Shown: one piece after another, positions 1-64,000 of the stretch
Layout of the letters: the number at the start of each line of letters is the position of its first letter
Position numbering within the stretch: the first letter of the stretch is position 1
NCBI GenBank assembly: GCA_003170275.1
Contig: PNAM01000088.1
Location: forward strand, 1 to 64,000
Reading direction: 5' to 3'
DNA from: Myxococcales bacterium
Lineage (GTDB): Bacteria; Myxococcota_A; Polyangia; Palsa-1104
DNA: 64,000 nucleotides
Notes under the pieces: model-generated
Database searches by the model: none
Seen by the model: the letters and a program-made list of their open reading frames with translations, nothing else
What the model was told of the DNA's origin: nothing
Position numbers and translations under genes: made by a program

Positions 1-39
1 CCGCAAAATCACCTCGCCTCGCCCTGTGACCGCGGTGGA
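1..39 (+). repeat. 39-bp inverted repeat, left copy
   Basis: Bases 1-39 recur in inverted orientation at 634-672 with a single mismatch. The first 23 bases also recur in direct orientation at 778-800. The window edge cuts whatever lies to the left, so this may be the right half of a palindromic element like the one at 650-800. Confidence 0.85.
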
Positions 40-74
40 GTCCGGAAAGGCAGATCACAAGCGGACTTAACTTT

Positions 75-548
75 TTAACTTTCTTGTCGCGCTCCAAGGC
101 GCACTCGCGAGCGAACTTCCTCTCCGTTCGGACGACCCATGAACGTGTCGAGCAGGCGTTCTTCGATGTGGTGGGGATCCCAGACGGCTGCTTGTTCGAT
201 GCCGATGCACTCCTCGGGTCCCACCTCCCTCACCATTCCAGCCGTGTCGAAGAGGGTGCACTTTCGAAAATCCAGGAGATCTTGCCTGTACCTGACGACA
301 GGTTGAGCCACTTCTCCTTCGAGAGCCTTGCCTCCAAGATGCTCCCAGCTCTTGAGACCCGACGTACGCACCGCCTGCCTGAAAAGCACTGGCTTCGAGG
401 CAATCGTGTCCAACTCGGAGGTAGGTTCGGTCGTTCGGTAGTCGTAGAAAGCCACATACGGCAGCTCGAGCAGCCTGCCGTAGCCGAAGGACCCGTCCGC
501 TAGACGAATCCTCACGAAGGTTCCCGGCCCGTTCTTCGCTCTATTCAT
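75..548 (-). CDS. Imm26-like immunity protein (orphan)
   Basis: The product is about 157 aa. Its N-terminal part has the pattern FVRIRLADGSFGYGRLLELP followed by VAFYDYRT, which resembles the Imm26 family of polymorphic-toxin and contact-dependent-inhibition immunity proteins; such proteins act in the cytosol by binding a cognate toxin domain. The start at 548 is chosen because GAGGAAG lies about 8 bases upstream. An in-frame ATG at 623 would add 25 residues but has no visible ribosome site. No toxin gene is seen nearby. The gene is alone between inverted repeats at 1-39 and 634-672, which suggests it arrived as a cassette. The family call rests on motif recognition only; a stand-alone protein of other function is possible. 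Confidence 0.6.
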   Translation of the reverse strand: MNRAKNGPGTFVRIRLADGSFGYGRLLELPYVAFYDYRTTEPTSELDTIASKPVLFRQAVRTSGLKSWEHLGGKALEGEVAQPVVRYRQDLLDFRKCTLFDTAGMVREVGPEECIGIEQAAVWDPHHIEERLLDTFMGRPNGEEVRSRVRLGARQES

Positions 549-633
549 CGCGCCATCTTCCTCATCGAGAACGTTCGCCACGTTAACCGACACCTCCCTC
601 TCGTTCAATCGTGCTGCTGTCATCTATCTGTGG

Positions 634-672
634 TCCACCCCGGTCACAGGGCGAGGCGAGGTGATTTTGCGG
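634..672 (-). repeat. 39-bp inverted repeat, right copy
   Basis: This is the reverse complement of 1-39 with one mismatch. Together the two copies bracket the Imm26-like gene. The inner 26 bases of this copy (650-675) also pair with 775-800. Confidence 0.85.
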
Positions 673-800
673 GGGCGTCTGCGAGCGCTCCCGCGTCTGC
701 GCGGGATGCCAGCGAGTCAGCCCGAGGGGCCCCCGTGCCGCCGGCCTGTAAGGCCGCCGGCGAAAGGGCCCCGTCCCCCGCAAAATCACCTCGCCTCGCC
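650..800. repeat. 151-bp palindromic, MITE/REP-like element
   Basis: A perfect 26-bp inverted repeat (650-675 against 775-800) encloses 99 bases of very GC-rich sequence with its own small hairpins, for example around 740-760. There is no coding potential of its own. The layout resembles a REP/BIME or short non-autonomous element. It also forms the region upstream of the alpha/beta hydrolase gene at 861. Confidence 0.6.
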
Positions 801-860
801 ACGCGACCTCCACGATCATCCACGGGCGGCACGCACCCGTTTCGTGATAAAACGAAGAAC

Positions 861-1778
861 GTGAGTCTTCCCGGACGGTTCGTCGATACCAGCGCGGGGC
901 GGGTGTTCGTGCATCGCGGCGGCGCGACGGGCGAGCCGCTGGTGCTGTTGCACGGCTTCATGATGTCGCACTGGTACTTTCGCAACGTGCAGCCGCGCTT
1001 CGAGCGCGACCATCAGGTGATCGCGATCGATCTGCCCGGGTTTGGCGAGTCGGATCGGCCCGAGGTCGCGAAGTTTCCCTACGACGTGCACGCGATGGCC
1101 GGCGCGGTGTGCGAGGTGCTCGACAAGCTGGGCATCGAGCGCGCGGCGGTGCTCGGCCATTCGATGGGCGGCGGTGTGGCGCTCGCGTTGGCGGCGCGCC
1201 GGCCCGAGCGGGTGTCGCGGCTGGTGCTGGTGTGCCCGACGGTCTATCCGCTGCAGATGCCGGCGCTGATCAAGCTGGTGCTGAACGATCGGTTCGGGCC
1301 GTTCTTGTGGAAGCACGCCTTCACCAAGGGCGAGATGCGGCGGCAGATGCTCAAGCAACACTTCAAGGATCCGGCGCCGGTCACCGACGAATTCGTCGAC
1401 TACGTGTGGGCGCGCTTCAACCGCGCGGGCGGGCGCGAGGCGGCCTACGCGGTGACCAAGCAGTTCGCCGCCATGTCCAACAACACCGCCGATCCGATGC
1501 GCGTGCGCGCGCCGACGCTGCTGGTGTGGGGCGACGAGGACCGCATGATTCCGCTGTCGCACGGCAAGCGCCTGCTGCGCGGGATCCCCGGCGCGCGCCT
1601 GGCGGTGGTGCCGTCGTGCGGTCACAACGTGCACCTCGAGCGGCCCGACGAGTTCTTGCGCCAGGTGGTGCCGTTCCTCACCGATCTGACCGCGCGACCC
1701 GTGACCGAGACGCCGGTGCCGCACCCACGCGGCCAGGCGATGGGCGGCCCGCCGCTCAAAAAAGCGCAGGGAGAGTGA
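861..1778 (+). CDS. alpha/beta hydrolase
   Basis: A cytosolic serine hydrolase of about 305 aa with the alpha/beta-hydrolase fold; its substrate cannot be read from sequence. The oxyanion-hole motif LLHGFMM lies near the N-terminus, the nucleophile elbow is GHSMGG, the acid is in WGDEDRMIP and the catalytic His in CGHNVHLERP, in canonical order and spacing. The GTG at 861 is taken as start because the fold begins directly after it. An ATG in the same frame at 630 would put 77 low-complexity residues and the upstream repeat into the protein. The stop is one base before the GTG of the response-regulator gene, so the two are probably cotranscribed. The Lys/Gly-rich C-terminal tail looks unstructured. 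Confidence 0.85.
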   Translation: MSLPGRFVDTSAGRVFVHRGGATGEPLVLLHGFMMSHWYFRNVQPRFERDHQVIAIDLPGFGESDRPEVAKFPYDVHAMAGAVCEVLDKLGIERAAVLGHSMGGGVALALAARRPERVSRLVLVCPTVYPLQMPALIKLVLNDRFGPFLWKHAFTKGEMRRQMLKQHFKDPAPVTDEFVDYVWARFNRAGGREAAYAVTKQFAAMSNNTADPMRVRAPTLLVWGDEDRMIPLSHGKRLLRGIPGARLAVVPSCGHNVHLERPDEFLRQVVPFLTDLTARPVTETPVPHPRGQAMGGPPLKKAQGE

Positions 1779-1779
1779 C

Positions 1780-2166
1780 GTGACCCGGGCTCCCTTGCGC
1801 ATCCTGATCGTCGAGGACTCGACCGCCATGCGGCAGCTGCTGGCGCTCGCGGTGAAGAAGCACGGCGCCGAGGTGGCGGAGGCGCCCGACGGGCTGGCCG
1901 CGCTGAAGGTACTGTCGCAGCAAACGTTCGATCTGATGTTCGTCGATCTGAACATGCCGATCCTCGACGGGATGAAGCTGATCCAGAAGGTGCGCGGCGA
2001 CGCGAACATGAAGGACACGCGCATCTGCGTGGTGACCACCGAGTCGGCGCAAGCCACCGAGGAGCACGCACGCGCGCTGGGCGCGGACTTTTTCCTGCGC
2101 AAGCCGGTCGCGCGTCGCGACGTCGAGCGGGTGCTGCTCGAGGCCTTCCCTGCCCGCCAGGGGTGA
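1780..2166 (+). CDS. CheY-like single-domain response regulator
   Basis: A 128-aa receiver domain without an output domain. The acidic pocket is E12-D13, the phospho-acceptor is D56 in FVDLNMPILDG, the switch Thr is in VTTES (86-88) and the conserved Lys is K108 in LRKPV, so phosphorylation should work. Single receivers act by protein binding or as phosphorelay intermediates. The start is a GTG one base after the hydrolase stop. No histidine kinase is adjacent, so its partner is encoded elsewhere. Confidence 0.9.
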   Translation: MTRAPLRILIVEDSTAMRQLLALAVKKHGAEVAEAPDGLAALKVLSQQTFDLMFVDLNMPILDGMKLIQKVRGDANMKDTRICVVTTESAQATEEHARALGADFFLRKPVARRDVERVLLEAFPARQG

Positions 2167-2200
2167 CCGGCCGCAGAAGCGCGCGCAGCCGGCGTGGTGC

Positions 2201-2653
2201 GTGCGGCCGGCGCGTCCCGCCGACGAGGACGCGCTGGTGGCCTTGTGGGACGAGGTCGAGGCGCTGCACGCGCGCATCCAGCCGCGCTTCTTCCGGCCGG
2301 TCGGAACCGGACGGCGCGGACGCGCGCGCATCGCGGGCGACGAGACCGTGCTGGTGGCCGAGGACGCGCGCGGCTCAGTGTGCGGGCTTTTGCACCTGCG
2401 CATCTACGACACGCCGCGCGCGCCGCTGCTGGTGTCGGTGCGGCGCGGCCACGTCGAGGATCTGGTGGTGGCGCGCTGTCACCGGCGCGGCGGGTGCGGG
2501 CGCGCGCTGCTCGAGGCCGGCACCGCGTGGGCGCGCAGCCACGGGGCGCGCCAGCTGCTCTTGACGGTGTGGGATGGGAACGCGGCGGCGGAGCGGTTCT
2601 ATGCAGCGCTCGGCTATCGTCGCATCAGCCAGGTGCTCGGGACGGATCTATGA
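2201..2653 (+). CDS. GNAT-family N-acetyltransferase
   Basis: About 150 aa with the GNAT fold. The N-terminal RPARPADEDALVALW strand-helix is typical, the acetyl-CoA pyrophosphate loop is RRGGCGRAL in the second half, and the C-terminal NAAAERFYAALGYRR is the conserved motif B with Tyr. The substrate is unknown. The start is a GTG at 2201, where family homology begins. The stop overlaps the start of the next gene as ATGA at 2650-2653, which suggests translational coupling. Confidence 0.8.
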   Translation: MRPARPADEDALVALWDEVEALHARIQPRFFRPVGTGRRGRARIAGDETVLVAEDARGSVCGLLHLRIYDTPRAPLLVSVRRGHVEDLVVARCHRRGGCGRALLEAGTAWARSHGARQLLLTVWDGNAAAERFYAALGYRRISQVLGTDL

Positions 2654-5607
2654 TCTCGCGCGCGCGGGCCTTCGCCCTCGCGATGACGCTCGTTGCGCTT
2701 CCGTCGCTGGCACGCGCCGACGACGTGACCAAGATCTGGCGCACCATCGACACCCAGCACTTTCACATCGTCTACTACGTGTACGCGGACGGGCGCGGCG
2801 AGGAGCAGATCGCGCAGCGCCTGGCGGTGGTCGCCGAGGACGCGCACCTGCGGCTGGTGCCGTTCCTCGGGCCGGGGCTGACCAAGCGGCAGAAGACCTG
2901 GGTCGAGATCACCGACGACACCGACGACTTCAACGGCTCGGCGACGGTGCTGCCCTATCCGCTCATCCGGCTGTACGCCACCTCGCCCGACGATCGCTCC
3001 GAGCTCAACGACTACGACGATTGGCTGCGCGGGCTGTTCCTGCACGAGTACACCCACATCCTGCACATCGGCACCATCGGTGGGCGCGGCTCGTTCTGCG
3101 GCTGGGTGGCGCCGATCATCAACGTCGCGCTCGGCTGGGGGCTGGGCAACGTCTACGCGCCCAACCAGTTCCAGCCGCGCTTCATCATCGAGGGCGCGGC
3201 GGTGTTCGAGGAGTCGGAGCGCTCGTCGGGCGGGCGGCTGCGCAACTCGATCTGGGACATGTACCTGCGCGCGCAGATGCTCGAGCACAAGTTCATGACT
3301 GTGGCGCAGTTCACCAACTCCCCGATCCAGTTTCCCGACGCCAACGCCGCGTACCTGTACGGCTCGGCGATCATGCGCTTCGTCGCGCAGCACTATGGGC
3401 AGGGCGCGCTGTTGCGCATGTACCAGGACTACGGATCGAACTGCATCCCCGGCGCGATCAGCCGCAGCCTCAAGCGCGCGACCGGCACCACCTGGCCCGA
3501 GGTCTACGACGCGTTCAAGGCCGAGCTGCTCGGACGCTACTCGGCGCAGCGGGACGGCATCGCCAAGCGCGGCATCACGCCCACGCGCACGCTCTTGCCG
3601 GCGTATCGCCACCAGGGGCTGCGCTCGTGGTATCTGCCGAATGGACGCGAGGTGATCGTCGCCGATTCCGACGGGTACTCGCGGCCGCAGTTTCGCCGCG
3701 TCGAGGTCGAGAGCGGCAAGTGGCACAACGATCTGTGGGACGAGCGCTTCTACATCTCGGGCGGGCCGAGCGTGAGCGCCGACGGGCGGCGCATGGTGTT
3801 CCACGCGCAGAACCCGTGGCACACGTTCTACAACTTCTACGACGTGTGGCTGTACGACCGCGTCACGCACGAGAAGAAGCAGCTCACCGACGGGCTGCGC
3901 GCCACCAACCCGGGCATCTCACCCGACGGCACGCAGGTAGCGTTCGAGGTCAACGAGGCGAGCTCGCGCGGGCTCGGCCTGTACGAGCTCGAGACCGGCA
4001 AGCTGCAGATGCTGATCCCGACGCGCACCTTCGAGCAGGTGTACACGCCGGTGTTCTCGCCCGACGGCAAGACGATCGCGTTCTCGTGGTGGCGCGAGGG
4101 CGGCTTTCGCGACATCTGGACCATCGACGTGCAGACCCGTCAGCTCACGCAGATCACCAACGATCGCGCGCTGGACATGGAGCCGCGCTGGGCGCCCGAC
4201 GCGAAGTACCTGTACTTCGTCAGCGACCGCACCGAGGTGCACAACCTGTACGCGTACGAGCTGGCGACCAAGAAGGTGTACCAGGCGTCGAACGTGGTGA
4301 ACGGGCTGTTCGATCCGGCCATCTCGCCCGACGGCAAGCGGGTGGTGTTCTCGGGCTTCGCGGCCGAAGGGTACACGCTCGAGACCGCCGAGCTCGATCC
4401 GTCGCGCTGGTGGGAAGCGTCGCCGGGGCTGCTCGATCGGCCCGAGGGGGAGGCGTCGCCCAAGGTGGTGACGCCGCTGCCGTCGCACCGCTACAACCCG
4501 CTGCGCACGGCCATCCCGTGGGTGTTCTCGCCGGTGGCGCTCCCCGACGGATACGGCGAGCTGCTCGGCTTCAAGCTGAGCGGCTCCGACGTGGTCGGGC
4601 ACCACAACTGGAACGTGCAGCTCCTGTTCGGCACCGGCCGCTCCGACGACGTGAACTTTTCCGCCAACTATTCGTACAACGGGCTGTGGCCGTCGCTCAA
4701 CCTCGGCGTGGCGCGCTCGCTCTCGCATAAGGGCGGCCTGGTGATCAACGGCGTCGACATCGGCTACGACGAAGAGGACTGGTCGTTCGGCACCAGCGTG
4801 GGGTTGCCGCTGCTCAGGCGCGCGCTCACCAGCGTCGATCTGAGCTTTTCGTACAACCTCACCGACACGCGCAACCTGTCGAAGATCCCGCCGCCGGATC
4901 CGAACGCGCTGGTGCCGCAGCTCCCCGAGACCGGCCGTATCGCGGGGCTGGCGGTGGGCGTCAACTACAACAACCTGCAGCGCTACCGCTACTCGGTGTC
5001 GGCCGAGCGCGGGCGGCAGATCTCGTTGTACCTGAGCGTGGGATCGAAGTATCTCGGGTCACAGCACGAGGTGTACTCGGCGTCGTGGAGCTGGACCGAG
5101 CACTTCCCGATGCCGTGGACGCCGCGCGTGCTGCGCAACCACGTGCTGGTGCTCAACTACGCGGGCGGCATCTCCGGCGGTGATCTGCAGCGGCGCGGGT
5201 TGTTCTTTCTCGGTGGGTATCCGGCGCAAAATCTACTGCAGTCGATCTACGACTTCTCGCGGCCGGGCGGCGCCGCGCTGCGAGGGTATCCGTACTCGTC
5301 GGTGGTGGGCGATCAGTTCCAGGTCATCAATCTGGAATATCGCTTTCCCATTACCTGGATCGAATGGGGATATCAATATTTCCCGTTGTATCTGCGGCGG
5401 CTGCACGGAAAGGTGTTTGCCGACTACGGCTCGGCGTTCTCCGGCGGGTTCTCGTTCGACAAGCTGAAGCTCGGCGTGGGCGCGGAGATGATCCTCGAGG
5501 TGATCTACGGCTGGTATTACCCGGCGGCGTTGCAGCTCGGCTATGCGTACGGGGTCGACAAAGGCGGGTCGAATCAGGTCTACTTCCTGCTCAACTCACC
5601 CTTCTAG
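2650..5607 (+). CDS. Peptidase-MA-like / TolB-type propeller / outer-membrane barrel fusion
   Basis: A protein of about 985 aa with three parts. After a signal peptide ending near ALPSLARA come: (1) residues 25-300, a gluzincin-like domain with H132-E133-Y-T-H136 and the downstream glutamate E181 in FIIEGAAVFEE; (2) residues 300-620, repeated blades with the PD40/TolB signatures ISPDGTQVAF, FSPDGKTIAF and ISPDGKRVVF; (3) residues 650-985, an aromatic-rich beta-barrel-like tail with alternating pattern and terminal Phe (LLNSPF), like D15/BamA-type surface antigens. It is probably in the outer membrane with the propeller in the periplasm. The start is the ATG in the ATGA overlap. Such proteins are often labelled TolB in myxobacteria. 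Protease activity is inferred from the zinc motif only. Confidence 0.75.
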   Translation: MISRARAFALAMTLVALPSLARADDVTKIWRTIDTQHFHIVYYVYADGRGEEQIAQRLAVVAEDAHLRLVPFLGPGLTKRQKTWVEITDDTDDFNGSATVLPYPLIRLYATSPDDRSELNDYDDWLRGLFLHEYTHILHIGTIGGRGSFCGWVAPIINVALGWGLGNVYAPNQFQPRFIIEGAAVFEESERSSGGRLRNSIWDMYLRAQMLEHKFMTVAQFTNSPIQFPDANAAYLYGSAIMRFVAQHYGQGALLRMYQDYGSNCIPGAISRSLKRATGTTWPEVYDAFKAELLGRYSAQRDGIAKRGITPTRTLLPAYRHQGLRSWYLPNGREVIVADSDGYSRPQFRRVEVESGKWHNDLWDERFYISGGPSVSADGRRMVFHAQNPWHTFYNFYDVWLYDRVTHEKKQLTDGLRATNPGISPDGTQVAFEVNEASSRGLGLYELETGKLQMLIPTRTFEQVYTPVFSPDGKTIAFSWWREGGFRDIWTIDVQTRQLTQITNDRALDMEPRWAPDAKYLYFVSDRTEVHNLYAYELATKKVYQASNVVNGLFDPAISPDGKRVVFSGFAAEGYTLETAELDPSRWWEASPGLLDRPEGEASPKVVTPLPSHRYNPLRTAIPWVFSPVALPDGYGELLGFKLSGSDVVGHHNWNVQLLFGTGRSDDVNFSANYSYNGLWPSLNLGVARSLSHKGGLVINGVDIGYDEEDWSFGTSVGLPLLRRALTSVDLSFSYNLTDTRNLSKIPPPDPNALVPQLPETGRIAGLAVGVNYNNLQRYRYSVSAERGRQISLYLSVGSKYLGSQHEVYSASWSWTEHFPMPWTPRVLRNHVLVLNYAGGISGGDLQRRGLFFLGGYPAQNLLQSIYDFSRPGGAALRGYPYSSVVGDQFQVINLEYRFPITWIEWGYQYFPLYLRRLHGKVFADYGSAFSGGFSFDKLKLGVGAEMILEVIYGWYYPAALQLGYAYGVDKGGSNQVYFLLNSPF

Positions 5608-5613
5608 AAGATC

Positions 5614-6132
5614 ATGAGCCAGCTCGAAACGATCGTGACCTATCTCGAGATGAAGAGCGCGCCGGCCGGAGCGCCGGTCGCGGCGCCGCGCACCGAGCTG
5701 GCGATGGTGCGCGCGATCGATCCGACCGTGTCGTTCTACCGGTTCCTCTACGACACCGTCGGCGCCCCGTGGCTGTGGATCGATCGGCGCAAGCTCGACG
5801 ACGCGCAGCTCGGCGCGATCATCCAGCGGCAGGAGGTCGAGGTGCACGTGCTCTACGTGCACGGCGTGCCGGCCGGCTACGTCGAGCTCGATCGGCGGCT
5901 GCCGCCGGAGATCGAGCTGGCGTATCTCGGGCTGATGCCGGAGTTCATCGGGCAGAAGCTGGGCCCGTACCTGCTCGATTGGGCGATCCGCAAGGCGTGG
6001 TCGTACAAGCCGTCGCGGCTGTGGGTGCACACGCAGACGCTCGACCACCCGCGCGCGCTCGCGCTGTACCGGCAGCTCGGGTTCTCGGCCTACAAGGAAG
6101 AGGTGCTGGTGATGGATGTGCGGCTGCCATGA
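5614..6132 (+). CDS. GNAT-family N-acetyltransferase
   Basis: A 172-aa protein unrelated in detail to the GNAT at 2201. The central strand VPAGYVELDRR, the segment EIELAYLGLMPEFIGQKLG (beta4/alpha3 with a variant acetyl-CoA loop) and the C-terminal HPRALALYRQLGFSAYKEE with the motif-B Tyr support the fold. Spacing to the preceding gene is 6 bases and the stop overlaps the ATG of the glycosylase gene, so it belongs to the same run. The acceptor is unknown. Confidence 0.8.
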   Translation: MSQLETIVTYLEMKSAPAGAPVAAPRTELAMVRAIDPTVSFYRFLYDTVGAPWLWIDRRKLDDAQLGAIIQRQEVEVHVLYVHGVPAGYVELDRRLPPEIELAYLGLMPEFIGQKLGPYLLDWAIRKAWSYKPSRLWVHTQTLDHPRALALYRQLGFSAYKEEVLVMDVRLP

Positions 6133-6686
6133 AGCGCTGCCCGTGGCCCGGCGAGGATCCGCTGTACGTGGCGTACCACGACACCGAGTGGGGCGTGCCG
6201 GAGTGGGACGCGCGCGCGCTGTTCGAGAAGCTGCTGCTCGACGGGTTTCAGGCGGGGCTGTCGTGGATCACGATCTTGCGCAAGCGCGATAACTTTCGCC
6301 GCGCGTTCGACGGCTTCGATCCCGCGCGCATCGTCCGCTACACGCCGGCCAAGCTCGAGCGGCTGATGAACGACGCCGGCATCGTGCGCAACCGCGCCAA
6401 GATCGAAGGCAGCGTCGCCAACGCGCGCGCCTACCTCACCCTCGAATCCGAATCCGGCTTCGCGCCGTTCCTCTGGCAATTCGTCGACGGCAAACCCAAG
6501 CTCAACCGCTTCCGCAGAAGACAGCAGGTCCCCGCCGAAACCCCCGAGAGCCGCGCCATGTCCAAAGCCCTACGCGCCCGCGGCTTCACCTTCGTCGGCC
6601 CCACCATCTGCTACGCCTTCATGCAAGCCGTCGGCATGGTCAACGACCACCTCACCACCTGCTTCCGCCATCCCCTCGTCGGTTAA
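6129..6686 (+). CDS. tag: DNA-3-methyladenine glycosylase I
   Basis: A 185-aa base-excision repair enzyme that removes 3-methyladenine from alkylated DNA. The zinc ligands are all present: C4 and H17 at the N-terminus and the HLTTC His/Cys pair near the C-terminus. The LDGFQAGLSWITIL block is typical; at the position of the E. coli catalytic Glu38 this protein has Asp38. It starts at the ATG overlapping the GNAT stop (ATGA). Length matches the family. The stop overlaps that of the convergent TlpA-like gene at 6683-6686. Confidence 0.92.
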   Translation: MKRCPWPGEDPLYVAYHDTEWGVPEWDARALFEKLLLDGFQAGLSWITILRKRDNFRRAFDGFDPARIVRYTPAKLERLMNDAGIVRNRAKIEGSVANARAYLTLESESGFAPFLWQFVDGKPKLNRFRRRQQVPAETPESRAMSKALRARGFTFVGPTICYAFMQAVGMVNDHLTTCFRHPLVG

Positions 6687-7270
6687 TCGGCGAGGGATTC
6701 GAGGCATTGTTGGACCTCGGGGGTGGACCAGTCGCGGTTGGAGACCACGAAGTAGCGGATGTTGCCGTCCTTGTCGACGAGGAACGACTCGGGAAACTTT
6801 TCGGTGCCGTAGAGCTTGGGGGTGGCGCGGGCGGTGTCGAGGAGGACCTCCAGCGGCGTGCCCTTGGCGAAGAACTTGCGGACCGTCGGCCAGTCGTCGT
6901 CGACGCTGACGGCGAGCAGGCGGAACGGTTTGGACTTCATGTTGGTGGCCAGCTTTTCCAGCGAGGCGATCTCTTCGCGGCAGGGCGGGCACCAGGTGGC
7001 CCAGAAGTTGACGATGACCGCCGTGCCGCGCAGCGACGAGAGCGTGACGTCGTGGCCGGCCCAGTCCTTGAGCGTGAAGTCGGGAGCGGGGCGCGGAAAG
7101 ACGCCGAGCACCGGGCTGTCGGGGGCGGGCAGCAGCGTCTCGCAGGCGGATTCGGCCGAGCGGTGCCAGCCTTCGCGCGCGCGCGCCGCCGCGTCGGGGA
7201 GCGCGATCGCGAACATCACCGCGAGCAGCAGCGCGACGCCGGCGGCGGCCAGATAGGCGAGCCACCTCAC
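6683..7270 (-). CDS. TlpA/ResA-like membrane-anchored thioredoxin
   Basis: About 195 aa, beginning at a GTG. An N-terminal membrane segment (residues 4-24) anchors a periplasmic AhpC/TSA-type redoxin domain (residues 60-195) with the active site W93-C94-P-P-C97 and a cis-Pro in KFPESFLVD. The family reduces disulfides in the periplasm, for example in cytochrome c maturation. It is the last gene of a minus-strand run; its GTG overlaps the stop of the mini-glutaredoxin gene. Two further Cys at C43 and near the C-terminus (VQQC) could form an additional disulfide. Confidence 0.85.
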
Positions 7271-7509
7271 GCGCCGCTCCGCAGCCGCTTGAGCAGCGCG
7301 GCCTCGTCGACGCGGAACTTGGCGGCCTTCTTACCGTCCACCAGCACCACCGGCACCTCCATCCCGTAGAGCTCGACCGCCTTGGGATCGCGATCTACGT
7401 CGAGCACCTCGAGCTCGAACGGCTCGGCCGCGCGCACGCGCTCGAGCGCCTCCTTGGCCACGTCGCACAAGTGGCAGTTCACGCGCGTATAGAGCTGGAT
7501 GCGCGCCAC
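7267..7509 (-). CDS. Glutaredoxin-like small redox protein
   Basis: An 80-aa cytosolic thioredoxin-fold protein with C12-H-L-C15 after the first strand ([11 protein letters not shown]), the DVDRDP segment and a cis-Pro in [10 protein letters not shown]. This is the glutaredoxin-like DUF836-type arrangement. Start GTG 7509 lies just after the aroF stop (7514-7512) and its stop overlaps the TlpA-like start, so the three are translationally coupled. Substrate unknown; the neighbourhood of thioredoxin-fold genes fits a disulfide-exchange role. Confidence 0.85.
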
Positions 7510-7511
7510 GA

Positions 7512-8543
7512 TCAGACCAGCTCCACCTTCATCACCTGCGCGATCGCGCGCAGCGAGTCCATCAGCGAGGCGAAGATCGCCGGCGTCAGCGACTGCGGTC
7601 CGTCGCACAATGCCTTGGACGGATCGGGATGCACGTCGACCATCACGCCGTCCGCGCCCACCGCCAGCGCCGCGCGCGCGAGCGCCGGCACCGACAGCGC
7701 GTCGCCGGTGCCGTGCGATGGATCGACGATGATCGGCAGGTGCGTGAGCCGCTTGATGAGCGGGATCGATCCGAGGTCGAGCGTGTTGCGCGTCATCGGC
7801 TCGAAGGTGCGGATGCCGCGCTCGCACAAGATCACGTTGTAGTTGCCGCCCTTGACGATGTACTCGGCGGCCATCAGGAACTCCTGGATCGTCGACGACA
7901 TGCCACGCTTGAGCATGACCGGCTTGCCCGACTCCGCCACTGCCTCGAGCAGCGCGAAGTTCTGCGCGTTGCGCGTGCCGATCTGCAGGATGTCGGCGTA
8001 CTCCGCCACCTGATCGACGTGCTGCGGATCGATCACCTCGGTCACCACCGGCATGCCGGTCTCCGCGCGCGCCTCGGCGAGGATCTTCAGCCCCTCGAGC
8101 TTGGTGCCCTGGAACGAGTAGGGCGAGGTGCGCGGCTTGTACGCGCCGCCGCGCAGGAAGCGCGCGCCCGATTCGCGCACGGTGCGCGCCGCGGCCAGCG
8201 TCTGCTCGCGCGTCTCGACCGCGCACGGCCCCGCGAACACGCCGAACACCCCGCCGCCCAGCCGCGACGCCGTGCCATTCGGTCCCTTCAAGGAGACCAC
8301 TGTGTCGTGCGGATGGGTCTCGCGCGACACTAGCTTCCACGGCTTCGAGATCGAGACCGCCTCGAACACGCCCGGCATGTGCGCGAAGAACCCGGGATCG
8401 ACCGGGCCCGGATTGCCGGTGATCGCGACCGCGATCCGCTGCGCGCCCGGCATCTTGTGCGGCGTGAACCCGAGGTCCCGCACCTTGGTCGCGACCTGCT
8501 CCACGTCCTCGGGCGTGGCGGTCGGGTGCATCAAGATCAGCAT
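7512..8543 (-). CDS. aroF: 3-deoxy-7-phosphoheptulonate (DAHP) synthase, AroA(I)-beta type
   Basis: A 343-aa enzyme that condenses phosphoenolpyruvate and erythrose-4-phosphate in the first step of the shikimate pathway. Residues 1-70 are a ferredoxin-like regulatory domain ([17 protein letters not shown]), as in Thermotoga-type enzymes. The barrel has [50 protein letters not shown] and DPSHGTG, all canonical substrate and metal sites. It begins 39 bases after the two-domain DsbA-like gene and is followed without gap by the glutaredoxin gene. The N-terminal domain usually mediates feedback control by aromatic amino acids. Confidence 0.93.
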
Positions 8544-8582
8544 GAGGGGACGCTAGCACAAGCAGGCGCGCGCCGCGACGCG

Positions 8583-9851
8583 TCAGAGCTTGAGCTCTTC
8601 GTCGATGCGCGCGGAGAAGCGCTCGATCGGCTGCGCACCGACGAGGATGCGGCCGTTGATGAAGAACGTCGGCGTGCCGCTCGCGCCCAGCGCCGCGCCC
8701 TGCTTGGCGTCGTCGTCCACGCGCTGCTTCCATTTGCCACCGTCGAGCGCGGTCTTCCAGCGATCGAGATCGAGCCCGATCGCCGCCGCGTACGCGTCGA
8801 GGTCGGCGCGCTCGAGCCGCTGCTGGTTGGCGAACAGCTTGTCGTGCAGCTCCCAAAACTTGCCCTGCGCGTTGGCCTCGAGCGACGCCTCCGCCGCGAG
8901 GTGCGCGTGATCGTGGAACGGCAGCGGCAGGTGCTTGAACACCAGCCGCACGCGCCCTTTGTACTTCTGCATCACCGTCGCCAGCGTCGCGTTGGCGCGC
9001 GAGCAGAACGGGCACTGGAAGTCCGACCACTCGACGATCGTCACGCGCGCACGCTTCTCGCCGCGAATCGGCGCTCCTCCCAGCTCGATCTTGTGCACGG
9101 TCTTGTCCTCGTCGGCCGCCGGCGAGCCGGGGCGCGCGGGCGGCTCCTCGTACTTCTCCTTGCCGTGCGCGACCAGCACGTCGTACACGTGCGCCGGCTG
9201 CACGCCGGCCTTGAGCGCCTTGTCGGCGGTGACCAGCTCCTCGTCGACCATCGCGGTGAACTTCTCGAGTGGCTGCGCACCGACGAGGATGCGCCCGTTG
9301 ATGAAGAAGGTCGGCGTGCCGTTCGCGCCCACGCGCTTGGCCTCGGCCACGTCGGCCTGGATCACGCCGTCATAGGCCGATCCTTCGCGCGGCTGCGCGA
9401 TGCCCGCCGCGCTGGCGTACTCGGCGAGCGACGGCGCGTCGAGCTTCTGCTGGTTCTTGAACAGCGTGTCATGCAGCTCCCAGAACTTGCCGGCGGTGTG
9501 CGCGGCCATCGCCAGGCGCGCCGCGGGCATGGCGTTGACGTGGAACGGCAGCGGCATGTTCTTCCACACCACGCGCACGTCGTTCGGATATTTCTGCATC
9601 ACCTCGGCGAGCGTCGGCTCGACCCGCGCACAGAACGGACATTGAAAATCCGAGAACTGCACGATGGTCACGCGCGCGTTCGGCGGTCCCTTGACCGGCG
9701 CCGCGGCGCCGAGCGGCAGCCGATAGCGCTCCACCGACGGATCGGGCGCGAAGCTGCCCTGGGCCTTGTTGGTCTTCGGCGTGGTCGAATCCGCTCGGCC
9801 CAGCGCAGCGACCAGCAGGAACGCGGCAATCATTCCAAGGCGAATGCGCAT
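8583..9851 (-). CDS. Two-domain DsbA-like thiol oxidoreductase
   Basis: A 422-aa exported protein: signal peptide (residues 1-20) then two tandem Thioredoxin_4/DsbA-type modules. Active sites are C71-P-F-C74 and C280-P-F-C283, each within FQCPFC, and each module ends with a cis-Pro loop GTPTFFINGRILVGAQP. The only cysteines are the four in the CxxC motifs. The linker around 235-255 is Pro/Ala-rich. Ribosome site GGGGAG is 6 bases before the ATG. It lies directly downstream of the terminator that follows the four-domain paralogue, so it may depend on readthrough or its own promoter. Function: periplasmic disulfide formation, isomerisation or reduction; direction not readable from sequence. Confidence 0.88.
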   Translation of the reverse strand: MRIRLGMIAAFLLVAALGRADSTTPKTNKAQGSFAPDPSVERYRLPLGAAAPVKGPPNARVTIVQFSDFQCPFCARVEPTLAEVMQKYPNDVRVVWKNMPLPFHVNAMPAARLAMAAHTAGKFWELHDTLFKNQQKLDAPSLAEYASAAGIAQPREGSAYDGVIQADVAEAKRVGANGTPTFFINGRILVGAQPLEKFTAMVDEELVTADKALKAGVQPAHVYDVLVAHGKEKYEEPPARPGSPAADEDKTVHKIELGGAPIRGEKRARVTIVEWSDFQCPFCSRANATLATVMQKYKGRVRLVFKHLPLPFHDHAHLAAEASLEANAQGKFWELHDKLFANQQRLERADLDAYAAAIGLDLDRWKTALDGGKWKQRVDDDAKQGAALGASGTPTFFINGRILVGAQPIERFSARIDEELKL

Positions 9852-9866
9852 GAAAGTCTCCCCATG

Positions 9867-9903
9867 AAAAAAAGGCCGGGACCCGAATGACCAGGTCCCG
9901 GCC
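9867..9903 (-). terminator. Rho-independent terminator
   Basis: Perfect 10-bp stem (9874-9883 GGCCGGGACC against 9894-9903) with a 10-base loop, followed on the minus strand by seven Ts (9873-9867). It sits between the four-domain and the two-domain DsbA-like genes, 16 bases after the stop of the former. Confidence 0.88.
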
Positions 9904-9919
9904 TCGATACGTGCGCTGC

Positions 9920-12532
9920 TTAGTGCTTCTTCTTCAGCTCCTCGTCGATGATCGACGCGAAGCTCTCGAACGGCATCGCCCCGGCGATCTTCTTGCCGTT
10001 GATGAAGAAGGTCGGCGTGCCGAAGCCGCCGCCGCCGAGCCCATTGGCGTAGGCGACGTCGGCAGCGACCGCGGTCTTGAACTTGTTGCCGTCCAGATCC
10101 GCCTTGAACTTCTCCACGTTCAGCCCGATCTCCTGCGCGTACTTCTCGAGGTCGGGCCGGTTGAGCGCCTGCTGGTTGGCGAACAGCTTGTCGTGCATCT
10201 CCCAGAACTTGCCCTGCTCATTGGCCGCCATCGAGGCCTCGGCGGCTAGCTGCGCGTGATCGTGGAACGGCAGCGGATACTGCCGGAAGGCCAACCGCAC
10301 CTTGCCCTTGTACTTCTCCTCGATCTGCTTGACCGTCGGCACCACGCGCGAGCAGAACGGGCACTGGAAGTCCGAGAACTCGACGATCTGCACGGGCGCC
10401 GACTTCGGCCCGACCGCCGGCGCGTTGCCCGCATCGACCTTGTAGACCGTCTTGTCCTCGGCCGGAGCACCCTGCGGCGCCTGCGCCGGCGCGGCCGCCA
10501 CTTCGGCCTTGGCGTCCTTCATCATCGCGTCGTAGAGCTTGGCCGCCGGCGTGCCCTTCTTCATGAGCGCGTCCGCGTTCTTCAGCTCCTCGTCGATCTT
10601 GGCCTTGAACGCCTCGAACGGCTGCGCGCCGACGAACGGCTTGCCGTTGATGAAGAACGAGGGTGTGCCGCGCGCGCCGATCTTGTTGCCCTCGGCCTGC
10701 TCGGCGTCGACCTTCTGCTTCCACTTGCCCGAGTCCAGGTCGGACTTGAACTTCTCCATGTTCAGGCCGATCTCGCCCGCGTACTTCTCCAGGGCCGGGC
10801 GCTCGAGCGCGGTCTGGTTGGTGAACAGCTTCTTGTGCATCTCCCAGAACTTGCCCTGCGCCTTGGCCGCCAGCGCCGCCTCGGCCGCCAGGTGCGCGTT
10901 GTTGTGGAACGGCAGCGGTAGCTGCTTGAACGCCACGCGCACGGTGTCCTTGTACGCCTCCATCACCTTGTCGACGGTCGGCTCGACGCGGCCGCAGAAC
11001 GGGCACTGGAAGTCCGAGAACTCGACGATGGTCACCTTGGCGACCTTGGCGCCCTTGACCGGCGCGTCCCCGACGATCGCCCGGTAGACGGTGTTGTTGT
11101 CCGGCTCACCGGGGCGCGCCGCCGCCGCTGCTGCCGGCGCCTGATCGGCCTTGTCCTTGCCGTCCTTGGTCAGCTCGGCGTACAGGTCGGCCGGCTTGAC
11201 GCCGCGCTTGAGCGCCGCGTTGGCCGTTTCGATCTCCTTGTCGATCACCGCCTTGAACTGCTCGACCGGCTGCGCGCCACGGAGCGGGCGGCCGTTGATG
11301 AAGAACGACGGCGTGCCGCGCGCGCCCAGCCGCTCGGCGAGCGCCATGTCTTCCTTGATCGACGGCTCGGCCTTCTTCGCCGTGATCGCCGCCTTCCACT
11401 TGTTGATGTTGAGGCCGAGCTCGTTCGCATACTTCTCGTAGGTCGCGTCGTCGAGGTGCGCCTGATCCGCGAAGATCTTGTCGTGCATCTCCCAGAACTT
11501 GCCCTGCTCACCGGCCGCCATCGCCGCCATCGCCGCGGGCGTCGCGTTGGGGTGGAACGGCAGCGGGTTGTTCTTCCACACCACGCGGATGTCCTTGCCG
11601 TAGTCCTTCTCGATCTGGGTGACGGTCGGCTCGACGCGCGAGCAGAACGGGCACTGGAAGTCCGAGAACTGCACGACGGTGACCTTGGCGGTCTTGGAGC
11701 CGCGCTCGGGCGAGCTGCCCACCGGCACCTTGTAGACCGCGGCCGGATCGGCCGTCGCAGGCTGCGCCGGCTTGGGCGGCTGGTTGGCGTCGGCGACGGC
11801 GGCGCCCGGCTTGGCGTTGCGAGTCAGCGCGTCGTACACCTGCCCGGCGGCGACGCCGGCGTTGATCGCCTTGGTGGCGTTGGCGATCTCTTCGTCGATC
11901 ACCTTCTTGAACGCCTCGAACGGCTGCGCGCCGGAGAGCGGGCGGCCGTTGATGAAGAACGACGGCGTGCCACGCGCGCCGAACTTGGCGGCCTCATCCT
12001 GATCGGCCTTGATCGCCGCGGTGTACTTCGGCGTGTCGAGCGCTTCCTTGACCTTGGCCGCGTCGAGCCCGAGCTCGCCCGCGTACTTCTCCAGGCTCGC
12101 GCGATCGAGCGCCTGCTGGTTCTTGAACAGCTTGTCGTGCGCCTCCCAGAACTTGCCCTTCTCGTTGGCGGCCAGCGCGATCTGCGCCGCCGGGGTGGCG
12201 TTCTGGTGGAACGGCAGCGGGTTGTTCTTCCACGCCACGCGGATGTCCTTGCCGTAGGTCTTCATGATCTGATCGACCGTCGGCTCGACGCGCGAGCAGA
12301 ACGGGCACTGGAAGTCGGAGAACTCGACGATGGTGACCTTGGCCTTTTCCGAGCCCTTGACCGGCGCGTTGCCGACTGGCACGTGGTAGCGATCGACGCT
12401 CGGATCGGGAACCGCCGCGGCGGGAATGACCGCCAGCGGTGCGTCGCCGTGGGCGCCTTGCATGTAACCGCCGAGGAAATACCCGACGGCGAGCGAGACC
12501 AACATTCCGATGATGGCTGTACCTTTGCTCAT
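9920..12532 (-). CDS. Four-domain (tandem) DsbA-like thiol oxidoreductase
   Basis: An 870-aa protein with an N-terminal hydrophobic segment (residues 6-24) that may be an anchor, then four consecutive DsbA/Thioredoxin_4 modules of about 215 aa. The active sites are C76/C79, C294/C297, C510/C513 and C724/C727, all CPFC in the context FSDFQCPFC. Each module has the cis-Pro loop GTP(S/T)FFING. No other cysteine exists in the protein. Ala/Pro-rich linkers near 245-265, 460-480 and 675-692 separate modules. Ribosome site AGGAAAGG precedes the ATG. Typical DsbA has one module, so a string of four is unusual. It probably handles periplasmic disulfides; the genes just upstream encode secreted proteins with conserved cysteines. 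Confidence 0.9.
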   Translation of the reverse strand: MSKGTAIIGMLVSLAVGYFLGGYMQGAHGDAPLAVIPAAAVPDPSVDRYHVPVGNAPVKGSEKAKVTIVEFSDFQCPFCSRVEPTVDQIMKTYGKDIRVAWKNNPLPFHQNATPAAQIALAANEKGKFWEAHDKLFKNQQALDRASLEKYAGELGLDAAKVKEALDTPKYTAAIKADQDEAAKFGARGTPSFFINGRPLSGAQPFEAFKKVIDEEIANATKAINAGVAAGQVYDALTRNAKPGAAVADANQPPKPAQPATADPAAVYKVPVGSSPERGSKTAKVTVVQFSDFQCPFCSRVEPTVTQIEKDYGKDIRVVWKNNPLPFHPNATPAAMAAMAAGEQGKFWEMHDKIFADQAHLDDATYEKYANELGLNINKWKAAITAKKAEPSIKEDMALAERLGARGTPSFFINGRPLRGAQPVEQFKAVIDKEIETANAALKRGVKPADLYAELTKDGKDKADQAPAAAAAARPGEPDNNTVYRAIVGDAPVKGAKVAKVTIVEFSDFQCPFCGRVEPTVDKVMEAYKDTVRVAFKQLPLPFHNNAHLAAEAALAAKAQGKFWEMHKKLFTNQTALERPALEKYAGEIGLNMEKFKSDLDSGKWKQKVDAEQAEGNKIGARGTPSFFINGKPFVGAQPFEAFKAKIDEELKNADALMKKGTPAAKLYDAMMKDAKAEVAAAPAQAPQGAPAEDKTVYKVDAGNAPAVGPKSAPVQIVEFSDFQCPFCSRVVPTVKQIEEKYKGKVRLAFRQYPLPFHDHAQLAAEASMAANEQGKFWEMHDKLFANQQALNRPDLEKYAQEIGLNVEKFKADLDGNKFKTAVAADVAYANGLGGGGFGTPTFFINGKKIAGAMPFESFASIIDEELKKKH

Positions 12533-12552
12533 GGCATTAAGCCTTTCCTAAA

Positions 12553-12590
12553 TGGTGCGGATGCACCAAACCGATGGTGCGTACGCACAC
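12553..12590. promoter_or_regulatory. Tandem dyad operators upstream of the four-domain DsbA-like gene
   Basis: Two near-identical dyads lie 22 bp apart: TGGTGCGGATGCACCA (12553-12568) and TGGTGCGTACGCACAC (12575-12590; GTGCGTACGCAC is a perfect palindrome). They are 21-58 bases upstream of the ATG at 12532, where a repressor or activator dimer would control transcription. The two-helical-turn spacing suggests cooperative binding. The regulator is not identified. Confidence 0.55.
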
Positions 12591-12626
12591 AACCTTGAAT
12601 CTGCTTCTACTTGGGAATTCGGAGAG

Positions 12627-13148
12627 CTAGGCGGCGCGAGGGGGTCGTTCGACGCGCGGCAGGAGCGCCTGGGCCGGCCGCAGATCGCGCGACCCGGGCA
12701 GCAGTGAGGACGTGAGCACGATCGAGAGATCGAGTTGCTGGAGCGCGATCAGGCTGCCGTCGGAGATCGGACGGGCGGCGGAGCGCATCGGCGAGGAGTC
12801 GTGGCTGCAGCGGAACCCGTCGCACATGCGCGCGGGCACGCCGTCGTGGGCGGCGCGCAGCACGGGTTGGCCGACGCCGGGCGGGGTGGGCTTGGGCATG
12901 TCGCACGAGCCGATCATCTCGCCCACCCACTGGCTCATGCCCGGATCGTTGCAGTCGATGAGCGCCGGCGCGGGCGCGGGCGGCTCACTGCACGCGACGC
13001 CCTCGAGCAACGGCTGCGCGGGCTTGGCGACGTCGTCGAGCGCGTCGGCGCAGGCGGCCTCGTCGTAGGTGCTCGCCATGGGCAGCAACGACGGCGCAGG
13101 GAGCGCCGACGTCACCGCCGCGAGGACCAACGAGCCAGCCCAGAGCAT
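12627..13148 (-). CDS. Small secreted Cys-containing protein, unknown function
   Basis: A 173-aa protein with a short N-terminal hydrophobic segment (LWAGSLVLAAVTSALPAPS) that looks like a signal peptide. The mature part has six cysteines in pairs (AAC...GVAC, DC...SC, MC...RC) and is Pro-rich in the middle (PPAPAPA). No family is recognised. It lies between the five DctP-like genes (52-base gap) and the four-domain DsbA-like gene, on the same strand. The six Cys make it a plausible disulfide client of those oxidoreductases; that is inference from position and composition. Confidence 0.6.
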   Translation of the reverse strand: MLWAGSLVLAAVTSALPAPSLLPMASTYDEAACADALDDVAKPAQPLLEGVACSEPPAPAPALIDCNDPGMSQWVGEMIGSCDMPKPTPPGVGQPVLRAAHDGVPARMCDGFRCSHDSSPMRSAARPISDGSLIALQQLDLSIVLTSSLLPGSRDLRPAQALLPRVERPPRAA

Positions 13149-13200
13149 CGCCCAAAGGATACAGCGCGGCGGCGCGTTTGCAAGCCGCCGGCCTCATACC

Positions 13201-14223
13201 TCATTTAGATGACTGGGTGTGCTCCGCTCGATAGTCGGCCAGGATCACCAGCACGCGCTGGAGCAGGTCGGCGCGGATCAGCCGCTCGCCCAGGCGATCG
13301 CGGACCGTGCGCGCAGCGGAGAGGAACTCCGCGCGCAGCGCCTCGCTCACCGGCGTCGTCTTCAGCCCCTGCTTCTCGAACAGGCCGCCGAGCAGCGCGT
13401 CGTCGATCTGCCGGCCGGCTTCGCCCATGCGCAGCGCGAACTTGACGGCGGCCGAGCGCACCGACTGCTGGTGCTCGACGGGCAGGCGATCCCACGCGCG
13501 GTTGGCCACCACCAGGCAGCCCCACACCAACGCCAGCCGGAGCTTCAACAGATAGTGCGCGCGCGTATACCACTGAAACGCGAGCGCGGCGGTGGGGATG
13601 ACCAGGAAGCCGTCGACGCGGTGATCGTCGTAGGCGGCAGCGCCCTCGGTGAGCGGCAGCGAGACGGTCTTCAGCCCGAGCTCGGGATCGGTGAGCTTGG
13701 CCGGCCAGTCGAGGTCCCAGCGCCACATGCGCGTCTTGCGCAGCTCGTCGAGCGTGCGGATGGGCGCGCGCGAGAGCACCATCTCCTGCCCGAGCGCCGT
13801 CGACGACAAGTGAACGAACCCGGCGGCGCGGAACTCCTCGTCGAAGGTCGGCTTGAGCCGGCTGAGCACGTGCGCCGCTTCGTCGCGGTTGGCAAACAGC
13901 CCGGGCACGCGCATCATCGCCATCGACGGCGACGCCTTCATGCACAGCGGGCCGCCGGAGCCGGCGCCGTCGAGCTGGCCGCGCTCGATGCGGCCGAGCA
14001 TCTCGACGTCGTCGCCGGCGATGCCGCCGAAGTACCACTTGAGCCTGACCTCGCCCTTGGTGGCGATCTCGACGTCGCGGCTCAGCGCGCGCGCCTCGCG
14101 GGCCCACGAGGTGCCGTCGGGCGCGACGGTGCCGATGCGCAGGATGTACTTGGGCTCGGCGTGCGCGCCCGTCGACAAGCTCAAAAGGAGCGGCAGCACG
14201 AGGAAATGACGCGCGCGCATCAT
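13201..14223 (-). CDS. DctP-like TRAP-type substrate-binding protein, paralogue 5 of 5
   Basis: About 340 aa: signal peptide ending at TGAHA, then the TRAP/DctP periplasmic binding fold. Seen motifs: PDGTSWAREA near the N-terminus, WYFGGIAGDDVEM, GQLDGAGSGGPLC, a typical DctP core LGLKTVSLPLTEGAAAYDDHRVDGF, and a C-terminal ILADYRAEH helix shared by the paralogues. The mature protein has exactly two Cys (GGPLC and VWGC). Start ATG 14223 overlaps the upstream stop and has GGAG in front; a second ATG follows immediately. A hairpin at 13167-13190 lies just after the stop. No DctQ/DctM membrane subunits are present, so it may be a sensor or soluble carrier rather than a classic transporter part. 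Confidence 0.82.
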   Translation of the reverse strand: MMRARHFLVLPLLLSLSTGAHAEPKYILRIGTVAPDGTSWAREARALSRDVEIATKGEVRLKWYFGGIAGDDVEMLGRIERGQLDGAGSGGPLCMKASPSMAMMRVPGLFANRDEAAHVLSRLKPTFDEEFRAAGFVHLSSTALGQEMVLSRAPIRTLDELRKTRMWRWDLDWPAKLTDPELGLKTVSLPLTEGAAAYDDHRVDGFLVIPTAALAFQWYTRAHYLLKLRLALVWGCLVVANRAWDRLPVEHQQSVRSAAVKFALRMGEAGRQIDDALLGGLFEKQGLKTTPVSEALRAEFLSAARTVRDRLGERLIRADLLQRVLVILADYRAEHTQSSK

Positions 14224-15242
14224 TTCGCGCTCCGGTGCTCGGCGCGATAGTCGGCGAGCATCGCCAGCACCTGCTGCAGGAGCTGGGGGGGCACCAGCTT
14301 CTCGCCCAGCCGATCGCGCGCGACGCGTGCGGCGGCGAGGAAGTCGTTGCGCAACGCGGTCGATACCGGGTTGCGGACCACGCCCTGTTTTTCGAACAGC
14401 CCGCCGAGCAGCGTGTCGTCCAGCTGGCGGCCGGCCTCCTCGATGCGCGCGCTCAGCTTGGCGCCGGCGGCGCGCAGCAGGTTCTGGTGCTCGACCGGTA
14501 GGCGGTCGAACGAGCGCGCGGTGATGAACGCGCAGCCCCACAGGTACGAGGTGTGCAGATCGGTGAGGTACAACGAGCGCGAGAACCACTGGAACGCGAG
14601 CGCCGCCGACGGGATGGCGAAGAACCCGTCGACGCGCTGCTCGTCGAACGCGCGCCCCGCCTCCTCGAGCGGCAGCGCGACCACGTTCATGCCGAGCTGG
14701 CGCGCGCTCAGCAGCCCCAGTTGGTCGAGGTCCCATCGCCACAGCCGAGCGCGTTTGAGATCGTCGAAGGTGCGCACCGGTTGGCGCGAGAACACCACCT
14801 CGGGCCCGAGCCCCGACAGGCTGAGCAGCACGTGACCCGACTGGCGGAACTCCTGCTCGAGCGTGGGCGCCAGGCGTCCGAGCACGTAGGCGCCCTCGTC
14901 GCGATTCTGGAACACGCCCGCCACGCGCATCACGCGCATCGACGGCGCGAGCTGCTGGCACAACATGCCGCCCGACGCGCCGCCGTCCAGCTGGCCGCGC
15001 CGCACGCGCTCACCGACCTGCACGTCGTCGCCGGCGATGCCGCCGAAGAACCACTTCACCTGCACCTCGCCGTGCGAGAGCGTGTCGACCTCGCGCGAAA
15101 ACGCGCGGATCTCGCGCGCCCACGAGGTCCCGTCGGGCGCGACGGTGGCCATGCGCAGCACGTACTTCGGCGCGGCGGCGGCCGGGCGGCACAGCGCGAG
15201 CGCGAGCGCGAGCGCGAGCGTGGCGAGGCGCAGGGCCATCAT
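14220..15242 (-). CDS. DctP-like TRAP-type substrate-binding protein, paralogue 4 of 5
   Basis: About 340 aa, same architecture as its neighbours. The signal peptide contains a run of ALALALALAL encoded by a hexanucleotide repeat (15194-15220). Motifs: PDGTSWAREI, WFFGGIAGDDVQV, GQLDGGASGGMLC, LGMNVVALPLEEAGRAFDEQRVDGF, and C-terminal MLADYRAEH. Exactly two cysteines remain after signal cleavage (GGMLC, LWGC). Its ATGATG start overlaps the stop of paralogue 3 and its stop overlaps the start of paralogue 5, so translation is coupled along the array. The ligand is unknown. Confidence 0.82.
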   Translation of the reverse strand: MMALRLATLALALALALCRPAAAAPKYVLRMATVAPDGTSWAREIRAFSREVDTLSHGEVQVKWFFGGIAGDDVQVGERVRRGQLDGGASGGMLCQQLAPSMRVMRVAGVFQNRDEGAYVLGRLAPTLEQEFRQSGHVLLSLSGLGPEVVFSRQPVRTFDDLKRARLWRWDLDQLGLLSARQLGMNVVALPLEEAGRAFDEQRVDGFFAIPSAALAFQWFSRSLYLTDLHTSYLWGCAFITARSFDRLPVEHQNLLRAAGAKLSARIEEAGRQLDDTLLGGLFEKQGVVRNPVSTALRNDFLAAARVARDRLGEKLVPPQLLQQVLAMLADYRAEHRSAK

Positions 15243-16306
15243 CGACCCGGCGTTTCGCGCGCGGGTGCAGGCAGCTCGGCCTCGCGGTGCTCGGAGCGAT
15301 AGTCGGCGAGCATGGCCAGCACCTGCTGCAGCGTCGCGCCCGGCACCAGCTTGTCGCCCAGGCGCTCGCGGGCGAGGCGCGCGGCGGCGAGAAACTCCGA
15401 GCGCATGGAGTCGGCGGGCTGGGTGAGCTTGATGCCCTGCTTCTGGAACACCCCGCCGAGCAGCGTCTCGTCCTGCTGGCGGCCGACCTCGTCGATGCGC
15501 GCGCCGGCCTTGGCGCCTGCCGCGCGGAACGCCTGCTGCTCCTCGAGCGTGAGCCGCTCGAACGCGCGGTTGGAGACCGCCAGGCAGCCGTACGAATAGC
15601 CGATCGGCAGGCTGAGCACGTAGCGCACCAGCGACGACCACTGGAACGCCAGCGCGCCCGAGGGATTGACGATCATCCCGTCGACCTTGCCCTCTTCGTA
15701 CATGCGGCCCGCCTCGTCGAGCGAGCCGGTCACCGTGTTGAAGCCGAGCTCGTTGTCGAGCAGCAGCCCGCGATCGTCGATGCTGACGTGGAAGATGCGC
15801 GTCTTGCGCAGCTCGTCGAGCGTGCGGATCGGCGAGCGCGAGAACACCAGGTCGGGGCCGAGGCCGGTGGCGGCGACGTAGACGAAGCCGTTCTCGAGGA
15901 ACTCCGCCTCGATGGTGGACTTGAAGCGGTTCATCACGTGCGACGCTTCGTCGCGGCTGTTGAACACGCCGCGCACGTTGACCACCCGCATAGTCGGCGA
16001 GATCGCCTGGCACAGGTCACCGCCCGAGGCTGCGCCGTCGAGCTGGCCGCGACGAATGCGGTCGGCGAGCTGGCGCTCGTCACCGGCGATGCCGCCGAAG
16101 AACCACTTCACCTCCACCGCGCCCTTGGTGGCGGCGCCGACGTCGCGGCCGATCGCGCGCAGCTCGCGCGCCCAGGCGGTGCCGTCGGGCGCGGCGGTAG
16201 CCAGGCGGATCACCGTCCGGCGCCACTGCTCGCTGCGCGCCGCGCCGCCGGCAGCGACGGCAATCGCGACGGCGAACGCCAACCACGCTGCGCGCGCGCG
16301 CCTCAC
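15239..16306 (-). CDS. DctP-like TRAP-type substrate-binding protein, paralogue 3 of 5
   Basis: About 355 aa from GTG 16306, which overlaps the stop of paralogue 2 (GTGA). Signal peptide AWLAFAVAIAVAAGG. Motifs: PDGTAWAREL, WFFGGIAGDERQL, GQLDGAASGGDLC, LGFNTVTGSLDEAGRMYEEGKVDGM, AFQW and C-terminal MLADYRSEH followed by an extra short tail. Two conserved cysteines (GGDLC, SYGC). The binding-core segment is the most divergent around FHVSIDDRGLLL, where the others have WRWD-type sequence, so its ligand may differ. Confidence 0.82.
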   Translation of the reverse strand: MRRARAAWLAFAVAIAVAAGGAARSEQWRRTVIRLATAAPDGTAWARELRAIGRDVGAATKGAVEVKWFFGGIAGDERQLADRIRRGQLDGAASGGDLCQAISPTMRVVNVRGVFNSRDEASHVMNRFKSTIEAEFLENGFVYVAATGLGPDLVFSRSPIRTLDELRKTRIFHVSIDDRGLLLDNELGFNTVTGSLDEAGRMYEEGKVDGMIVNPSGALAFQWSSLVRYVLSLPIGYSYGCLAVSNRAFERLTLEEQQAFRAAGAKAGARIDEVGRQQDETLLGGVFQKQGIKLTQPADSMRSEFLAAARLARERLGDKLVPGATLQQVLAMLADYRSEHREAELPAPARETPGR

Positions 16307-17319
16307 TTGACGCGCTCTCGATGCTCGGCGCGGTAGTCGGCGACCAGGGTCCCGACGCGCGCGCGCAGGCTCGCCGGCACGAGCTGCTCCTCCAGCTTGT
16401 CGCGCGCCGCGCGTGCGGCCCCGAACAGCTCGCTGCGCAGCGCGTCGCTCGGCTGCTGCAGGCGCACACCCTTCTTCTGGAACACACCGCCGAACAGCTG
16501 CTCGTCGGTCTTCACGCCGATCTCGGTGAAGCGCACGCCGGCCTGCACGGCGGCGGCGCGCACCGCCTGCTGGTGCTCGGGCGAGAGCTTGTCGAACGAC
16601 TTCGAGGTGGCGACCAGGCAGCCCGCCAGGTAACCGAGGCGCACGTCGAGCAGGTTCGGCGCGCGCGGCAAGAGCTGGAACGCCAGCGCGGCCGCCGAGG
16701 TCACCACGAACCCGTCGAGCTTCCCGTCGTCGAAGGCGCGCGCCGCCTGCTCGACGGGGAGCGCCACCGCGGGCAGCCCCATCTCCTTGGACATCGCGAT
16801 CACCACCTGATCGCCCTCCCAGCGCCACAGCCGCAAGCGGCGCAGCTCACCGAGCGAGCGCGCCGGCGCGCGCGTGAAGAACACGTCGGGGCCGAGCACG
16901 CTGGTCGCGAGCAGCGCGTAGCCGGATCTTTGGAACTCATCGGCGAAGGTGCCGTTGAGCCGCTGAAGGACGTGATTGGCCTCGCCCACGCTCTCGAACT
17001 CGCCGAGCATGCGCAGCGCGCGCATCGAAGGCGACAGGCGCTGGCACACCAGCCCGCCCACCGTGCCGTCGAGTTGGCCGCGGCGGATGCGCTCCTCGAC
17101 CTCGAGCTCGGTGCCGGCGATTGCGCTCAGGTACAGCTTGATCGCCACCTCGCCGTTGCTCGCGGCGGCGACGTCGGCGGCGAAGCGCTTGAGCTCCTGC
17201 GCCCAGGCGGTGCCCTCGGGCGCCACCGCGGCCAGGCGCAGCACATGCTTGGGCTCGGCGCGCGCGGCGGTCGCGACGCACAAGAGGGCCGAAAGGACCG
17301 ACAGGCGCGCGCGCGACAT
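16303..17319 (-). CDS. DctP-like TRAP-type substrate-binding protein, paralogue 2 of 5 (divergent)
   Basis: About 338 aa from ATG 17319, overlapping the stop of paralogue 1. Signal peptide ending ATAARA. It keeps PEGTAWAQEL, GQLDGTVGGLVC, LGPDVFFTRAPARSL, LPAVALPVEQAARAFDDGKLDGF and C-terminal LVADYRAEH, plus both conserved cysteines (GGLVC, LAGC). It departs from the other four in two places: the GGIAGDD loop is SAIAGTE, and the conserved AFQW becomes AFQLLP. These changes fall in likely ligand-facing loops, so it may bind another ligand or none. Confidence 0.82.
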   Translation of the reverse strand: MSRARLSVLSALLCVATAARAEPKHVLRLAAVAPEGTAWAQELKRFAADVAAASNGEVAIKLYLSAIAGTELEVEERIRRGQLDGTVGGLVCQRLSPSMRALRMLGEFESVGEANHVLQRLNGTFADEFQRSGYALLATSVLGPDVFFTRAPARSLGELRRLRLWRWEGDQVVIAMSKEMGLPAVALPVEQAARAFDDGKLDGFVVTSAAALAFQLLPRAPNLLDVRLGYLAGCLVATSKSFDKLSPEHQQAVRAAAVQAGVRFTEIGVKTDEQLFGGVFQKKGVRLQQPSDALRSELFGAARAARDKLEEQLVPASLRARVGTLVADYRAEHRERVK

Positions 17320-18341
17320 CAAGGCGCCTTCGCGTGCTGCCGTCGATACTCGTCGAGGAGCACGGTCACGCGCGTCATGAGCGCGACCGGCATCAGCTTG
17401 TCGCCCAGCCGCTCGCGCGCCATCCGCGCCGACGCCTCGAGCTCGCGGCGAAATTCGTCGGGCACCGGCACGGTGGTCACGCCCTGGTGCTGGAACAGGC
17501 CGCCGAGCAGCGACTCGTCCTGCCGCTGCATGACGTCGCTGAGCCGCGAGCGCAGGCGCGCCGCCGCCAGTCGCAGCGTCTGCTGATGCTCGATGGGCAG
17601 CCGATCGAACGCGCGGTTGGATACCAGGAGGCACGCGGTCAGGTACGAGAGCCGCACGTCCTCGGCGTACTTGGCCTGCGCCGACCACTGGAACGCGAGC
17701 ATCGCGCCGGGGATCGAGATGAACCCCGAGTGCCGGTTCTCGGCGTAGGCCTTGCCCGCCTCCGCGACGCCGAGCGGCAAGACGTTCCAGCCCATCTCGT
17801 CGAGGATGGCGCGCTGCACGTCGTCGGTATCCCAGATCCAGAGTCTTTCCTTCTTGAGCTCGGCGAGCGTGCGCAGCGGACGCCGCGAGAACACATCGCT
17901 CGGCCCGATCCCGGTGTCGGCGAGGTAGACGAAGCCGTTGGCGCGCGCCTCCAGCTCGATCGCCGGGCGGAGCTGCCCGGCCACGTACGCCGACTCCTGG
18001 TAGGTGCGGTACAGGCCGACCAGTCGCAGCGCGCGATGGGTGGGCGCGCGCTTTTCGCACAGCATGCCGCCCGAGGCGATCCCGTCGAGCTGGCCGCGGT
18101 CGACGCGATCGGCGGACTGCACGTCGTCGCCGGCGATGCCGCCCCACACCCACTTGACGGTGACCTCGCCCCTGGTCTCGGTCTCGACCTCGCGGCCGAA
18201 CGCCTTGAGCTCGCGCGCGAACGCAGTCCCGTCGGGCACGATGGTGGCCATCCGCAGCGTGAGCTTGAGCTCGGGCGCGCCCGCGGCCGAGGAGAGCAGT
18301 GCGCCGGCGATCATCGCCGCACGCAGCGCGAGGCGTTTCAC
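17319..18341 (-). CDS. DctP-like TRAP-type substrate-binding protein, paralogue 1 of 5
   Basis: About 340 aa from GTG 18341, which overlaps the stop of the Ser/Thr kinase gene (GTGA at 18341-18338). Signal peptide ALRAAMIAGALLSSAAG. Motifs: PDGTAFAREL, WVWGGIAGDDVQS, GQLDGIASGGMLC, MGWNVLPLGVAEAGKAYAENRHSGF, AFQW. The C-terminus LLDEYRRQH is a variant of the shared LADYRAEH. Two conserved cysteines (GGMLC, LTAC). It is first in the array and directly coupled to the kinase, which suggests that kinase and binding proteins serve one function. Confidence 0.82.
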   Translation of the reverse strand: MKRLALRAAMIAGALLSSAAGAPELKLTLRMATIVPDGTAFARELKAFGREVETETRGEVTVKWVWGGIAGDDVQSADRVDRGQLDGIASGGMLCEKRAPTHRALRLVGLYRTYQESAYVAGQLRPAIELEARANGFVYLADTGIGPSDVFSRRPLRTLAELKKERLWIWDTDDVQRAILDEMGWNVLPLGVAEAGKAYAENRHSGFISIPGAMLAFQWSAQAKYAEDVRLSYLTACLLVSNRAFDRLPIEHQQTLRLAAARLRSRLSDVMQRQDESLLGGLFQHQGVTTVPVPDEFRRELEASARMARERLGDKLMPVALMTRVTVLLDEYRRQHAKAP

Positions 18342-20275
18342 GGCTGTTTTCCCGGCGTGGCGCCGTTGGCTGCCTCCGCGCCGTTCTGTGCGCCGAGCAA
18401 CAGCCGCAGGGTTTGCCCCTGCTCGATGGTGATGTGGGTGACCTGGCTGTGCCGGCGCGCGCCGTCCCTCACCTCGACGGTGTGGCCGCCGATGGAAATC
18501 TCGATGCCCAGCGTCGGCGTGGTGTAGCCGGTGTTGACGCCGTCGATCCACACCTCGGCGGCGGAGTTGGCGTCGACCATCAGCGTGCCGCGCGGCTGCT
18601 TCTCGGGCACCAGCGCGAGCTGCAGCACGGCCGCCTTGTCGTCGGGCGTGATCGGCCGCGTGAGCGTCTCGTAGCCGGTCTTCTCGATGCGCAGCTCGTG
18701 GAAGTCGTCGTCGGTGACCTCGACGGTGGTCGGCGACTCGCCGAGGACCAGGCGCTGATCTAGGAAAACCGAGGCCCCGTCGGGCACCGAGCGGACGTCG
18801 ACCTTGTGGGTGACCGGCGGCAGCGTGACCTGCACCGCGGTCCGCTCGCCGCTGCGCACCGTCACGGTTTGGCTCACCGGCGCGGTTCCGACGCGCTGGA
18901 TCTTGATCGCGTGCGGCCCGGGCTGAAGCTCGGTGGCGAGCGTGGGCGTGGTCTGCGGCAGCGCGGCGCCGTCGATCTCGACCAGCGCGCCAGGCGGCTC
19001 CGAGAGCACGAACAGCGCGCCGCGCCCGCCGCCGCCCGACTTGCGACCGATGCGCGAGGCGGCGAAGCCTCCGCCGAAGCCCATCAGCACCACCGAGACC
19101 GCCGCCAGCACCAGGCGCTTCTTGCTGCGCGGCCGAAGCGACTTGCGCGCCAGCGCGAGCGCGCCCGAGTCGGCCGGCCGCAGCATGGTCACCGAGCGCG
19201 AATCGATCGGACGCGACGCCGCGCGCGCGCTCGCCTGGCTGCGGGTCAGCGCGCGGTCCACGTCGCTCATCGCCGACTCGAGCGCGGCGGCCATGTCGGC
19301 CATCGTCGAGTAGCGATCGTTGGGCTCCTTGTTCAGCGCGCACACCAGCACGCCTTCGAGCGCCGGCGGCGCCTCGGGCAGCACCTTGCGCAACGGCTCG
19401 GCCGGTTCGTGCACCTGCTTGTAGAGCACCTGGAAGTCGTCGTCGCCGGTGAACGGCGCGCGCCCGGTGATCATCTCGTAGACCAGGCAGCCGAGCGCGT
19501 AGATGTCCGAGCGCGCGTCCACGTTCTTGCCGGAGATCTGCTCGGGCGACATGTACTGCGGCGTGCCGATCAGCTGCCCGGTGCGCGTGAGCGACTGCTC
19601 GTCGCCGCGCTGCGCCAGCTTGGCCAGGCCGAAGTCGATCAGCTTGGGCACTTCGCCGTGCTCGACGTCCGAGGTCAACAGCACGTTGGACGGCTTGAGA
19701 TCGCGGTGGATCACCCCGACGGCGTGCGCCGCGCGCAGCGCCCAGCACAAGCGGATCGCCAGCGACACGGCGCGATCGGTCGGCAGCTTCTTGAGCTCGC
19801 GCAGCCGGCTCGACAGCGTGGTGCCGCGCACGTACTCCATCACCAGGAACGTCGGATCACCGACGACCAGGTCGAGGAACCGCGCGACGTTGGGGTGCTC
19901 GATCGCCGCGATCGCCTGCGCCTCGCGCTGGAAGCGCTGGCGGAAGTGCGCGTCGGCGAGCAGGTCGGGCTTGAGCAGCTTGACCGCCACCTTGAGCCCG
20001 ATCGACTGGTTCTCGGCGACGAACACCTCGCCCATCGCGCCGCCCCCCAGCCGCTCGAGGAGCTTGTAGCGGGCGCCGATGACCTGGCCGATGCTGAGCG
20101 CCTTGCGCCCGAGCAGCCGGGCGAAGTCCTCGGGCAGGGTATCGACGCGCGAGACGCCCCCGTCCGGCGTGCGCAGCCGGGTGGGATCCACGTCGGTGAG
20201 GCCCGTGAACGTCGGGTCCTCCTCTCTATGCGTCTCACCGGGATTCAGGCGATCCCGGTCGATCGGCTTGGCCAT
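18338..20275 (-). CDS. Membrane Ser/Thr protein kinase with PEGA repeats
   Basis: A 645-aa Hanks-type kinase. Residues 70-330 hold the kinase domain: GGGAMG loop (77-82), ATP Lys K99, catalytic HRDLKPSN (D192), DFG-type Asp D214 in IDFGLAK and GTPQYMSPEQ. A membrane segment lies at about 387-407. The outside part (418-625) has three PEGA-like units, for example SEPPGALVEIDG, SVPDGASVFLD and VDANSAAEVWIDG. PEGA domains bind envelope surfaces or peptides. The gene is first in a run followed by five DctP-like genes without a gap. The 97-base upstream spacer to the divergent metallophosphoesterase holds the likely promoter. Confidence 0.9.
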   Translation of the reverse strand: MAKPIDRDRLNPGETHREEDPTFTGLTDVDPTRLRTPDGGVSRVDTLPEDFARLLGRKALSIGQVIGARYKLLERLGGGAMGEVFVAENQSIGLKVAVKLLKPDLLADAHFRQRFQREAQAIAAIEHPNVARFLDLVVGDPTFLVMEYVRGTTLSSRLRELKKLPTDRAVSLAIRLCWALRAAHAVGVIHRDLKPSNVLLTSDVEHGEVPKLIDFGLAKLAQRGDEQSLTRTGQLIGTPQYMSPEQISGKNVDARSDIYALGCLVYEMITGRAPFTGDDDFQVLYKQVHEPAEPLRKVLPEAPPALEGVLVCALNKEPNDRYSTMADMAAALESAMSDVDRALTRSQASARAASRPIDSRSVTMLRPADSGALALARKSLRPRSKKRLVLAAVSVVLMGFGGGFAASRIGRKSGGGGRGALFVLSEPPGALVEIDGAALPQTTPTLATELQPGPHAIKIQRVGTAPVSQTVTVRSGERTAVQVTLPPVTHKVDVRSVPDGASVFLDQRLVLGESPTTVEVTDDDFHELRIEKTGYETLTRPITPDDKAAVLQLALVPEKQPRGTLMVDANSAAEVWIDGVNTGYTTPTLGIEISIGGHTVEVRDGARRHSQVTHITIEQGQTLRLLLGAQNGAEAANGATPGKQP

Positions 20276-20372
20276 ACTGTGGCAGCCCCTGCTATGCGGA
20301 CGTAATAGGTCCTGAGCCCCGCCATGTTATCACAGGAAGACGGAGCCGGGAACGGGTCCGACCCACACCCAC

Positions 20373-21272
20373 ATGCGCCTCGTCCTCACCAGCGATCTGC
20401 ACGTCGACCACCACCCCGAGGTGATCTCCCTGGTCGCCGAGCGCGTGCGCTCGCTCGAGCCCGACGTGCTGGTGGTCGCCGGCGATCTATCGTCGTCGCT
20501 GGACCACCTCGAGCAGGCGCTCGCCGGCCTGCGCGCCGCCGCGCCGCGCGCGCTGTTCGTGCCCGGCAACCACGATCTATGGTGTCTGCCAGATGGGCCG
20601 TCGAGCCGCGAGCGCTACCAGACGCTGTTGCCCGCGCGCGCCCGCGCCGCCGGCTTCGACGCGCTCGGCCGCGAGGCGATCGAGATCGGCGGCCTGCGCT
20701 TCGCCGGCGTGACCGGCTGGTTCGACTACACGCTGCGCAACCAGGCGCTCGACGCGCAGCTCCCGCTCGATGCCTACCGCCGCGGCGCCTGGGGACGGCT
20801 GCGCTGGACCGACAAGGTGCGCATCCGCTGGCCCGACGACGCCGGCGCCGCCCTCGACGATCCGGCGATCTGCGACGAGCAGCTCGCGCTCCTACAGGCG
20901 CAGCTGCGCGACGGCGCGGGCGCACCGACGGTGGTGATCACGCACCACCTGCCGTTCGCCGAGCTGGTCACGTCATTGCAACCCACCCTGGCCTGCGGCC
21001 AGGGGCCCAGGGGCGAGCTGCCCTGGGACTTCCTCAACGGCTTCATGGGCTCGGCCCGCCTCGGCGCCGCCATTCGCGCGACGCCCGGCGTGCGAATGGT
21101 CTTGAGCGGCCACACCCACTTCCGCAAGAGCGTGCTGCTCGACGGCGCCGACGGCCCCGGCACCCTGCGCTGCGAGGTGAGCCCGCTCGGCTACCCGCGC
21201 GAATACCGTCGCGCCGGCCTCGATCTCGCGACCCGCGTCCGCGACCGCGTGTCCCTCGTCGAGGTGTCTTGA
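20373..21272 (+). CDS. Calcineurin-like metallophosphoesterase
   Basis: A 299-aa cytosolic dinuclear-metal phosphoesterase. The motifs are in order: SDLHVD (D8, H10), VAGDLS (D38), PGNHD (N66-H67), ITHHLP and SGHTH near the C-terminus. The substrate could be a phosphoprotein, nucleotide or nucleic acid. It is divergent from the Ser/Thr kinase gene, sharing a short intergenic region, and precedes tRNA-Phe. A functional link to the kinase (phosphoprotein phosphatase) is possible but unproven. Confidence 0.85.
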   Translation: MRLVLTSDLHVDHHPEVISLVAERVRSLEPDVLVVAGDLSSSLDHLEQALAGLRAAAPRALFVPGNHDLWCLPDGPSSRERYQTLLPARARAAGFDALGREAIEIGGLRFAGVTGWFDYTLRNQALDAQLPLDAYRRGAWGRLRWTDKVRIRWPDDAGAALDDPAICDEQLALLQAQLRDGAGAPTVVITHHLPFAELVTSLQPTLACGQGPRGELPWDFLNGFMGSARLGAAIRATPGVRMVLSGHTHFRKSVLLDGADGPGTLRCEVSPLGYPREYRRAGLDLATRVRDRVSLVEVS

Positions 21273-21311
21273 CGCCCACCTGTGCATCGGGTAAACCCGT
21301 TCCGCCTCATC

Positions 21312-21384
21312 GCTCGGATAGCTCAGCTGGTAGAGCAGCGGATTGAAAATCCGCGTGTCCCTGGTTCGATTCCGGGTCCGAGCA
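21312..21384 (+). tRNA. tRNA-Phe (GAA)
   Basis: A 73-base cloverleaf. Acceptor GCTCGGA (21312-21318) pairs with TCCGAGC (21377-21383); the anticodon arm is GCGGA-TTGAAAA-TCCGC with anticodon GAA; the T-arm contains GGTTCGATTCC. CCA is not encoded. The 3' part from 21338 is the left copy of the 50-bp integration repeat. Confidence 0.95.
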
Positions 21385-22312
21385 CTCTCTGAACTTCGCG
21401 CACCGACGGCGGTTTTGGTCTCGGCTTCCGTTCAGTGCGTCCATTAGGTCCAGCCGGACCGTTTCTGTCTGGCACGTATTTGTCACGGTCCGTAGCGCCG
21501 TCGGTCAGCTTCGCCATCGCCTTGGACAGCGTGAGGCGGTCGAGTCGGCCGTACACCAGTTCGACCATGCGCGCCGTCGTGTGGCCGAGAAGCTGCGCGA
21601 CCACGTAGCTATCCACTCCTTGTTGCTTCAACCAGGACGCGAACGTACGGCGCAGATCGTTGGGGCTCACTCTCTCGATGCCGGCCCGCTTGCAGGCTCG
21701 CGCGAGATCGCGCCGCGCGTTCAACCACTCGCCGGCGATGTGGCCGCTTCGATTCGACTGCGATTCCAAAACGGCGGCGAGCATCGGATGGAGAGGGACC
21801 ACCCGCTCGGATCGCTCGGTCTTGGTTCCTGCGATGAGAATGAGCCGCTGCTCGAAATCAACATGGTGCCAGCACAGCCCGTCAACTTCGCCGTCGCGGC
21901 CACCTGTGAACACCGCCAGCATCAACCAGAGCTGGCGAGGTGGCGTCAGCTCGGCAGCGAGGGCCTTGAACTCCGAGTGCGTCAAGTAGCGCTTCCGAGG
22001 GACGTACCGTACGCGGAATGTTGGAATGCACGCGCGCGCATCGCCGTGCATCATGCCGCGCTCTTTGGCAATGGTTAGCGATCGTCGGAGCGCGCACAGT
22101 TCCTTCCGTACGGTCTCGCGTGCCGCCCCTTCATCGAGACGGCGCTGGATGTAGCTCTGCACGTCATCGACGTGGAGGTGGTTCACGTCGAGATCACCAA
22201 TCAACCGAGCAACGTGGCTGCCGCGCTCAACGTACATCTTCACGGTTCCCGGAGCGTTCCCGATACAGCCGCGTGCTAGGACGGTAAAGGGTTTGTTGGC
22301 GGCGACGGGCAT
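21323..22312 (-). CDS. Tyrosine recombinase / integrase
   Basis: A 329-aa phage-type integrase. The N-terminal SAM-like DNA-binding domain (residues 20-90) is followed by the catalytic domain: R139 (TGGRDGE), K164 (GTKTE), the R221 box NDLRRTFASW, H244 (LLGHT) and nucleophile Y254 (VYGRL). The first His of the usual H-x-x-R box is Asn218 here. The last 20 or so residues are the antisense of the tRNA-Phe gene, so the reading frame runs through the attachment site. It should catalyse integration and excision at the 50-bp core. Confidence 0.9.
   Translation of the reverse strand: MPVAANKPFTVLARGCIGNAPGTVKMYVERGSHVARLIGDLDVNHLHVDDVQSYIQRRLDEGAARETVRKELCALRRSLTIAKERGMMHGDARACIPTFRVRYVPRKRYLTHSEFKALAAELTPPRQLWLMLAVFTGGRDGEVDGLCWHHVDFEQRLILIAGTKTERSERVVPLHPMLAAVLESQSNRSGHIAGEWLNARRDLARACKRAGIERVSPNDLRRTFASWLKQQGVDSYVVAQLLGHTTARMVELVYGRLDRLTLSKAMAKLTDGATDRDKYVPDRNGPAGPNGRTERKPRPKPPSVREVQRVLGPGIEPGTRGFSIRCSTS
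21338..21387 (+). other. Attachment site, left (attL, 50-bp core)
   Basis: Bases 21338-21387 are identical to 29434-29483. The core covers the anticodon stem-loop through the 3' end of tRNA-Phe plus three bases. Integration at this core leaves the tRNA intact on this side, next to the integrase gene. Confidence 0.9.
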
Positions 22313-22332
22313 CGCTTTGGGTAAGGTTGTGT

Positions 22333-22366
22333 TTGACTGTACGGCAAAATGCCGTACGCTTCAAGC
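22333..22366 (+). promoter_or_regulatory. Promoter and palindromic operator of the TacA/TacT-type operon
   Basis: GTACGGCAAAATGCCGTAC (22339-22357) is a perfect 7-bp dyad. A -35-like TTGACT (22333-22338) and a weak -10-like TACGCT (22355-22360) flank it with 16-base spacing, which puts the start of transcription at or near the ATG at 22367. Ribbon-helix-helix antitoxins of this type repress their own operon by binding such a palindrome. Confidence 0.55.
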
Positions 22367-22639
22367 ATGGCGAAGGCGAGCGCGAAGAAGACGGCCCGCA
22401 TGGAGATGCGCATCCCGCCCTCGGCGAAGGACTACATTCGCCGGGCGATGGCGATCTCGGGCCGATCGGCCGCCGAGCTTGCCTACGAGGGTGCCAAGCG
22501 GATCGTCGAGGAGCACGAGCGGATGGTGCTCACCGGGCGCGACCGCGAGGCGTTCCTCGAAGCCGTCCAGAGTCCCGCGCCGCCGGCCGAACGGTTGGTC
22601 GCGGCGCTACGCCGCCACGAAGAACTGCGCCGCAAGTGA
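22367..22639 (+). CDS. DUF1778/TacA-type antitoxin (ribbon-helix-helix)
   Basis: About 90 aa. The N-terminal half (KTARMEMRIPPSAKDYIRRA, then SGRSAAELAYEGAKRIVEEH) is the ribbon-helix-helix DNA-binding domain of DUF1778 antitoxins; the C-terminal part (DREAFLEAVQSP, PAERLVAALRRHEELRR) is the toxin-wrapping tail. Start ATG 22367 is preferred because ATG 22349 lies inside the operator palindrome; no ribosome site is seen for either, which fits a leaderless transcript. The stop overlaps the toxin start (GTGA), the usual coupling in this family. Confidence 0.88.
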   Translation: MAKASAKKTARMEMRIPPSAKDYIRRAMAISGRSAAELAYEGAKRIVEEHERMVLTGRDREAFLEAVQSPAPPAERLVAALRRHEELRRK

Positions 22640-23145
22640 AGCTCGCCTTCGAGCCGCTCAAGAAGAAGCACGATCGAGAATCGTTCACGAGTGGCGAGCC
22701 GGCGCTCGACGATTGGTTCCGCAAGCGCGCGCTGCAGGACGTGAAGCGCAACATCTCGCGCGTCTTCGTCGCGATGGACGAGGAGGGCGTTGCGGGCTTC
22801 TACAGCCTGAGCGCCTTCACGATCGCTCTCGCCAGCGTTCCATCCGATGTGGCGCACAAGCTGCCGCGCTATGACGCACTCCCGGCGGCGCTCATCGGTC
22901 GGCTCGCGCGTGCAGAGCGGGTGCGAGGCCAGGGAATCGGTGAGCTGCTCCTCGCCGACGCGATCAAGCGCGTCCTCGCCGTCGACGAATCGATGGCAAT
23001 TTTCGCCATCGTTGTCGATTCGAAGAACGAATCGGCGACAACGTTCTACGGATCGTTTGGTTTCTCGCCGTTTCCCGACACGCCTCGTCGACTTTTCCTG
23101 CTCACTGCGACCGCGCGCGCGGCAATTTTCGCTTCCACGCACTGA
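22636..23145 (+). CDS. GNAT toxin, TacT-type
   Basis: A 169-aa GNAT acetyltransferase, GTG start. TacT/AtaT-type toxins acetylate the amino group of aminoacyl-tRNA and block translation. Visible: N-terminal FEPLKKKHDRESFTSGEPAL typical of this class, acetyl-CoA loop RVRGQGIG (95-102) and the catalytic-region Tyr138 in TTFYGSFGF. It overlaps the antitoxin gene by 4 bases. It probably stabilises the integrative element by post-segregational killing or acts in stress response. Confidence 0.88.
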   Translation: MKLAFEPLKKKHDRESFTSGEPALDDWFRKRALQDVKRNISRVFVAMDEEGVAGFYSLSAFTIALASVPSDVAHKLPRYDALPAALIGRLARAERVRGQGIGELLLADAIKRVLAVDESMAIFAIVVDSKNESATTFYGSFGFSPFPDTPRRLFLLTATARAAIFASTH

Positions 23146-23249
23146 TTCGGCGACGGGGTTCGCATGGCATCGGTCCCTGCTCCGTGCTATGCAGGGCGTA
23201 GTCTCGTTCCAACGAGCGGCGTGAGCGGCCGTCATTTTCCTGCCGGCGC

Positions 23250-23404
23250 GTACCCGGCAGATAAATCACGTGTCCGAGGCACATGAATCGCAACGGGTTC
23301 GCACGCAAAGACACATAAACAGCGTCGCCATTTATGTGCAAAGGCGTTGCGATTTGCGTGTATTCGACGTCGCTGTTTATGTGATCGATTTATCTGCCAG
23401 GTAC
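23250..23404. repeat. 155-bp AT-richer palindromic element
   Basis: The ends are an 18-bp inverted repeat with one mismatch (GTACCCGGCAGATAAATC at 23250-23267 against 23387-23404). Inside, CACATAAACAGCG (23312-23324) recurs inverted at 23371-23383, and TTTATGTGC occurs again at 23331. The block is less GC-rich than the rest of the element and has no credible gene. It may be a short non-autonomous insertion, a recombinase or excisionase binding array, or a transfer or replication origin. The rest of the gap (23146-23249 and 23405-23572) shows nothing recognisable. Confidence 0.6.
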
Positions 23405-23572
23405 AACCATGCGGAATCACGCGATCGGTGCGATCAGGTAAACAGTTTTTCTGCCTCGACGATATTTCGCAGCGCCAGGGGGAGCAGGGTGCCGCAGAAA
23501 TCTCAGTGAGCACATCAAAGACGGCCTATAGAGCAGCTTCTTCGTGCAGCGGAGGGCGAACACGAAGCTGGT

Positions 23573-23878
23573 CTACACTCCCTTTAGGCGGACGCGCTTC
23601 TCGTCGAAGACGGCGTTGACTTCCAGTTTGCCACCGAGTGCTTCGATGTAGCGGCGCAGCACGCTCAGGACGTGATCGTCGCGGCGCTCGAACTCGCTGA
23701 CCTTCGCCTGTGCCATCTCGGCGGCGTCGGCGACGTCGAGCTGCGTCTTGCCGAGCGCCTTGCGCAGCTCGGGCAGGTTCATCTCGATCGCCACCTCGGC
23801 CTGCGCCTGCGCGCGCAGCCGGCTCAGCTTCTCTTCGCCGACACGCTTGCGCGCCCGCCAGAAGGGATATCCTGTCAA
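23573..23878 (-). CDS. Xre/HigA-like helix-turn-helix protein
   Basis: About 101 aa if it starts at TTG 23878; the start is uncertain because no ATG precedes the conserved part. The C-terminal 70 residues are a helix-turn-helix of the HigA-like antitoxin class: MNLPELRKALGKTQLDVADA, then QAKVSEFERRDDHVLSVLRR and IEALGGKLEVNAVF. Such proteins usually pair with a RelE/HigB-like toxin; none is present here. It lies downstream of a second HTH gene on the same strand with a 65-base gap. It is probably a transcriptional regulator within the element. Confidence 0.7.
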   Translation of the reverse strand: MTGYPFWRARKRVGEEKLSRLRAQAQAEVAIEMNLPELRKALGKTQLDVADAAEMAQAKVSEFERRDDHVLSVLRRYIEALGGKLEVNAVFDEKRVRLKGV

Positions 23879-23943
23879 GGGGATGGGTACAAGTGGATGG
23901 TCTTGCTCGGGCGCGGCGACGCGTGCACCGCGATCCGTTCCGC

Positions 23944-24246
23944 CTAATCGCGCGGCGAGCGAAGCAACTCCCACGCCTGCAACTCGAAGGCTTGACAGAG
24001 GCACGCCAGCGTCGTCATCGTGAGGTTCACCGTCGCGGCTTCCACCCGCTGGTAGACGCGAAGCGAAAGCTCGCTTTGGTGCGCGGCCTCCTCTTGACTC
24101 CATCCAGCATGGCTTCGCAGCCGCCGCACGTTGCGGGCGAGCGCGTTGACGATCCCTCGGTATTGACGGGCCGTTCGAGTCGATCTCACTGTGCGTGCTG
24201 GCATGCCGCAACGGAACCGTCGCTCATGGCGTGACTTGAAGACCAC
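23944..24246 (-). CDS. Xre-family helix-turn-helix regulator
   Basis: 100 aa with a Cro/C1-type HTH in the central part: ALARNVRRLRSHAGWSQEEA, then LSLRVYQRVEAATVNLTMTTLACLCQAF. An Arg-rich N-terminal stretch precedes it; an internal ATG (GMPARTVRS) could be the true start. It is divergent from the KaiC-like operon, sharing a 41-base spacer, so it is a good candidate for the regulator of that operon. Confidence 0.75.
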   Translation of the reverse strand: MVFKSRHERRFRCGMPARTVRSTRTARQYRGIVNALARNVRRLRSHAGWSQEEAAHQSELSLRVYQRVEAATVNLTMTTLACLCQAFELQAWELLRSPRD

Positions 24247-24287
24247 GTCTTGCAGGTGACGACTTCGAAGGCGTAAGCTACGGATCG

Positions 24288-24710
24288 TTGAACCGACCAG
24301 ACCCGGCGCAGCTCGAGAGGGCCAGGCGATTGCTGGCGCACGAGGGCGCGGCCGGCGGCGCAGCCACGCGTGCCAAGACGGCCGCCGGCCGAGTCTACGA
24401 CAAGGTCCACGTTCACCTGGTTCCCCTCGTGGGCATCGCCGGTGTCCACTTGCTGTTCGCGCGCAGCGCGAGGCTTGCGCAAGGCGAGTTCGCTCGATTC
24501 GCTGAGGTTTCCATCGACGAAGGCTCGACGAAGCTGCGCGAGTTTTTGCAAGCGCAAGACCCCGCCGTCGCCACGGAGTCGGCCGCAGCCCTGTTTGGAA
24601 ACTTCTTCACGCTCATCACGACCTTCATCGGAGAGCGACTTACGGCGCAGATGCTACGCAGCGCCTGGCCGAGCTTCGACGAGACCGCACCCACGGAGAA
24701 AAACAAATGA
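24288..24710 (+). CDS. Small protein upstream of the KaiC-like ATPase, unknown function
   Basis: 140 aa, TTG start at 24288; the stop overlaps the KaiC-like ATG (ATGA). It is predicted mainly helical, with HLVPLVGIAGVHLLFARSAR near residue 45 and a Phe-rich LFGNFFTLITTFIGERL helix near the C-terminus. It is not recognised as a known family. The coupling to the ATPase gene suggests an accessory subunit of the same signalling unit. Confidence 0.65.
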   Translation: MNRPDPAQLERARRLLAHEGAAGGAATRAKTAAGRVYDKVHVHLVPLVGIAGVHLLFARSARLAQGEFARFAEVSIDEGSTKLREFLQAQDPAVATESAAALFGNFFTLITTFIGERLTAQMLRSAWPSFDETAPTEKNK

Positions 24711-26467
24711 GCCAGCGTTCCGATTCGAAGGTTGCTACCCGCGGTGCAAAGTCTCGAGGCACCAAGAGCAAACTGCCGAAGAAAGCCGTCGGCCGGCCGT
24801 CAAAAGCCACGATCCGCACCCTGTCGACCGGCGTGCGCGGCCTCGACGACATCCTCGGCGGCGGCATCCCGGAGTATTCTTTCAACGTCATCGCCGCCAG
24901 GCCCGGTTGCGGCAAAACCACGCTGGCGCATCAGATCGCTTTCGCCAATGCGACCGCGCAGAGACCCGCGCTCTATTTCACCATCCATGGCGAGCCCGCC
25001 ATCAAGATGCTGCGCTATCAGCAACAATTTTCTTTCTTCGACGAATCCAAGGTGGGCAACGCCGTCCGTTTCATCAACCTGAGCGACGCGGTGTTTCAGA
25101 CCGATTTGAACGCGGTCCTCGAGGAAATCATCAAACAGGTCACGACGATCAATCCGAGCATCGTGGTGGTGGATTCCTTTCGCACGGTGATGCGCAAAGC
25201 GATGACCACCGTCGGCGAAGTGGAGATGGAAGCGTTCATTCAGCGCCTCACCCAGTTTCTCACCACCTGGCAAGCCACGACGTTTCTAGTCGGCGAATAT
25301 AGCGAGGCAGAGATCCAGGGCAATCCGCTGTTCACCATCGCCGACGGCCTCTTCTGGCTCTCTCAGGTGGCGGAGAGAAATTCCGTCGTGCGTAAGTTGC
25401 AAATCTTGAAACTGCGCGGGCAGGACTCGGTGCCGGGATTGCACACCATCCGCATTAGCGATGACGGGTTGCAGGCGTTCTCGCGCACGCTGGGATTGGT
25501 CGGCAAGCGGGTGAAACCGGCGGGACGTCGTCGGCTATCCATTGGCGTTCCGGAGCTGGACAAGATGCTGGGCGGGGGCATCTACGAAGGCGACAGCTGC
25601 TTGGTGGCGGGGCCTTCGGGGACGGGAAAATCGGCGCTGGCCACACAGTTCATCGCCGAAGGACTTCGCCGCGGGGAACCGGCAGTCATCGCTATCTTCG
25701 AAGAACGCCCGGCAGGATATACGGAGCGCGCTGCGACGATTGGATTGGATCTGACAACACCGCAGAAAAACGGAAAGCTCGAAATCCTCTACGTTCGCCC
25801 GCTCGATCTTTCGGTGGATGAAACCATGCAAGAGATTCTGGATGCCGTCGAAAGGGTCGGGGCAAAACGGTTGGTGATCGATTCGCTGGTCGGATTCGAG
25901 ATGGCGCTGGCGCCCGGATTCCGCGAAGACTTTCGCGAGTCGCTCTACCGCATGATCGGGGCGTTGACGGGAGCCGGGGTCACGATTCTCAGTACCGTCG
26001 AGGTGGAGGATACCTTTACCGCGCTGCCTTTCAGCCAGTATATGATTTCGTTTCTCACCGATGACATCCTCCGGATGCGTTACGTGGAGATCAATGGCCA
26101 GCTTCGGAAGGTGATGGTCATCATCAAGATGCGCGGCAGCAATCACAGTAAAGACATTCGTGAATATGTCCTCACGGACAAGGGCCTGGCGGTCCTCACC
26201 CCGCGTGAGACGGAATATGCCCGGTTGACCACCGGCGCACCGGATCGAATCGCCCAACCGGAAGAGGCCCCGCCGGAACCGAAGGCGAGGAGGAGGCAAG
26301 GGATTGACGAACCCCAGGGGCGAGTCACTCGACGGGCCCCAGCGAGCGAGAGCGGGGGCGCCGGGGTGGACGTCCCGAACGAGGTCCGTCCTAGAGGGGC
26401 GCCCCTTCATAGGGGACGAGGTTCTTCTTCCCGCGGGGTGTCCAAGAGGCCGAAAGCGGGGAAGTAA
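24707..26467 (+). CDS. KaiC-like double-domain RecA-type ATPase
   Basis: 586 aa. Two RecA/KaiC domains: the first has Walker A RPGCGKTT (65-72) after RGLDDILGGGIPE, the second has GPSGTGKS (302-309) after GVPELDKMLGGGI, with Walker-B-like IVVVDS and LVIDS. The second keeps the KaiC-type acidic pair in IFEERPAGY; in the first the equivalent reads FTIHGEPAI, so only one Glu is kept. KMRGSNHSKDIREY near residue 480 is typical of KaiC-family C-domains. The tail from about 520 is basic and disordered. It lies in one operon with two histidine kinases; KaiC-like proteins outside cyanobacteria often work with kinases in signalling. Its lower GC suggests separate ancestry. Confidence 0.9.
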   Translation: MSQRSDSKVATRGAKSRGTKSKLPKKAVGRPSKATIRTLSTGVRGLDDILGGGIPEYSFNVIAARPGCGKTTLAHQIAFANATAQRPALYFTIHGEPAIKMLRYQQQFSFFDESKVGNAVRFINLSDAVFQTDLNAVLEEIIKQVTTINPSIVVVDSFRTVMRKAMTTVGEVEMEAFIQRLTQFLTTWQATTFLVGEYSEAEIQGNPLFTIADGLFWLSQVAERNSVVRKLQILKLRGQDSVPGLHTIRISDDGLQAFSRTLGLVGKRVKPAGRRRLSIGVPELDKMLGGGIYEGDSCLVAGPSGTGKSALATQFIAEGLRRGEPAVIAIFEERPAGYTERAATIGLDLTTPQKNGKLEILYVRPLDLSVDETMQEILDAVERVGAKRLVIDSLVGFEMALAPGFREDFRESLYRMIGALTGAGVTILSTVEVEDTFTALPFSQYMISFLTDDILRMRYVEINGQLRKVMVIIKMRGSNHSKDIREYVLTDKGLAVLTPRETEYARLTTGAPDRIAQPEEAPPEPKARRRQGIDEPQGRVTRRAPASESGGAGVDVPNEVRPRGAPLHRGRGSSSRGVSKRPKAGK

Positions 26468-26481
26468 GAAGGGAGCGAGTA

Positions 26482-28356
26482 ATGGCAAAGCAAATCATCC
26501 CCGTCGAGTTGGACGACGAGACGATCCGCGATCTGGCCGTGCTCGGCGATCCGATCGAAGTGCTCGCGCGCCTGGCCTATTCCGCGGCCGACGGTGTGCG
26601 CAGCCCCGGCCGCCCGAAGCGCGAGCAGACCAACGAGAGCCTGCGGGTCGAACGTGACAAGTCCGACGTCGCCATCGCGAGCGAGCGCACGGCCATCGAT
26701 GAGAAGGCGGACGATGTGGTGCGGATCGCCCGCCAGCGTGCCGATCGGGTCGTGCAGACCGCGCGCGACGACGCCGAGGACGAGCACCGCCCGCAGTCGG
26801 CGGCCACCGAAGCCAGCTCCAAGAGCGCGCGCATCGTCCTCGAGCACGAGCGCTCCGACGCCGATACAGTGGTCGAGCAAGAGCGCGCCGAGCAGCGGCG
26901 CTACCGGGCCGACGTTCTGGGAGGCGAACGGGACAGGGCCGACGGCGCCGACGCGAAGCAGCACGAGGCCGTCGAGCAGGAGGCGAATGAGGTGGTGCGG
27001 GTCGCCCGCCAGCGTGCCGACCAGGTCGTGCAGACCGCGCGAGACTACGCCGCCCGGCAGTCGACGGCTACCGAAGACAACTCCGAGCGCGCGCGCACCG
27101 TCCTCGAGCACGAGCGCTCCGACGCTGATGCGGTCCTCAAAAAAGAGCGCGCACAGCGAAGGCGCGATCGCACCGACGTTCTGGCAGGCGAACGGGACAG
27201 GGCCGATGGCGCCGAGGCGAGGAAGCACGAGGCCGTCGAACTGGAGGCGGACGAAGTGGTGCGGGTCGCCCGCCAGCGTGCCGACCAGGTCGTGCAGACC
27301 GCGCGAGACTACGCCGCCCGGCAGTCGACGGCTACCGAAGCCAACTCCGAGCGCGCGCGCACCGTCCTCGAGCACGAGCGCTCCGACGCCGATAGGGTCC
27401 TCGCGCAGGAGCGCACCGAGCGGCGGCGCGATCGGCCCGACTCTCTGGCGATCGAACGCGACACCACCGACAAGGACCTGGTCGGCGAACGGGCTCACGC
27501 CGATACGCTGATCGTCGACCAGCGCGAAGCGAACGAGCAGATGCTCAGGGCCACGATTCGGGCGCAAGAGCTGTCGGTCGAGGCCGACGAGGCCAAGGAG
27601 CGCGCAGAAGAGAGCGAGCGCAAGCTACGTGAGGTAGCGGAGTTCCGGGAGATGTTCATCGGCGTCCTCGGGCACGACCTGCGTAACCCGCTAGGATCGA
27701 TCGTCATGGCCGCAACCCTGCTGCTTCGGCGCGGCAACCTCGACGAACAAGACTCCGAGACGGTCGCACGCATCATCCGCTCGAACCAACGCATGAGCCG
27801 AATGATCACGCAGCTGCTCGATCTCACGCGGGCTCGTCTTGGCGGCGGTTTGACGATCGAAGCGGAGGCGACCGATCTGCGTGAGATTTGCAAAAACGTC
27901 GTCGAGGAATTCGAGGCGACCACCATCCTACTCAAGGTTGAGGGCGACGTGACGGGGACCTGGGACCGGGACCGCCTTGTCGAAGTTCTCTCCAACCTCG
28001 CGGGAAACGCCATCGTCTACGCCGCGCCGGGAACGGTCGTGATCGTCAAGGCACATGCCGACGGAGCGGAGGTTGTCGTCGAGATCAGCAACCAGGGGAA
28101 CCCCATTCCCCCGGACCTGCTCCCATTCATCTTCGAGCCCTTCCGCCGAGCGAAGCAGCACCAGAAGTCGGCAACCGGAAACCTCGGCCTCGGCCTCTAC
28201 ATCGCCCACCAGATCGTGCTCTCGCACGGCGGCACGCTCGTCGCGCACTCTGCCGACGGCACGACAACCTTTGCGATGCGCCTGCCGCGCAGTCCCCCAC
28301 CGCCGGGCAGCATCCCGCGGGTCGAGATCGATGGCAACGCAAAGGGGAAGACATGA
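26482..28356 (+). CDS. Soluble histidine kinase with long repeated coiled coil
   Basis: 624 aa, ATG 14 bases after the KaiC-like stop. Residues 1-45 (IIPVELDDETIRDLAVLGDP) form a short N-terminal domain. Residues 60-340 are a charged helical region made of three repeats with ARQRADQVVQTARDYAA and ARTVLEHERSDAD. Residues 385-450 are HisKA with H398 in GVLGHDLRNPLGS. The ATPase part has NLAGNAI, SNQGNPIPPDLLPFIFEPF and GNLGLGLYIAHQI. No membrane segment and no PAS, GAF or receiver domain are visible, so it is cytosolic and may take its signal from the KaiC-like protein or by coiled-coil assembly. The stop overlaps the next kinase. Confidence 0.88.
   Translation: MAKQIIPVELDDETIRDLAVLGDPIEVLARLAYSAADGVRSPGRPKREQTNESLRVERDKSDVAIASERTAIDEKADDVVRIARQRADRVVQTARDDAEDEHRPQSAATEASSKSARIVLEHERSDADTVVEQERAEQRRYRADVLGGERDRADGADAKQHEAVEQEANEVVRVARQRADQVVQTARDYAARQSTATEDNSERARTVLEHERSDADAVLKKERAQRRRDRTDVLAGERDRADGAEARKHEAVELEADEVVRVARQRADQVVQTARDYAARQSTATEANSERARTVLEHERSDADRVLAQERTERRRDRPDSLAIERDTTDKDLVGERAHADTLIVDQREANEQMLRATIRAQELSVEADEAKERAEESERKLREVAEFREMFIGVLGHDLRNPLGSIVMAATLLLRRGNLDEQDSETVARIIRSNQRMSRMITQLLDLTRARLGGGLTIEAEATDLREICKNVVEEFEATTILLKVEGDVTGTWDRDRLVEVLSNLAGNAIVYAAPGTVVIVKAHADGAEVVVEISNQGNPIPPDLLPFIFEPFRRAKQHQKSATGNLGLGLYIAHQIVLSHGGTLVAHSADGTTTFAMRLPRSPPPPGSIPRVEIDGNAKGKT
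26716..27480 (+). repeat. Tandem in-frame repeats of about 264-276 bp in the histidine kinase gene
   Basis: Units begin at 26716, 26992 and 27256, each with GTGGTGCGG leading into the same coding segment. Units two and three are nearly identical over long stretches (period 264 bp, 88 codons). The first is more diverged (period 276 bp). The similarity at DNA level points to recent duplication or gene conversion, and copy number may vary between strains. Confidence 0.8.
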
Positions 28357-29204
28357 TTACGGAACAGGAGCAGGACGCGCATTACGATCCGATCGCGGAG
28401 CAAACCATGATCGCCGACTTGCGCGAAGCGAACGAGAAGCTGATCGCCGCAGCGATTCGGGCGCAAGAGCTGGCGGACGAGGCTGCCGCGGCCATGCAGC
28501 GCGCAGAGGAGAGCGAGAGCGAGCTCCGTGCGGTCGCGGAGTTCCGAGAGATGTTCATCGGCATCCTCGGGCATGACCTGCGTAACCCGCTCATGTCGAT
28601 CCGCATGGCCGCAGCCTTGCTACTTCGGCGCGGCCAGCTCGACGAGCAGAACGCAGAGACGGCCGCGCGCATCATCCGCGGCGGCCAACGCATGAGCCGA
28701 ATGATCACGCAGTTGCTCGATCTCACGCGGGCTCGTCTTGGCGGCGGGTTGCCGATCGAACCGAAGCCGACCGATCTGCGTGAGGTCTGCCGGAACGTCG
28801 TCGAGGAATTCGAGGCGACCATCCAACTGGAAGTGGATGGCGACGTGACGGGCACCTGGGACGAGGACCGCCTGGCGGAGGTCCTCTCCAACCTGGCGGG
28901 GAACGCCATCGAGTACGCCACGCCGGGAACGGTCGTCAGGGTCAAGGCGCGCGCCGACGGTGGAGAGGTTGTCGTCGAGGTCAGCAACCAGGGAGATCCC
29001 ATCCCTCCGGACGTGCTCCCGTTCATCTTCGAGCCCTTCCGCAGAGCGAGGCAGCGCGAGAAGTCAGCACGGGGGAACCTTGGCCTCGGCCTCTACATCG
29101 CCCACCAGATCGTGCTCTCGCATGGCGGCACGCTCGACGCCCACTCTGCGGACGGCACGACCGCCTTTGTGATGCGCCTGCCGCGACCGTCCCCCCCGGC
29201 TTGA
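28353..29204 (+). CDS. Soluble histidine kinase, paralogue
   Basis: 283 aa, start overlapping the first kinase (ATGA). Residues 1-55 are a short helical lead. HisKA has H74 in GILGHDLRNPL; the ATPase domain has NLAGNAIEYA, SNQGDPIPPDVLPFIFEPF and GNLGLGLYIAHQI. From about residue 20 onward it matches the C-terminal part of the upstream kinase at most positions, so it arose by tandem duplication without the long coiled coil. No response regulator gene is in the element; the partners could form a heterodimer or share a remote regulator. Confidence 0.88.
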   Translation: MITEQEQDAHYDPIAEQTMIADLREANEKLIAAAIRAQELADEAAAAMQRAEESESELRAVAEFREMFIGILGHDLRNPLMSIRMAAALLLRRGQLDEQNAETAARIIRGGQRMSRMITQLLDLTRARLGGGLPIEPKPTDLREVCRNVVEEFEATIQLEVDGDVTGTWDEDRLAEVLSNLAGNAIEYATPGTVVRVKARADGGEVVVEVSNQGDPIPPDVLPFIFEPFRRARQREKSARGNLGLGLYIAHQIVLSHGGTLDAHSADGTTAFVMRLPRPSPPA

Positions 29205-29433
29205 GTCTCGCCACTTTGATCTGAGTTGCGAGCGCCAGGGCTACGGGGACCAGCTCCGATCTCCAGACGGGCAAGCGCGGAGGCTCACCCGTCGGCGCTG
29301 CGCTTCCACATTGAAGCATGACACCCTGGGGTCACGAGAAGACGCTTCCGCAGGCGCTTTCCCACTATTTTCCCACCGGCACCGTTCGTGGCTGAGTTGC
29401 GCCGTGCGATCGCACTCTTACGGCCGATCTCCC

Positions 29434-29483
29434 GCGGATTGAAAATCCGCGTGTCCCTGGTTCGATTCCGGGTCCGAGCACTC
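29434..29483 (+). other. Attachment site, right (attR, 50-bp core)
   Basis: An exact second copy of 21338-21387. It holds only the 3' portion of tRNA-Phe (from the anticodon stem), so it is not a tRNA gene. It marks the right boundary of the element. Bases 29205-29433, between the last kinase and this site, show no gene. Confidence 0.9.
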
Positions 29484-29600
29484 CACTTCCCCAGAGTTCT
29501 CGACGGTTGACGAGGGCTCCACCTGTTCGCCCTGTCCATTAGATCCGCCAGAAGGGCCGGCGTCTGCTACCCCGTCTGCTACCCCCTGCGAGCCTGCTGA
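29484..29600 (-). pseudogene. Possible integrase C-terminal tail next to attR
   Basis: On the minus strand the frame approaching the attachment core reads GVADGVADAGPSGGSNGQGE. This Gly/Ser/Asp-rich tail is of the kind that ends many integrases of GC-rich bacteria, and it would run into the tRNA in the same way as the integrase at 21323. No catalytic domain is present. It may be the remainder of an older element in the same tRNA gene. Tentative. Confidence 0.3.
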
Positions 29601-29639
29601 GGCCGGTAGCTGAGGTACTCGACCGGCAGCTGGCCGTAG

Positions 29640-30100
29640 ACACGCCAGACCCTTACTCCCGCCGACAAGCGGACGATCGCCCAAGCCTGGACCGAGGCCC
29701 GCGCCCGCGGGGAGCGGCAGGAAGTCTTCTGTGCGCACTACGGGCTCTCATCGCGGCGCCTCCGCGAGTACGTGTCCGAGTTCGGCGCGCCGGCGGTCCC
29801 GCTCGACGAGGCCCGTCGGATCATCCAATGTGCTCACGCCCAACTCCAGCACCTGCTCGACCAGATCGACGAGACGGCCGGGCTCGGGCCACGTCTCCGC
29901 TACCAGCGCGCCACCCGGCGCCTATCGATCTCCCCCAGCCTGACGATCGTGACCCTCACCGGTGCAGCCGATCCGGTGACGCCAGCAGCGACGCTCGCGA
30001 AGCAGCGGCCACCACGAACAACCCCATCAGCGATCCGCCGCCCGGCGCCACCACGAGTGGACCCCGGGGGCAGTTCGAGTGGACCCTGGACGACTGATCC
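29640..30100 (+). pseudogene. Truncated HTH protein, mobile-element type
   Basis: Following a stop at 29637 the frame reads LTPADKRTIAQAWTEARARG, then VFCAHYGLSSRRLREYVSEF and DEARRIIQCAHAQLQHLLDQ, a helix-turn-helix plus helical segment. No start codon exists before the helix-turn-helix; the first GTG is at 29772, inside it. The frame stays open to 30416 but becomes Pro/Arg-rich low-quality sequence after about 30000. It is probably a decayed gene of a former mobile element. Confidence 0.4.
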
Positions 30101-30299
30101 GGCCCCCAACCGTCGCACGCACTACCCCACCGGCACGCTCGTCGAGCGCGTCGCCGGGCATGCGTGTCTGGGCAGCGATCACTCGGCAGCGAACCGTTCC
30201 CCCCCAACGCCCCGCCCGCCTCGTTCCTGCAGGGTGTTTACGTCAAGGCCGCTGCCTACTGGGCCGCGGTCGCTCCGCATGGCTCGCCATCTAGCGCGC

Positions 30300-30612
30300 C
30301 TCCCGGCAGGCGTTCCAGACTTGGCGAGAATGGCGCCGTTGATCGGGTTCAGCACTTCGATGGCGGGCTGCGACGGCACCGCGCAGGTGGAGCTCGCCGT
30401 GTTGGCGCACACCTGACCGGACGGGCAGCAGGCATTGCCGAGTTGCATCCCGTCCCTTCGTCGTAGCAGACGTTGCCGCTCGGCTTCGAGCCATCGCAGC
30501 ACACCGGTGACCCGGTCTTCGGCGTCGCGCAATAGGCGGCCGCGACCTGCCCGATCACCCGATCATGCCGCGACACTACGGCGCCACCACGGCGCCTCAT
30601 CACGGCACGCAT
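30300..30612 (-). pseudogene. Frameshifted Cys-rich secreted-type protein fragment
   Basis: One frame gives YCATPKTGSPVCCDGSKPSG and NVCYDEGTGC; a frame shifted by one base near 30450 continues QLGNACCPSGQVCANTASST and PSQPAIEVLNPINGAILAKS. Joined, this is a plausible Cys-rich stretch with CCDGS and CCPSG repeats. A single-base deletion would explain it. No convincing signal peptide is found upstream. Either a pseudogene or a sequencing error. Confidence 0.45.
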
Positions 30613-30650
30613 GGGCTCTTCTTGTTCAACCGAACTTCGCCGGCTGCGTG

Positions 30651-31463
30651 TCAGGGCGCGACGGCCTCGCCGTCCTTGGCTACGCCCACCAGCACCTCGT
30701 CGCCGGCTTGGAGGCCGCCCGATACCTCCACCCAGTCGCCATCGGCCAGTCCGAGTGCGAGCGGCGTCTTGACGGCGTGGCCGCCGATGGGCCGGTAGAC
30801 GAAGCCTCGCTGGCCGTCGTGGCCCACCGCCGCGGCAGGAATCACCAGCGCCTGCGATCGATCGGCCAGCGCGATGCGGGCCATGCCGGACATGCCGGGC
30901 AGCAGCGAGTGGGTGCGGTTCTCGATCACTCCGTCGGCGTGCTCGGTGCGCGTGCGCGCGTTGATCAGGGGCACGCACACCTGAACGCGGCCAGTGTACA
31001 GCTTGTCCGGATACGCCTCGAAGCGCGCCGACAGCTCCTGCCCCACCTTCACCTGCGAGACGTCGATCTCGGGGATCTCCAGCTCGATGCGTACGTTGTC
31101 GATGTCGACCACGTTGAACAGCACCGCGCCCTCCGCGACGAAGACGCCGGCCACCGCGTCGCTCTCGATCACTACGCCGTCGAACGGCGCCTGCACGACC
31201 ACCGGCTTGCCCGCGCGCGGCACCAGCGTCGCTAGCACCTGCCCCTTCTTCACCTGCCACGCCAGATCGACGTTGACCTGTTTGATGAGCCCGAAGGCAG
31301 GCGAGATGACCGCGGCAAACTGACTGGGGGCTACCGTGGCGGGCACCGCCAGCACCGGATGAAGGTCCCGGCGCTCGGCGCGCACGCGGTGGGGCGCGGC
31401 CGCGGCGGAGGCGGCGAGTGCCAGGGTGACGGCGGTGGCGATGAGGAACGGCGCTGATCTCAT
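30651..31463 (-). CDS. Efflux periplasmic adaptor (HlyD/RND membrane-fusion family)
   Basis: 270 aa. Signal peptide (FLIATAVTLALAASAAAA), then a short adaptor: barrel-sandwich halves around FGLIKQVNVDLAWQVKKGQV and VVVQAPFDGVVIESDAVAG, a beta-barrel (RIELEIPEIDVSQVKVGQEL) and a membrane-proximal domain. The long alpha-hairpin is missing, as in heavy-metal or minimal adaptors. No RND pump or outer-membrane channel lies adjacent, so its partner is elsewhere. A promoter with -10 TATAGT is positioned for a leaderless start at 31463. Confidence 0.82.
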   Translation of the reverse strand: MRSAPFLIATAVTLALAASAAAAPHRVRAERRDLHPVLAVPATVAPSQFAAVISPAFGLIKQVNVDLAWQVKKGQVLATLVPRAGKPVVVQAPFDGVVIESDAVAGVFVAEGAVLFNVVDIDNVRIELEIPEIDVSQVKVGQELSARFEAYPDKLYTGRVQVCVPLINARTRTEHADGVIENRTHSLLPGMSGMARIALADRSQALVIPAAAVGHDGQRGFVYRPIGGHAVKTPLALGLADGDWVEVSGGLQAGDEVLVGVAKDGEAVAP

Positions 31464-31469
31464 GGCGGC

Positions 31470-31499
31470 ACTATATCGACCGGCGGAAGCGCCCGGCAA
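31470..31499 (-). promoter_or_regulatory. Sigma70-like promoter, probably leaderless transcript
   Basis: On the minus strand TTGCCG (31499-31494), an 18-base spacer and TATAGT (31475-31470) lie so that transcription would begin at or next to the ATG at 31463. No ribosome site is visible before that ATG. Confidence 0.5.
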
Positions 31500-31555
31500 C
31501 GATTCGCTGACGGGTCGCGCTAGTCATTCGCAAGGGTTGAGCCACGAGCAAGACG

Positions 31556-32380
31556 CTACCTCTTGACCAGCTCGACACGGCGGTTCTGCGCGCGGCCATC
31601 CTCCTTGCGGTTGTCGCCCACCGGCTTCGTATCGCCCCAGCCCTTCGCCTCCAGGCGCTTGCCGTCGATGCCCTTGCCAGCGAGGTATTTCTTCACGCGC
31701 TCGGCGCGCTTCTGCGACAGCTCCTGGTTGGCCTTCGCCTGTCCCACGTTGTCGGTGTGTCCCTCGACGGACACCTTGAGCCCGACGTTGTCTTTGAGGA
31801 GCTTGACGATCTCCGCGAGTAGCGGCTCGGACGCGGGCTGGATGGTGTCCTTGGCGGTGTCGAAGAGGATGCCGTGCAGCGCCACGAAGCCGTCTTTGTT
31901 GAGCGCATCGAGCATCTGGGAGGCGCCGAGCTCGAGCTGCTGCTCCATCGCCGCGACCTCGATGATGTCCAGGTCGACTTCGGTCTCGGACGGCAAAGAC
32001 AGGTTGAGCCAGCGCTCCGACTTGCCGACCGGGATCATGAGCGTCGCGTGAATGTTGCCCGGCTCCACCCAGGTCGCCTTGCCGCCGGCCTTTTTGAAAG
32101 CGTTTACATAGTTGCGGACAATCTCGACGGGCGCGTGGGCTTTGGTGTTCGAGTATCTGAACGCCCAACGCTTCCCCTCTTTGGTGACCGTCGTTGTCTC
32201 GTTGGACTGGAACTGCACCGAATCGAAGTCCTTCTGGTCACAAGAAATGATGAAGGAGCCCGGGAACCGAGGCACCGCCGGATGGTCCTTGCAACCCTCG
32301 GCGTCCGGCTCCGCCTTGGCGGTGCTCGCGACGAACATGGATAGGACAATGGAAAGAGCGAAGAGCGGGCCTGAGCGCAT
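31556..32380 (-). CDS. OmpA-family peptidoglycan-binding protein
   Basis: 274 aa, start ATG 32380 with GGGGAGGA 5-6 bases upstream. Signal peptide ends at STAKA. An N-terminal domain of about 130 aa of unknown fold precedes the OmpA C-terminal domain (about residues 155-274): ILFDTAKDTIQPASEPLLAE, VEGHTDNVGQAKANQELSQK, RAERVKKYLAGKGID, AQNRRVELV. The Asp and Arg residues that hold diaminopimelate are present. It should tether outer envelope to peptidoglycan. No beta-barrel is seen, so it is periplasmic or a surface-associated soluble protein. Confidence 0.88.
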   Translation of the reverse strand: MRSGPLFALSIVLSMFVASTAKAEPDAEGCKDHPAVPRFPGSFIISCDQKDFDSVQFQSNETTTVTKEGKRWAFRYSNTKAHAPVEIVRNYVNAFKKAGGKATWVEPGNIHATLMIPVGKSERWLNLSLPSETEVDLDIIEVAAMEQQLELGASQMLDALNKDGFVALHGILFDTAKDTIQPASEPLLAEIVKLLKDNVGLKVSVEGHTDNVGQAKANQELSQKRAERVKKYLAGKGIDGKRLEAKGWGDTKPVGDNRKEDGRAQNRRVELVKR

Positions 32381-33078
32381 GAATCCTCCCCTTGGATGGC
32401 GCATCTTGCGAGCATCTCTCTCGGTGGTCAACGGCTTGTGTTCGGACCAGCAGAGGCTGTCTTTCTTCCGGCCTCGTTATTGGTGAGCCCTGACGCGTAT
32501 TAGCGGCGTGTCGTCTTTCGAGTCGTGCGCGCGTAGTCGTCTTCGTTCGCCGGGTCGTCCGTTTCGAACCAGTGGCAGCACCGCGGTGCCTTACGGAGGA
32601 CCATCCGCCACCGTTTCCGCGGAATTCGATCTGCTGGAGCGACGGCTGGGTCTTGCCCGCCCTGACGACGATAGAATGAGCCGGCTTCGTCCCTTCGATC
32701 ACACCTGGGCTCGACTCCTGGCGCGACCAGGTGGCGGTGCTGTACGATTCGCCGTGGCCTGCCTGCGGACGAACTGCACCCGAGCTGTCCTACTGTCCGA
32801 TACGAGACGCAGAGACTGGTGCCGCGCGTGCGCCGAAGAGGCCCTTTCGGGGCGTCGGCACGCCGTCGGCGCGGGCTGCGTCGGGCGGGGGCCAAACAAC
32901 ACTGGTCCGCACCCAGTCGCTCCCGACGCGCGCGGCATTGCCGACAACTGCAGACCGATTCGCCACGTTTGGTGTTTGTCGTGCGCTGCGGAAAAGCTGT
33001 CCGGTGCGGTCTAGCGATCCAACCGCGTTTGTACTGACTCATCGTGCCAGATGATCCCGTGGTAGCATTGCTTCCGCC
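32381..33078. other. Gap with no well-supported gene
   Basis: About 700 bases. A plus-strand frame 32508-33014 (GTG start) contains two similar motifs, WCRACAEEALSG and WCLSCAAEKLSG, each preceded by another Cys, which could be zinc knuckles. The rest of that frame is Arg/Pro-rich and unconvincing. No RNA gene or repeat is seen. Confidence 0.3.
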
Positions 33079-33396
33079 GTGATCCTCACCGTCGGAGAGA
33101 CCGTGGAGCTGGTCCAGGTCTTCGAGGCGCGTTTGCTCGACGACCACGACGAGGTGCTGGCCATCGCGTGCGGCTCGTCGATGAACAGCGCGGAAGAAAT
33201 GGCGCGGGAGATGGACCAGGAACACGGTTATCATGCGCGCAACATCGAGGTCGCCGCAGCGCCGGTTCCAAGATTCCGCGCCGCTGTTCTCGACAGCCAA
33301 CAGCGACCCATGTACTTCGGCTACGGCAGCACGCCGGAAACCGCACGAGCCCAGGCCGCCTTCTGGGTCGCCCGGCAACCGGCGACCGTCCACTAG
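33079..33396 (+). CDS. Hypothetical protein
   Basis: 105 aa from GTG 33079. Alternating strands and helices (GETVELVQVFEARLLDDHDE, then a helix NSAEEMAREMDQEHGYHA, strands and a final helix TPETARAQAAFWVAR) suggest a small compact alpha/beta fold. No signal peptide and no recognised family. It is 6 bases upstream of the UPF0270 gene and probably cotranscribed. Confidence 0.55.
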   Translation: MILTVGETVELVQVFEARLLDDHDEVLAIACGSSMNSAEEMAREMDQEHGYHARNIEVAAAPVPRFRAAVLDSQQRPMYFGYGSTPETARAQAAFWVARQPATVH

Positions 33397-33402
33397 ACAT
33401 CC

Positions 33403-33648
33403 ATGCCCGGCGAGACCGACCAGAAGAGTGCGGTGCAGATTCCCATGGAGAGGTTGAGCCCTGATGCGCTCGAAGGACTGATCGAGGAGTTCGTCACGCG
33501 CGACGGCACGGACTACGGCGAGCGGGAATCGACGCTCGAAGAGAAGAAGAGCGCCGTGCGCCGGCAGCTCGAGCGCGGAGAGGTGCTGATCGTGTTTGAT
33601 CCGGACTCCGAGAGCTGCAACCTGATTTCCAGGGAAGCGGGGGAGTGA
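33403..33648 (+). CDS. UPF0270 (YheU-like) protein
   Basis: 81 aa. The block LSPDALEGLIEEFVTRDGTD, then YGERESTLEEKKSAVRRQL and a GEVLIVFDPDSESCNLI strand matches the YheU/UPF0270 family, which averages about 70-80 aa. Function is unknown in the family. Cytosolic. The short N-terminal addition MPGETDQKSAVQ is not part of the family core. Confidence 0.82.
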   Translation: MPGETDQKSAVQIPMERLSPDALEGLIEEFVTRDGTDYGERESTLEEKKSAVRRQLERGEVLIVFDPDSESCNLISREAGE

Positions 33649-33689
33649 AGCTGCGGGTGCCGTTCGGGCGGTAGGCGCGCGCCTGCGCA

Positions 33690-34002
33690 ATCGGGGGAGG
33701 GCCGTCGCATGCTGACCGTCGACGACGTTCGCGAAGCCGTGCCCGTCGCTGCCGATGATCTTGAGCGCCGCGCGGTCGCACGGAACGTAGAGGTGGGGTC
33801 CCTATCGTTGTTGGGGGCGCACTCGTAGATGAGCTCGAACCCACAGCCGGTGACCCCGTAGACGTGATCACTCTCTGGCGTTGCGCGCACCACGACCTGA
33901 TTTGACGGACACGCGTAGCTCGTCGCGAACGAGCAACGACTCCGCACATCCAATGCACGACACCATCACCGCCAACAGGACGAGCGCTCTGCAGCCGTGC
34001 AT
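33690..34002 (-). pseudogene. Frameshifted small lipoprotein
   Basis: ATG 34002 opens a lipoprotein signal (MHGCRALVLLAVMVSCIGC). After AESLL the useful frame shifts: CSFATSYACPSNQVVV and YGVTGCGFELIYECAP are in frame two, and HLYVPCDRAALKIIGSDGHG in a third. The joined product would have the pattern C-P-x-x-x-V...GCG....Y-x-C, seen again in a varied form in the protein at 58739. At least two single-base indels are needed, so it is a pseudogene or poor sequence. Confidence 0.45.
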
Positions 34003-34441
34003 CACGGCCGCATCATACCCAATCCCGGTACCTGCGGGCCAACGAGGCGGCGCAGGCTTCGTGAAATAAAAGCCTACTCTCCGTCCCGATCCCCCCGCGG
34101 TGACGTCGCCTCGATCGACATCATCAACCACAGCGCCGCGCTTGATCTGAAAGCGAATCTCATCTACCGGTTGGGCCTGTGATGCGCGCGATCTGGAAGA
34201 GAACGGCCCAGAAGAAGACCGCGAACAGCCCTTCCCCAATGTGTCGGAGCTGCGGGAGGCGCCCGGCGACGCAGAACGCGATCCTGGGGCAACTGCCAAC
34301 CGCGCGGCGTCGCGGGCACGCTCGCCAGGGTGAGGGGGGCGCGCAGCTCGAGGGCGCGCCAGTGAGCCGGCGGCGACAGCCTGGTAATCATCCCATGCTT
34401 GGTAGCAAGACATGACTCTGGTTCGTAACCAGGAGGCTACG
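34003..34441. other. Gap with no recognised gene
   Basis: About 440 bases between the lipoprotein remnant and the DoxX gene. No open frame with family resemblance, no RNA and no repeat was found. The last part holds the AGGAGG of the DoxX-like gene. Confidence 0.5.
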
Positions 34442-34810
34442 ATGAACCTCGGACTGTGGATCGCGCAGGGGCTGCTGGGCGCGGCCTTCCTCATGGCGGG
34501 GCTGATGAAGTCGACCCAGCCCATCGAGAAGCTGGCGCCACGCATGAAGTACGTCACCCGCTTTCCGCCGTGGGTCACCCGCTCCATCGGCGTGAGCGAG
34601 CTGGCCGGGGGCATCGGGCTGATCGTGCCGTGGGCGACGAGCGTGCTGCCCATCCTGACGCCGATCGCCGCAGCCGCGCTCGTCCTTGTCATGGTGCTCG
34701 CGGCCGTGCACCACCTGCGCCACAGCGAAGCGGCGCTCAGCGGCGTCAACCTCGTGCTCGGCGCGGCGGCGGCGTTCGTCGCCTGGGGGCGCTTCCACCA
34801 ACTCGGCTGA
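34442..34810 (+). CDS. DoxX-like membrane protein
   Basis: 122 aa, ATG 34442 with AGGAGG upstream. Four hydrophobic segments: LWIAQGLLGAAFLMAGLMKS, IGVSELAGGIGLIVPWA, LTPIAAAALVLVMVLAAVHH and GVNLVLGAAAAFVAW. The GLMKSTQPIEKL turn and ELAGGIGLIVP are the DoxX/DoxD-like signature. Inner-membrane protein of unclear function, often linked to redox balance. Single gene. Confidence 0.85.
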   Translation: MNLGLWIAQGLLGAAFLMAGLMKSTQPIEKLAPRMKYVTRFPPWVTRSIGVSELAGGIGLIVPWATSVLPILTPIAAAALVLVMVLAAVHHLRHSEAALSGVNLVLGAAAAFVAWGRFHQLG

Positions 34811-34848
34811 CGGCTACTCAGCGTGCGAGTCTACTCGTCGCGGCTAAT

Positions 34849-35253
34849 TTAGCGCGCGCGCGGCATTTTCTTGTAGCAGCCGTCCGTCGTCATGCTCGCA
34901 TCGAGCTCGCCGGCCGTGGCGACGAACGTGATCGGATCCCATCGCTCTGTGCCCTGGAGGTTGCGCCACTTGAGCTGCCCCACCCATTTTCCGAAATCGT
35001 CGGCGGTCAGGCGAAGGATCTCTTCGCCCTGCCTGTAGCCGTATTTCGAGGCGCTTCCCAGCTCGGCGATCTTGCCCGTGGCCTTGGTGGTGCCGTCGAG
35101 CGAGAAACGGATCACCATGCCCTGCCGTTCGGGGCAGGTCACCCGCCACGAGCCGGCGATGGGACCCGGCTCCTTTTCCCAAGGGTATTTTGCGTGGGCG
35201 CTCGTTGGCGCGAGGAGAACCACCAGCCATAGTCCGATCGCCAGGCGCAACAT
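34849..35253 (-). CDS. Small secreted protein, unknown function
   Basis: 134 aa. Signal peptide LRLAIGLWLVVLLAPTSAHA, then a beta-rich domain starting PGPIAGSWRVTCPERQGMVI, with IRFSLDGTTKATGKI and a W-rich centre, like small lipocalin-type or YceI-like barrels. Two Cys (VTC, DGC) could form a disulfide. Convergent with the DoxX gene. No family assigned. Confidence 0.65.
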   Translation of the reverse strand: MLRLAIGLWLVVLLAPTSAHAKYPWEKEPGPIAGSWRVTCPERQGMVIRFSLDGTTKATGKIAELGSASKYGYRQGEEILRLTADDFGKWVGQLKWRNLQGTERWDPITFVATAGELDASMTTDGCYKKMPRAR

Positions 35254-35500
35254 CGTTCCATTTAGACGGCGTTGCGACTCATCTATTCACGCTCACCGCA
35301 AGAAACTGCACTGCACGAACGATGCAAGGCACTCACAATCACCATGCGCAGGGTTCTGGACCTGACCCTCGACAGCCATCGCCACCATCAACTCGCGCGA
35401 CTGGCGGCCGAGCAGCGTCGTACGCGCAGTGAGGAATCGCTCGACGAAATAGTCAGCTAATAGCTCGCTCCGATAGGCTCCGCATGTTACGAGCAGCTCC

Positions 35501-36139
35501 ATGAGGTTCGAGCTGACGCGCGGAGTGTCCTCGCTCATGGCCCTGCGCCGCAAAGCCCAGGTGCTGGGGCTCCTCGTAGCGCTGATTGGGTCCAGCGCGC
35601 GGGCCGATGCGCCGCAAGACACCGCGCCTGAGGTCGCGTTCTTCCGTGAAGGCGGCGGCGTGGTCGTGCACCACCACTTCGTAGGGCCGATGAACCCGAC
35701 CAGATCCGCGTGGATCCGCCGCGATGGTCGCGTGCTTACGCGCGCCGCGCCGGGCGGTGCGGGCCGGCCCATGTTTCAGCTCCCCGGCGGGCAAGGCGCG
35801 ACCGGATCCGCCGAGACGAGCCGTTGGCGTTGGCGCGAGAGCCAGATCGACGTGGCGTTGTTGAAGAAGATCGAGCGCCTCGCCCATGCGAGCGGGCTCT
35901 GCAAGGCGAAGAGCACCCTGGGGTCCTCTGTCGGTGGCGCCTGGACGCTCGCGATCGATTTCGGCGCGGGGCTACGCTGCACCTACCGGCGGCGCGCCGG
36001 CCTGGCGGTCGAGGGTCCGATCAAGCCGCTGCGCAAGGCGGTCCTGGATGCGCTCGGCGCGGCGCTCGACGCGCCCGCGCTACACGAAGGAGTCCGCACC
36101 GATTCATGGGATCTCGGCGAGATGGCGCCGATGGGCTGA
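35501..36139 (+). CDS. Secreted protein, unknown function
   Basis: 212 aa from ATG 35501, or 200 aa from ATG 35537, where the signal peptide begins (KAQVLGLLVALIGSSARA). The mature part has VAFFREGGGVVVHHHFVGP near the front and a C-terminal helical segment (GPIKPLRKAVLDALGAALDA). Two Cys (LCK, RCT). No known family; probably periplasmic. The following 226 bases contain a gene remnant. Confidence 0.6.
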   Translation: MRFELTRGVSSLMALRRKAQVLGLLVALIGSSARADAPQDTAPEVAFFREGGGVVVHHHFVGPMNPTRSAWIRRDGRVLTRAAPGGAGRPMFQLPGGQGATGSAETSRWRWRESQIDVALLKKIERLAHASGLCKAKSTLGSSVGGAWTLAIDFGAGLRCTYRRRAGLAVEGPIKPLRKAVLDALGAALDAPALHEGVRTDSWDLGEMAPMG

Positions 36140-36201
36140 CCTTCTCCCCGCGACCCACTCGCCGCCCTCTCGACTACGGCAACCCCGTCCCGTTGACTGC
36201 G

Positions 36202-36369
36202 CGATCTGACGCAGGCGCAGGTGACCTCGGCGTTCAAGTCGGCCTTCGCGCGCACCGACGCGACGCAGAGCCCCGAGCTGCAATCGCGCTTCGACGCGCT
36301 GTTCGGCAGCCTCGGCGCGCTCAAAGCACGGCGATCAGATCCTGCTCACCGGGCTGCTGCCGCATCTAG
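36202..36369 (+). pseudogene. Remnant of a chalcone-isomerase-like domain protein
   Basis: LTQAQVTSAFKSAFARTDAT then LQSRFDALFGSLGALK in one frame, continued after a one-base shift by HGDQILLTGLLPHLGQR. The pair resembles the C-terminal half of chalcone-isomerase-family domains (helix, helix, then a GD.I.LTY-like strand). Only about 55 codons are left and no start exists, so it is a decayed fragment. Confidence 0.4.
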
Positions 36370-37292
36370 GGCAGCGCGCACGCCGAGACGCTGCCTTCGT
36401 TCTTCGTCGCGTCGACGTCCTCCGTGTAGAACACGCGCGCGAAGGTCGCGTCCCAGCATTCGGTGGCGTGCACGACGAAGCCGGCCGGCAAGCTGCCGCC
36501 GGTAGCGACCAGGTCCGAGCGGCCCGCGCCCGACGCCAGCCAGCGCGAGGTGAGCGCGACGTCCTCCAGAGCTCCCGCCGGGTCGTTGTCGAAGTTCGTG
36601 CGCAGCCCGAACGCGAAGTTGCCAGACTGATCGGCGTGCTCAGCGTACTGATAGGTCGCGTTCAGCGGCGTCGAGCCCGGCGTGCCGTCGAGGAAGTTGC
36701 CGAAGTGCACCTCCACGGTGCGCGGGTCGGCGGTGTTGTCGTACTTGAAGGCGATCCCGCCGGTGGCCGGGTGCACCGTCGGGTCGAGCGCGTTCAGCTC
36801 GGTGAAGTTGACGTCCAGCTCGCCGGAGCCGTGCGTGGCGTCGACCCGATGCGCGCTGCCGCCGAAGAGCCCCATGAAAGTCGAGTCGGGCGCGCTCTTG
36901 GGCTTGCCGCCGAGGAAGAACATGTAGTCCTGCGCGTCGACGCGTTGCACGCCCAGCACGGCGGTCATCGGCGAGAGCGCGTCGGTGAACGGTCCCCAGT
37001 AGGAGTTGGTCGCGTCCTGCGACGTCGGCGGCGTCGCGAGGGCCTTCTCGACCAGGTCGAAAAAGGGCGCCGGCGCGCCGTTGACCTGCGTCGAGATCTG
37101 CCGGGTCAGCGTGTAGAAGGTCGCCTGCGCGCCGAGCAGCGCCTCTTCGCGCGCGCTCGACGTGCCGGTGCTGGCGCTAGCGCCCGGCACCGTGATGGCC
37201 ACTGCGTCGCGCGTCGGCAGCGCCGCCGCGTCGGGATCGGCTGCGTTGCAGCCGACCGTGAGCGAAGTCAGGAGGAGGAGGACTCTGCGCAT
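36366..37292 (-). CDS. Lipoprotein, unknown function
   Basis: 308 aa with a lipobox (LLTSLTVGC, Cys15). The mature part is mostly beta by pattern: EALLGAQATFYTLTRQISTQ, DAQDYMFFLGGKPKS, HGSGELDVNFTELNALDP and FNNDPAGALEDVALTSRWLA-like segments. It reads as a secreted beta-sandwich with a ligand role. Two further Cys occur at the C-terminus. No family recognised. The gene stands alone. Confidence 0.7.
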   Translation of the reverse strand: MRRVLLLLTSLTVGCNAADPDAAALPTRDAVAITVPGASASTGTSSAREEALLGAQATFYTLTRQISTQVNGAPAPFFDLVEKALATPPTSQDATNSYWGPFTDALSPMTAVLGVQRVDAQDYMFFLGGKPKSAPDSTFMGLFGGSAHRVDATHGSGELDVNFTELNALDPTVHPATGGIAFKYDNTADPRTVEVHFGNFLDGTPGSTPLNATYQYAEHADQSGNFAFGLRTNFDNDPAGALEDVALTSRWLASGAGRSDLVATGGSLPAGFVVHATECWDATFARVFYTEDVDATKNEGSVSACALP

Positions 37293-37702
37293 GGGACACC
37301 CCTTTGTTAGTGTATCAAATCAATCAGTCGGTGAGCGTGAAGCCGGTCAGGCCAAATCTCGTTCGCGGCCCCGCTGTGCACAGAGGCTCTAGCAGCCCCC
37401 ATGCCGTCGGTAACCAACGAGAAAGACTCGGCGGCGCGCATTCGCGCTGCCGGGCCGACCCGACAACTGTCGGCTGCTCCCGACAACTGGGCGCACAGGT
37501 GGGGGCGGGCGAGACAGGTCGAGGTGCGGGCGCTGCGCTCGTCGTCGACGAAGGCGACCAAGCGCATCCGTCCCCCGCAGCGGTTAGCAGGTCCCGGTGA
37601 CTGTGGGAGGCGGCCTCACGATCTTCATTTCCATCTGGCCAGCAGGGTCGCAGATCAATGTCCTACGCGCTCTCGACCCCCGGGGCGCGCGCGGGGAGTC
37701 GA
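37293..37702. other. Gap with no recognised gene
   Basis: About 410 bases. Overlapping frames exist on both strands but none has a start with ribosome site, signal peptide or family resemblance. Confidence 0.5.
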
Positions 37703-38554
37703 TCAGGGTTTCCATGCCGCGACGGCACTCTTGAGACCAGCGACGCCTTTCGCGATGGCGAGGCTTCGAAGCTTCGAGTTTCTCGCGTAGAGCTCGCGGT
37801 CGGTCAACTCCTGGGGCGTCTCGGGCGTGACGCTGCCTTTGCCCGACACGGAGGCGAGGACGGTGCCGGCAGCCGAGTCGATCCACGTCATTCCGACCGC
37901 GCACTCGTAGCTCATGAGATTCTTCTCCGTCGCGCCGAGCCCCTTTCCCTTCTCGCGATACGTGTGCGCCGGGCCCGCCGCGCAGCGGCTCCACGAGACG
38001 AGGAGCTTTCCCTGAGGCGCGAGCTTCGGCGGGGTCGCCTTGAGCTCGGCGAGCGCGGAGGCGAGCGCCTTCGTCGAAGCAGGATCGCTCGTCTTGTACC
38101 GAGCCCCGTCGATGATCGCTTGGGCGTGCGCGATCGTCTCCAGGCAATCGGGCGACGCGAAGTCGACGCGCGACGGTACGGCCACGACACGGGGGTCGCT
38201 TTCTTTCGTGAGGCGCTCGGACTGGTACGCGAGACGCGAGCCCTCTGCATACTCGACCGCGAACGGCACGGCGCCGTCGAGCGCAGCGACGCTCGCGGGC
38301 GCTTGCGCGGCCCCGACCTTCGGACCTTCCGGCAGGACGCGCGCGAGGAGGTCACGCATCCCGCGATCGTACGCGAGCGCCGCTTCCTTTCGCTTCTTCA
38401 GCTCTTCGTCGATGCGAGGCAGGGGATCGCTCAGGTCGCCGGCCGCCTGCTCCGCTTTGTCCTCGGCTTCGATGCGCGCGATGTCCTCCGCGCTCGGCTT
38501 GCTCTTGCATGCGAGGCTGCACGCGACGAGCGCGATGAGTAGCGATCTCCTCAT
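37703..38554 (-). CDS. Lipoprotein, unknown function
   Basis: 283 aa with GGAGGG before the ATG. Lipobox LIALVACSLAC then a charged helical region (KPSAEDIARIEAEDKAEQAA, DEELKKRKEAALAYDRG). The C-terminal half has SWSRCAAGPAHTYREKGKGL and AVGMTWIDSAAGTVLASVSG. Four Cys lie in the mature part after the lipidated one (DC, RC, EC among them). Outer or inner membrane anchored. No family recognised. Confidence 0.7.
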   Translation of the reverse strand: MRRSLLIALVACSLACKSKPSAEDIARIEAEDKAEQAAGDLSDPLPRIDEELKKRKEAALAYDRGMRDLLARVLPEGPKVGAAQAPASVAALDGAVPFAVEYAEGSRLAYQSERLTKESDPRVVAVPSRVDFASPDCLETIAHAQAIIDGARYKTSDPASTKALASALAELKATPPKLAPQGKLLVSWSRCAAGPAHTYREKGKGLGATEKNLMSYECAVGMTWIDSAAGTVLASVSGKGSVTPETPQELTDRELYARNSKLRSLAIAKGVAGLKSAVAAWKP

Positions 38555-38890
38555 GATTCCCTCCTAGCGCGCGTAGAAAACTCAACGTGCATCTCCGTGA
38601 CCTCTTCGAGCAGCCGATCACGCTTCGATCGTGCCTTGGCCTCCTCGTCGGAGTCAACTTCACCGTCACCGAGAGTAATCGCTGTTGTCCATGACGATGT
38701 GACGGCAGGGCTACGCCTTCGCCATCGATTGGCGGGCAACAACAGGCGGCCCACCTGACTCCGAGAGAGCCCGGTCGCGGCTGCGACCTCGCGCACCGTG
38801 GCGCCGCCTGCGCGCAGCTCGCGCACCCGCAGGCGTCCGACCGCGACCGCTTCGTCTGGGCGCTCGCCTTCAAGCGCTCGCCCAAGGCGA
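38551..38890 (-). pseudogene. Possible HTH gene remnant
   Basis: A minus-strand frame reads VRELRAGGATVREVAAATGL then SRSQVGRLL, which looks like a resolvase/transposase-type helix-turn-helix, and ends with a charged helix (DSDEEAKARSKRDRLLEEVT). There is no good start codon or ribosome site, and the frame continues upstream into the kinase gene antisense. It may be a decayed small DNA-binding gene. The rest of the 474-base gap to 39028 shows nothing. Confidence 0.3.
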
Positions 38891-39028
38891 CGTCGAAACG
38901 ATGGCGCGCGCCCTCGGCACGCCGACCTGGCCCATCGGGATCTGCCTGCTCGTTCCGGCGTTGGTCGACGTGTATCGATATCCAGGGGAAAGCGATGATG
39001 CTCGGTACCGCCTTCACTTTTAGAGACG

Positions 39029-40621
<1,593 letters not shown>

Positions 40622-40627
40622 TTCAGG

Positions 40628-43147
40628 TCACTGCAGGATCATAACCGCATTTTCTATCGAATCCGAAAGGAACAGCGCGCCGCGCAGGGGATCGTAGGCG
40701 AGCCCGCCGATGCGGTTCAGGCCGGGCGGCGTGTCCTGCAGCTCGACGCCGCGCCGTCCGTCGCCGGCGAGCGGCGCAGCCTCCAGCGCGAGCGTCGCAG
40801 CCCAGGGATCGACGCGCCACAGCTGCGGCGTATCGTCGGCGAGGTAGAGCCATTCTCCGTCGGTGCCGAAGGCGGTGACCTGCGCGCCGGCGGGCAACGC
40901 GAGCGCCGGTCCCGCCGAAGCAACCGGCGTCGCCGCGTCGAGCGCCACCTGCGACGGCACGCCCGCCGCGTCGACGGCGAATAGCCGCGCGCCGATCAGC
41001 GCCAGCCCGACCGCCGGACCGCTCGCCGGCGGCAAGGGCACCGGCGTGGCGCTCGTGCCGTCGACGGCGATGGCGATGAGCGCGGGCGCGTCGGCGCGGG
41101 CGACCCACAAGATCCGGCGCGCGCCGTCGAAGGCGAGCGCCGCGGGAACGCCGAGCGCGCCGGGGGCGGGCTGCCCGGCATCTTGCAGCCCACCGTCGCA
41201 GTCGGCGCTGGTGGTGCCGTCGACGCCGTCGAGCGCGTGGATCTCGGGCGGCGCGCCGTCGGCGGAGAAACGGATTCGTCGCACGGTGGCGTTGCCGCCG
41301 TCGGCGAGGTAGAGATCCGGCCCCGTCGGGTCGAAGGCGAGCGCAGACGGTCCACGCAACCGGCTCATGCCCGCCGGCCCGTCGAGATCTCCGGGCGAGC
41401 CCGGACAGCCGGCCGCGAGGGTCACCGATTGGCCGACGAGCGGCAGCTGCGAGGCGTCGTAGCTCACCTCGGCGACCGCGTGGTTGCCCGCATCGGCGAC
41501 GAACAACTTGCCCGCGCCGCCCCAGGCCAGTCCCGCCGGCGTGCGAAACGCTGGCGTCGGAATTCCAGAGGAGCTCGCCTGGTCCGCGCCCGGATGCGGA
41601 CCGAGCCCAAACAGCGGCGAGAGGTGAAACGTCCCGGACACCTCCTGCACCACGCCGTTGCCCGATTGCACCACCGCGAGAAACGTGTTGCCGATGATCG
41701 GCAGCCGCGTGTCCTCGGTGAGGGGCCGAAAGATCTGCTCCACGTCGTCGAAGCGCACCACCACGTTGCTGGCGCTGCCCGCGAGCAGGTCGAGCTCTTC
41801 GGTATAACCGGGCTTCCCGTCGCCGGCGTAGGTGGAGAACGTGCCGGGCACCAGCGGCGGCGCGTTCGTCGACGAGTAGGTGACGTAGAGACCCAGCTTG
41901 TCGTCGTACGCGACCAAGAGCGCGCCACCGACGAGCGGGGTGCCGGCGGGATGATCGATCAGGCGATAGCCGATGGCGGTGACGCCCGAAACGTTTTCCT
42001 CGTCGGTGGTCACGCCCAGGCCCGGATCGAAGGTTCGCAACGCGGCGTGGCCGGTGTCGGCGATGAACAGCACCGATTGGCTCGGATCGAGCGCGCGCGC
42101 GCCGGTATCGATCTTGGTCGGCGCGCACAGGTGCGCCTGCGTGGCAACCACCGGCGAGCCGGCCGCCTTGGTCTCCGCGGCCGGCAGCGGCGAGACGCAC
42201 GGCTGTCCGCGCGCCGCCGGATCGCCGGCGACCACCGTCGGTGCGCCGCCAGCGAGCGGATAGTCCCAGATCAAGTTGGAGTCGCTGTCGGCGACGTAGA
42301 GATCGGTGTACGGCCCCTGGCTCTTGACCGAGTCGCGATAGGGCCACAGCGCGAGCCCGACCGCGCGCGTCGGGGCGACGCCGCTCGCCTGCGCGAAGTC
42401 GACATAGGCGAGCTGCTCGCGCGGCGCGGCTTGCATCGCCGCCGGGATGCTCACCGCGAGGAGGCGCACACCGTCGGAGATGAACAGTCGATGGCTGGTC
42501 GGATCAGCGACCAGCGCGGCGGGCTGGACCAACACCAGATCGGCGAGCGTCCCGGCGCCGGCGGGCGTACCGGCGCCGCATGGCACCAGCGTGTCGAACT
42601 GCCCGCCGCCGCTTGCGAGCGGGCGCACGCGGCGCAGCTGGCAGCGCTCGAGCACGTAGCCGAATCCGTCGAGGACGGCGAAGGCGATCGGGTGATCGAG
42701 GCGCGCCTTCTGCAGCGAGCCGGTGCCGCTGTCGCCGTCGCGCGTGCCGAGGCCGCCGAGCGCGCCGGCCAGAAGCCCGCCCGAGGTACCGTTCAGCCGA
42801 CGCTCGAGCGTCAGCGACATCTTGGCGAGCGCGCGGCCGTCGAGCGTCAGCGGGATCGTGCCGCGGCCCGTCGGTGCGCCGCTCGCGTCGCGCGGCTCGA
42901 CCTGCACGATGCCCGATCCGCGCGTGGCGCTGGGAAAGCGCACCGAGAAGGTGCCGAGGTTGCCGTTGACCGCGAACTGATGGCTGCGCGTGGTGACGGC
43001 GCCGTCGGGCGCGGTCAGCGTGACGGTGACGTTTTCGACCGCCACCGCGAGCCCTTGAGGGTTGAGCACGTCGACGATCAGCGCGGTGTCGTCCGCGCAG
43101 GCGGCCGGGAGCAGCGCGAGCGCCAGCGGGAGAGCTCTAAAAATCAA
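40628..43147 (-). CDS. NHL-repeat beta-propeller lipoprotein
   Basis: 839 aa from TTG 43147 (ribosome site AGGGGA 5 bases before; it overlaps the TPR gene by 11 bases). Lipobox ALALLPAAC. Residues 20-115 form an Ig/carboxypeptidase-regulatory-like domain (VAVENVTVTLTAPDG). From 135 on come propeller blades with NHL signatures: TDLYVADSDSNLIW, VLFIADTGHAALR, KLFVADAGNHAVAEV, DLYLADGGNATVRRI and GALFLSDSIENAVM. Probably a surface or periplasmic scaffold. Operon with the downstream kinase suggests it helps the kinase sense ligands. Confidence 0.83.
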   Translation of the reverse strand: MIFRALPLALALLPAACADDTALIVDVLNPQGLAVAVENVTVTLTAPDGAVTTRSHQFAVNGNLGTFSVRFPSATRGSGIVQVEPRDASGAPTGRGTIPLTLDGRALAKMSLTLERRLNGTSGGLLAGALGGLGTRDGDSGTGSLQKARLDHPIAFAVLDGFGYVLERCQLRRVRPLASGGGQFDTLVPCGAGTPAGAGTLADLVLVQPAALVADPTSHRLFISDGVRLLAVSIPAAMQAAPREQLAYVDFAQASGVAPTRAVGLALWPYRDSVKSQGPYTDLYVADSDSNLIWDYPLAGGAPTVVAGDPAARGQPCVSPLPAAETKAAGSPVVATQAHLCAPTKIDTGARALDPSQSVLFIADTGHAALRTFDPGLGVTTDEENVSGVTAIGYRLIDHPAGTPLVGGALLVAYDDKLGLYVTYSSTNAPPLVPGTFSTYAGDGKPGYTEELDLLAGSASNVVVRFDDVEQIFRPLTEDTRLPIIGNTFLAVVQSGNGVVQEVSGTFHLSPLFGLGPHPGADQASSSGIPTPAFRTPAGLAWGGAGKLFVADAGNHAVAEVSYDASQLPLVGQSVTLAAGCPGSPGDLDGPAGMSRLRGPSALAFDPTGPDLYLADGGNATVRRIRFSADGAPPEIHALDGVDGTTSADCDGGLQDAGQPAPGALGVPAALAFDGARRILWVARADAPALIAIAVDGTSATPVPLPPASGPAVGLALIGARLFAVDAAGVPSQVALDAATPVASAGPALALPAGAQVTAFGTDGEWLYLADDTPQLWRVDPWAATLALEAAPLAGDGRRGVELQDTPPGLNRIGGLAYDPLRGALFLSDSIENAVMILQ

Positions 43148-43778
43148 AGTTCCCCTGGGTCGTCGAAGGCGTCGACGGGCGGGTGAGCACCACCGACGCG
43201 GTTACGCCGCCGGCCACCAGGAGGGCCACGCTCGTCCACAGGTACCAGCGCTTGTAGATCGGGGTGGGCCGATACTGCGACAGCACGCGTTGCGCGCGCG
43301 CCTGGGCGTCGTGCGCGGCGCTCTTGGCCTCTTCCGCTTCGGCCATCAGGTTGCGCGCGCGCAACGACAGCTCGTCGGCGGTGCGTTGCGCCGCCTCGGC
43401 CGCAGAGAGCCGCGTCGCCACGTTCGCCTGCTCCTGGTTGCGCTGCCGGAGATCGGTCTCGACCACTTGAATCTTGGCAACCACCTCGTCGTGGTTGGCC
43501 GCGAAGGGCGCCGCGTCGACGTAGGCGCGAAAATAGGACAGCGCCTCTTGCGCGTGGCCGAGCGCGCGGTGGGTCTGCCCCAGGTCGTAGAGCAGCGCCG
43601 CGTTGGGCTTGAGCTTGTTGGCCGCCGCAAACTCGACGAGCGCCTCGGGGAAACGGCCCTGCGAGTACAGCCGGGTGCCCGCCTGGAAGTGGCGCAGCGC
43701 CTCGGCCGTCCGCTCGTCCCCGCGCACGGCCGCCGCCAGGAACGCTACCAGACCGACGACGAGGGACAGTCGTGCCAC
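43137..43778 (-). CDS. TPR-repeat envelope protein
   Basis: About 213 aa from GTG 43778, where a signal segment begins (ARLSLVVGLVAFLAAAVRG); an ATG at 43859 would add 27 residues before it. Residues 25-100 hold TPR units (HFQAGTRLYSQGRFPEALVE, LLYDLGQTHRALGHAQEALS), then a coiled coil (TRLSAAEAAQRTADEL) and a C-terminal membrane segment (WTSVALLVAGGVTASVVLT). First gene of the TPR/NHL/kinase operon. TPR plus membrane tail proteins of this type are common beside PEGA kinases in myxobacteria. Confidence 0.78.
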   Translation of the reverse strand: MARLSLVVGLVAFLAAAVRGDERTAEALRHFQAGTRLYSQGRFPEALVEFAAANKLKPNAALLYDLGQTHRALGHAQEALSYFRAYVDAAPFAANHDEVVAKIQVVETDLRQRNQEQANVATRLSAAEAAQRTADELSLRARNLMAEAEEAKSAAHDAQARAQRVLSQYRPTPIYKRWYLWTSVALLVAGGVTASVVLTRPSTPSTTQGNFDF

Positions 43779-43898
43779 GCCCTCAGCGTATCCTGGCCCT
43801 CCGATCGCCGTCAAACGCCGCTCGATCGCGTCGTCGCTCATCGAATCCGACTTGTCCATTCCCGCCGGTGCCCCTCGTCCCGCCGGTGCGCCAAGCGC

Positions 43899-44642
43899 TC
43901 ACTGCACCGTCACCGCCGCCAGGGCGGCGATCCCGTTGCCGCCTCCCGGCCCGTTGTTGGTCCAGGTGAGCGTCAGCTTGGTCGCCGACGACGGCCGGTA
44001 GGTGAATTCGAACACGACGTTGTTCGGCGTGTTGCCCGTCGAGGTGACACTGGTGCTCACGAAATCGGGCGCCGAGCCGTCGGCCAGGTGCGCGACCATC
44101 TTGCCCGTCGCGTTGTTCGCGCCGACGTACGCACGCAGCGTGCTGGTTGCGGCCGGATCGGCGTTCGCGGAGAACAGGAAGCCGCTCCCGCCGCCGGTCG
44201 TGTACACCGCACCGCTGCTGGTGCCCGCCATGGTCGGCGCGCCGTCCGACCAGGTGAAGGTCGTCGAGTAGCCGCTGCCCTGCTGCACCGTGCCGCCGAC
44301 CAGGGTGTAGTCGATGAGCGTGGTGCCCCCGGTCTTGCGAATCGCGAACGTGCCGTTGGCGCCCCACTCGATCCAGTCGATCGTGCCTTCCAGCGTCAGG
44401 TTGTCCGCCACCGGAGCGGCCAGAAGCTGCCCGCTCAGCATGCCCGGCAGGTGCAGGTCGGGCGTGGGCGGCACCCCGCCGAGATCTCCGGGCGACGCCA
44501 GGTCCATCGGCATCCCAGGCCCCAGCTCGCCGCCGCCCATCGCCAGATCCGGCGCGCCGCCGCCCGGAGCGAGCGCGCCGACGGTGAACTGGCACCCGGC
44601 GGCGCCGAGCAGCAGCACGTAGCTGAGCGACCAACCGCGCAT
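43899..44642 (-). CDS. Lipoprotein with beta-sandwich-like domain
   Basis: 247 aa with lipobox LLLGAAGC. A Gly/Pro-rich linker (residues 25-65) precedes a beta-rich domain of about 180 aa: LEGTIDWIEWGANGTFAIRK, TVQQGSGYSTTFTWSDGAPT, then NNVVFEFTYRPSSATKLTLT. This looks like a carbohydrate- or surface-binding sandwich. No cysteine apart from the lipidated one. Family not recognised. Confidence 0.7.
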   Translation of the reverse strand: MRGWSLSYVLLLGAAGCQFTVGALAPGGGAPDLAMGGGELGPGMPMDLASPGDLGGVPPTPDLHLPGMLSGQLLAAPVADNLTLEGTIDWIEWGANGTFAIRKTGGTTLIDYTLVGGTVQQGSGYSTTFTWSDGAPTMAGTSSGAVYTTGGGSGFLFSANADPAATSTLRAYVGANNATGKMVAHLADGSAPDFVSTSVTSTGNTPNNVVFEFTYRPSSATKLTLTWTNNGPGGGNGIAALAAVTVQ

Positions 44643-44684
44643 TCGGGGGATGTCATCGATACTGCCTGTTCGCGCGCGGGCCAG

Positions 44685-46805
44685 CTAGGCCCGAGTGACC
44701 GAGACCGGGACTCCGTTCAGGATGGCGGTGCCGACCAGCGGCTCGACGAAGAGCTCGTCGGTGAGCGTGTTGGCGCTCGCACCGGGCAGTGCGCCTGCGA
44801 TGCGCAGGGTGTCCTTGGCGGGCTGGTGGCCGAAGCCGTGCGGCAGCGACACCACACCGCGCATGATCTCGTCGGAGAGCTCGACCTCGACCTCGACGGC
44901 ACCGACGCGGCTCGAGACGCGCACGCGGGCGCCGGTGGCGAGGCTGCGCTCGGCGGCGTCGAGCGGGTTCATGATCAGCCGCGCTCGATCGGGGCCCTTC
45001 ACCAGCGAGCGTACGTTGTGCATCCAGGAGTTATTGCTGCGCAGGTGACGGCGCCCGATCAGCGTCAGCGTCGCCGGCGCATCGGCGCGCGACCGCTCGT
45101 CGATCCAGCGCTCGAGCCGCGGCAGATCGGCGACCAGCGCGCTGGGCGCGAGCCGCGCGCGCCCGTCGGGTGTGCGCACCTTCTCCGCGCGTGCCGGCTT
45201 CAATGGGCCGAGGTCGAGCCCGTGCGGATGGCGCTGCAGCTCCTTCAGGCTCAGCTTGTGACGCCCGAAGCGCAGCAGCAGATCGACGACGCGGTCCGGC
45301 AGGTCCCGCCCGGCGCGCCGCCACAGCCGCCCCAGCCGCGACGAGCCGGGCGCGCCGAGGCGTAGCGCCAGCTCGCTCAGGATCTGCCAATCGTCGAGCG
45401 CGCCGTCGGGCGGCGTCAAGATCGGCGGGTTGTGCCGCACGATGTTGCGCACCGCCAGCCCGAAAAAGATCACGTCGAAGTTGCTGCTCTCGAACAGGTG
45501 AGTCGGCGGGAGCACCAGGTGCGCGTGCCGCGTGGTCTCGTTCAAGTAGAAATCGATCGCCACCATGAAGTCGAGCCCGCCGAGCGCCCGCTCGAGCCGC
45601 GCGCCGTTCGGAGTCGAGAGCACCGGGTTGCCGGCGAAGCAGACGAAGCCGCGCACCTGACCCGCGCCGGGCGTCTCCATCTCCTCGGCCATCGTCACCG
45701 AGGGCAGCGCGCCGAGAAATTCCGGCAGCCCGCGCACCCGCGAGCGCCAGCGTCCGTGGTGGTTGCCGATCAGGCGCCGCCCGAGCGGCGCGATGTCGGC
45801 GGCCGGCTGCGGAAACATGACGCCGCCTTCACGATCGAAGTGGCCGCTGACGAGGTTGAGCGCTTCGATCAGCCAGTTGGCGATCGGGCCGAACTCGTTC
45901 TGACAGGTGCCGATGCGGCCGTAGACGGCGGCGCGCGGCGTCGCAGCGAGCTCGTGGGCCAGCCGACGGATGATCTCGGGCGCGAGGCCGACCGCGGGCG
46001 CCACGCGCTCAGGCGAGAACCGCGCGGCGATCGCCGCCAGCTCCTCGCGCCCGGACGCGACCTCGTCGACGGCGCGCGCGTCGATGAGGCGGTCGGCGTA
46101 CAGCACGTGCAGGAGCGCGAGCAGGAGCGCCGCGTCGCCGCCGGGCCGCACGAAGTGGTGCTCGTCGCACCACGCCGCGGTCTCGCTCCGCCGGGGATCG
46201 ACGAGCACCAGCCGGCCGCCGCGCGCGCGGATGCCTTGCAAGCGGCGCCGCACGTCGCCGAGCGTCATCATGCTGCCGTTCGACGCCGCCGGGTTGGCGC
46301 CGAGCATCAGCAAGAAGTCCGTCCGATCGACGTCGACGATCGGCATCGACAGCGCGTCGCCGTAGACCTGCATGCAGGCGAACAGCCGCGGGTTCGAATC
46401 CTGCGAGTTGGGATCGAAGCGGTTGCGCGAGCGCAGCGCCAGCGTTAGGAGCTGCGCGCCGAGCGCCGCGCGATGGCTGTGCACCGTTGGGTTGCCGACG
46501 TAGAGCCCGATCGCGTCGCGCCCGTGGCGTCGACGGATCGCGCGCAGCCGGGACGACGCCTCGTCGAAGGCCTCGTCCCAGCCGATCGGTTCCCACCCGT
46601 TCGCTCCGCGACGCATCGGCGTTCGCAGGCGATCCGGATCCTCGTGCAGCTCGCGCAGCGCCGGGCCCTTGGGGCAGATGTGGCCGCGCGAGAACACGTC
46701 GTCGGGATCTCCGCGCACCTCGAGGATCCGGTTGTTCTCGACGGTGATTCGCAGCCCACACAACGCCTCGCATAGGTTGCAGGTGAACAGGCGCTCGTCG
46801 GCCAT
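44685..46805 (-). CDS. Molybdopterin oxidoreductase (DMSO reductase family)
   Basis: 706 aa. The N-terminal 4Fe-4S site is C9-x2-C12-x3-C16 with C44 in GHICPKG. Then the bis-MGD domains: RRHGRDAIGLYVGNPTVHSH, LMLGANPAASNGSMM, LVLVDPRRSETA, GRIGTCQNEFGPIANWL, and the C-terminal MopB cap (DELFVEPLVGTAILNGVPV). No Tat signal is visible, so it is probably cytosolic, like the assimilatory or formate-dehydrogenase-H-like oxidoreductases often annotated in this family. The metal ligand (Cys, Ser or Asp) cannot be assigned safely by eye. Substrate unknown; no partner subunit adjacent. Confidence 0.87.
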   Translation of the reverse strand: MADERLFTCNLCEALCGLRITVENNRILEVRGDPDDVFSRGHICPKGPALRELHEDPDRLRTPMRRGANGWEPIGWDEAFDEASSRLRAIRRRHGRDAIGLYVGNPTVHSHRAALGAQLLTLALRSRNRFDPNSQDSNPRLFACMQVYGDALSMPIVDVDRTDFLLMLGANPAASNGSMMTLGDVRRRLQGIRARGGRLVLVDPRRSETAAWCDEHHFVRPGGDAALLLALLHVLYADRLIDARAVDEVASGREELAAIAARFSPERVAPAVGLAPEIIRRLAHELAATPRAAVYGRIGTCQNEFGPIANWLIEALNLVSGHFDREGGVMFPQPAADIAPLGRRLIGNHHGRWRSRVRGLPEFLGALPSVTMAEEMETPGAGQVRGFVCFAGNPVLSTPNGARLERALGGLDFMVAIDFYLNETTRHAHLVLPPTHLFESSNFDVIFFGLAVRNIVRHNPPILTPPDGALDDWQILSELALRLGAPGSSRLGRLWRRAGRDLPDRVVDLLLRFGRHKLSLKELQRHPHGLDLGPLKPARAEKVRTPDGRARLAPSALVADLPRLERWIDERSRADAPATLTLIGRRHLRSNNSWMHNVRSLVKGPDRARLIMNPLDAAERSLATGARVRVSSRVGAVEVEVELSDEIMRGVVSLPHGFGHQPAKDTLRIAGALPGASANTLTDELFVEPLVGTAILNGVPVSVTRA

Positions 46806-46852
46806 CGGCCGAGTATGGACCGGATCGGCCGGTTTCGTGGCACCATGTCGCG

Positions 46853-49546
46853 ATGCGCGCCGTGCTCGCTGCTCTCGTCCTGGCCGCGGCGTGCTCGCCT
46901 CCCGCGTCCGAGCCGGCGACGCCCGAGGGGAAGTTGCGCGCGCGGCTGGGTGTCCCCGACGGCGCCAAGACGGTGGTCGTGTTCGCGCAGGCGGCGCACC
47001 TGGACATCGACTGGCAGAAGACCTTCGACGAGTACTATCAGACGTGGGTCCAGGACCTCTTCGTCGAGGCGCGGCAGATCCTCGACGCTCAGCCGCGCGC
47101 GTTCTACAGCGTCGCCGAGATGGGCTATCTGCAGCGCCACGTGGCCGCGCACCCCGAGGAGCTCGACGCGCTCAGGGCGCACGCGCAGTCCGGCGCGCTG
47201 CGCATCGTCGGAGGTGGGCTGACCAGCCCCGATACGCTGCTGCCCGAGACCGAGCTGATCTTCCGCGACTACCTGCACGGCATCAAGTTCGCCGAGGAGA
47301 CGCTCGGGGTGACGCCGAGCGCGGCGTGGCTGCCGGACTCGTTCGGGCACGCGGCGACCGTGCCGGACCTGCTCGCGGCGATCGGGTTCTCCAGCGTCGG
47401 ATTCGCGCGCGTCGACGGTGCGCCGACCTTCTTCGAGTCGATCAAGAGCGCAACGCCGCCGCCGCCGAAGCCCGGCTCGACGGCCGAGCAACTGGCGCAG
47501 CTCGGCTCGGCCGACTTCGTGTGGCGCGGGCCCGGCGGCGGCGCGGTGCTGGCGCACTGGGTCGCGTCGGGGTTGTACTGCACCGGCGATAACATCGACT
47601 ACGACGAGGTCTTGCAGATCCCGGGCGGGCACCTGGGTGTCTACGACGGCGACCAACACGACTTCACCGACGGCAAGATCGACGGCTACGTGGCCGCGCT
47701 CGGCCCGCTCGCCAAGACGCCGTACGTGTTCGTGCCGGTCGGTTGCGATTTTCAGCATCCCAAGCCGGAGCTGATTTCGTACCTCGACGGCTACAACCAG
47801 CGGCAGTTTTCGCGCACCGGCGTGTGGGCGGTGGCGGCGCCGTTCGAAGACTACGAGGCGCTCGTCGAGGCGCACCGCGACGCGCTGCCCGAGCTGGCGA
47901 TCGACCTGACGCCCTATTTCATGGGCTTCTACGGCACGCGCGCCGGCTTGAAGCGGCGCGTGCGCGACGCCGCCCGGCCGTGGTTTGCCGTCGAGAGCTT
48001 CGCCGTGGCGCTCGCGGACGGGGGGAGCGCGACGATGACCGCGGCGGCGCCGTCCTGGCAACTGCTGGCGCTCTCGGACCACCACGACTTCGTGACCGGA
48101 ACGGCCAACGATCGGGTGGTGTCGACGGAGCAGCTGCCTCTGCTCGATGGGGTCGAGCGCGCAGGGCAGACGGCGCTCGCGGGGGTGGTGAGCGCGATCG
48201 CGAGGCGGATTCCGGCGGCGGCGGGCGCGGCGATGCGGGTCATCGCGTTCAACCCGTCGAGCGTGACGGCGAACGGTGTGGCGGAGCTGGCGATGCCGAG
48301 GGGGCCGCTGGCGGCGCTGCACGGGTCGAGCGGCGCGCGCGTGGTGCCGGTCGAGGTGCTGCCGGCGCGCCGCGGCAGCCCGTCGGGCACGCTGCGGGTC
48401 GCGCTCGAGGATCTGCCGGCGTTCGGCTGGCGCGCGATCGATCTATTTCCCGGGGCAGCGGTGCCGGCGCCTCCCTCCGAGGTCCAGCTGCAGTTGCTGG
48501 ACGCTTCCGGTCAGTCGGCGAGCGGCGCTGCGACCGCGCGGGTCGTCCTTTCGAACGCGCGCGTGCGCGCCGAGTGGGACCGGACCGCCGGATTCGCGTT
48601 GAGCTCACTCACCGTCGACGGCGTGGAGACGCTGGCGGATCGGTCGTTCACGATTGGTGACTACGCCGACCAGGGCGGATTGTGGCGCCTCGGCAACGAG
48701 ATGCCCGGCTGCGCGCTGACGCCGATGCCGCCTGCGGACGATTCCGGCGAGACCGTGCAGGTGCTCGAGCGCTCGCGGCTGTCGGCGCGGGTCGCGTTCG
48801 TCTCGGCGACGGCGGTGCGCGAGGCGCGGCTCGACGCGGGCGCGGGCGGGCTCGAGCTCGCGCTCACGACCTCGGCGCAGCAGGCGACCACGCGCACCGC
48901 GACGTTTGCGCTCGTCGCGGGCGCGCCGCTGCGCACATCGCTCGCGGGCGGGTTCGCCGAGCGGCCGGTCGAGCGCGTCTACTCGCCGACGTTCTGGCCG
49001 GCGGTCGATTGGATCACGGTCGGCGGAACGGCGATCCTGTTGCGCCAGTCGACGGGCGTGCGCTTCGGCGCCGGCGGCACCGTGGAGCTCATGGTGGTAC
49101 GCGATGCGCGCAACGAGCAGTGCGACATCGAGGGCGGCACCGGCAGCGATCCCGACTCGCACCGCATCGAGTGGTTCGTTGAACGCGCGGCGAGCCCCGC
49201 CGACGCCGCGCGTGCAGCGCAAGCCTGGAACCGTCCGGTCGTGCTCGCAGCTGCAGGCGCGTCGGATGCGGACGCCGATCGTCCCCTCGAGGAATCACTG
49301 ATCTCGATCGACGGTGACGGCGTGATCTCGGCGCTCAAGCCGGCCGAGCGCGGCGATGGTGTGATCGTGCGCGTGCTGCTCGAGCCAGGCCCGGCGACGC
49401 TACACCTGTCGCCGCTGCTCGCCGGCCGAACGCAGATGCGCACCGACGCGGTCGAGCGCGACCTCGACGTCATCGGCCCGCCGGCCGCGACGATTACGCT
49501 CGACCGCTCGCGCTTCGGCTCGATCGCGACGCTTCGCCTGCGCTGA
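46853..49546 (+). CDS. GH38-like glycoside hydrolase lipoprotein
   Basis: 897 aa with lipobox LVLAAAC (Cys14). The N-terminal domain has the metal site H49-x-D51-x-D53-W54 and the nucleophile motif WLPDSFGH (D162), both typical of family 38 alpha-mannosidases. The middle helical domain and C-terminal beta-sandwiches (from about 500) are consistent with the family's usual length. It would act outside or in the periplasm on alpha-mannosides. It is solitary and divergent from the molybdopterin oxidoreductase. Lipid anchoring of a GH38 enzyme is not the common form; most bacterial members are cytosolic. Confidence 0.82.
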   Translation: MRAVLAALVLAAACSPPASEPATPEGKLRARLGVPDGAKTVVVFAQAAHLDIDWQKTFDEYYQTWVQDLFVEARQILDAQPRAFYSVAEMGYLQRHVAAHPEELDALRAHAQSGALRIVGGGLTSPDTLLPETELIFRDYLHGIKFAEETLGVTPSAAWLPDSFGHAATVPDLLAAIGFSSVGFARVDGAPTFFESIKSATPPPPKPGSTAEQLAQLGSADFVWRGPGGGAVLAHWVASGLYCTGDNIDYDEVLQIPGGHLGVYDGDQHDFTDGKIDGYVAALGPLAKTPYVFVPVGCDFQHPKPELISYLDGYNQRQFSRTGVWAVAAPFEDYEALVEAHRDALPELAIDLTPYFMGFYGTRAGLKRRVRDAARPWFAVESFAVALADGGSATMTAAAPSWQLLALSDHHDFVTGTANDRVVSTEQLPLLDGVERAGQTALAGVVSAIARRIPAAAGAAMRVIAFNPSSVTANGVAELAMPRGPLAALHGSSGARVVPVEVLPARRGSPSGTLRVALEDLPAFGWRAIDLFPGAAVPAPPSEVQLQLLDASGQSASGAATARVVLSNARVRAEWDRTAGFALSSLTVDGVETLADRSFTIGDYADQGGLWRLGNEMPGCALTPMPPADDSGETVQVLERSRLSARVAFVSATAVREARLDAGAGGLELALTTSAQQATTRTATFALVAGAPLRTSLAGGFAERPVERVYSPTFWPAVDWITVGGTAILLRQSTGVRFGAGGTVELMVVRDARNEQCDIEGGTGSDPDSHRIEWFVERAASPADAARAAQAWNRPVVLAAAGASDADADRPLEESLISIDGDGVISALKPAERGDGVIVRVLLEPGPATLHLSPLLAGRTQMRTDAVERDLDVIGPPAATITLDRSRFGSIATLRLR

Positions 49547-49782
49547 CGTCACTACGTTCCGCCGTTCTCCTGCCATCTGTGCCACGCGTGTTCGTCGATG
49601 CGCCGGTGCCCCAGCGCTCAACAGGCGAAACGCCGGCGCAAGGAGGACCAGCGCACACACGCCGCCATGGAGGGGTTCAAGGACAATCGCAAAGGAAGAG
49701 GATCAGACCAACGCCCAGCCTTCAGGGCGGGGCTTGAAAGAACTTGGCCCCTCGGGCCACTTGATCCCGGGCCGGGCAGCAC

Positions 49783-50784
49783 TCACTGCCAGCCGGCCAA
49801 CAAACCGCACCAGTCCGTGGGCCAACCAGCCGCCGCCGGGCAACAGCCGCCTTGGTTCATGACCCCGGACGGAGCGTGTAAGCAGACGAGCAATTCGTTG
49901 AAGTTGACGCCCAGCGGTGTGGTGCAGCCTTCGGTGTAGCAAGAGTGCTCCGCGGTGTAGCCCGCGCCGGCGACGCCCCAGCCCGATTCGGAATCGGGGG
50001 AAGCATTCACCAACGTTCCGAGAACTGTACCGCTGAAAACGAAGGAGCCCGGTTTCAGTACCGGATTGAGGTCGATGTTTTCAGCGAGGTAGATGACCTT
50101 TCCGCTCGCCGGACCATCGCTCAGCGTGTAGGAGATGAACGTTCCGCCGGGCCAGCCAGAATTGGTCCTGTTCTGGAAGAGGTCGACGGTCCCGGGGCCG
50201 AGGGCGTAGATCGAACCGGAGCCACCATAGTCGACGCCCTGGTCGATCCGCTCTGGAACAAGACTGGTGATCGCGCGATACGGATTGCAATATCGCTTGT
50301 TCTGCGGAGGGACAGGGAGGCATCCGTGCGATCCGGAGGTGCCGCAGACGGAGACCGTGCCGTCGGTCGGTTTGTCCGCGAGCTGCGCGGTGGTGACCGT
50401 CCCGCCCGCCGGGACGGTCGCCGTGATGGTCTGGCTTCCATTGTCCAGCGACACCTCCCCGGTACTCGCGCTTCCGTTCGAGGCCACGACATAGCTCTCG
50501 CCGCACGTCGAGCAGACAGCGACGGCGATCGCCGTATTCGGGATGGTGCCCGACCACTCGTTTCGGTCGCCTGCCTGGCAGGAGGGGGCCGCGGAAGGCG
50601 CGCCATCCGAGTCGCCAGAGTCGGCCGTGCCGTCCGCAGGACCGGATCCTGCGTCGGGCGGCCCACCGTCGGCGCCGCCTTCCTGTTTCGCATCGCTCGA
50701 TGAGCACGCAGCGGCCATCCATGCCAAGGCGCACATCGCGAGCCGCGCGCGCAGCGGACGGGACGTCAAATTGGACCGGACCAT
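49783..50784 (-). CDS. Lipoprotein with degenerate M23-like domain
   Basis: 333 aa. Lipobox MCALAWMAAAC, then a disordered Gly/Asp/Pro linker (residues 30-70). The C-terminal half has RIDQGVDYGGSGSIYALGPG then SYTLSDGPASGKVIYLAENI and SGTVLGTLVNA, the fold pattern of lysostaphin-like M23 peptidases. The first zinc His (in H-x-G-x-D) is replaced by Asp (D-Q-G-V-D), so peptidase activity is doubtful; such variants may bind cell wall. Many Cys near the C-terminus (SC, EGC, VC, CC, WC). Confidence 0.68.
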   Translation of the reverse strand: MVRSNLTSRPLRARLAMCALAWMAAACSSSDAKQEGGADGGPPDAGSGPADGTADSGDSDGAPSAAPSCQAGDRNEWSGTIPNTAIAVAVCSTCGESYVVASNGSASTGEVSLDNGSQTITATVPAGGTVTTAQLADKPTDGTVSVCGTSGSHGCLPVPPQNKRYCNPYRAITSLVPERIDQGVDYGGSGSIYALGPGTVDLFQNRTNSGWPGGTFISYTLSDGPASGKVIYLAENIDLNPVLKPGSFVFSGTVLGTLVNASPDSESGWGVAGAGYTAEHSCYTEGCTTPLGVNFNELLVCLHAPSGVMNQGGCCPAAAGWPTDWCGLLAGWQ

Positions 50785-50982
50785 GCGACCCTCGCCTTCC
50801 AGGGAGGTTCGATTCTACCCTGATGTGCAGGTCGCAGTTAGCAACAGTGGCGCCGAGGTCACGATCGGTGCGAATCGTGCCTTCGAGCCACCGGCCTCCT
50901 GCCACCTTGTGCCACGCGTCCTCGCCGAGTCAGAGCGATCATAGCTCTGGTCGCGCGAAGGGCGATAGACTGCGATCCAGGA

Positions 50983-51228
50983 TCAGCGCGAGCGTTCGCA
51001 GGCGCGGCCAGCGGTGCAGGTCGGCTGCGAGCCCGACGGCGCCGTGCAGTAGTGTCCGAAGTGGGTATCGAACGTGTGGTTCTCCTGCACGATCACGACG
51101 AGGTGATCGATCTTGCTCGTTGGGCACGGCCCGTCGCAGCTGCCCGGCTGACGCACCGGCTGTGGCATCTTGGGCGCGCCGCAGGCCGACAAACCGCCGG
51201 CGACGAGGACCATCACGACGCACCTCAT
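50983..51228 (-). pseudogene. Truncated phosphoesterase (phospholipase-C-type) fragment
   Basis: 81 aa from ATG 51228: lipoprotein signal (VVMVLVAGGLSAC), a Pro-rich bit, then KIDHLVVIVQENHTFDTHFG, the diagnostic N-terminal motif of the phosphoesterase family (non-hemolytic phospholipase C / acid phosphatase), which normally runs for 400-700 residues. Here the frame stops shortly after GHYC. No continuation is seen in other frames down to 50785. It is the front of a deleted gene. Confidence 0.7.
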
Positions 51229-51427
51229 GTGAGGTCATTGTGACATACAACGCCTTGCAGGACTCGTGGTCGGTGGGGCCGAACTGACTAGCAAACGCTT
51301 TCCGGTCGGGCCACAGGACACAGACAGCGCTAGCGTCCCTTCATTAAGAGATGATGAGGGAGCGCAATCGTCTTCCTGTCTGCCGGTAGGATGACTCCGG
51401 CGCCAAGCCGGAACATGAGGTAGACAG

Positions 51428-53173
51428 TTGAAGACTCAGCTCAGGAGGCCGGACTCGAAAGGCGCCCCCGCAGTGTGGAGGGTCCAGCGATCGTCGCTGC
51501 GCGACGCGACTCTCACTGCCGGTTTGCTGCTGATGCTCTTCCCTTGTCTGCTGGCGGTCGTCTCGGTGGTCGGATTCGCGATGGGACTGCCGATCGGCGC
51601 CGTCCACGTTCCGGTCGCCGCGTTCCTCACCGCCCTGTTGGCGGGCGAAGTGGCAGGTGTGCGCGACTCGCGAGCACAGGTGCATCGTTTCGCGCGAGCC
51701 GTAGCCGGCACGAGCCTGTTTGTCGTGGCCTGCCTGTGGGTCGCTGGTCGCTGGAACGATCTCTCCTATGATGGCCAGGCCTATCATCAGTCGGCCGTAC
51801 TGATGCTCGCGCGCGGCTGGAACCCGGTTCGCGATCCGCTTTCACCGGCGCTTGATTCGTTCCACTTGCTACCCGCTCATTATCCGAAAGCGGCATGGAT
51901 CGCGGCGGCGTCGGTCTACAAGCTCACCGGTCACCTCGAGCAAGGCAAGGGGATCAACCTGGTGTTGTTCGGCGGCGCGTTCCTGCTGGTGTGGTCGGCG
52001 CTTCTTGGGCGTTGGCCGGCCCATCCGGTACGCACCGGTTTGTTCGCGCTGCTGGTCGCCCTCAACCCAGTCACGCTGTGCCAGGCGTTCACCTTCTACG
52101 TCGATGGTCAGCTGGCCTGTTGCCTGACGGCGCTGGTCGCGCTCGGCTACCTGGCGTTCATCCAAGCCGATCGCCGAATCGTCCTCGGCGTATTTGCGGC
52201 GATCGTGCTGCTCGTCAATCTCAAGTTCACTGGCGTCCTCTATGCGCCGCTGATGCTGGGCGTCGCGGTGCTCGCCCTCTATCGACTTCACCGCGCCGAG
52301 GCTGCGCGCTCGATGCTGGTTGCCGGTGCGGTCGCACTCACCGTCGGTGTATTGGGCGTCGGCTTCAACCCCTACGTCACCAATCAGCGTGGCCACTCGA
52401 ACCCCTTCTATCCGCTCGCCGGTTCCAGCAGCTTTCTTCCCATGGGCGGGCAAATGCCGCTGGGCTTCGAGACCATGAACCGCTTCGAGAAGCTCGCCTC
52501 CTCGCTGTTTTCGGCCAGCGCGAACTGTCAGCTCGGGCGCGTCGAGTGGAAGCTGCCATTCGAGCTGCGTTCCGGCGAGCTTGCCACCTTCTACAACCCG
52601 GACACGCGGGTGGGCGGTTTCGGGCCGCTATTCGGCGGCTGCTTGTTGCTAGCCACCGTGCTCTACCTGTCATTACTTGCGCGCCGGCGAACAGGTTTTC
52701 AGCTCCCCCTCTTATCGGCCATTGTGATCGGAGTGCTCCTCAATCCAGAGTCGTGGTGGGCGCGCTATTCGCCGCAGCTGTGGCTGATACCACTGGCCGT
52801 ATTGGTTGGCTATCAGGTCGTAGCGGACCCCCGGGGCCGCGCAACGCTCTTCACCTCGACCGTGCTCCTGGCAGCGATGGTCGCCAACACGGCCCTGGTC
52901 GCGCACGGCTATCTAAGCCGCGAGTTCGACGGGCAGCGTGACTACCGCGCGGCGTTGATGCGCCTGAAAGCGCGACCGCAGCCGCTCGATGTGGCTGTCA
53001 GCGACATGGAGTCGAGCCTGGTGCGCATGGCCGATGCAGACCTTTCGGTGCGTTTGATTCCATCCTCCGAGTGCCACAACGCGATTCAGCTTGCCGGCAC
53101 CACGACTCGAATCTGTGCTTCGGCTGTCGCTGAGCGACGACTTGTCGGAAAGCGACCTCCCGATGGGCGGTGA
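51428..53173 (+). CDS. Polytopic membrane protein, GT-C glycosyltransferase-like
   Basis: 581 aa from TTG 51428 (GAGGT upstream); GTG 51474 is an alternative. About 10 to 12 membrane segments, for example LTAGLLLMLFPCLLAVVSVV, TALVALGYLAFIQ, IVLGVFAAIVLLVNLKF, SMLVAGAVALTVGVLGVGF and LPLLSAIVIGVLLN. The loop LSYDGQAYHQSAVLMLARGW after the third segment recalls the D-x-x-x-YH region of lipid-linked-sugar GT-C enzymes. The C-terminal 70 residues are periplasmic. It would transfer sugars to envelope glycans or lipids. Family assignment is by topology only. Confidence 0.6.
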   Translation: MKTQLRRPDSKGAPAVWRVQRSSLRDATLTAGLLLMLFPCLLAVVSVVGFAMGLPIGAVHVPVAAFLTALLAGEVAGVRDSRAQVHRFARAVAGTSLFVVACLWVAGRWNDLSYDGQAYHQSAVLMLARGWNPVRDPLSPALDSFHLLPAHYPKAAWIAAASVYKLTGHLEQGKGINLVLFGGAFLLVWSALLGRWPAHPVRTGLFALLVALNPVTLCQAFTFYVDGQLACCLTALVALGYLAFIQADRRIVLGVFAAIVLLVNLKFTGVLYAPLMLGVAVLALYRLHRAEAARSMLVAGAVALTVGVLGVGFNPYVTNQRGHSNPFYPLAGSSSFLPMGGQMPLGFETMNRFEKLASSLFSASANCQLGRVEWKLPFELRSGELATFYNPDTRVGGFGPLFGGCLLLATVLYLSLLARRRTGFQLPLLSAIVIGVLLNPESWWARYSPQLWLIPLAVLVGYQVVADPRGRATLFTSTVLLAAMVANTALVAHGYLSREFDGQRDYRAALMRLKARPQPLDVAVSDMESSLVRMADADLSVRLIPSSECHNAIQLAGTTTRICASAVAERRLVGKRPPDGR

Positions 53174-53237
53174 CCTGTCGGATCAATTTCATCGGACCTT
53201 AATGGTCCAGCCGGCTGCGGGTAGCCAAGGATGGATC

Positions 53238-53699
53238 ATGCAAACGATGCTGATGGCTGGGGTGGTCCTGATGGCTGCAACCGTGGGGGCCGACGAGAAG
53301 AAGGTGCAGGAAGCGGAGGTGCCCAAGCCGGTTCTCGAGGCGGTGGCCCACAAGTATCCGCGCGCCCGTAGAGTCGGCTACGAGAAGGAGATCGAAAAGG
53401 GCCGCACCACCTTCGAAGTAAAGGTGGTCGACGGCTCCAGGCGGATTGACGTCGATCTCTCCATCGACGGCAAGATCCTCGCAGAGGAGGAGGTCATCAC
53501 CATGGGCGACACACCTGACGCGGTCCGGCGCGCGTTGGCGACGTCGGAAAAGTACGGCAAATGGACGGTGCGCCGGGTCGAGCGGGTGGTGAAAGACGAG
53601 AAAACCGACGCACCCGAGTTCGAGATCGGATTGTTCAGCGGAGCGCAGCGCGCCGAAGTAACCTTTGCCGCCGACGGGCGCGTGCTCTCCACCGAGTAG
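53238..53699 (+). CDS. PepSY-like periplasmic protein
   Basis: 153 aa from ATG 53238 (AAGGA upstream). Signal peptide MLMAGVVLMAATVGA. The mature part has two beta-beta-alpha PepSY-like units: VPKPVLEAVAHKYPRARRVG, FEVKVVDGSRRIDVDLSIDG, then MGDTPDAVRRALATSEKYGK and FEIGLFSGAQRAEVTF. PepSY proteins inhibit peptidases or bind sensor proteins. It converges with the two-component system genes (17-base gap). A palindrome GGACC-TTAAT-GGTCC at 53194-53208 lies upstream. Confidence 0.78.
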   Translation: MQTMLMAGVVLMAATVGADEKKVQEAEVPKPVLEAVAHKYPRARRVGYEKEIEKGRTTFEVKVVDGSRRIDVDLSIDGKILAEEEVITMGDTPDAVRRALATSEKYGKWTVRRVERVVKDEKTDAPEFEIGLFSGAQRAEVTFAADGRVLSTE

Positions 53700-53716
53700 C
53701 ACGGCGAGCTTCTCGA

Positions 53717-54820
53717 TCAGGACGCGATCAAGGCGGGCGGTGCGGTGGGTAGGAGCAAGTGGAAGCGTGCACCATCCCTGACTCCGGCCTCCGCAAGTAG
53801 TTCCCCGCCTAGGCCGCGAGCGATCTCGCGGGCCAGGGCGAGGCCGAGGCCGAAGCCCGGGACGGTGCCGCGGACCGCCTTGGCGCGATAGAAGCGCTCG
53901 AAGACGCGCTCCTGCTCTTCGGGCGGCAATCCAGGGCCGGAGTCACCCACGACGATCTCGGCCCCGCGGTCGCTGGTAGACACGATCACCGAGATCGTCC
54001 CCCCATCGGGCGTGAACTTGCAGGCGTTGTCGAGGAGATTGGCCAATGCGCGGCCGAGCCACAAGCCGTCGGCCATCACCCTGGCCGGGCCCGCGCAGCT
54101 CCAGTTGAAGGCGATGTTGCGCTGCGCCATTAGCACCTCGTACGGCTCGAGCACCTGGCGCGTCAGGGTCGCGGCGTCGAGCTCGGTCCGGTCGAGCGGT
54201 AGCTCGCCGTTGTCGGAGCGGGCGAGCAACAAGAGGGAGTCGATGAGACGGCTCAGCCGTCGAAGCTCTTCGAGGGTCTCGCCGAGTTGCTCGCGGAGTT
54301 GCTCCGGATCGCGCGGCCGGCACAGCGTCACTTCGATCTCGCCCATGAGCACGGCGATCGGCGTACGCAGCTCGTGCGAGGCGTCGGCAGTAAAGCGCTT
54401 CATCCCGTTGACCGACGAGGCCAGGCGATCGAGCATCGAGTTCAGCGACGAGACCAGTCCGCTGATCTCCTCGGCGGCGTGCGGGGCGAGCGGAATGCGC
54501 GCCGCCAGGTTGTCGACGCCCAGCTCGCGCGAGGTGCGCATCGCGTCGTCGAGCGGTCGCAGCGCGCGGCGCGTGATCAACAGCCCGCCGCCGACCGCGA
54601 TGCCGAGCGCCGCCGGCAGCGCGATCGCCAGCGTGATCAACAGTTTCTTGGCCGACAGGTCGGGCCCTTCCTCCGAGGCGATGTCGCCCGGTTTTGGCTC
54701 TTCTTCGTTGGCGACGATGAACCAGATGCTGGCGCTGAATGCAATCAGCACCGCGGACATCACGCCAGCGTACCAGAGCGCCAGGCGGCCGCGCAGCGTC
54801 GTCGGTCTACGGAGTCTCAT
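53717..54820 (-). CDS. Sensor histidine kinase (OmpR/CusS-like)
   Basis: 367 aa. Two membrane segments (about 15-37 and 59-84) frame a short periplasmic loop of about 20 residues; HAMP follows (RRALRPLDDAMRTSREL), then HisKA with H149 in DASHELRTPIAV and the ATPase domain (LANLLDNACKFTPDGGTI, VGDSGPGLPPEEQERVFERF, GFGLGLALAREIA). The small loop suggests sensing in the membrane or through a partner, perhaps the neighbouring PepSY-like protein. It overlaps the response regulator gene by 14 bases. Confidence 0.9.
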   Translation of the reverse strand: MRLRRPTTLRGRLALWYAGVMSAVLIAFSASIWFIVANEEEPKPGDIASEEGPDLSAKKLLITLAIALPAALGIAVGGGLLITRRALRPLDDAMRTSRELGVDNLAARIPLAPHAAEEISGLVSSLNSMLDRLASSVNGMKRFTADASHELRTPIAVLMGEIEVTLCRPRDPEQLREQLGETLEELRRLSRLIDSLLLLARSDNGELPLDRTELDAATLTRQVLEPYEVLMAQRNIAFNWSCAGPARVMADGLWLGRALANLLDNACKFTPDGGTISVIVSTSDRGAEIVVGDSGPGLPPEEQERVFERFYRAKAVRGTVPGFGLGLALAREIARGLGGELLAEAGVRDGARFHLLLPTAPPALIAS

Positions 54821-55481
54821 CGCTCACCCTATAGCCCACACCGCGGACGGCGACGATCATCGCCGCCGCAGCGAGCCCCAAACGTTGGCGCAGGTTGGCG
54901 ACGTGGACGTCGACGAGGTTGGTGCCGGGATCAAACGGATAGCCGAAGACCCGCTGGAGGATCATCTCGCGCGTGACCACGTGACCGCGGTGGCGCAAGA
55001 AGAACTCGAGCAGCGCGAATTGCTTGGCCGACAGGGCGACCGGCTCGCCGCTGACCGTCGCCCGGTGAGCGATGGTATCGAGCTCGACGAGGCCGCAGCG
55101 CAGCAGGGTCTCGGCGACCGGACCCGTCCGCCGCGTGCGCGCACGCAGTCGCGCCACCAGCTCCGCAAAGGCGAAGGGCTTGGTCAGATAGTCGTCGGCG
55201 CCGAGTTGCAGTCCATGGACGCGATCTGGCACCGAGTCGCGGGCCGTCAGGAGCAAGATGGGCGTTTCGATGTTCGACTTGCGCGCCTCGGTGAGCACGC
55301 CAAATCCGTCGATGCCGGGCAACTGCACGTCGAGCACGCACACGTCCACGCCGCCCGCGAGCAGGAGCGCCAGTCCCTGTTCACCGTCGGGAACGGAGGT
55401 GACGAGGTAGCCTTCCTCGGTCAGCCCGCGTCGCAACATTCGTGCGAGCTTCGGGTCGTCCTCGACTACCAACACGTGCAC
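54807..55481 (-). CDS. OmpR/PhoB-family response regulator
   Basis: 224 aa. Receiver domain: E7-D8-D9, phosphoacceptor D51 (VCVLDVQLPGIDG), TARD and K in YLTKPFAF. The DNA-binding winged helix (about 125-224) has GEPVALSAKQFALLEFFLRH, REMILQRVFGYPFDPGTNLV and VANLRQRLG. It acts with the overlapping histidine kinase; the targets are probably nearby, such as the PepSY-like gene. Confidence 0.92.
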   Translation of the reverse strand: MHVLVVEDDPKLARMLRRGLTEEGYLVTSVPDGEQGLALLLAGGVDVCVLDVQLPGIDGFGVLTEARKSNIETPILLLTARDSVPDRVHGLQLGADDYLTKPFAFAELVARLRARTRRTGPVAETLLRCGLVELDTIAHRATVSGEPVALSAKQFALLEFFLRHRGHVVTREMILQRVFGYPFDPGTNLVDVHVANLRQRLGLAAAAMIVAVRGVGYRVSDETP

Positions 55482-55542
55482 TGCGGGACGCTATCACGCT
55501 GATCTGCGCGCCTTCGCGCGTTCATCGAATCTTCATGATCGG

Positions 55543-56589
55543 CTAGTGCATGGCGGTGGGCGCCACCACCAGGATCTTTCCTTCGGGGGCGCAGGTGAGG
55601 TAGGCCGTGCCCTCATCCGTCGCCACGGCGTTGCGTGCGCCGTTTGCCGTCGCCACGAGAGCCTGAACCGTGAGCTTGCCTTGCGCATCGACCGCCGCGA
55701 CAGTCAGCTTGGCCGCCTTGGCCGCGCCAACGAAGAGCTGGTGGCGCGCCTCGACGTAGTCGATGTTGTCGACGCCCTGGCCGGTCTCGAGGGTCGACAA
55801 GATCTTGCCGTCGTTCCCGGCGTCGAGGACCTTGACCTTGTCGGCGCAGGCGACGAACAGGAAGTTGAGCGCGTGATCGTGGGCCAGGCCCTTGGGGCCG
55901 TCTTCACCGCAGGCCGGCATCCAGGTCTTGCTGATCTGGTGGGTCTTGATGTCGATGCTGAGCGTGCGGTCCTTGTCCTCGAGGTTGGTGTAGAAGATGC
56001 CGCGCGCGTCATCGACGGCGAAGCCCTCCGGCTCGCCCTCGAAGGTCATCTTGGTCTTGAGGGTCAACGCGTCCGGGTTCGAGGCGTCCAGCACGCTCAG
56101 CGATTTGTCGCGCGGCGTGGTGACCCACACCTCTTTGGCCGCCGCCACGTAGGCGAGGCCGTCGGGCATCGAATCGATCTTGATGCAGGCTCCTTTCTTG
56201 AGCGAATGGGCTTCGAAGGCGCACACCGTGGAGTCGCCGCGGTTGCCCACGTACACCACCCCGTCGCCAACGGTGGCCGAGCTCGGGCCGACCGTGCGCT
56301 TCTTGCCGTGGCGCTCCATCTCCTGCGTGACGAAGCCGTCAATCGGGGTCACCTGACCGCTGGCCAGCTCGATGACGTCCACCTTGCCGGTATTTCCGGC
56401 CGGCACCCAGACGCGCTTGTTGGTCCGGTCGTAGGCGATGTAGTCCATCATGACCGGACCGGCAGTGCCTCCCGGCAACGAGATCGATTGAAGGTTGGAA
56501 GCGGCGACGTTGGCCGCGCCCTTGGGGCTGGTCGTGCCGCAGGCGGCGAGGAGTGTCGAGAAGAGAAGAGCCGAGGTGCGAAGCGTCAT
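55543..56589 (-). CDS. YncE-like beta-propeller lipoprotein
   Basis: 348 aa with lipobox LFSTLLAAC. Seven-blade propeller by pattern: NKRVWVPAGNTGKVDVIELA, GVVYVGNRGDSTVCAFEAHS, KEVWVTTPRDKSLSVLDASN, ALNFLFVACADKVKVLDAGN, HQLFVGAAKAAKLTVAAVDA and EGTAYLTCAPEGKILVVAP. YncE-type proteins bind DNA or surfaces in the envelope; function here unknown. Its GCG/AAGG/CGC hairpin near 55515 has no T run, so termination is not clear. Confidence 0.75.
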   Translation of the reverse strand: MTLRTSALLFSTLLAACGTTSPKGAANVAASNLQSISLPGGTAGPVMMDYIAYDRTNKRVWVPAGNTGKVDVIELASGQVTPIDGFVTQEMERHGKKRTVGPSSATVGDGVVYVGNRGDSTVCAFEAHSLKKGACIKIDSMPDGLAYVAAAKEVWVTTPRDKSLSVLDASNPDALTLKTKMTFEGEPEGFAVDDARGIFYTNLEDKDRTLSIDIKTHQISKTWMPACGEDGPKGLAHDHALNFLFVACADKVKVLDAGNDGKILSTLETGQGVDNIDYVEARHQLFVGAAKAAKLTVAAVDAQGKLTVQALVATANGARNAVATDEGTAYLTCAPEGKILVVAPTAMH

Positions 56590-56989
56590 GGAATCCTCCG
56601 TTGGCAGGGTCGCGAAACGGCGCGACGTTGCGGCGCACGATAGGCCACCTGAGGTGGGGCTGTCACTGCTGGTTGAATGAAGATTTGATTAGCGCCCGAC
56701 GAGCCTTTCGTTGGGCCAAAGCTGTCCGTCAGTTGGTCTGCCGCCAACCCCTGGATGTCGAGGATCGCGTAGATCCGTCGTGCGATTGACCGTTGGCAAG
56801 TAATGGGCGCATCGGCGCGAGCAGTCGCCAAGGAAAAAAGCCGGCCGCACGGACTACGCGCACAGCTCGACCTCGAATTCGCCACGCGCGAGGACAGGTG
56901 TATCGATTCCGAACAGGTCGCCGCGCCTGCTTTCGCGCGCTTGGCGCTGGCGCGAAATCTGCTCCGTAGTGCTCCATGGGCAAGCTACA
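56590..56989. other. Gap with no recognised gene
   Basis: About 400 bases with no frame that looks like a gene. It probably contains divergent promoters for the YncE-like lipoprotein and the Cys-rich lipoprotein. Confidence 0.5.
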
Positions 56990-58672
56990 ATGACCCTGGA
57001 CGAGATGACGCCCGACGGAACGACCACCGCTTCCAGTCTCTTCGCCGCCGTTCTGCTCGCGGTTTGCCTGTCGGGTTGCTCGGCGACGCACTTTCAGAGC
57101 GCGTCGTGCTCGACGGACGCGGACTGCCCTGGCGGCTGGTGCAACGACAGCGTGTGCGAGCCGCGGGCGCCGGACGGAGAGTGGTGCGACGAGAACAGCG
57201 GCTGTGCGTCCGGCCTGTGCGTCATCCCGGCCGGCCCGGGCAGCGGCACGTGCTATCCGCATCCGAACGGGGCGTTGTGCGCGGCGGACTCCGACTGCGT
57301 GTCCGGCGCGTGTGCGTGCGGGGCGTGCGTCACCAGCCCGGAGCCGAACGGCGCGTGCTGCACGCTCGATGATCAGTGCGCGTCGGGCGTGTGCTCCAAC
57401 GGCAAGCTGTGCGGCCCGCAACCGGACGGCTCGGGCTGCAGCCGCGACCAGGACTGCACCGCGGGGGTGTGCGACGCCCCGTTCGGCTGCGGCTTGCAGG
57501 CGAACAACCACCTGTGCACTCGCGACCAGGAGTGCCAGGCCGGGGTCTGCTTCGGCGGCAGGTGCGGCAAGGGGCCCGATGGACCCTGCACCCAGGATGG
57601 CGACTGCCAGCCCTGCCTCCAGCCCGGCTGCGAGAAGCTCTTCTGCTACTACGGCGCCTGCGAGCTCCCGCAACCGGACGGGTCGCCGTGCGCGCGCCCG
57701 GCCGACTGCTCGGACAAGACCTGCGTCGACGGAAAGTGCGGCCCGCAGCCGAACGGCTCGGCGTGCACTGGCGACGGCGACTGCGCGTCGGCGTGGTGCG
57801 TGAGCGGGACGTGCACGGCGCGGCTGGCGGACGCAGCTGCGTGCACGGCCAACGACAACTGCACCTCCAACCTCTGCGACAACGGCACCTGCCAGGAGTA
57901 TCGGGCCAACGGAGCGGCCTGCACCTCCAACGTCGAGTGCATCTCGACGATGTGCCAGGGCGGCATCTGCACCTGTTACGGCACGGCCGAGGTGACGTCG
58001 ACGAACCAATGTTGCGCGGGGGGCACGCCGTTCGACGATTGCGACGACCCCAAGTTCGGACCCACCGGCTACGGCTGCGAGGACGCCGGCGGCGGCGGGA
58101 CCCTCTACTGCTGCGGCTACTTCACCGGCAACTACGGGTGCAACTCGCCGGACGGCCTGGCGTGCACGCTCAGCGGGCAGTGCGGCGCGGGTCTGGTCTG
58201 CGGCGGAACCGGGCTGTGCTGCGGGTTACCCACGACCTCCGGCGCCACGTGCTGCTCGGGCGCGAGCGACGGCGGCGGGTGCGCTTGCGCTCGGGCGCAC
58301 GCGGCGTGCAAGGTCGACGGGGAGTGCTGCACGAACAGCTGCCAGAACGGCGGCTGCGCGTGCGCCCTGCCCGGCGCGATCTGCAGCGACGGAGCGGCGT
58401 GCTGCTCGGGTACGTGCAGCTCCGGCAGCGGAACCTGCGCGTGCTCCACCGCCGGTCTCGCCTGCGCGGCGGACGCGGAGTGCTGCTCGGGGAGCTGCGC
58501 CGCCGGGAAGTGCGCCTGCGCGCCGGCCGGCGCTGGCTGCACGAACCCTACCGACTGCTGCTCGGGGAGCTGCTCCGCCGGCGGCAAGTGCCAGTGCGCC
58601 CCAACCGGCGCCACGTGCACCTCCGGCACCATCTGCTGCTCGGGCACGTGCAGCGGCGGGATGTGCGGCTGA
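56990..58672 (+). CDS. Cys-rich lipoprotein with Dickkopf-like repeats
   Basis: About 560 aa from ATG 56990 (ATG 57005 is also possible). Lipobox LLAVCLSGC. The mature protein consists of many short Cys-rich units: CSTDADCPGGWCNDSVC, CDENSGCASGLC, CTLDDQCASGVC and similar to about residue 330, then a different unit (CCSGASDGGGC) and a final set of CCSGxCxxGxCxC units. This matches the Dickkopf N-terminal Cys-rich type common in myxobacteria. It would be an extracellular disulfide-rich stalk or adhesin and needs oxidative folding. Confidence 0.82.
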   Translation: MTLDEMTPDGTTTASSLFAAVLLAVCLSGCSATHFQSASCSTDADCPGGWCNDSVCEPRAPDGEWCDENSGCASGLCVIPAGPGSGTCYPHPNGALCAADSDCVSGACACGACVTSPEPNGACCTLDDQCASGVCSNGKLCGPQPDGSGCSRDQDCTAGVCDAPFGCGLQANNHLCTRDQECQAGVCFGGRCGKGPDGPCTQDGDCQPCLQPGCEKLFCYYGACELPQPDGSPCARPADCSDKTCVDGKCGPQPNGSACTGDGDCASAWCVSGTCTARLADAAACTANDNCTSNLCDNGTCQEYRANGAACTSNVECISTMCQGGICTCYGTAEVTSTNQCCAGGTPFDDCDDPKFGPTGYGCEDAGGGGTLYCCGYFTGNYGCNSPDGLACTLSGQCGAGLVCGGTGLCCGLPTTSGATCCSGASDGGGCACARAHAACKVDGECCTNSCQNGGCACALPGAICSDGAACCSGTCSSGSGTCACSTAGLACAADAECCSGSCAAGKCACAPAGAGCTNPTDCCSGSCSAGGKCQCAPTGATCTSGTICCSGTCSGGMCG

Positions 58673-58738
58673 GGCCGCGATCGTAGCGCACGTCGCGGCG
58701 CTGCTGGTTGTTGCCTGGGGAACCACAGTGGCCGGCGG

Positions 58739-59119
58739 TTGGCGGTGCGTGCCCTCGTGCTCTTCATGGCGGCGCCGCCGGATCCAGCCACGGCTTCAGC
58801 CGTGAATCGACCGCAGATCGCGATCGAAGATCGCGTGCAGCCACTCGCTGGCAGCGTGCAGGATGCCTTGCGCGAGCACGCGGCGATTCTCATCCCGTGC
58901 CCGAAAGACAAGATCGAGATCCGCGAGGTCCTACTCGGACCGCCGTCCAGCCCATCGCACACCAACTTCGTAGACCGTTGCGGGCAACGCGTCGTGTACG
59001 CCTCGCGCGCTGAGTATCAGGATAATCCCCCGTACCCAAGGTTCTACGTCGTTTCGCGCTTCCCGCTTACGATCGCGTTCGCGCGGCGGCGACGGATTAC
59101 TTCGCGGCGACGAGCTTGA
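58739..59119 (+). CDS. Small secreted-type protein, unknown function
   Basis: 126 aa from TTG 58739 (weak start). A short hydrophobic lead (ALVLFMAAPPDPATASA) may be a signal peptide. Core: HAAILIPCPKDKIEIREVLL then FVDRCGQRVVYASRAEY. The C-P-x-x-x-I...CGQR..Y pattern resembles the frameshifted lipoprotein at 33690-34002 (C-P-x-x-x-V...GCG....Y-x-C). It ends in an Arg-rich tail. Moderately supported. Confidence 0.45.
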   Translation: MAVRALVLFMAAPPDPATASAVNRPQIAIEDRVQPLAGSVQDALREHAAILIPCPKDKIEIREVLLGPPSSPSHTNFVDRCGQRVVYASRAEYQDNPPYPRFYVVSRFPLTIAFARRRRITSRRRA

Positions 59120-59163
59120 CGTCGCAAGTTGATGGCTCTCGAATTGAACGGTAGAGTTCAAGC

Positions 59164-59433
59164 GTGGTCACAATCAGCCCGCGGCGCGCCCTGGACACAC
59201 ACGATGCGGCAGATCGGGCCCAGCTGGCAGTGTACCGGCGCATGACCTCCGGCGAGCGCGTCGAGCTCGCGATGCGGATGTCCGAGGAGGCGCGCGCGAT
59301 TTGTTCGGCGGGGATCCGGGCGCGTCATCCCGAGTATGACAGCCGGCAAGCTCGCTTCGCGCTCTTGCGCCTCTTGCTCGGGGACGACCTGTTCCGTCGC
59401 GCCTTTTCGGGTGAACCGCTGCTCGCTCCATGA
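59164..59433 (+). CDS. Small helical protein upstream of a nucleotidyltransferase
   Basis: 89 aa from GTG 59164. Core MTSGERVELAMRMSEEARAI then CSAGIRARHPEYDSRQARFA and LLRLLLGDDLFRRAF. This short helical family is often found directly before nucleotidyltransferase genes. The stop overlaps the start of the next gene (ATGA at 59430). The pair may act as an antitoxin/toxin-like or defence module; the function is not established. Confidence 0.65.
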   Translation: MVTISPRRALDTHDAADRAQLAVYRRMTSGERVELAMRMSEEARAICSAGIRARHPEYDSRQARFALLRLLLGDDLFRRAFSGEPLLAP

Positions 59434-59990
59434 GCGCGGGGCAGCTCTTGTCCCGCCTGGTGTCGGCGCTCGACCGGGCAGGCGTCCCTCACATGGTGGC
59501 CGGCTCCTTCGCCAGCACGTTTCACGGAGTACCGCGGACCACCCAGGACATCGATGTCGTCATTGATCCGTCGCGGCCGGCGCTAGATGCGTTCTTGGCG
59601 GAGCTGCCCGAGTCCGAGTACTACGTCGACGTGGATACGGCCAGGGACGCACTTCGCCAGCACACGCAATTCAACGTGATCGATCTGGCCACGGGGTGGA
59701 AGGTCGATTTCATCCTCCGCAAGCAGCGGCCGTTCAGCGAAGAGGAGTTCTCTCGCCGCGCTCCGGCGGAGCTCGCGGGCGCGCGGGTGTTCGTCGCGAC
59801 CGCCGAGGACACCGTCCTCGCCAAGCTGGAGTGGTCGGTGCTCTCGGGGGGATCCGAGCGGCAGCTTCGCGACGTTCAAGGGATCCTGCAGGTCCGCGGT
59901 GCTGCGCTCGACCGGCGATACATCGAGCGATGGGCGCAGGCCCTCGGATTCGGCGAGCTCTGGCGTGAGGTGAGCGACGCTGCTCCCTAG
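59430..59990 (+). CDS. Nucleotidyltransferase-fold protein (AbiEii/DUF6036-like)
   Basis: 186 aa. N-terminal helix (LLSRLVSALDRAGVPHMVAG) then the nucleotidyltransferase motif GSFASTFHGVPRTTQDIDVV (G-S ... D-x-D), third acidic residue in GWKVDFILRK, and a C-terminal helical region with DTVLAKLEWSVLSGGSERQL. Proteins of this fold include abortive-infection AbiEii and antitoxin-type transferases. It overlaps the upstream small gene. Role as toxin or enzyme unproven. Confidence 0.78.
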   Translation: MSAGQLLSRLVSALDRAGVPHMVAGSFASTFHGVPRTTQDIDVVIDPSRPALDAFLAELPESEYYVDVDTARDALRQHTQFNVIDLATGWKVDFILRKQRPFSEEEFSRRAPAELAGARVFVATAEDTVLAKLEWSVLSGGSERQLRDVQGILQVRGAALDRRYIERWAQALGFGELWREVSDAAP

Positions 59991-60408
59991 TCTGTAGCCT
60001 GTTGCAAAAGTAGGTCACGCCGTCGGCTCGACAATCCGACGTTGAGCGCAACGCGTTTCTGTGTCGGATGCGAGCGCGCTCCTGCTCATCCAAAGCGAGC
60101 GCATGGTCAAGCAGACCGGCGCGGCGAACCCGCTCGCTGATCGACGGTGATTCACCTGGCTGTCGTACACGCCGTGAGACGCCTGGGCGCGTTAAGTGCC
60201 CGCTACCACACCGAATCGATCAACCTGCGGGGCGCCAATTGCCGTTGGCAAGGTCGACGTGTGTCGAGCGCCGCACGCCACAAACGTTTTCGCGCTCGCA
60301 GTAGGAGCGACGACAGTTGCTCGACGAGCGGTTGGTGCGAAGCTGTTCGGCGTTTCATCATCAGGAAGGCCACTGGCGGAGTTGGCGCCGGCATCGACTC
60401 GAGAAGGA
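59991..60408. other. Gap with no recognised gene
   Basis: About 420 bases. Several open frames overlap but none has family features. No repeat or RNA gene is evident. Confidence 0.5.
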
Positions 60409-61749
60409 TCAGCTGATTGGGCCGATGCACGCGCCCGCCTCGAACATGAGGTACTCGAGGATGCGCTCCTGCGCGGTGAGAGCGGTTGCGTCGATCATGG
60501 TCATCGCGTCGAGCGTGTGATAGGAGGAGAAAATGGCGCGGCCGCACGCCTGCGTCGCTCCCGCCGGCGTGACGTCGAACTTGATCGTCTGCGGATAGCT
60601 GCCGGTGAGCGTCATCGTGCCGCTCTGCACCTGGGCGTCGGTGGCATCGACCACGTCCACGGTCGTGGTCGGCACGCTCTGCACTACGGACCACTGCGTC
60701 AGATAGCCGGCCAGCGGAATGGTCGTCGCACCCGAGGGAATGGCACTTACCGCGGTCAGCCACGCCGCGAGGGCTGGATCGTTGATCTTGCCGCTATAGG
60801 TCGCCGGCATCTGCACCGAGCCCACGCCCACGTTGGCCGCGTCAACCGTGGTGTCGCCGTTCATGAACATCGCGTCGGCGGGGAACGCCTGCGCGAGATA
60901 GTCGTAGGCGTTGTCGGTGGCGAACACGCGGCCGCCTTGTTCCGCCCACGCCTTGAGGTTCGCGGCGATCGCCGCCTGGTCGGCAGCCGAGAGGGTCTTC
61001 CATTTCCCTCGCGCGCACGAGATGAACAGGATGTTGTATTGGGCGAGTTGCGTCGGGTTCTTGAGGAGGTCGGTGAGTTGTGGCGGCGTGCCTTGCGCAC
61101 CGAGCCGCATCCCGCACGGGGTCATGAGCGACTGAGAGGTCGACGTGCGGTTTTCGAAACAGTCAAAGCCCATGTCCTGGTCGAGACCCATGGCGTTGAG
61201 CACCACGTCGAGCTGATCTTTGACGCCGGTCGAGACGGCAATGCGCGGCAGGTCATCGCCCGTGCCGGGTTTGCCCGGCAACACGGTGTGCGGCGCTCCG
61301 ATGGGGTTGTCGGCACAGGGCGTGATGTCGACCATCGTGTTGCGGCGGAACCGTCCCTTGTTCACCGTGAAGGACACCTGTGCCGTTGGCGGGAGCGCAC
61401 TCAGGTCGAGCATGAAGCCGCCGTCCGCCCCACTGGTCGCCGACACGGCCGCGCCATCGACTGGCGCGCCGCACAGATCGCACGACACCCCGGGGGGAAA
61501 CGTGCCCATCGAGACCGGAACATAGGCGAAGCCGTTCGAAATCGGATCGAGCCCATTGGGAGCCTTGATGAAGCCGCTCAGGGTGGTCGGCGTGCCATTG
61601 CACTGCGCGCCGAAGCTCGGCCCGTTGTTCACGAAGCCGTCGTTGTTGCCGCCCGGGCCGGGGCCGCCGCTGCCACCGTCGCCCTTGAGGCGCGTCTCCT
61701 GACCACAGCCGAACAAGATGGCGATTCCAATCAGGAAGCAAGTGCGCAT
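60409..61749 (-). CDS. Lipoprotein with carboxypeptidase-regulatory-like and Rossmann-like parts
   Basis: 446 aa. Lipobox GIAILFGC, then a Gly/Asn-rich linker (residues 22-45). Residues 50-125 form a beta domain (TTLSGFIKAPNGLDPISNGF, VSATSGADGGFMLDLSALPP) like carboxypeptidase-regulatory modules. The centre (about 240-300) reads YNILFISCARGKW then LKAWAEQGGRVFATDNAYDY, which looks like a glutamine-amidotransferase/ThuA-like fold lacking a clear catalytic triad. The C-terminus is beta-rich. Typical of large surface lipoproteins in myxobacteria. Function unknown. Confidence 0.7.
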   Translation of the reverse strand: MRTCFLIGIAILFGCGQETRLKGDGGSGGPGPGGNNDGFVNNGPSFGAQCNGTPTTLSGFIKAPNGLDPISNGFAYVPVSMGTFPPGVSCDLCGAPVDGAAVSATSGADGGFMLDLSALPPTAQVSFTVNKGRFRRNTMVDITPCADNPIGAPHTVLPGKPGTGDDLPRIAVSTGVKDQLDVVLNAMGLDQDMGFDCFENRTSTSQSLMTPCGMRLGAQGTPPQLTDLLKNPTQLAQYNILFISCARGKWKTLSAADQAAIAANLKAWAEQGGRVFATDNAYDYLAQAFPADAMFMNGDTTVDAANVGVGSVQMPATYSGKINDPALAAWLTAVSAIPSGATTIPLAGYLTQWSVVQSVPTTTVDVVDATDAQVQSGTMTLTGSYPQTIKFDVTPAGATQACGRAIFSSYHTLDAMTMIDATALTAQERILEYLMFEAGACIGPIS

Positions 61750-61818
61750 GACCCTGTATGCCCCAAACGCCTGTCTTCCTTCGATCTAATTGTCACATTA
61801 AAGGAGGGAGCTCCGCCC

Positions 61819-61960
61819 ATGTACAGGCAGCGGGAGGGGTTCCAAAAAATGACCAATCCGCCTCAAGCCGCGCCAGGGTTGCTCCTGGTGCTCGAAGGCG
61901 CATTGCGCAGGCTCATTGCCGAGGACATTCGCGAGGAATTGTCATGCAATCGAACACCTC
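61819..61960 (+). pseudogene. N-terminal fragment of a possible DNA-binding/excisionase-type protein
   Basis: Frame beginning MYRQREGFQKMTNPPQAAPG continues LLLVLEGALRRLIAEDIREE, a helical lead often seen in small excisionase- or HTH-type proteins of mobile elements. After about residue 47 the frame becomes unrelated. A ribosome site GGGAGGGG stands before the internal ATG. Probably a decayed fragment. Confidence 0.3.
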
Positions 61961-61989
61961 AGGAGGGTCTCGGCCAACGTCGGCAGCTC

Positions 61990-62383
61990 CCCATCCAGCT
62001 CCGCGGCGGCGGGCTTCCCGATCGACGCCAGCCACACCGCGATGGTCCTCTCGCCCGGCGATGCCACGACCTTTTCCGTAACCTTTGATCCGGGGGCTGC
62101 CGGATACGGTAGTGGCTCCGCTAGTGCGCAAGTGAACGTCGTCGTGCCCACGGCTAGCATCGATGCCAGCGCTTTCGACCAGGTCAGTTACGAAGCGTCA
62201 GTGATGGTGAGCGGAAACATTTCGTTCCCTCCGCCGTCTGCGGGATGCGGTCCCTATCAGAGCTGTGGCATCGTCGTTGGCGGAGCGCCTGCACCGCTGC
62301 CGATGCCGCTCATCCTCATTGGCGGATCCGTACTCGTTCTCGCGGGTCGACGGTTCGCACGAGATCGTCACGGATCGAAGTAA
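61990..62383 (+). pseudogene. C-terminal fragment of a surface-anchored protein
   Basis: The frame ends with a beta-sandwich remnant (ATTFSVTFDPGAAGYGSGSA) and a hydrophobic tail (APLPMPLILIGGSVLVLAG followed by RRFARDRHG), the layout of a C-terminal sorting or anchor signal. No proper start or signal peptide precedes it. It abuts the unrelated fragment at 61819-61960, so the region is a junction of gene pieces. Confidence 0.4.
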
Positions 62384-62623
62384 AGACTTCGGCGACTCTG
62401 GAATCGCCTTCCGGCAGTCGCTCCTTCTTCTAGAACGCCTGCTGCCGGCGTTAGCAGTCGCGAATGTTGGATCCATTCCGACTGGCGACGCGAAGGCGTT
62501 CGCGGTGTTTGCGCGTCTCTCGCGTGAAACGGCTCAAACCACTCTAAGCCGTCCAGCATTGTCTTCAGCCGCTCGTCAAGCTTCTTCGCCCGCTCGCCGG
62601 CACTTGGGAGCAGGTCTGAATCG

Positions 62624-62956
62624 TCAAAGGTCCCCTCGCCATTTCTTTGCGAGCGCGAGCGCGTCTTCGTAGCTCGAGACGAACTCTCGTCGACCCGTCG
62701 AATCGATGATCAAGACCCTGCCAAAGTCCGGTCCGATTCCAAGGGTCAGCGAGACCCAGCGTCCGTCCCATGACTGCCAGCGGCAGCTCTCACCCGCCCG
62801 CACCGGCACCAGGCCCCAGATGACGTGCCGGCCCGTCGATTCACGCCGGGCGCGCAACGCGAACGGTGGCGTGTCGCGGCGCGGCCGTTTGATCCGCGGA
62901 TCGCTCAAGTCACACTGAATCGAAGCGGTGCCGTCATCGATCAACCAATGCTCCAT
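62624..62956 (-). CDS. Hypothetical protein
   Basis: 110 aa from ATG 62956. Pattern WLIDDGTASIQCDLSDPRIK, VIWGLVPVRAGESCRWQSWD, GRWVSLTLGIGPDFGRVLII, then EFVSSYEDALALAKKWRGDL. It reads as a compact beta-rich cytosolic protein with a C-terminal helix. No family recognised; the ribosome site is weak. Confidence 0.45.
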   Translation of the reverse strand: MEHWLIDDGTASIQCDLSDPRIKRPRRDTPPFALRARRESTGRHVIWGLVPVRAGESCRWQSWDGRWVSLTLGIGPDFGRVLIIDSTGRREFVSSYEDALALAKKWRGDL

Positions 62957-63181
62957 GTCCTGATGCAGGGTTGGTCTTCAGAAAATCTGCACCAGCCAAC
63001 TTCGTGAGCGACTTGCGGCGGACTCTGAGGACATCCGTTTGCAGGGCGCTTCCAGCAGCGTCAGACGAGGTAGGCCAACCTAGTCTGGTGTGAGGAACGA
63101 CCTTCCAAAACGACCTTCGAATATCGAGTTTCGTGAAGGCGACGCTTCGGCGCCGACATGCATGTTCGTGTTGGAGGTCGA

Positions 63182-64000
63182 ATGATGCGCCGATTCTTGA
63201 TTCTGTTGGTTGCCTTCGTTTCTTCGTGCGGCGACGCGCAAACTGGCAGCGATGGGAATGGGCCGGGCGGTGGATCTGGCAATCCGTCGACCATGAACAA
63301 CGGGGGTGGAGCGGGCGACGGGCTCGGAGGTGGTAGTGTAGATGGCGGCGGCACTGGAGCGGGTGGGGGCGGAGGCGGTGGAGCCGGCGGCACGAGCACG
63401 ACGGCCATCGGCCCGACGGGCGGCACAGTGACGCTCCTTCACTTCGGCATCACCGGCGATACTCGACCGCCGAATTGCGAAGACACTGCGGGATATCCGA
63501 CCAGCGTGATCACTACCATCGCGCAGGAATTCGAAAAGCTCGGGCTCGCTATGGCGCTCGATCTCGGCGATCACATGTACGTGTGCAACAACGATCTGTC
63601 GATCGCGACGACGCAGATGGGCATCTACATGAACGCGATCAAGAGTTTCACCGGGACGTGGTTCATGACGATGGGGAATCACGAGTGCACCGGCACGCCG
63701 TGCCTGCCCGGCTCCGGCAATGCCAATTACGTCTCGTATATGAAGGCGCTCGCACCGATCTCGAAACTGCCGTACTACACGCTCGACGTACAGACCTCGC
63801 TCGGCCTGGTGACCTTCGTGGTGATCGCCGACAACGCCTGGAGCTCGGCGCAGGCGACCTGGCTCGAGGCGACGTTGGCCGCTGCGGACACGAAGGCCAA
63901 GTACACGATCGTCGCACGCCACCATCCCGAGGGCGACAGCACGGTCTCCACCAACGCGACGAGCGTGCAGATCATTCGCAATCACAAGTTCGCGCTGTTC
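63182..64000 (+). CDS. Metallophosphoesterase lipoprotein (3' end beyond window)
   Basis: At least 273 aa, open to the right edge. GGAGG lies 4-9 bases before ATG 63182/63185. Lipobox LLVAFVSSC, then a Gly/Asn-rich linker to about residue 80. The calcineurin-like domain has FGITGDTRPP, ALDLGDHMYV, MTMGNHECTG, FVVIADNAW and VARHHPEGD, which are metal-binding blocks 1 to 4. The final GHxH block would be beyond the edge. A surface or periplasmic phosphoesterase similar to purple-acid-phosphatase-like proteins. Confidence 0.85.
   Translation, partial: MMRRFLILLVAFVSSCGDAQTGSDGNGPGGGSGNPSTMNNGGGAGDGLGGGSVDGGGTGAGGGGGGGAGGTSTTAIGPTGGTVTLLHFGITGDTRPPNCEDTAGYPTSVITTIAQEFEKLGLAMALDLGDHMYVCNNDLSIATTQMGIYMNAIKSFTGTWFMTMGNHECTGTPCLPGSGNANYVSYMKALAPISKLPYYTLDVQTSLGLVTFVVIADNAWSSAQATWLEATLAAADTKAKYTIVARHHPEGDSTVSTNATSVQIIRNHKFALF

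Follow-up and report, generated by a model that had tools for sequence, protein, structure and literature searches.

The oligomeric disulfide isomerases ScsC, Wolbachia alpha-DsbA2 and DsbC combine a DsbA-like fold and a GTcP loop with several active sites per functional unit, and all of them become multivalent through an N-terminal oligomerisation domain. The GTcP motif is common to the five isomerases that have been compared, whereas the corresponding loop of oxidase-type proteins is often Val-cisPro (PMC6450060). When PmScsC is taken out of its trimer, its isomerase activity is lost and it becomes an oxidase (PMC5524982), which indicates that multivalency matters within the DsbA-like fold. 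Chains with several such domains are known from eukaryotes. The glucosyltransferase folding sensor UGGT has four DsbA-like domains in one chain, but these are mutually diverged, one of them is built from non-consecutive stretches, and an origin by gene duplication is not favoured (PMC7687155). PDI and ERp57 also carry several thioredoxin-fold domains per chain for disulfide exchange, but these do not have the DsbA fold and only some of them are catalytic (in ERp57, two are and two are not; PMC7687155).

The protein described here is encoded within a window of 64,000 nucleotides (the whole stretch of DNA that was analysed) from a Myxococcales bacterium. It shares with ScsC, alpha-DsbA2 and DsbC the fold, the GTcP loop and the multiplicity of active sites, and its genome encodes DsbD-type reductants; however, its sites are multiplied by covalent repetition, and an N-terminal oligomerisation domain is absent, as only a signal anchor and a stretch of low confidence in the AlphaFold model precede module 1. 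The closest solved structures are C. diphtheriae DsbA/TsdA (4pwo, 7unn), with 37-39% identity over one module, but these are single-module proteins, whereas the window protein has four. The resemblance to UGGT comes from a Foldseek structure match. The nearest named family is NCBIfam NF041057 (Rcas_1661 family thioredoxin-like (seleno)lipoprotein), whose sites are CPxC or UPxC and whose model is matched by each module. This model covers one module (247 positions), whereas the window chain matches it in four stretches and scores 397 bits (cut-off 190); single modules reach about 92-116 bits, under this whole-protein cut-off. Although the family is one of (seleno)lipoproteins, the window protein lacks a lipobox cysteine and thus a lipoprotein signal.

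The four-module chain and its gene neighbourhood

The initial annotation described four complete Thioredoxin_4/DsbA modules in one chain, with eight cysteines that all lie in CPFC motifs. The domain search bears this out: Pfam-A finds four stretches of PF13462 Thioredoxin_4 (391 bits) and four of PF01323 DSBA (324 bits), and in both fold and family the modules are of the DsbA type (Pfam, Foldseek). The residue positions agree as well, since the cysteines of the 870-aa protein are 76/79, 294/297, 510/513 and 724/727, and none lies outside the CPFC sites. The four modules are 54-67% identical to one another. Helix 6-22 forms the N-terminal signal anchor. The gene has no in-frame TGA and all of its active sites read cysteine, so the protein is not itself a selenoprotein. 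Chance or an assembly artefact is ruled out as the source of the array by four-module orthologues with up to 77% identity.

An AlphaFold model of the full chain, made with 25 four-module sequences, predicts all four modules with confidence, together with a single helix at the N-terminus and linkers that are disordered (mean pLDDT 86.5, pTM 0.40). Residues with pLDDT below 50 (1-32, 246-260, 464-471 and 681-692) correspond to the N-terminus and the three linkers, and the relative placement of the modules is not fixed by the model, so that the predicted architecture is best read as beads on a string with flexible linkers. The thioredoxin fold with a helical insertion and a CxxC site is evident from Pfam, AlphaFold and Foldseek alike. 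Foldseek ranks C. diphtheriae DsbA/TsdA first, followed by S. pomeroyi 3gyk, Wolbachia alpha-DsbA2, ScsC and BdbD, with UGGT also among the matches.

Table 1. Coordinates of the four-module gene, its modules and the neighbouring genes (positions in the window)
Feature	Position	Strand	Description
TlpA/ResA-like thioredoxin	6683..7270	-	N-terminal anchor, WCPPC
Glutaredoxin-like gene (PF05768)	7267..7509	-	NCHLC motif; GTG start inferred
DAHP synthase (aroF type)	7512..8543	-	between module arrays and Grx/TlpA genes
Two-module DsbA-fold protein, 422 aa	8583..9851	-	both sites CPFC; 68 bases downstream of four-module gene
Four-module DsbA-fold protein gene	9920..12532	-	870 aa; ATG-to-stop open reading frame
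Module 4	9941..10426	-	CPFC at 10352-10363; GTP loop residues 838-840
Module 3	10589..11065	-	CPFC at 10994-11005; GTP loop residues 622-624
Module 2	11237..11707	-	CPFC at 11642-11653; GTP loop residues 406-408
Module 1 (Thioredoxin_4)	11891..12367	-	CPFC at 12296-12307; GTP loop residues 188-190
Small secreted-looking ORF	12627..13148	-	directly upstream of four-module gene

The genes from the two arrays through the TlpA-like gene lie on one strand with short gaps or overlaps (Table 1), and it is therefore likely that the arrays, the DAHP synthase, the glutaredoxin-like gene and the TlpA-like gene form one operon. The modules of the two-module protein are nearest to each other and not to those of the four-module gene. 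A DAHP synthase gene is thus found within a run of thiol-redox genes, and its position is kept in the closest relatives (loci L073, L097 and L099). In 17 of 25 four-module loci that are flanked by 500 bases or more, a TlpA-like gene follows downstream on the same strand, mostly within 470 bases; for three-module genes this link is weak. The small ORF upstream has no Pfam match, but its motif IDCxDP...WVxEMIGxCDMP is found in the same place in L073, L077, L082 and L097, and it is possible that its product is a dedicated client of the four-module protein.

Module arrays in other Myxococcota

Matches to the window protein at E 1e-30 occur in 272 of 282 genomes of the phylum, many of them to shorter or one-module chains. 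Among named relatives, the closest carry the labels Myxococcales or Myxococcota, and most relatives come from metagenome-assembled genomes. Within the 79 best loci, complete chains comprise 47 with three modules, 25 with four and one with seven, in a sample that was picked by similarity to the query and is thus biased to long chains. Three-module chains are present in named Myxococcus, Corallococcus, Pyxidicoccus and Hyalangium genomes. A tblastn search of plasmids returned just scattered single-module matches, with pieces stacked. Across the family, the module number ranges from two to seven. At the upper end, the seven-module chain (L101:5938-10968) and a chain of at least six modules (L096:5938-9435) stem from recent duplication, as the distance between modules 4 and 7 of the former is 0.04; its end looks frameshifted, with all seven modules intact. 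Two other chains deserve mention, namely a three-module chain reading CPFC-CPFS-CPFS (L143), in which the second cysteine is lost in two modules, and a chain of four modules whose short contig carries an Elusimicrobia label (L077), as a result of either transfer or misbinning.

When each of 115 modules is compared with its nearest match in another chain, the two share the same position in 102 cases (shuffled mean 28.6, maximum 57). This grouping indicates that the array predates the divergence of these species and that the positions have stayed distinct since; it also rules out that the four modules arose by recent tandem duplication. The initial annotation had left room for four-domain forms being widespread and already characterised. 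Multi-module forms with three, four and up to seven modules are indeed widespread across Myxococcota, but no paper that characterises them was found: the open-licence literature, which is weak evidence in this respect, yielded no description of tandem DsbA proteins or of Sec or multi-Sec forms in this phylum. Thus, the tandem family in Myxococcota is old and apparently unstudied.

Predicted selenocysteine codons in a paralogue and in relatives

The same genome encodes a 532-aa two-module paralogue (C73:88668-90266 in genome G000; L042:3669-5267), in which TGA replaces the first cysteine codon at both active sites, giving UPFC twice. This paralogue scores 213.7 bits against the NF041057 cut-off of 190 and has an N-terminal anchor followed, before the modules, by a cysteine-rich stretch (PCDCGC) without a Pfam match at E 0.001. 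A DFQ-TGA-P[FY]C pattern is present at 23 sites in 14 of the 282 genomes, whereas none of them has it with TAA or TAG at that codon. A four-module orthologue of the window protein with about 64% identity (L097) reads UPFC-CPFC-CPFC-UPFC, two chains in G204 carry three Sec codons each (UPFC-UPFC-UPYC), and chains in G166 and G120 read UPFC-UPFC-CPFC and UPYC-CPFC-CPFC, respectively.

The RNA that follows these codons is distinctive. The predicted folding 3' of the TGA averages -15.9 kcal/mol at 25 Sec sites and -7.4 kcal/mol at 120 Cys sites (Mann-Whitney p 1.4e-9), and a GGTC apical loop at +21 is present at 23 of 25 Sec sites compared with three of 259 Cys sites. In the stem of 21 distinct GGTC-loop sites, eight cells are changed on both sides, a value reached in none of 500 shuffles, although the relatedness of the sequences weakens this control. 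Residue +7 is glycine at 23 of the 25 Sec sites but at only 13 of the 259 Cys sites, and this skew suggests that the residue is dictated by the predicted SECIS element. Three Cys modules (L079:6906, L090:3526 and L111:7518) keep both the glycine and the GGTC loop sequence and are possible former Sec sites.

In the window genome, tRNA-Sec is matched strongly (74.4 bits) and SelB is present (305.7 bits). Strong tRNA-Sec matches, the only ones counted, because at E 0.001 ordinary tRNAs match too and all 14 controls are positive, were obtained in 11 of the 14 genomes that carry Sec sites; the fragmented drafts G166, G129 and G266 have weak ones only. The paralogue and the relatives thus combine in-frame TGA, a SECIS-like hairpin, tRNA-Sec and SelB, and Sec incorporation at their UPxC sites is predicted. 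A pseudogene was considered and rejected as the main reading of the paralogue, given that TGA occurs 23 times and TAA or TAG never in 282 genomes and that the hairpin at the TGA sites covaries. In a 2026 review, NF041057 appears as a single-Sec, DsbG-like selenoprotein, and families with two or three Sec are counted as a small subset only (PMC13188914). The Myxococcota relatives would carry two or three Sec per chain, and, judged from the DNA, such tandem multi-Sec chains are putatively new with respect to this review. It may tentatively be proposed that the phylum-wide DsbA-fold chains have Sec set module by module (anywhere from none to all of the two to four modules, and at most three Sec per chain) and that mixed Sec and Cys modules have distinct, position-specific roles. 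All of this evidence bears on relatives of the window gene and not on the gene itself.

Direction of the reaction and role of the array

The CPFC motif alone does not tell an oxidase from an isomerase. Across 25 chains, the GTP loop and the CPxC site do not vary in any of the four modules, and threonine precedes the cis-proline in every one of these modules, so the Val-cisPro loop of the oxidase type is not found. Neither DsbB (PF02600) nor VKOR (PF07884) has a profile match in the window genome, which scores as complete, although a divergent or small-molecule oxidant would escape such a search; four other genomes with long chains (G012, G017, G022 and G027) have no match to either as well. 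Two DsbD-type proteins (DsbD_TM with a C-terminal Trx domain) are encoded in the window genome, the one genome searched for DsbD, and one of their genes adjoins a TlpA-like gene. Taken together with the TlpA-like neighbour of the array and the precedent of PmScsC, these observations lead us to infer a multivalent disulfide isomerase or reductase, whose avidity would come from covalent repetition and not from oligomerisation; we assign this reading a probability of roughly 0.55. The label 'DsbA-like' in the initial annotation consequently holds for the fold, whereas an oxidase function has become doubtful in view of the GTcP loops, the lack of DsbB and VKOR matches and the presence of DsbD-like reductases.

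An oxidase of high capacity, in which the four DsbA units would hand disulfides to exported proteins and regain them from VKOR or, in this species, from another oxidant, would be in keeping with the closest solved relative, C. diphtheriae DsbA/TsdA. Among 111 complete genomes of the phylum, 75 (about two thirds) have VKOR and 11 have DsbB; an oxidant is therefore common, but not universal, where the chains occur, and the VKOR count speaks against the isomerase reading to the extent that arrays elsewhere may be oxidised. For the oxidase to be preferred, one would have to set aside both the five genomes without a VKOR or DsbB match and the threonine that precedes the cis-proline in all modules, and we consider it rather unlikely. 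Another use of dithiol or selenothiol sites would be detoxification or metal handling, with peroxide, copper or selenium compounds as substrates. ScsC is tied to copper tolerance, and the TlpA-like neighbour together with the ScsC-like fold recalls scs operons. Sec is also common among proteins that face peroxides or metals (PMC13188914), but no metal transporter or peroxidase is seen in the operon and the conserved neighbours (DAHP synthase, glutaredoxin) are general ones, which leaves this use with a small probability.

The conserved module positions and mixed chains such as UPFC-CPFC-CPFC-UPFC, which imply unequal modules, would also suit an intramolecular relay, in which modules of different potential would hand electrons or disulfides on from one to the next and so link a membrane partner with a substrate. 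Nonetheless, disordered linkers and a pTM of 0.40 offer no fixed path, and a fixed relay could hardly tolerate a module number that varies from two to seven; such a relay is thus improbable.

Under the isomerase/reductase reading, the window protein would act in the periplasm as a membrane-anchored thiol-disulfide exchange protein, a DsbA-fold member of the Rcas_1661/DsbG-like family. Prediction gives it four catalytically complete modules that flexible linkers join into one covalent string. Its main role would probably be to isomerise or reduce disulfides of exported proteins, and its reduced state might be maintained by the DsbD-like proteins, whose genes lie at other loci of the genome, with possible help from the TlpA-like neighbour. 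By analogy with DsbC, ScsC and Wolbachia alpha-DsbA2, in which oligomerisation has this effect, tandem repetition would put several active sites on one substrate. In relatives, replacement of the first cysteine by Sec in individual modules would raise reactivity or resistance to over-oxidation.

If this reading is true, Myxococcota possess a prokaryotic multi-site disulfide isomerase that is built by covalent repetition rather than by oligomerisation. The Sec chains would bring multi-Sec members into a family listed as single-Sec. As natural sets of near-identical Cys and Sec modules within one chain, the Sec forms would help to address what a thioredoxin-fold enzyme gains from selenium.

Follow-up and report, generated by a model that had tools for sequence, protein, structure and literature searches.

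A receptor Ser/Thr kinase and five transporter-less TatP-type binding proteins encoded in one operon of a Myxococcales bacterium

The window analyzed here, a stretch of 64,000 nucleotides, comes from the 8.17-Mb genome of Myxococcales bacterium GCA_003170275.1 (G000). Between positions 13201 and 18341 its minus strand carries five tandem genes for exported DctP-like binding proteins, in agreement with the original prediction: all five reading frames are intact, each product has an N-terminal signal, and each matches the corresponding Pfam and NCBIfam families. The same prediction had described five binding proteins standing alone, which they do not, as the array opens with a receptor Ser/Thr kinase gene (18338 to 20275). 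The features of the locus are as follows.

18338..20275, minus strand: gene for a receptor-type Ser/Thr kinase of 645 aa (Pfam Pkinase, 168 bits; PEGA, 93 bits)
19301..20068, minus strand: kinase catalytic domain, residues 70 to 325 (Pfam and whole-genome match coordinates)
18380..19027, minus strand: PEGA-type region, residues 417 to 632, predicted to be periplasmic and a candidate for docking or sensing (PF08308 matches, AlphaFold2 strands)
17319..18341, minus strand: P1, DctP/TatP-like binding protein, first after the kinase, GTGA overlap (PF03480, 58.9 bits)
16303..17319, minus strand: P2, DctP/TatP-like binding protein, TGATG overlap with P1 (PF03480, 74.7 bits)
15239..16306, minus strand: P3, DctP/TatP-like binding protein, GTG start at 16306, GTGA overlap with P2 (PF03480, 58.9 bits)
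14220..15242, minus strand: P4, DctP/TatP-like binding protein, ATGA overlap with P3 (PF03480, 82.4 bits)
13201..14223, minus strand: P5, DctP/TatP-like binding protein, ATGA overlap with P4 (PF03480, 74.7 bits; AlphaFold2 model)

The junction sequences overlap by 1 to 4 bases at all five boundaries from the kinase through P5, and the kinase and P1 to P5 therefore constitute one translationally coupled six-gene operon with the kinase first. For P3, the GTG at 16306 was preferred over a start at 16282 because it gives the same 4-base overlap as the neighboring genes and a better signal peptide. Promoter and terminator scans yielded no usable signal. Next to the operon lie two tRNA-Phe(gaa) genes (21312 to 21385 and 29408 to 29481) that enclose a tyrosine-integrase-like reading frame (21323 to 22312), a GNAT-type pair (22367 to 23145), and a RecA/KaiC-like ATPase (24707 to 26467); with gene names read from the sequence only, the segment from 21312 to 29481 resembles an element integrated into tRNA-Phe.

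P1 to P5 are 338 to 355 aa long, each with a hydrophobic N-terminal signal, and all five exceed the cutoffs of Pfam DctP (PF03480; 59 to 82 bits versus 23.4) and NCBIfam TRAP_S1 (NF037995; 153 to 186 bits versus 50), so that the weak DctP scores named beforehand as a possible objection to the family assignment did not materialize. Their pairwise identity is 37 to 57%, which marks them as old paralogues rather than recent copies. An AlphaFold2 model of P5, built on a 26-sequence alignment (pLDDT 93), has the TRAP binding protein (SBP) fold, with query-normalized TM-scores of 0.70 to 0.82 to many TRAP SBPs in the PDB and E values down to 1.9e-22. The sequence motifs by which the five had originally been grouped are all present, and two of them, GQLDG and the YRAEH tail, recur over the 26 orphan DctPs of this genome.

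Residue conservation was assessed in an alignment of 53 members of the orphan DctP clade from four genomes, with positions numbered as in P5. Two cysteines, C94 and C236, are invariant in every complete sequence among the 53 orphans, and both are missing from nine TatP-like proteins of the same four genomes. The substrate-clamping arginine, which 96.8% of TRAP binding proteins retain (PMC5812351), is typical of TRAP SBPs and not strictly defining, with TatPs also lacking it; at the equivalent position (167, read off an alignment to 4p47) the orphans have tryptophan in 50 of 53 cases and phenylalanine in 3. TatPs from TPAT systems likewise carry Trp or Phe there, suggesting that loss of the arginine probably predates loss of the transporter. 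Arg152 is present in 52 of the 53 orphans and absent from the TPAT TatPs of these genomes. By sequence, the nearest PDB relative of the orphan DctPs is the TatP of Treponema. Downstream of the DctP array, with its invariant cysteine pair, and on the same strand, lie two tandem thioredoxin proteins (9920 to 12505 and 8583 to 9833 of the window), one of 861 aa with four DsbA/Thioredoxin_4 domains and the other with two.

The kinase has a single hydrophobic stretch at about residues 391 to 410, and its topology, read from this span, would place the catalytic domain in the cytoplasm and three PEGA-type beta domains (residues 417 to 632), C-terminal to the span, outside it. The AlphaFold2 model predicts beta domains with confidence over residues 417 to 630. 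The catalytic motifs K99, E118, HRD190-192, N197, and DFG214-216 are kept in all or nearly all of 11 relatives. With intact motifs, a membrane span, and a PEGA ectodomain, the protein has every feature of a receptor Ser/Thr kinase with PEGA domains. To our knowledge, no PEGA domain is known to bind an SBP.

Profile searches of the genome recovered 29 DctP, 2 DctM, 2 DctQ, and 2 full-length TatT proteins. Both DctQM pairs belong to complete TPAT operons (contigs C70 and C72), each with its own TatP and TatT, and a further TatP-like gene, on C80, is not accompanied by QM genes. The remaining 26 DctPs form a separate orphan group with no DctQM. No DctQ or DctM gene lies near the five-gene array, as had been predicted, the only two of each in the genome being those on C70 and C72; nor is there a TatT gene near it, the PF16811 matches in this genome falling on C70, C72, and, as a partial match, C80. 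The array is thus neither a complete TRAP transporter, having no cognate DctQ and DctM, nor a TPAT system, in which TatT and TatQM would stand beside TatP. A cognate DctQM pair elsewhere in the genome, with matching expression, had been named as the observation that would refute the prediction; taken literally, two DctQM pairs do exist, but each comes with a TatP and a TatT of its own, and neither of these TatPs groups with the five. We therefore rejected both a local and a distant DctQM as the cognate partner.

Orphan DctPs of this kind have a narrow distribution. In a scan of 84,980 species genomes, from which the genome of the window itself may be absent, close matches within the DctP clade were confined to three MAGs labeled Myxococcales or Polyangium (RYN_368, CRAIB_MAG117, and nzgw250), the other matches being TatP-like proteins at about 24 to 32% identity. 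In samples of the phylum, the DctP clade was found only in the window genome among 284 genomes (next best match, 221 bits), and the same was true of the kinase clade among 237. Within the order, where some of the genomes compared are incomplete, the DctP clade occurs in 3 of 14 genomes: that of the window, RYN_368 (G290), and CRAIB_MAG117 (G289); a search of five family members, some of these likewise incomplete, placed the kinase clade in these three only. In a phylogenetic tree, the orphan DctPs form one clade apart from all TatPs (support 100) within which genomes are intermixed and cross-genus pairs are clear, indicating that the DctP radiation is older than the genera. The kinase-linked DctPs are not one clade, a possibility that we rejected; they are scattered, with 13 changes on the tree under a label that also took in L144 and L148, both without a clade kinase, which suggests that the linkage was gained or lost several times.

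An orphan DctP lies directly downstream of all 11 intact clade kinases (five in the window genome, five in RYN_368, and one in CRAIB_MAG117, representing three genera), with a 4-base overlap between the two genes in 8 of the 11. In the window genome, a clade kinase stands directly upstream of a DctP at 5 of 18 orphan loci (the window, C80, C17, C28, and C48); at C80, three DctPs follow the kinase and two precede it. At one of the five linked loci of RYN_368, the kinase is followed by a run of five DctPs, and CRAIB_MAG117 has a single such locus. Each genome encodes at least 150 Ser/Thr kinases, and the chance of finding one upstream at 5 or more of 18 orphan loci is about 5e-5, a figure that rests on at most 176 candidate kinases among approximately 7,300 genes (an estimate from gene density) and serves as a guide only, the loci not being independent. 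Other kinases of these genomes reach at most 391 bits in the kinase profile search, versus at least 825 for clade members; because these 11 kinases served to build the profile, the constant association with DctP holds for the clade so defined, and a more distant member without DctP could escape it.

Gene order is kept at orthologous loci, namely C80, L127, and L149 in three genera and L048 and L137 in two, and the first three have flanking genes in common besides the kinase-DctP pair. Divergence of the kinase and of its first DctP was correlated across 11 pairs (r = 0.45, P = 0.002), but this Mantel signal was gone after orthologous loci were thinned to one each; the correlation arises only through orthologous loci, and we dropped co-divergence as support. 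At C108:11452-13025 of the window genome, a clade kinase is spread across two reading frames and runs into the contig end; it may be an assembly error, a pseudogene, or a genuine sixth kinase whose DctP lies past that end. A PEGA-like fragment upstream of a DctP at L144 was not counted as a kinase, and in CRAIB_MAG117 one further orphan DctP follows a different Ser/Thr kinase without PEGA domains.

Half of the orphan DctPs in the window genome (13 of 26) have no adjoining kinase. Across the genomes, singleton orphans occur with genes for FAD/2Fe-2S oxidases of the sarcosine/hydroxyproline-oxidase type (L039:7716-11701 and L146:482-3834), with a ProC-like gene nearby in two genera and a 4-base overlap in L039; such orphans may serve another purpose or may draw on the kinases too. 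At L138:4602-9041, an orphan DctP lies on the same strand between a hybrid histidine kinase with GAF, PAS, and receiver domains and an SBP_bac_3 binding protein.

Building on what is observed, that is, the operon, the features of the kinase, a TRAP SBP fold without DctQM, and the linkage, we favor with moderate confidence the explanation that the operon encodes a receptor Ser/Thr kinase together with five periplasmic binding proteins of the TatP type that have lost their role in transport and serve the kinase as ligand-sensing subunits. The ligand, docking, and signaling steps of this explanation are conditional. Each DctP-like protein would bind a different small molecule in the periplasm, and would do so not through the usual carboxylate-clamping arginine, which is replaced by tryptophan or, rarely, phenylalanine. 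The closed, ligand-bound DctP could then attach to the PEGA ectodomain in the manner of TatP docking to its extracytoplasmic partner TatT (PMC5812351), and docking would alter the activity of the cytoplasmic kinase, so that the presence of a ligand is converted into Ser/Thr phosphorylation. With several DctPs for each kinase, a single receptor would respond to several inputs, and orphan DctPs encoded at other loci may also work through these kinases. We propose docking and signaling on the grounds of the operon structure, the conserved linkage, the co-occurrence of the two clades, the lack of transporter partners, and the precedents of TatP-TatT and GlnH-GlnX-PknG. The original prediction had offered sensing, storage, or a not yet described partner; sensing through such a partner is favored here, although not on the grounds of the binding proteins being alone, and the kinase gene immediately upstream probably encodes that partner, while storage found no support.

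Three other explanations are less likely. The orphans might still be transport subunits, many of them served by the genome's two TatQM pairs, a model put forward for orphan Bug proteins in Bordetella, where 76 Bug SBPs are found for two TctAB sets (PMC5812351). The intact state of both DctQM pairs and the kinship of the orphans to the Treponema TatP are consistent with sharing, yet each pair comes with its own TatP and TatT, the orphans are a separate, fully supported clade with a cysteine pair that TatPs lack, the number of QM genes does not rise with the DctP expansion, and the kinase linkage would be left unexplained; we consider this reading unlikely. It seems quite improbable that the orphans use a distant permease other than DctQM and that the kinase only regulates uptake: a binding protein working with a non-QM carrier has a precedent in a TAXI protein with a GltS-type carrier (PMC12344293), but no permease gene was recognized directly beside the kinase-linked orphan loci, most neighbors being judged by the start of their sequence. 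We give equally little credence to the binding proteins being periplasmic scavengers or buffers for catabolic enzymes with the kinase an incidental neighbor spread by duplication, since, despite the scattered placement of kinase-linked DctPs and the oxidase-coupled singleton whose neighborhood is kept in two genera, the clade kinase never occurs without DctP where downstream sequence exists, and the pair is kept at orthologous loci in three genera.

The sensory operon that we favor has parallels in several known systems. In actinobacteria, the binding protein GlnH controls the Ser/Thr kinase PknG (PMC6069109, PMC9769921); in this GlnH-GlnX-PknG system, the SBP gene stands together with that of the Ser/Thr kinase, and the SBP signals amino acids to the kinase (PMC6069109), and SBP control of Ser/Thr kinases has been proposed as perhaps widespread (PMC6069109). 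The operon resembles it in pairing an extracytoplasmic SBP that has no transporter of its own with a Ser/Thr kinase, in one operon conserved for all 11 intact clade kinases, and in the proposed ligand signaling. However, PknG is soluble and needs the membrane protein GlnX, whereas the kinase described here spans the membrane and bears PEGA domains, and GlnH is a single amino acid SBP of another family, in contrast to up to five TatP-type DctPs per kinase. TPAT (TatP-TatT-TatQM; Tp0957/Tp0956 in Treponema) provides the closest SBPs by sequence, with a similar fold and a replaced clamping arginine; unlike TatPs, the orphans stand without TatT, Q, and M and combine the invariant cysteines with Arg152. 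Bordetella Bug proteins (TTT family) show a comparable large SBP expansion with few membrane partners, and one transporter SBP, BctC, signals through the sensor kinase BctE (PMC5812351), but there the SBPs are of the TctC family, the kinase is a histidine kinase, and BctDE have an operon of their own next to a complete transporter. SBP-kinase fusions such as MSMEG_1200 (StpK7) also tie an SBP-type domain to a Ser/Thr kinase (PMC6069109), and the kinase domain described here matches that of MSMEG_1200 at 189 bits; the fusion is one polypeptide, whereas here the genes are separate, the ectodomain is of the PEGA type, and several SBPs occur per kinase. The arrangement is a variant of SBP-linked Ser/Thr kinase signaling joined to a Bug-like expansion of transporter-less binding proteins. 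In the open-access literature on DctP with myxobacterial kinases, on PEGA kinases, and on orphan TRAP SBPs, we found no account of this arrangement.

Two open problems meet at this locus, the activation of Ser/Thr kinases and the role of orphan binding proteins. The activators of bacterial Ser/Thr kinases are called an outstanding question in a passage of PMC6069109, and members of the DctP clade are predicted to be soluble, so that both ligand binding and docking would be directly testable. More tentatively, we suggest that these bacteria may have a lineage-specific chemosensory system in which a few PEGA receptor Ser/Thr kinases each read several members of a repertoire of over 20 diverged TatP-type binding proteins without transporters; the choice of binding protein and not that of kinase would then set the range of signals. 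If the proposed sensory role is correct, SBP-controlled Ser/Thr kinases would extend from the GlnH type to the TRAP/TatP fold, beyond the actinobacteria, and to receptors with several inputs each.
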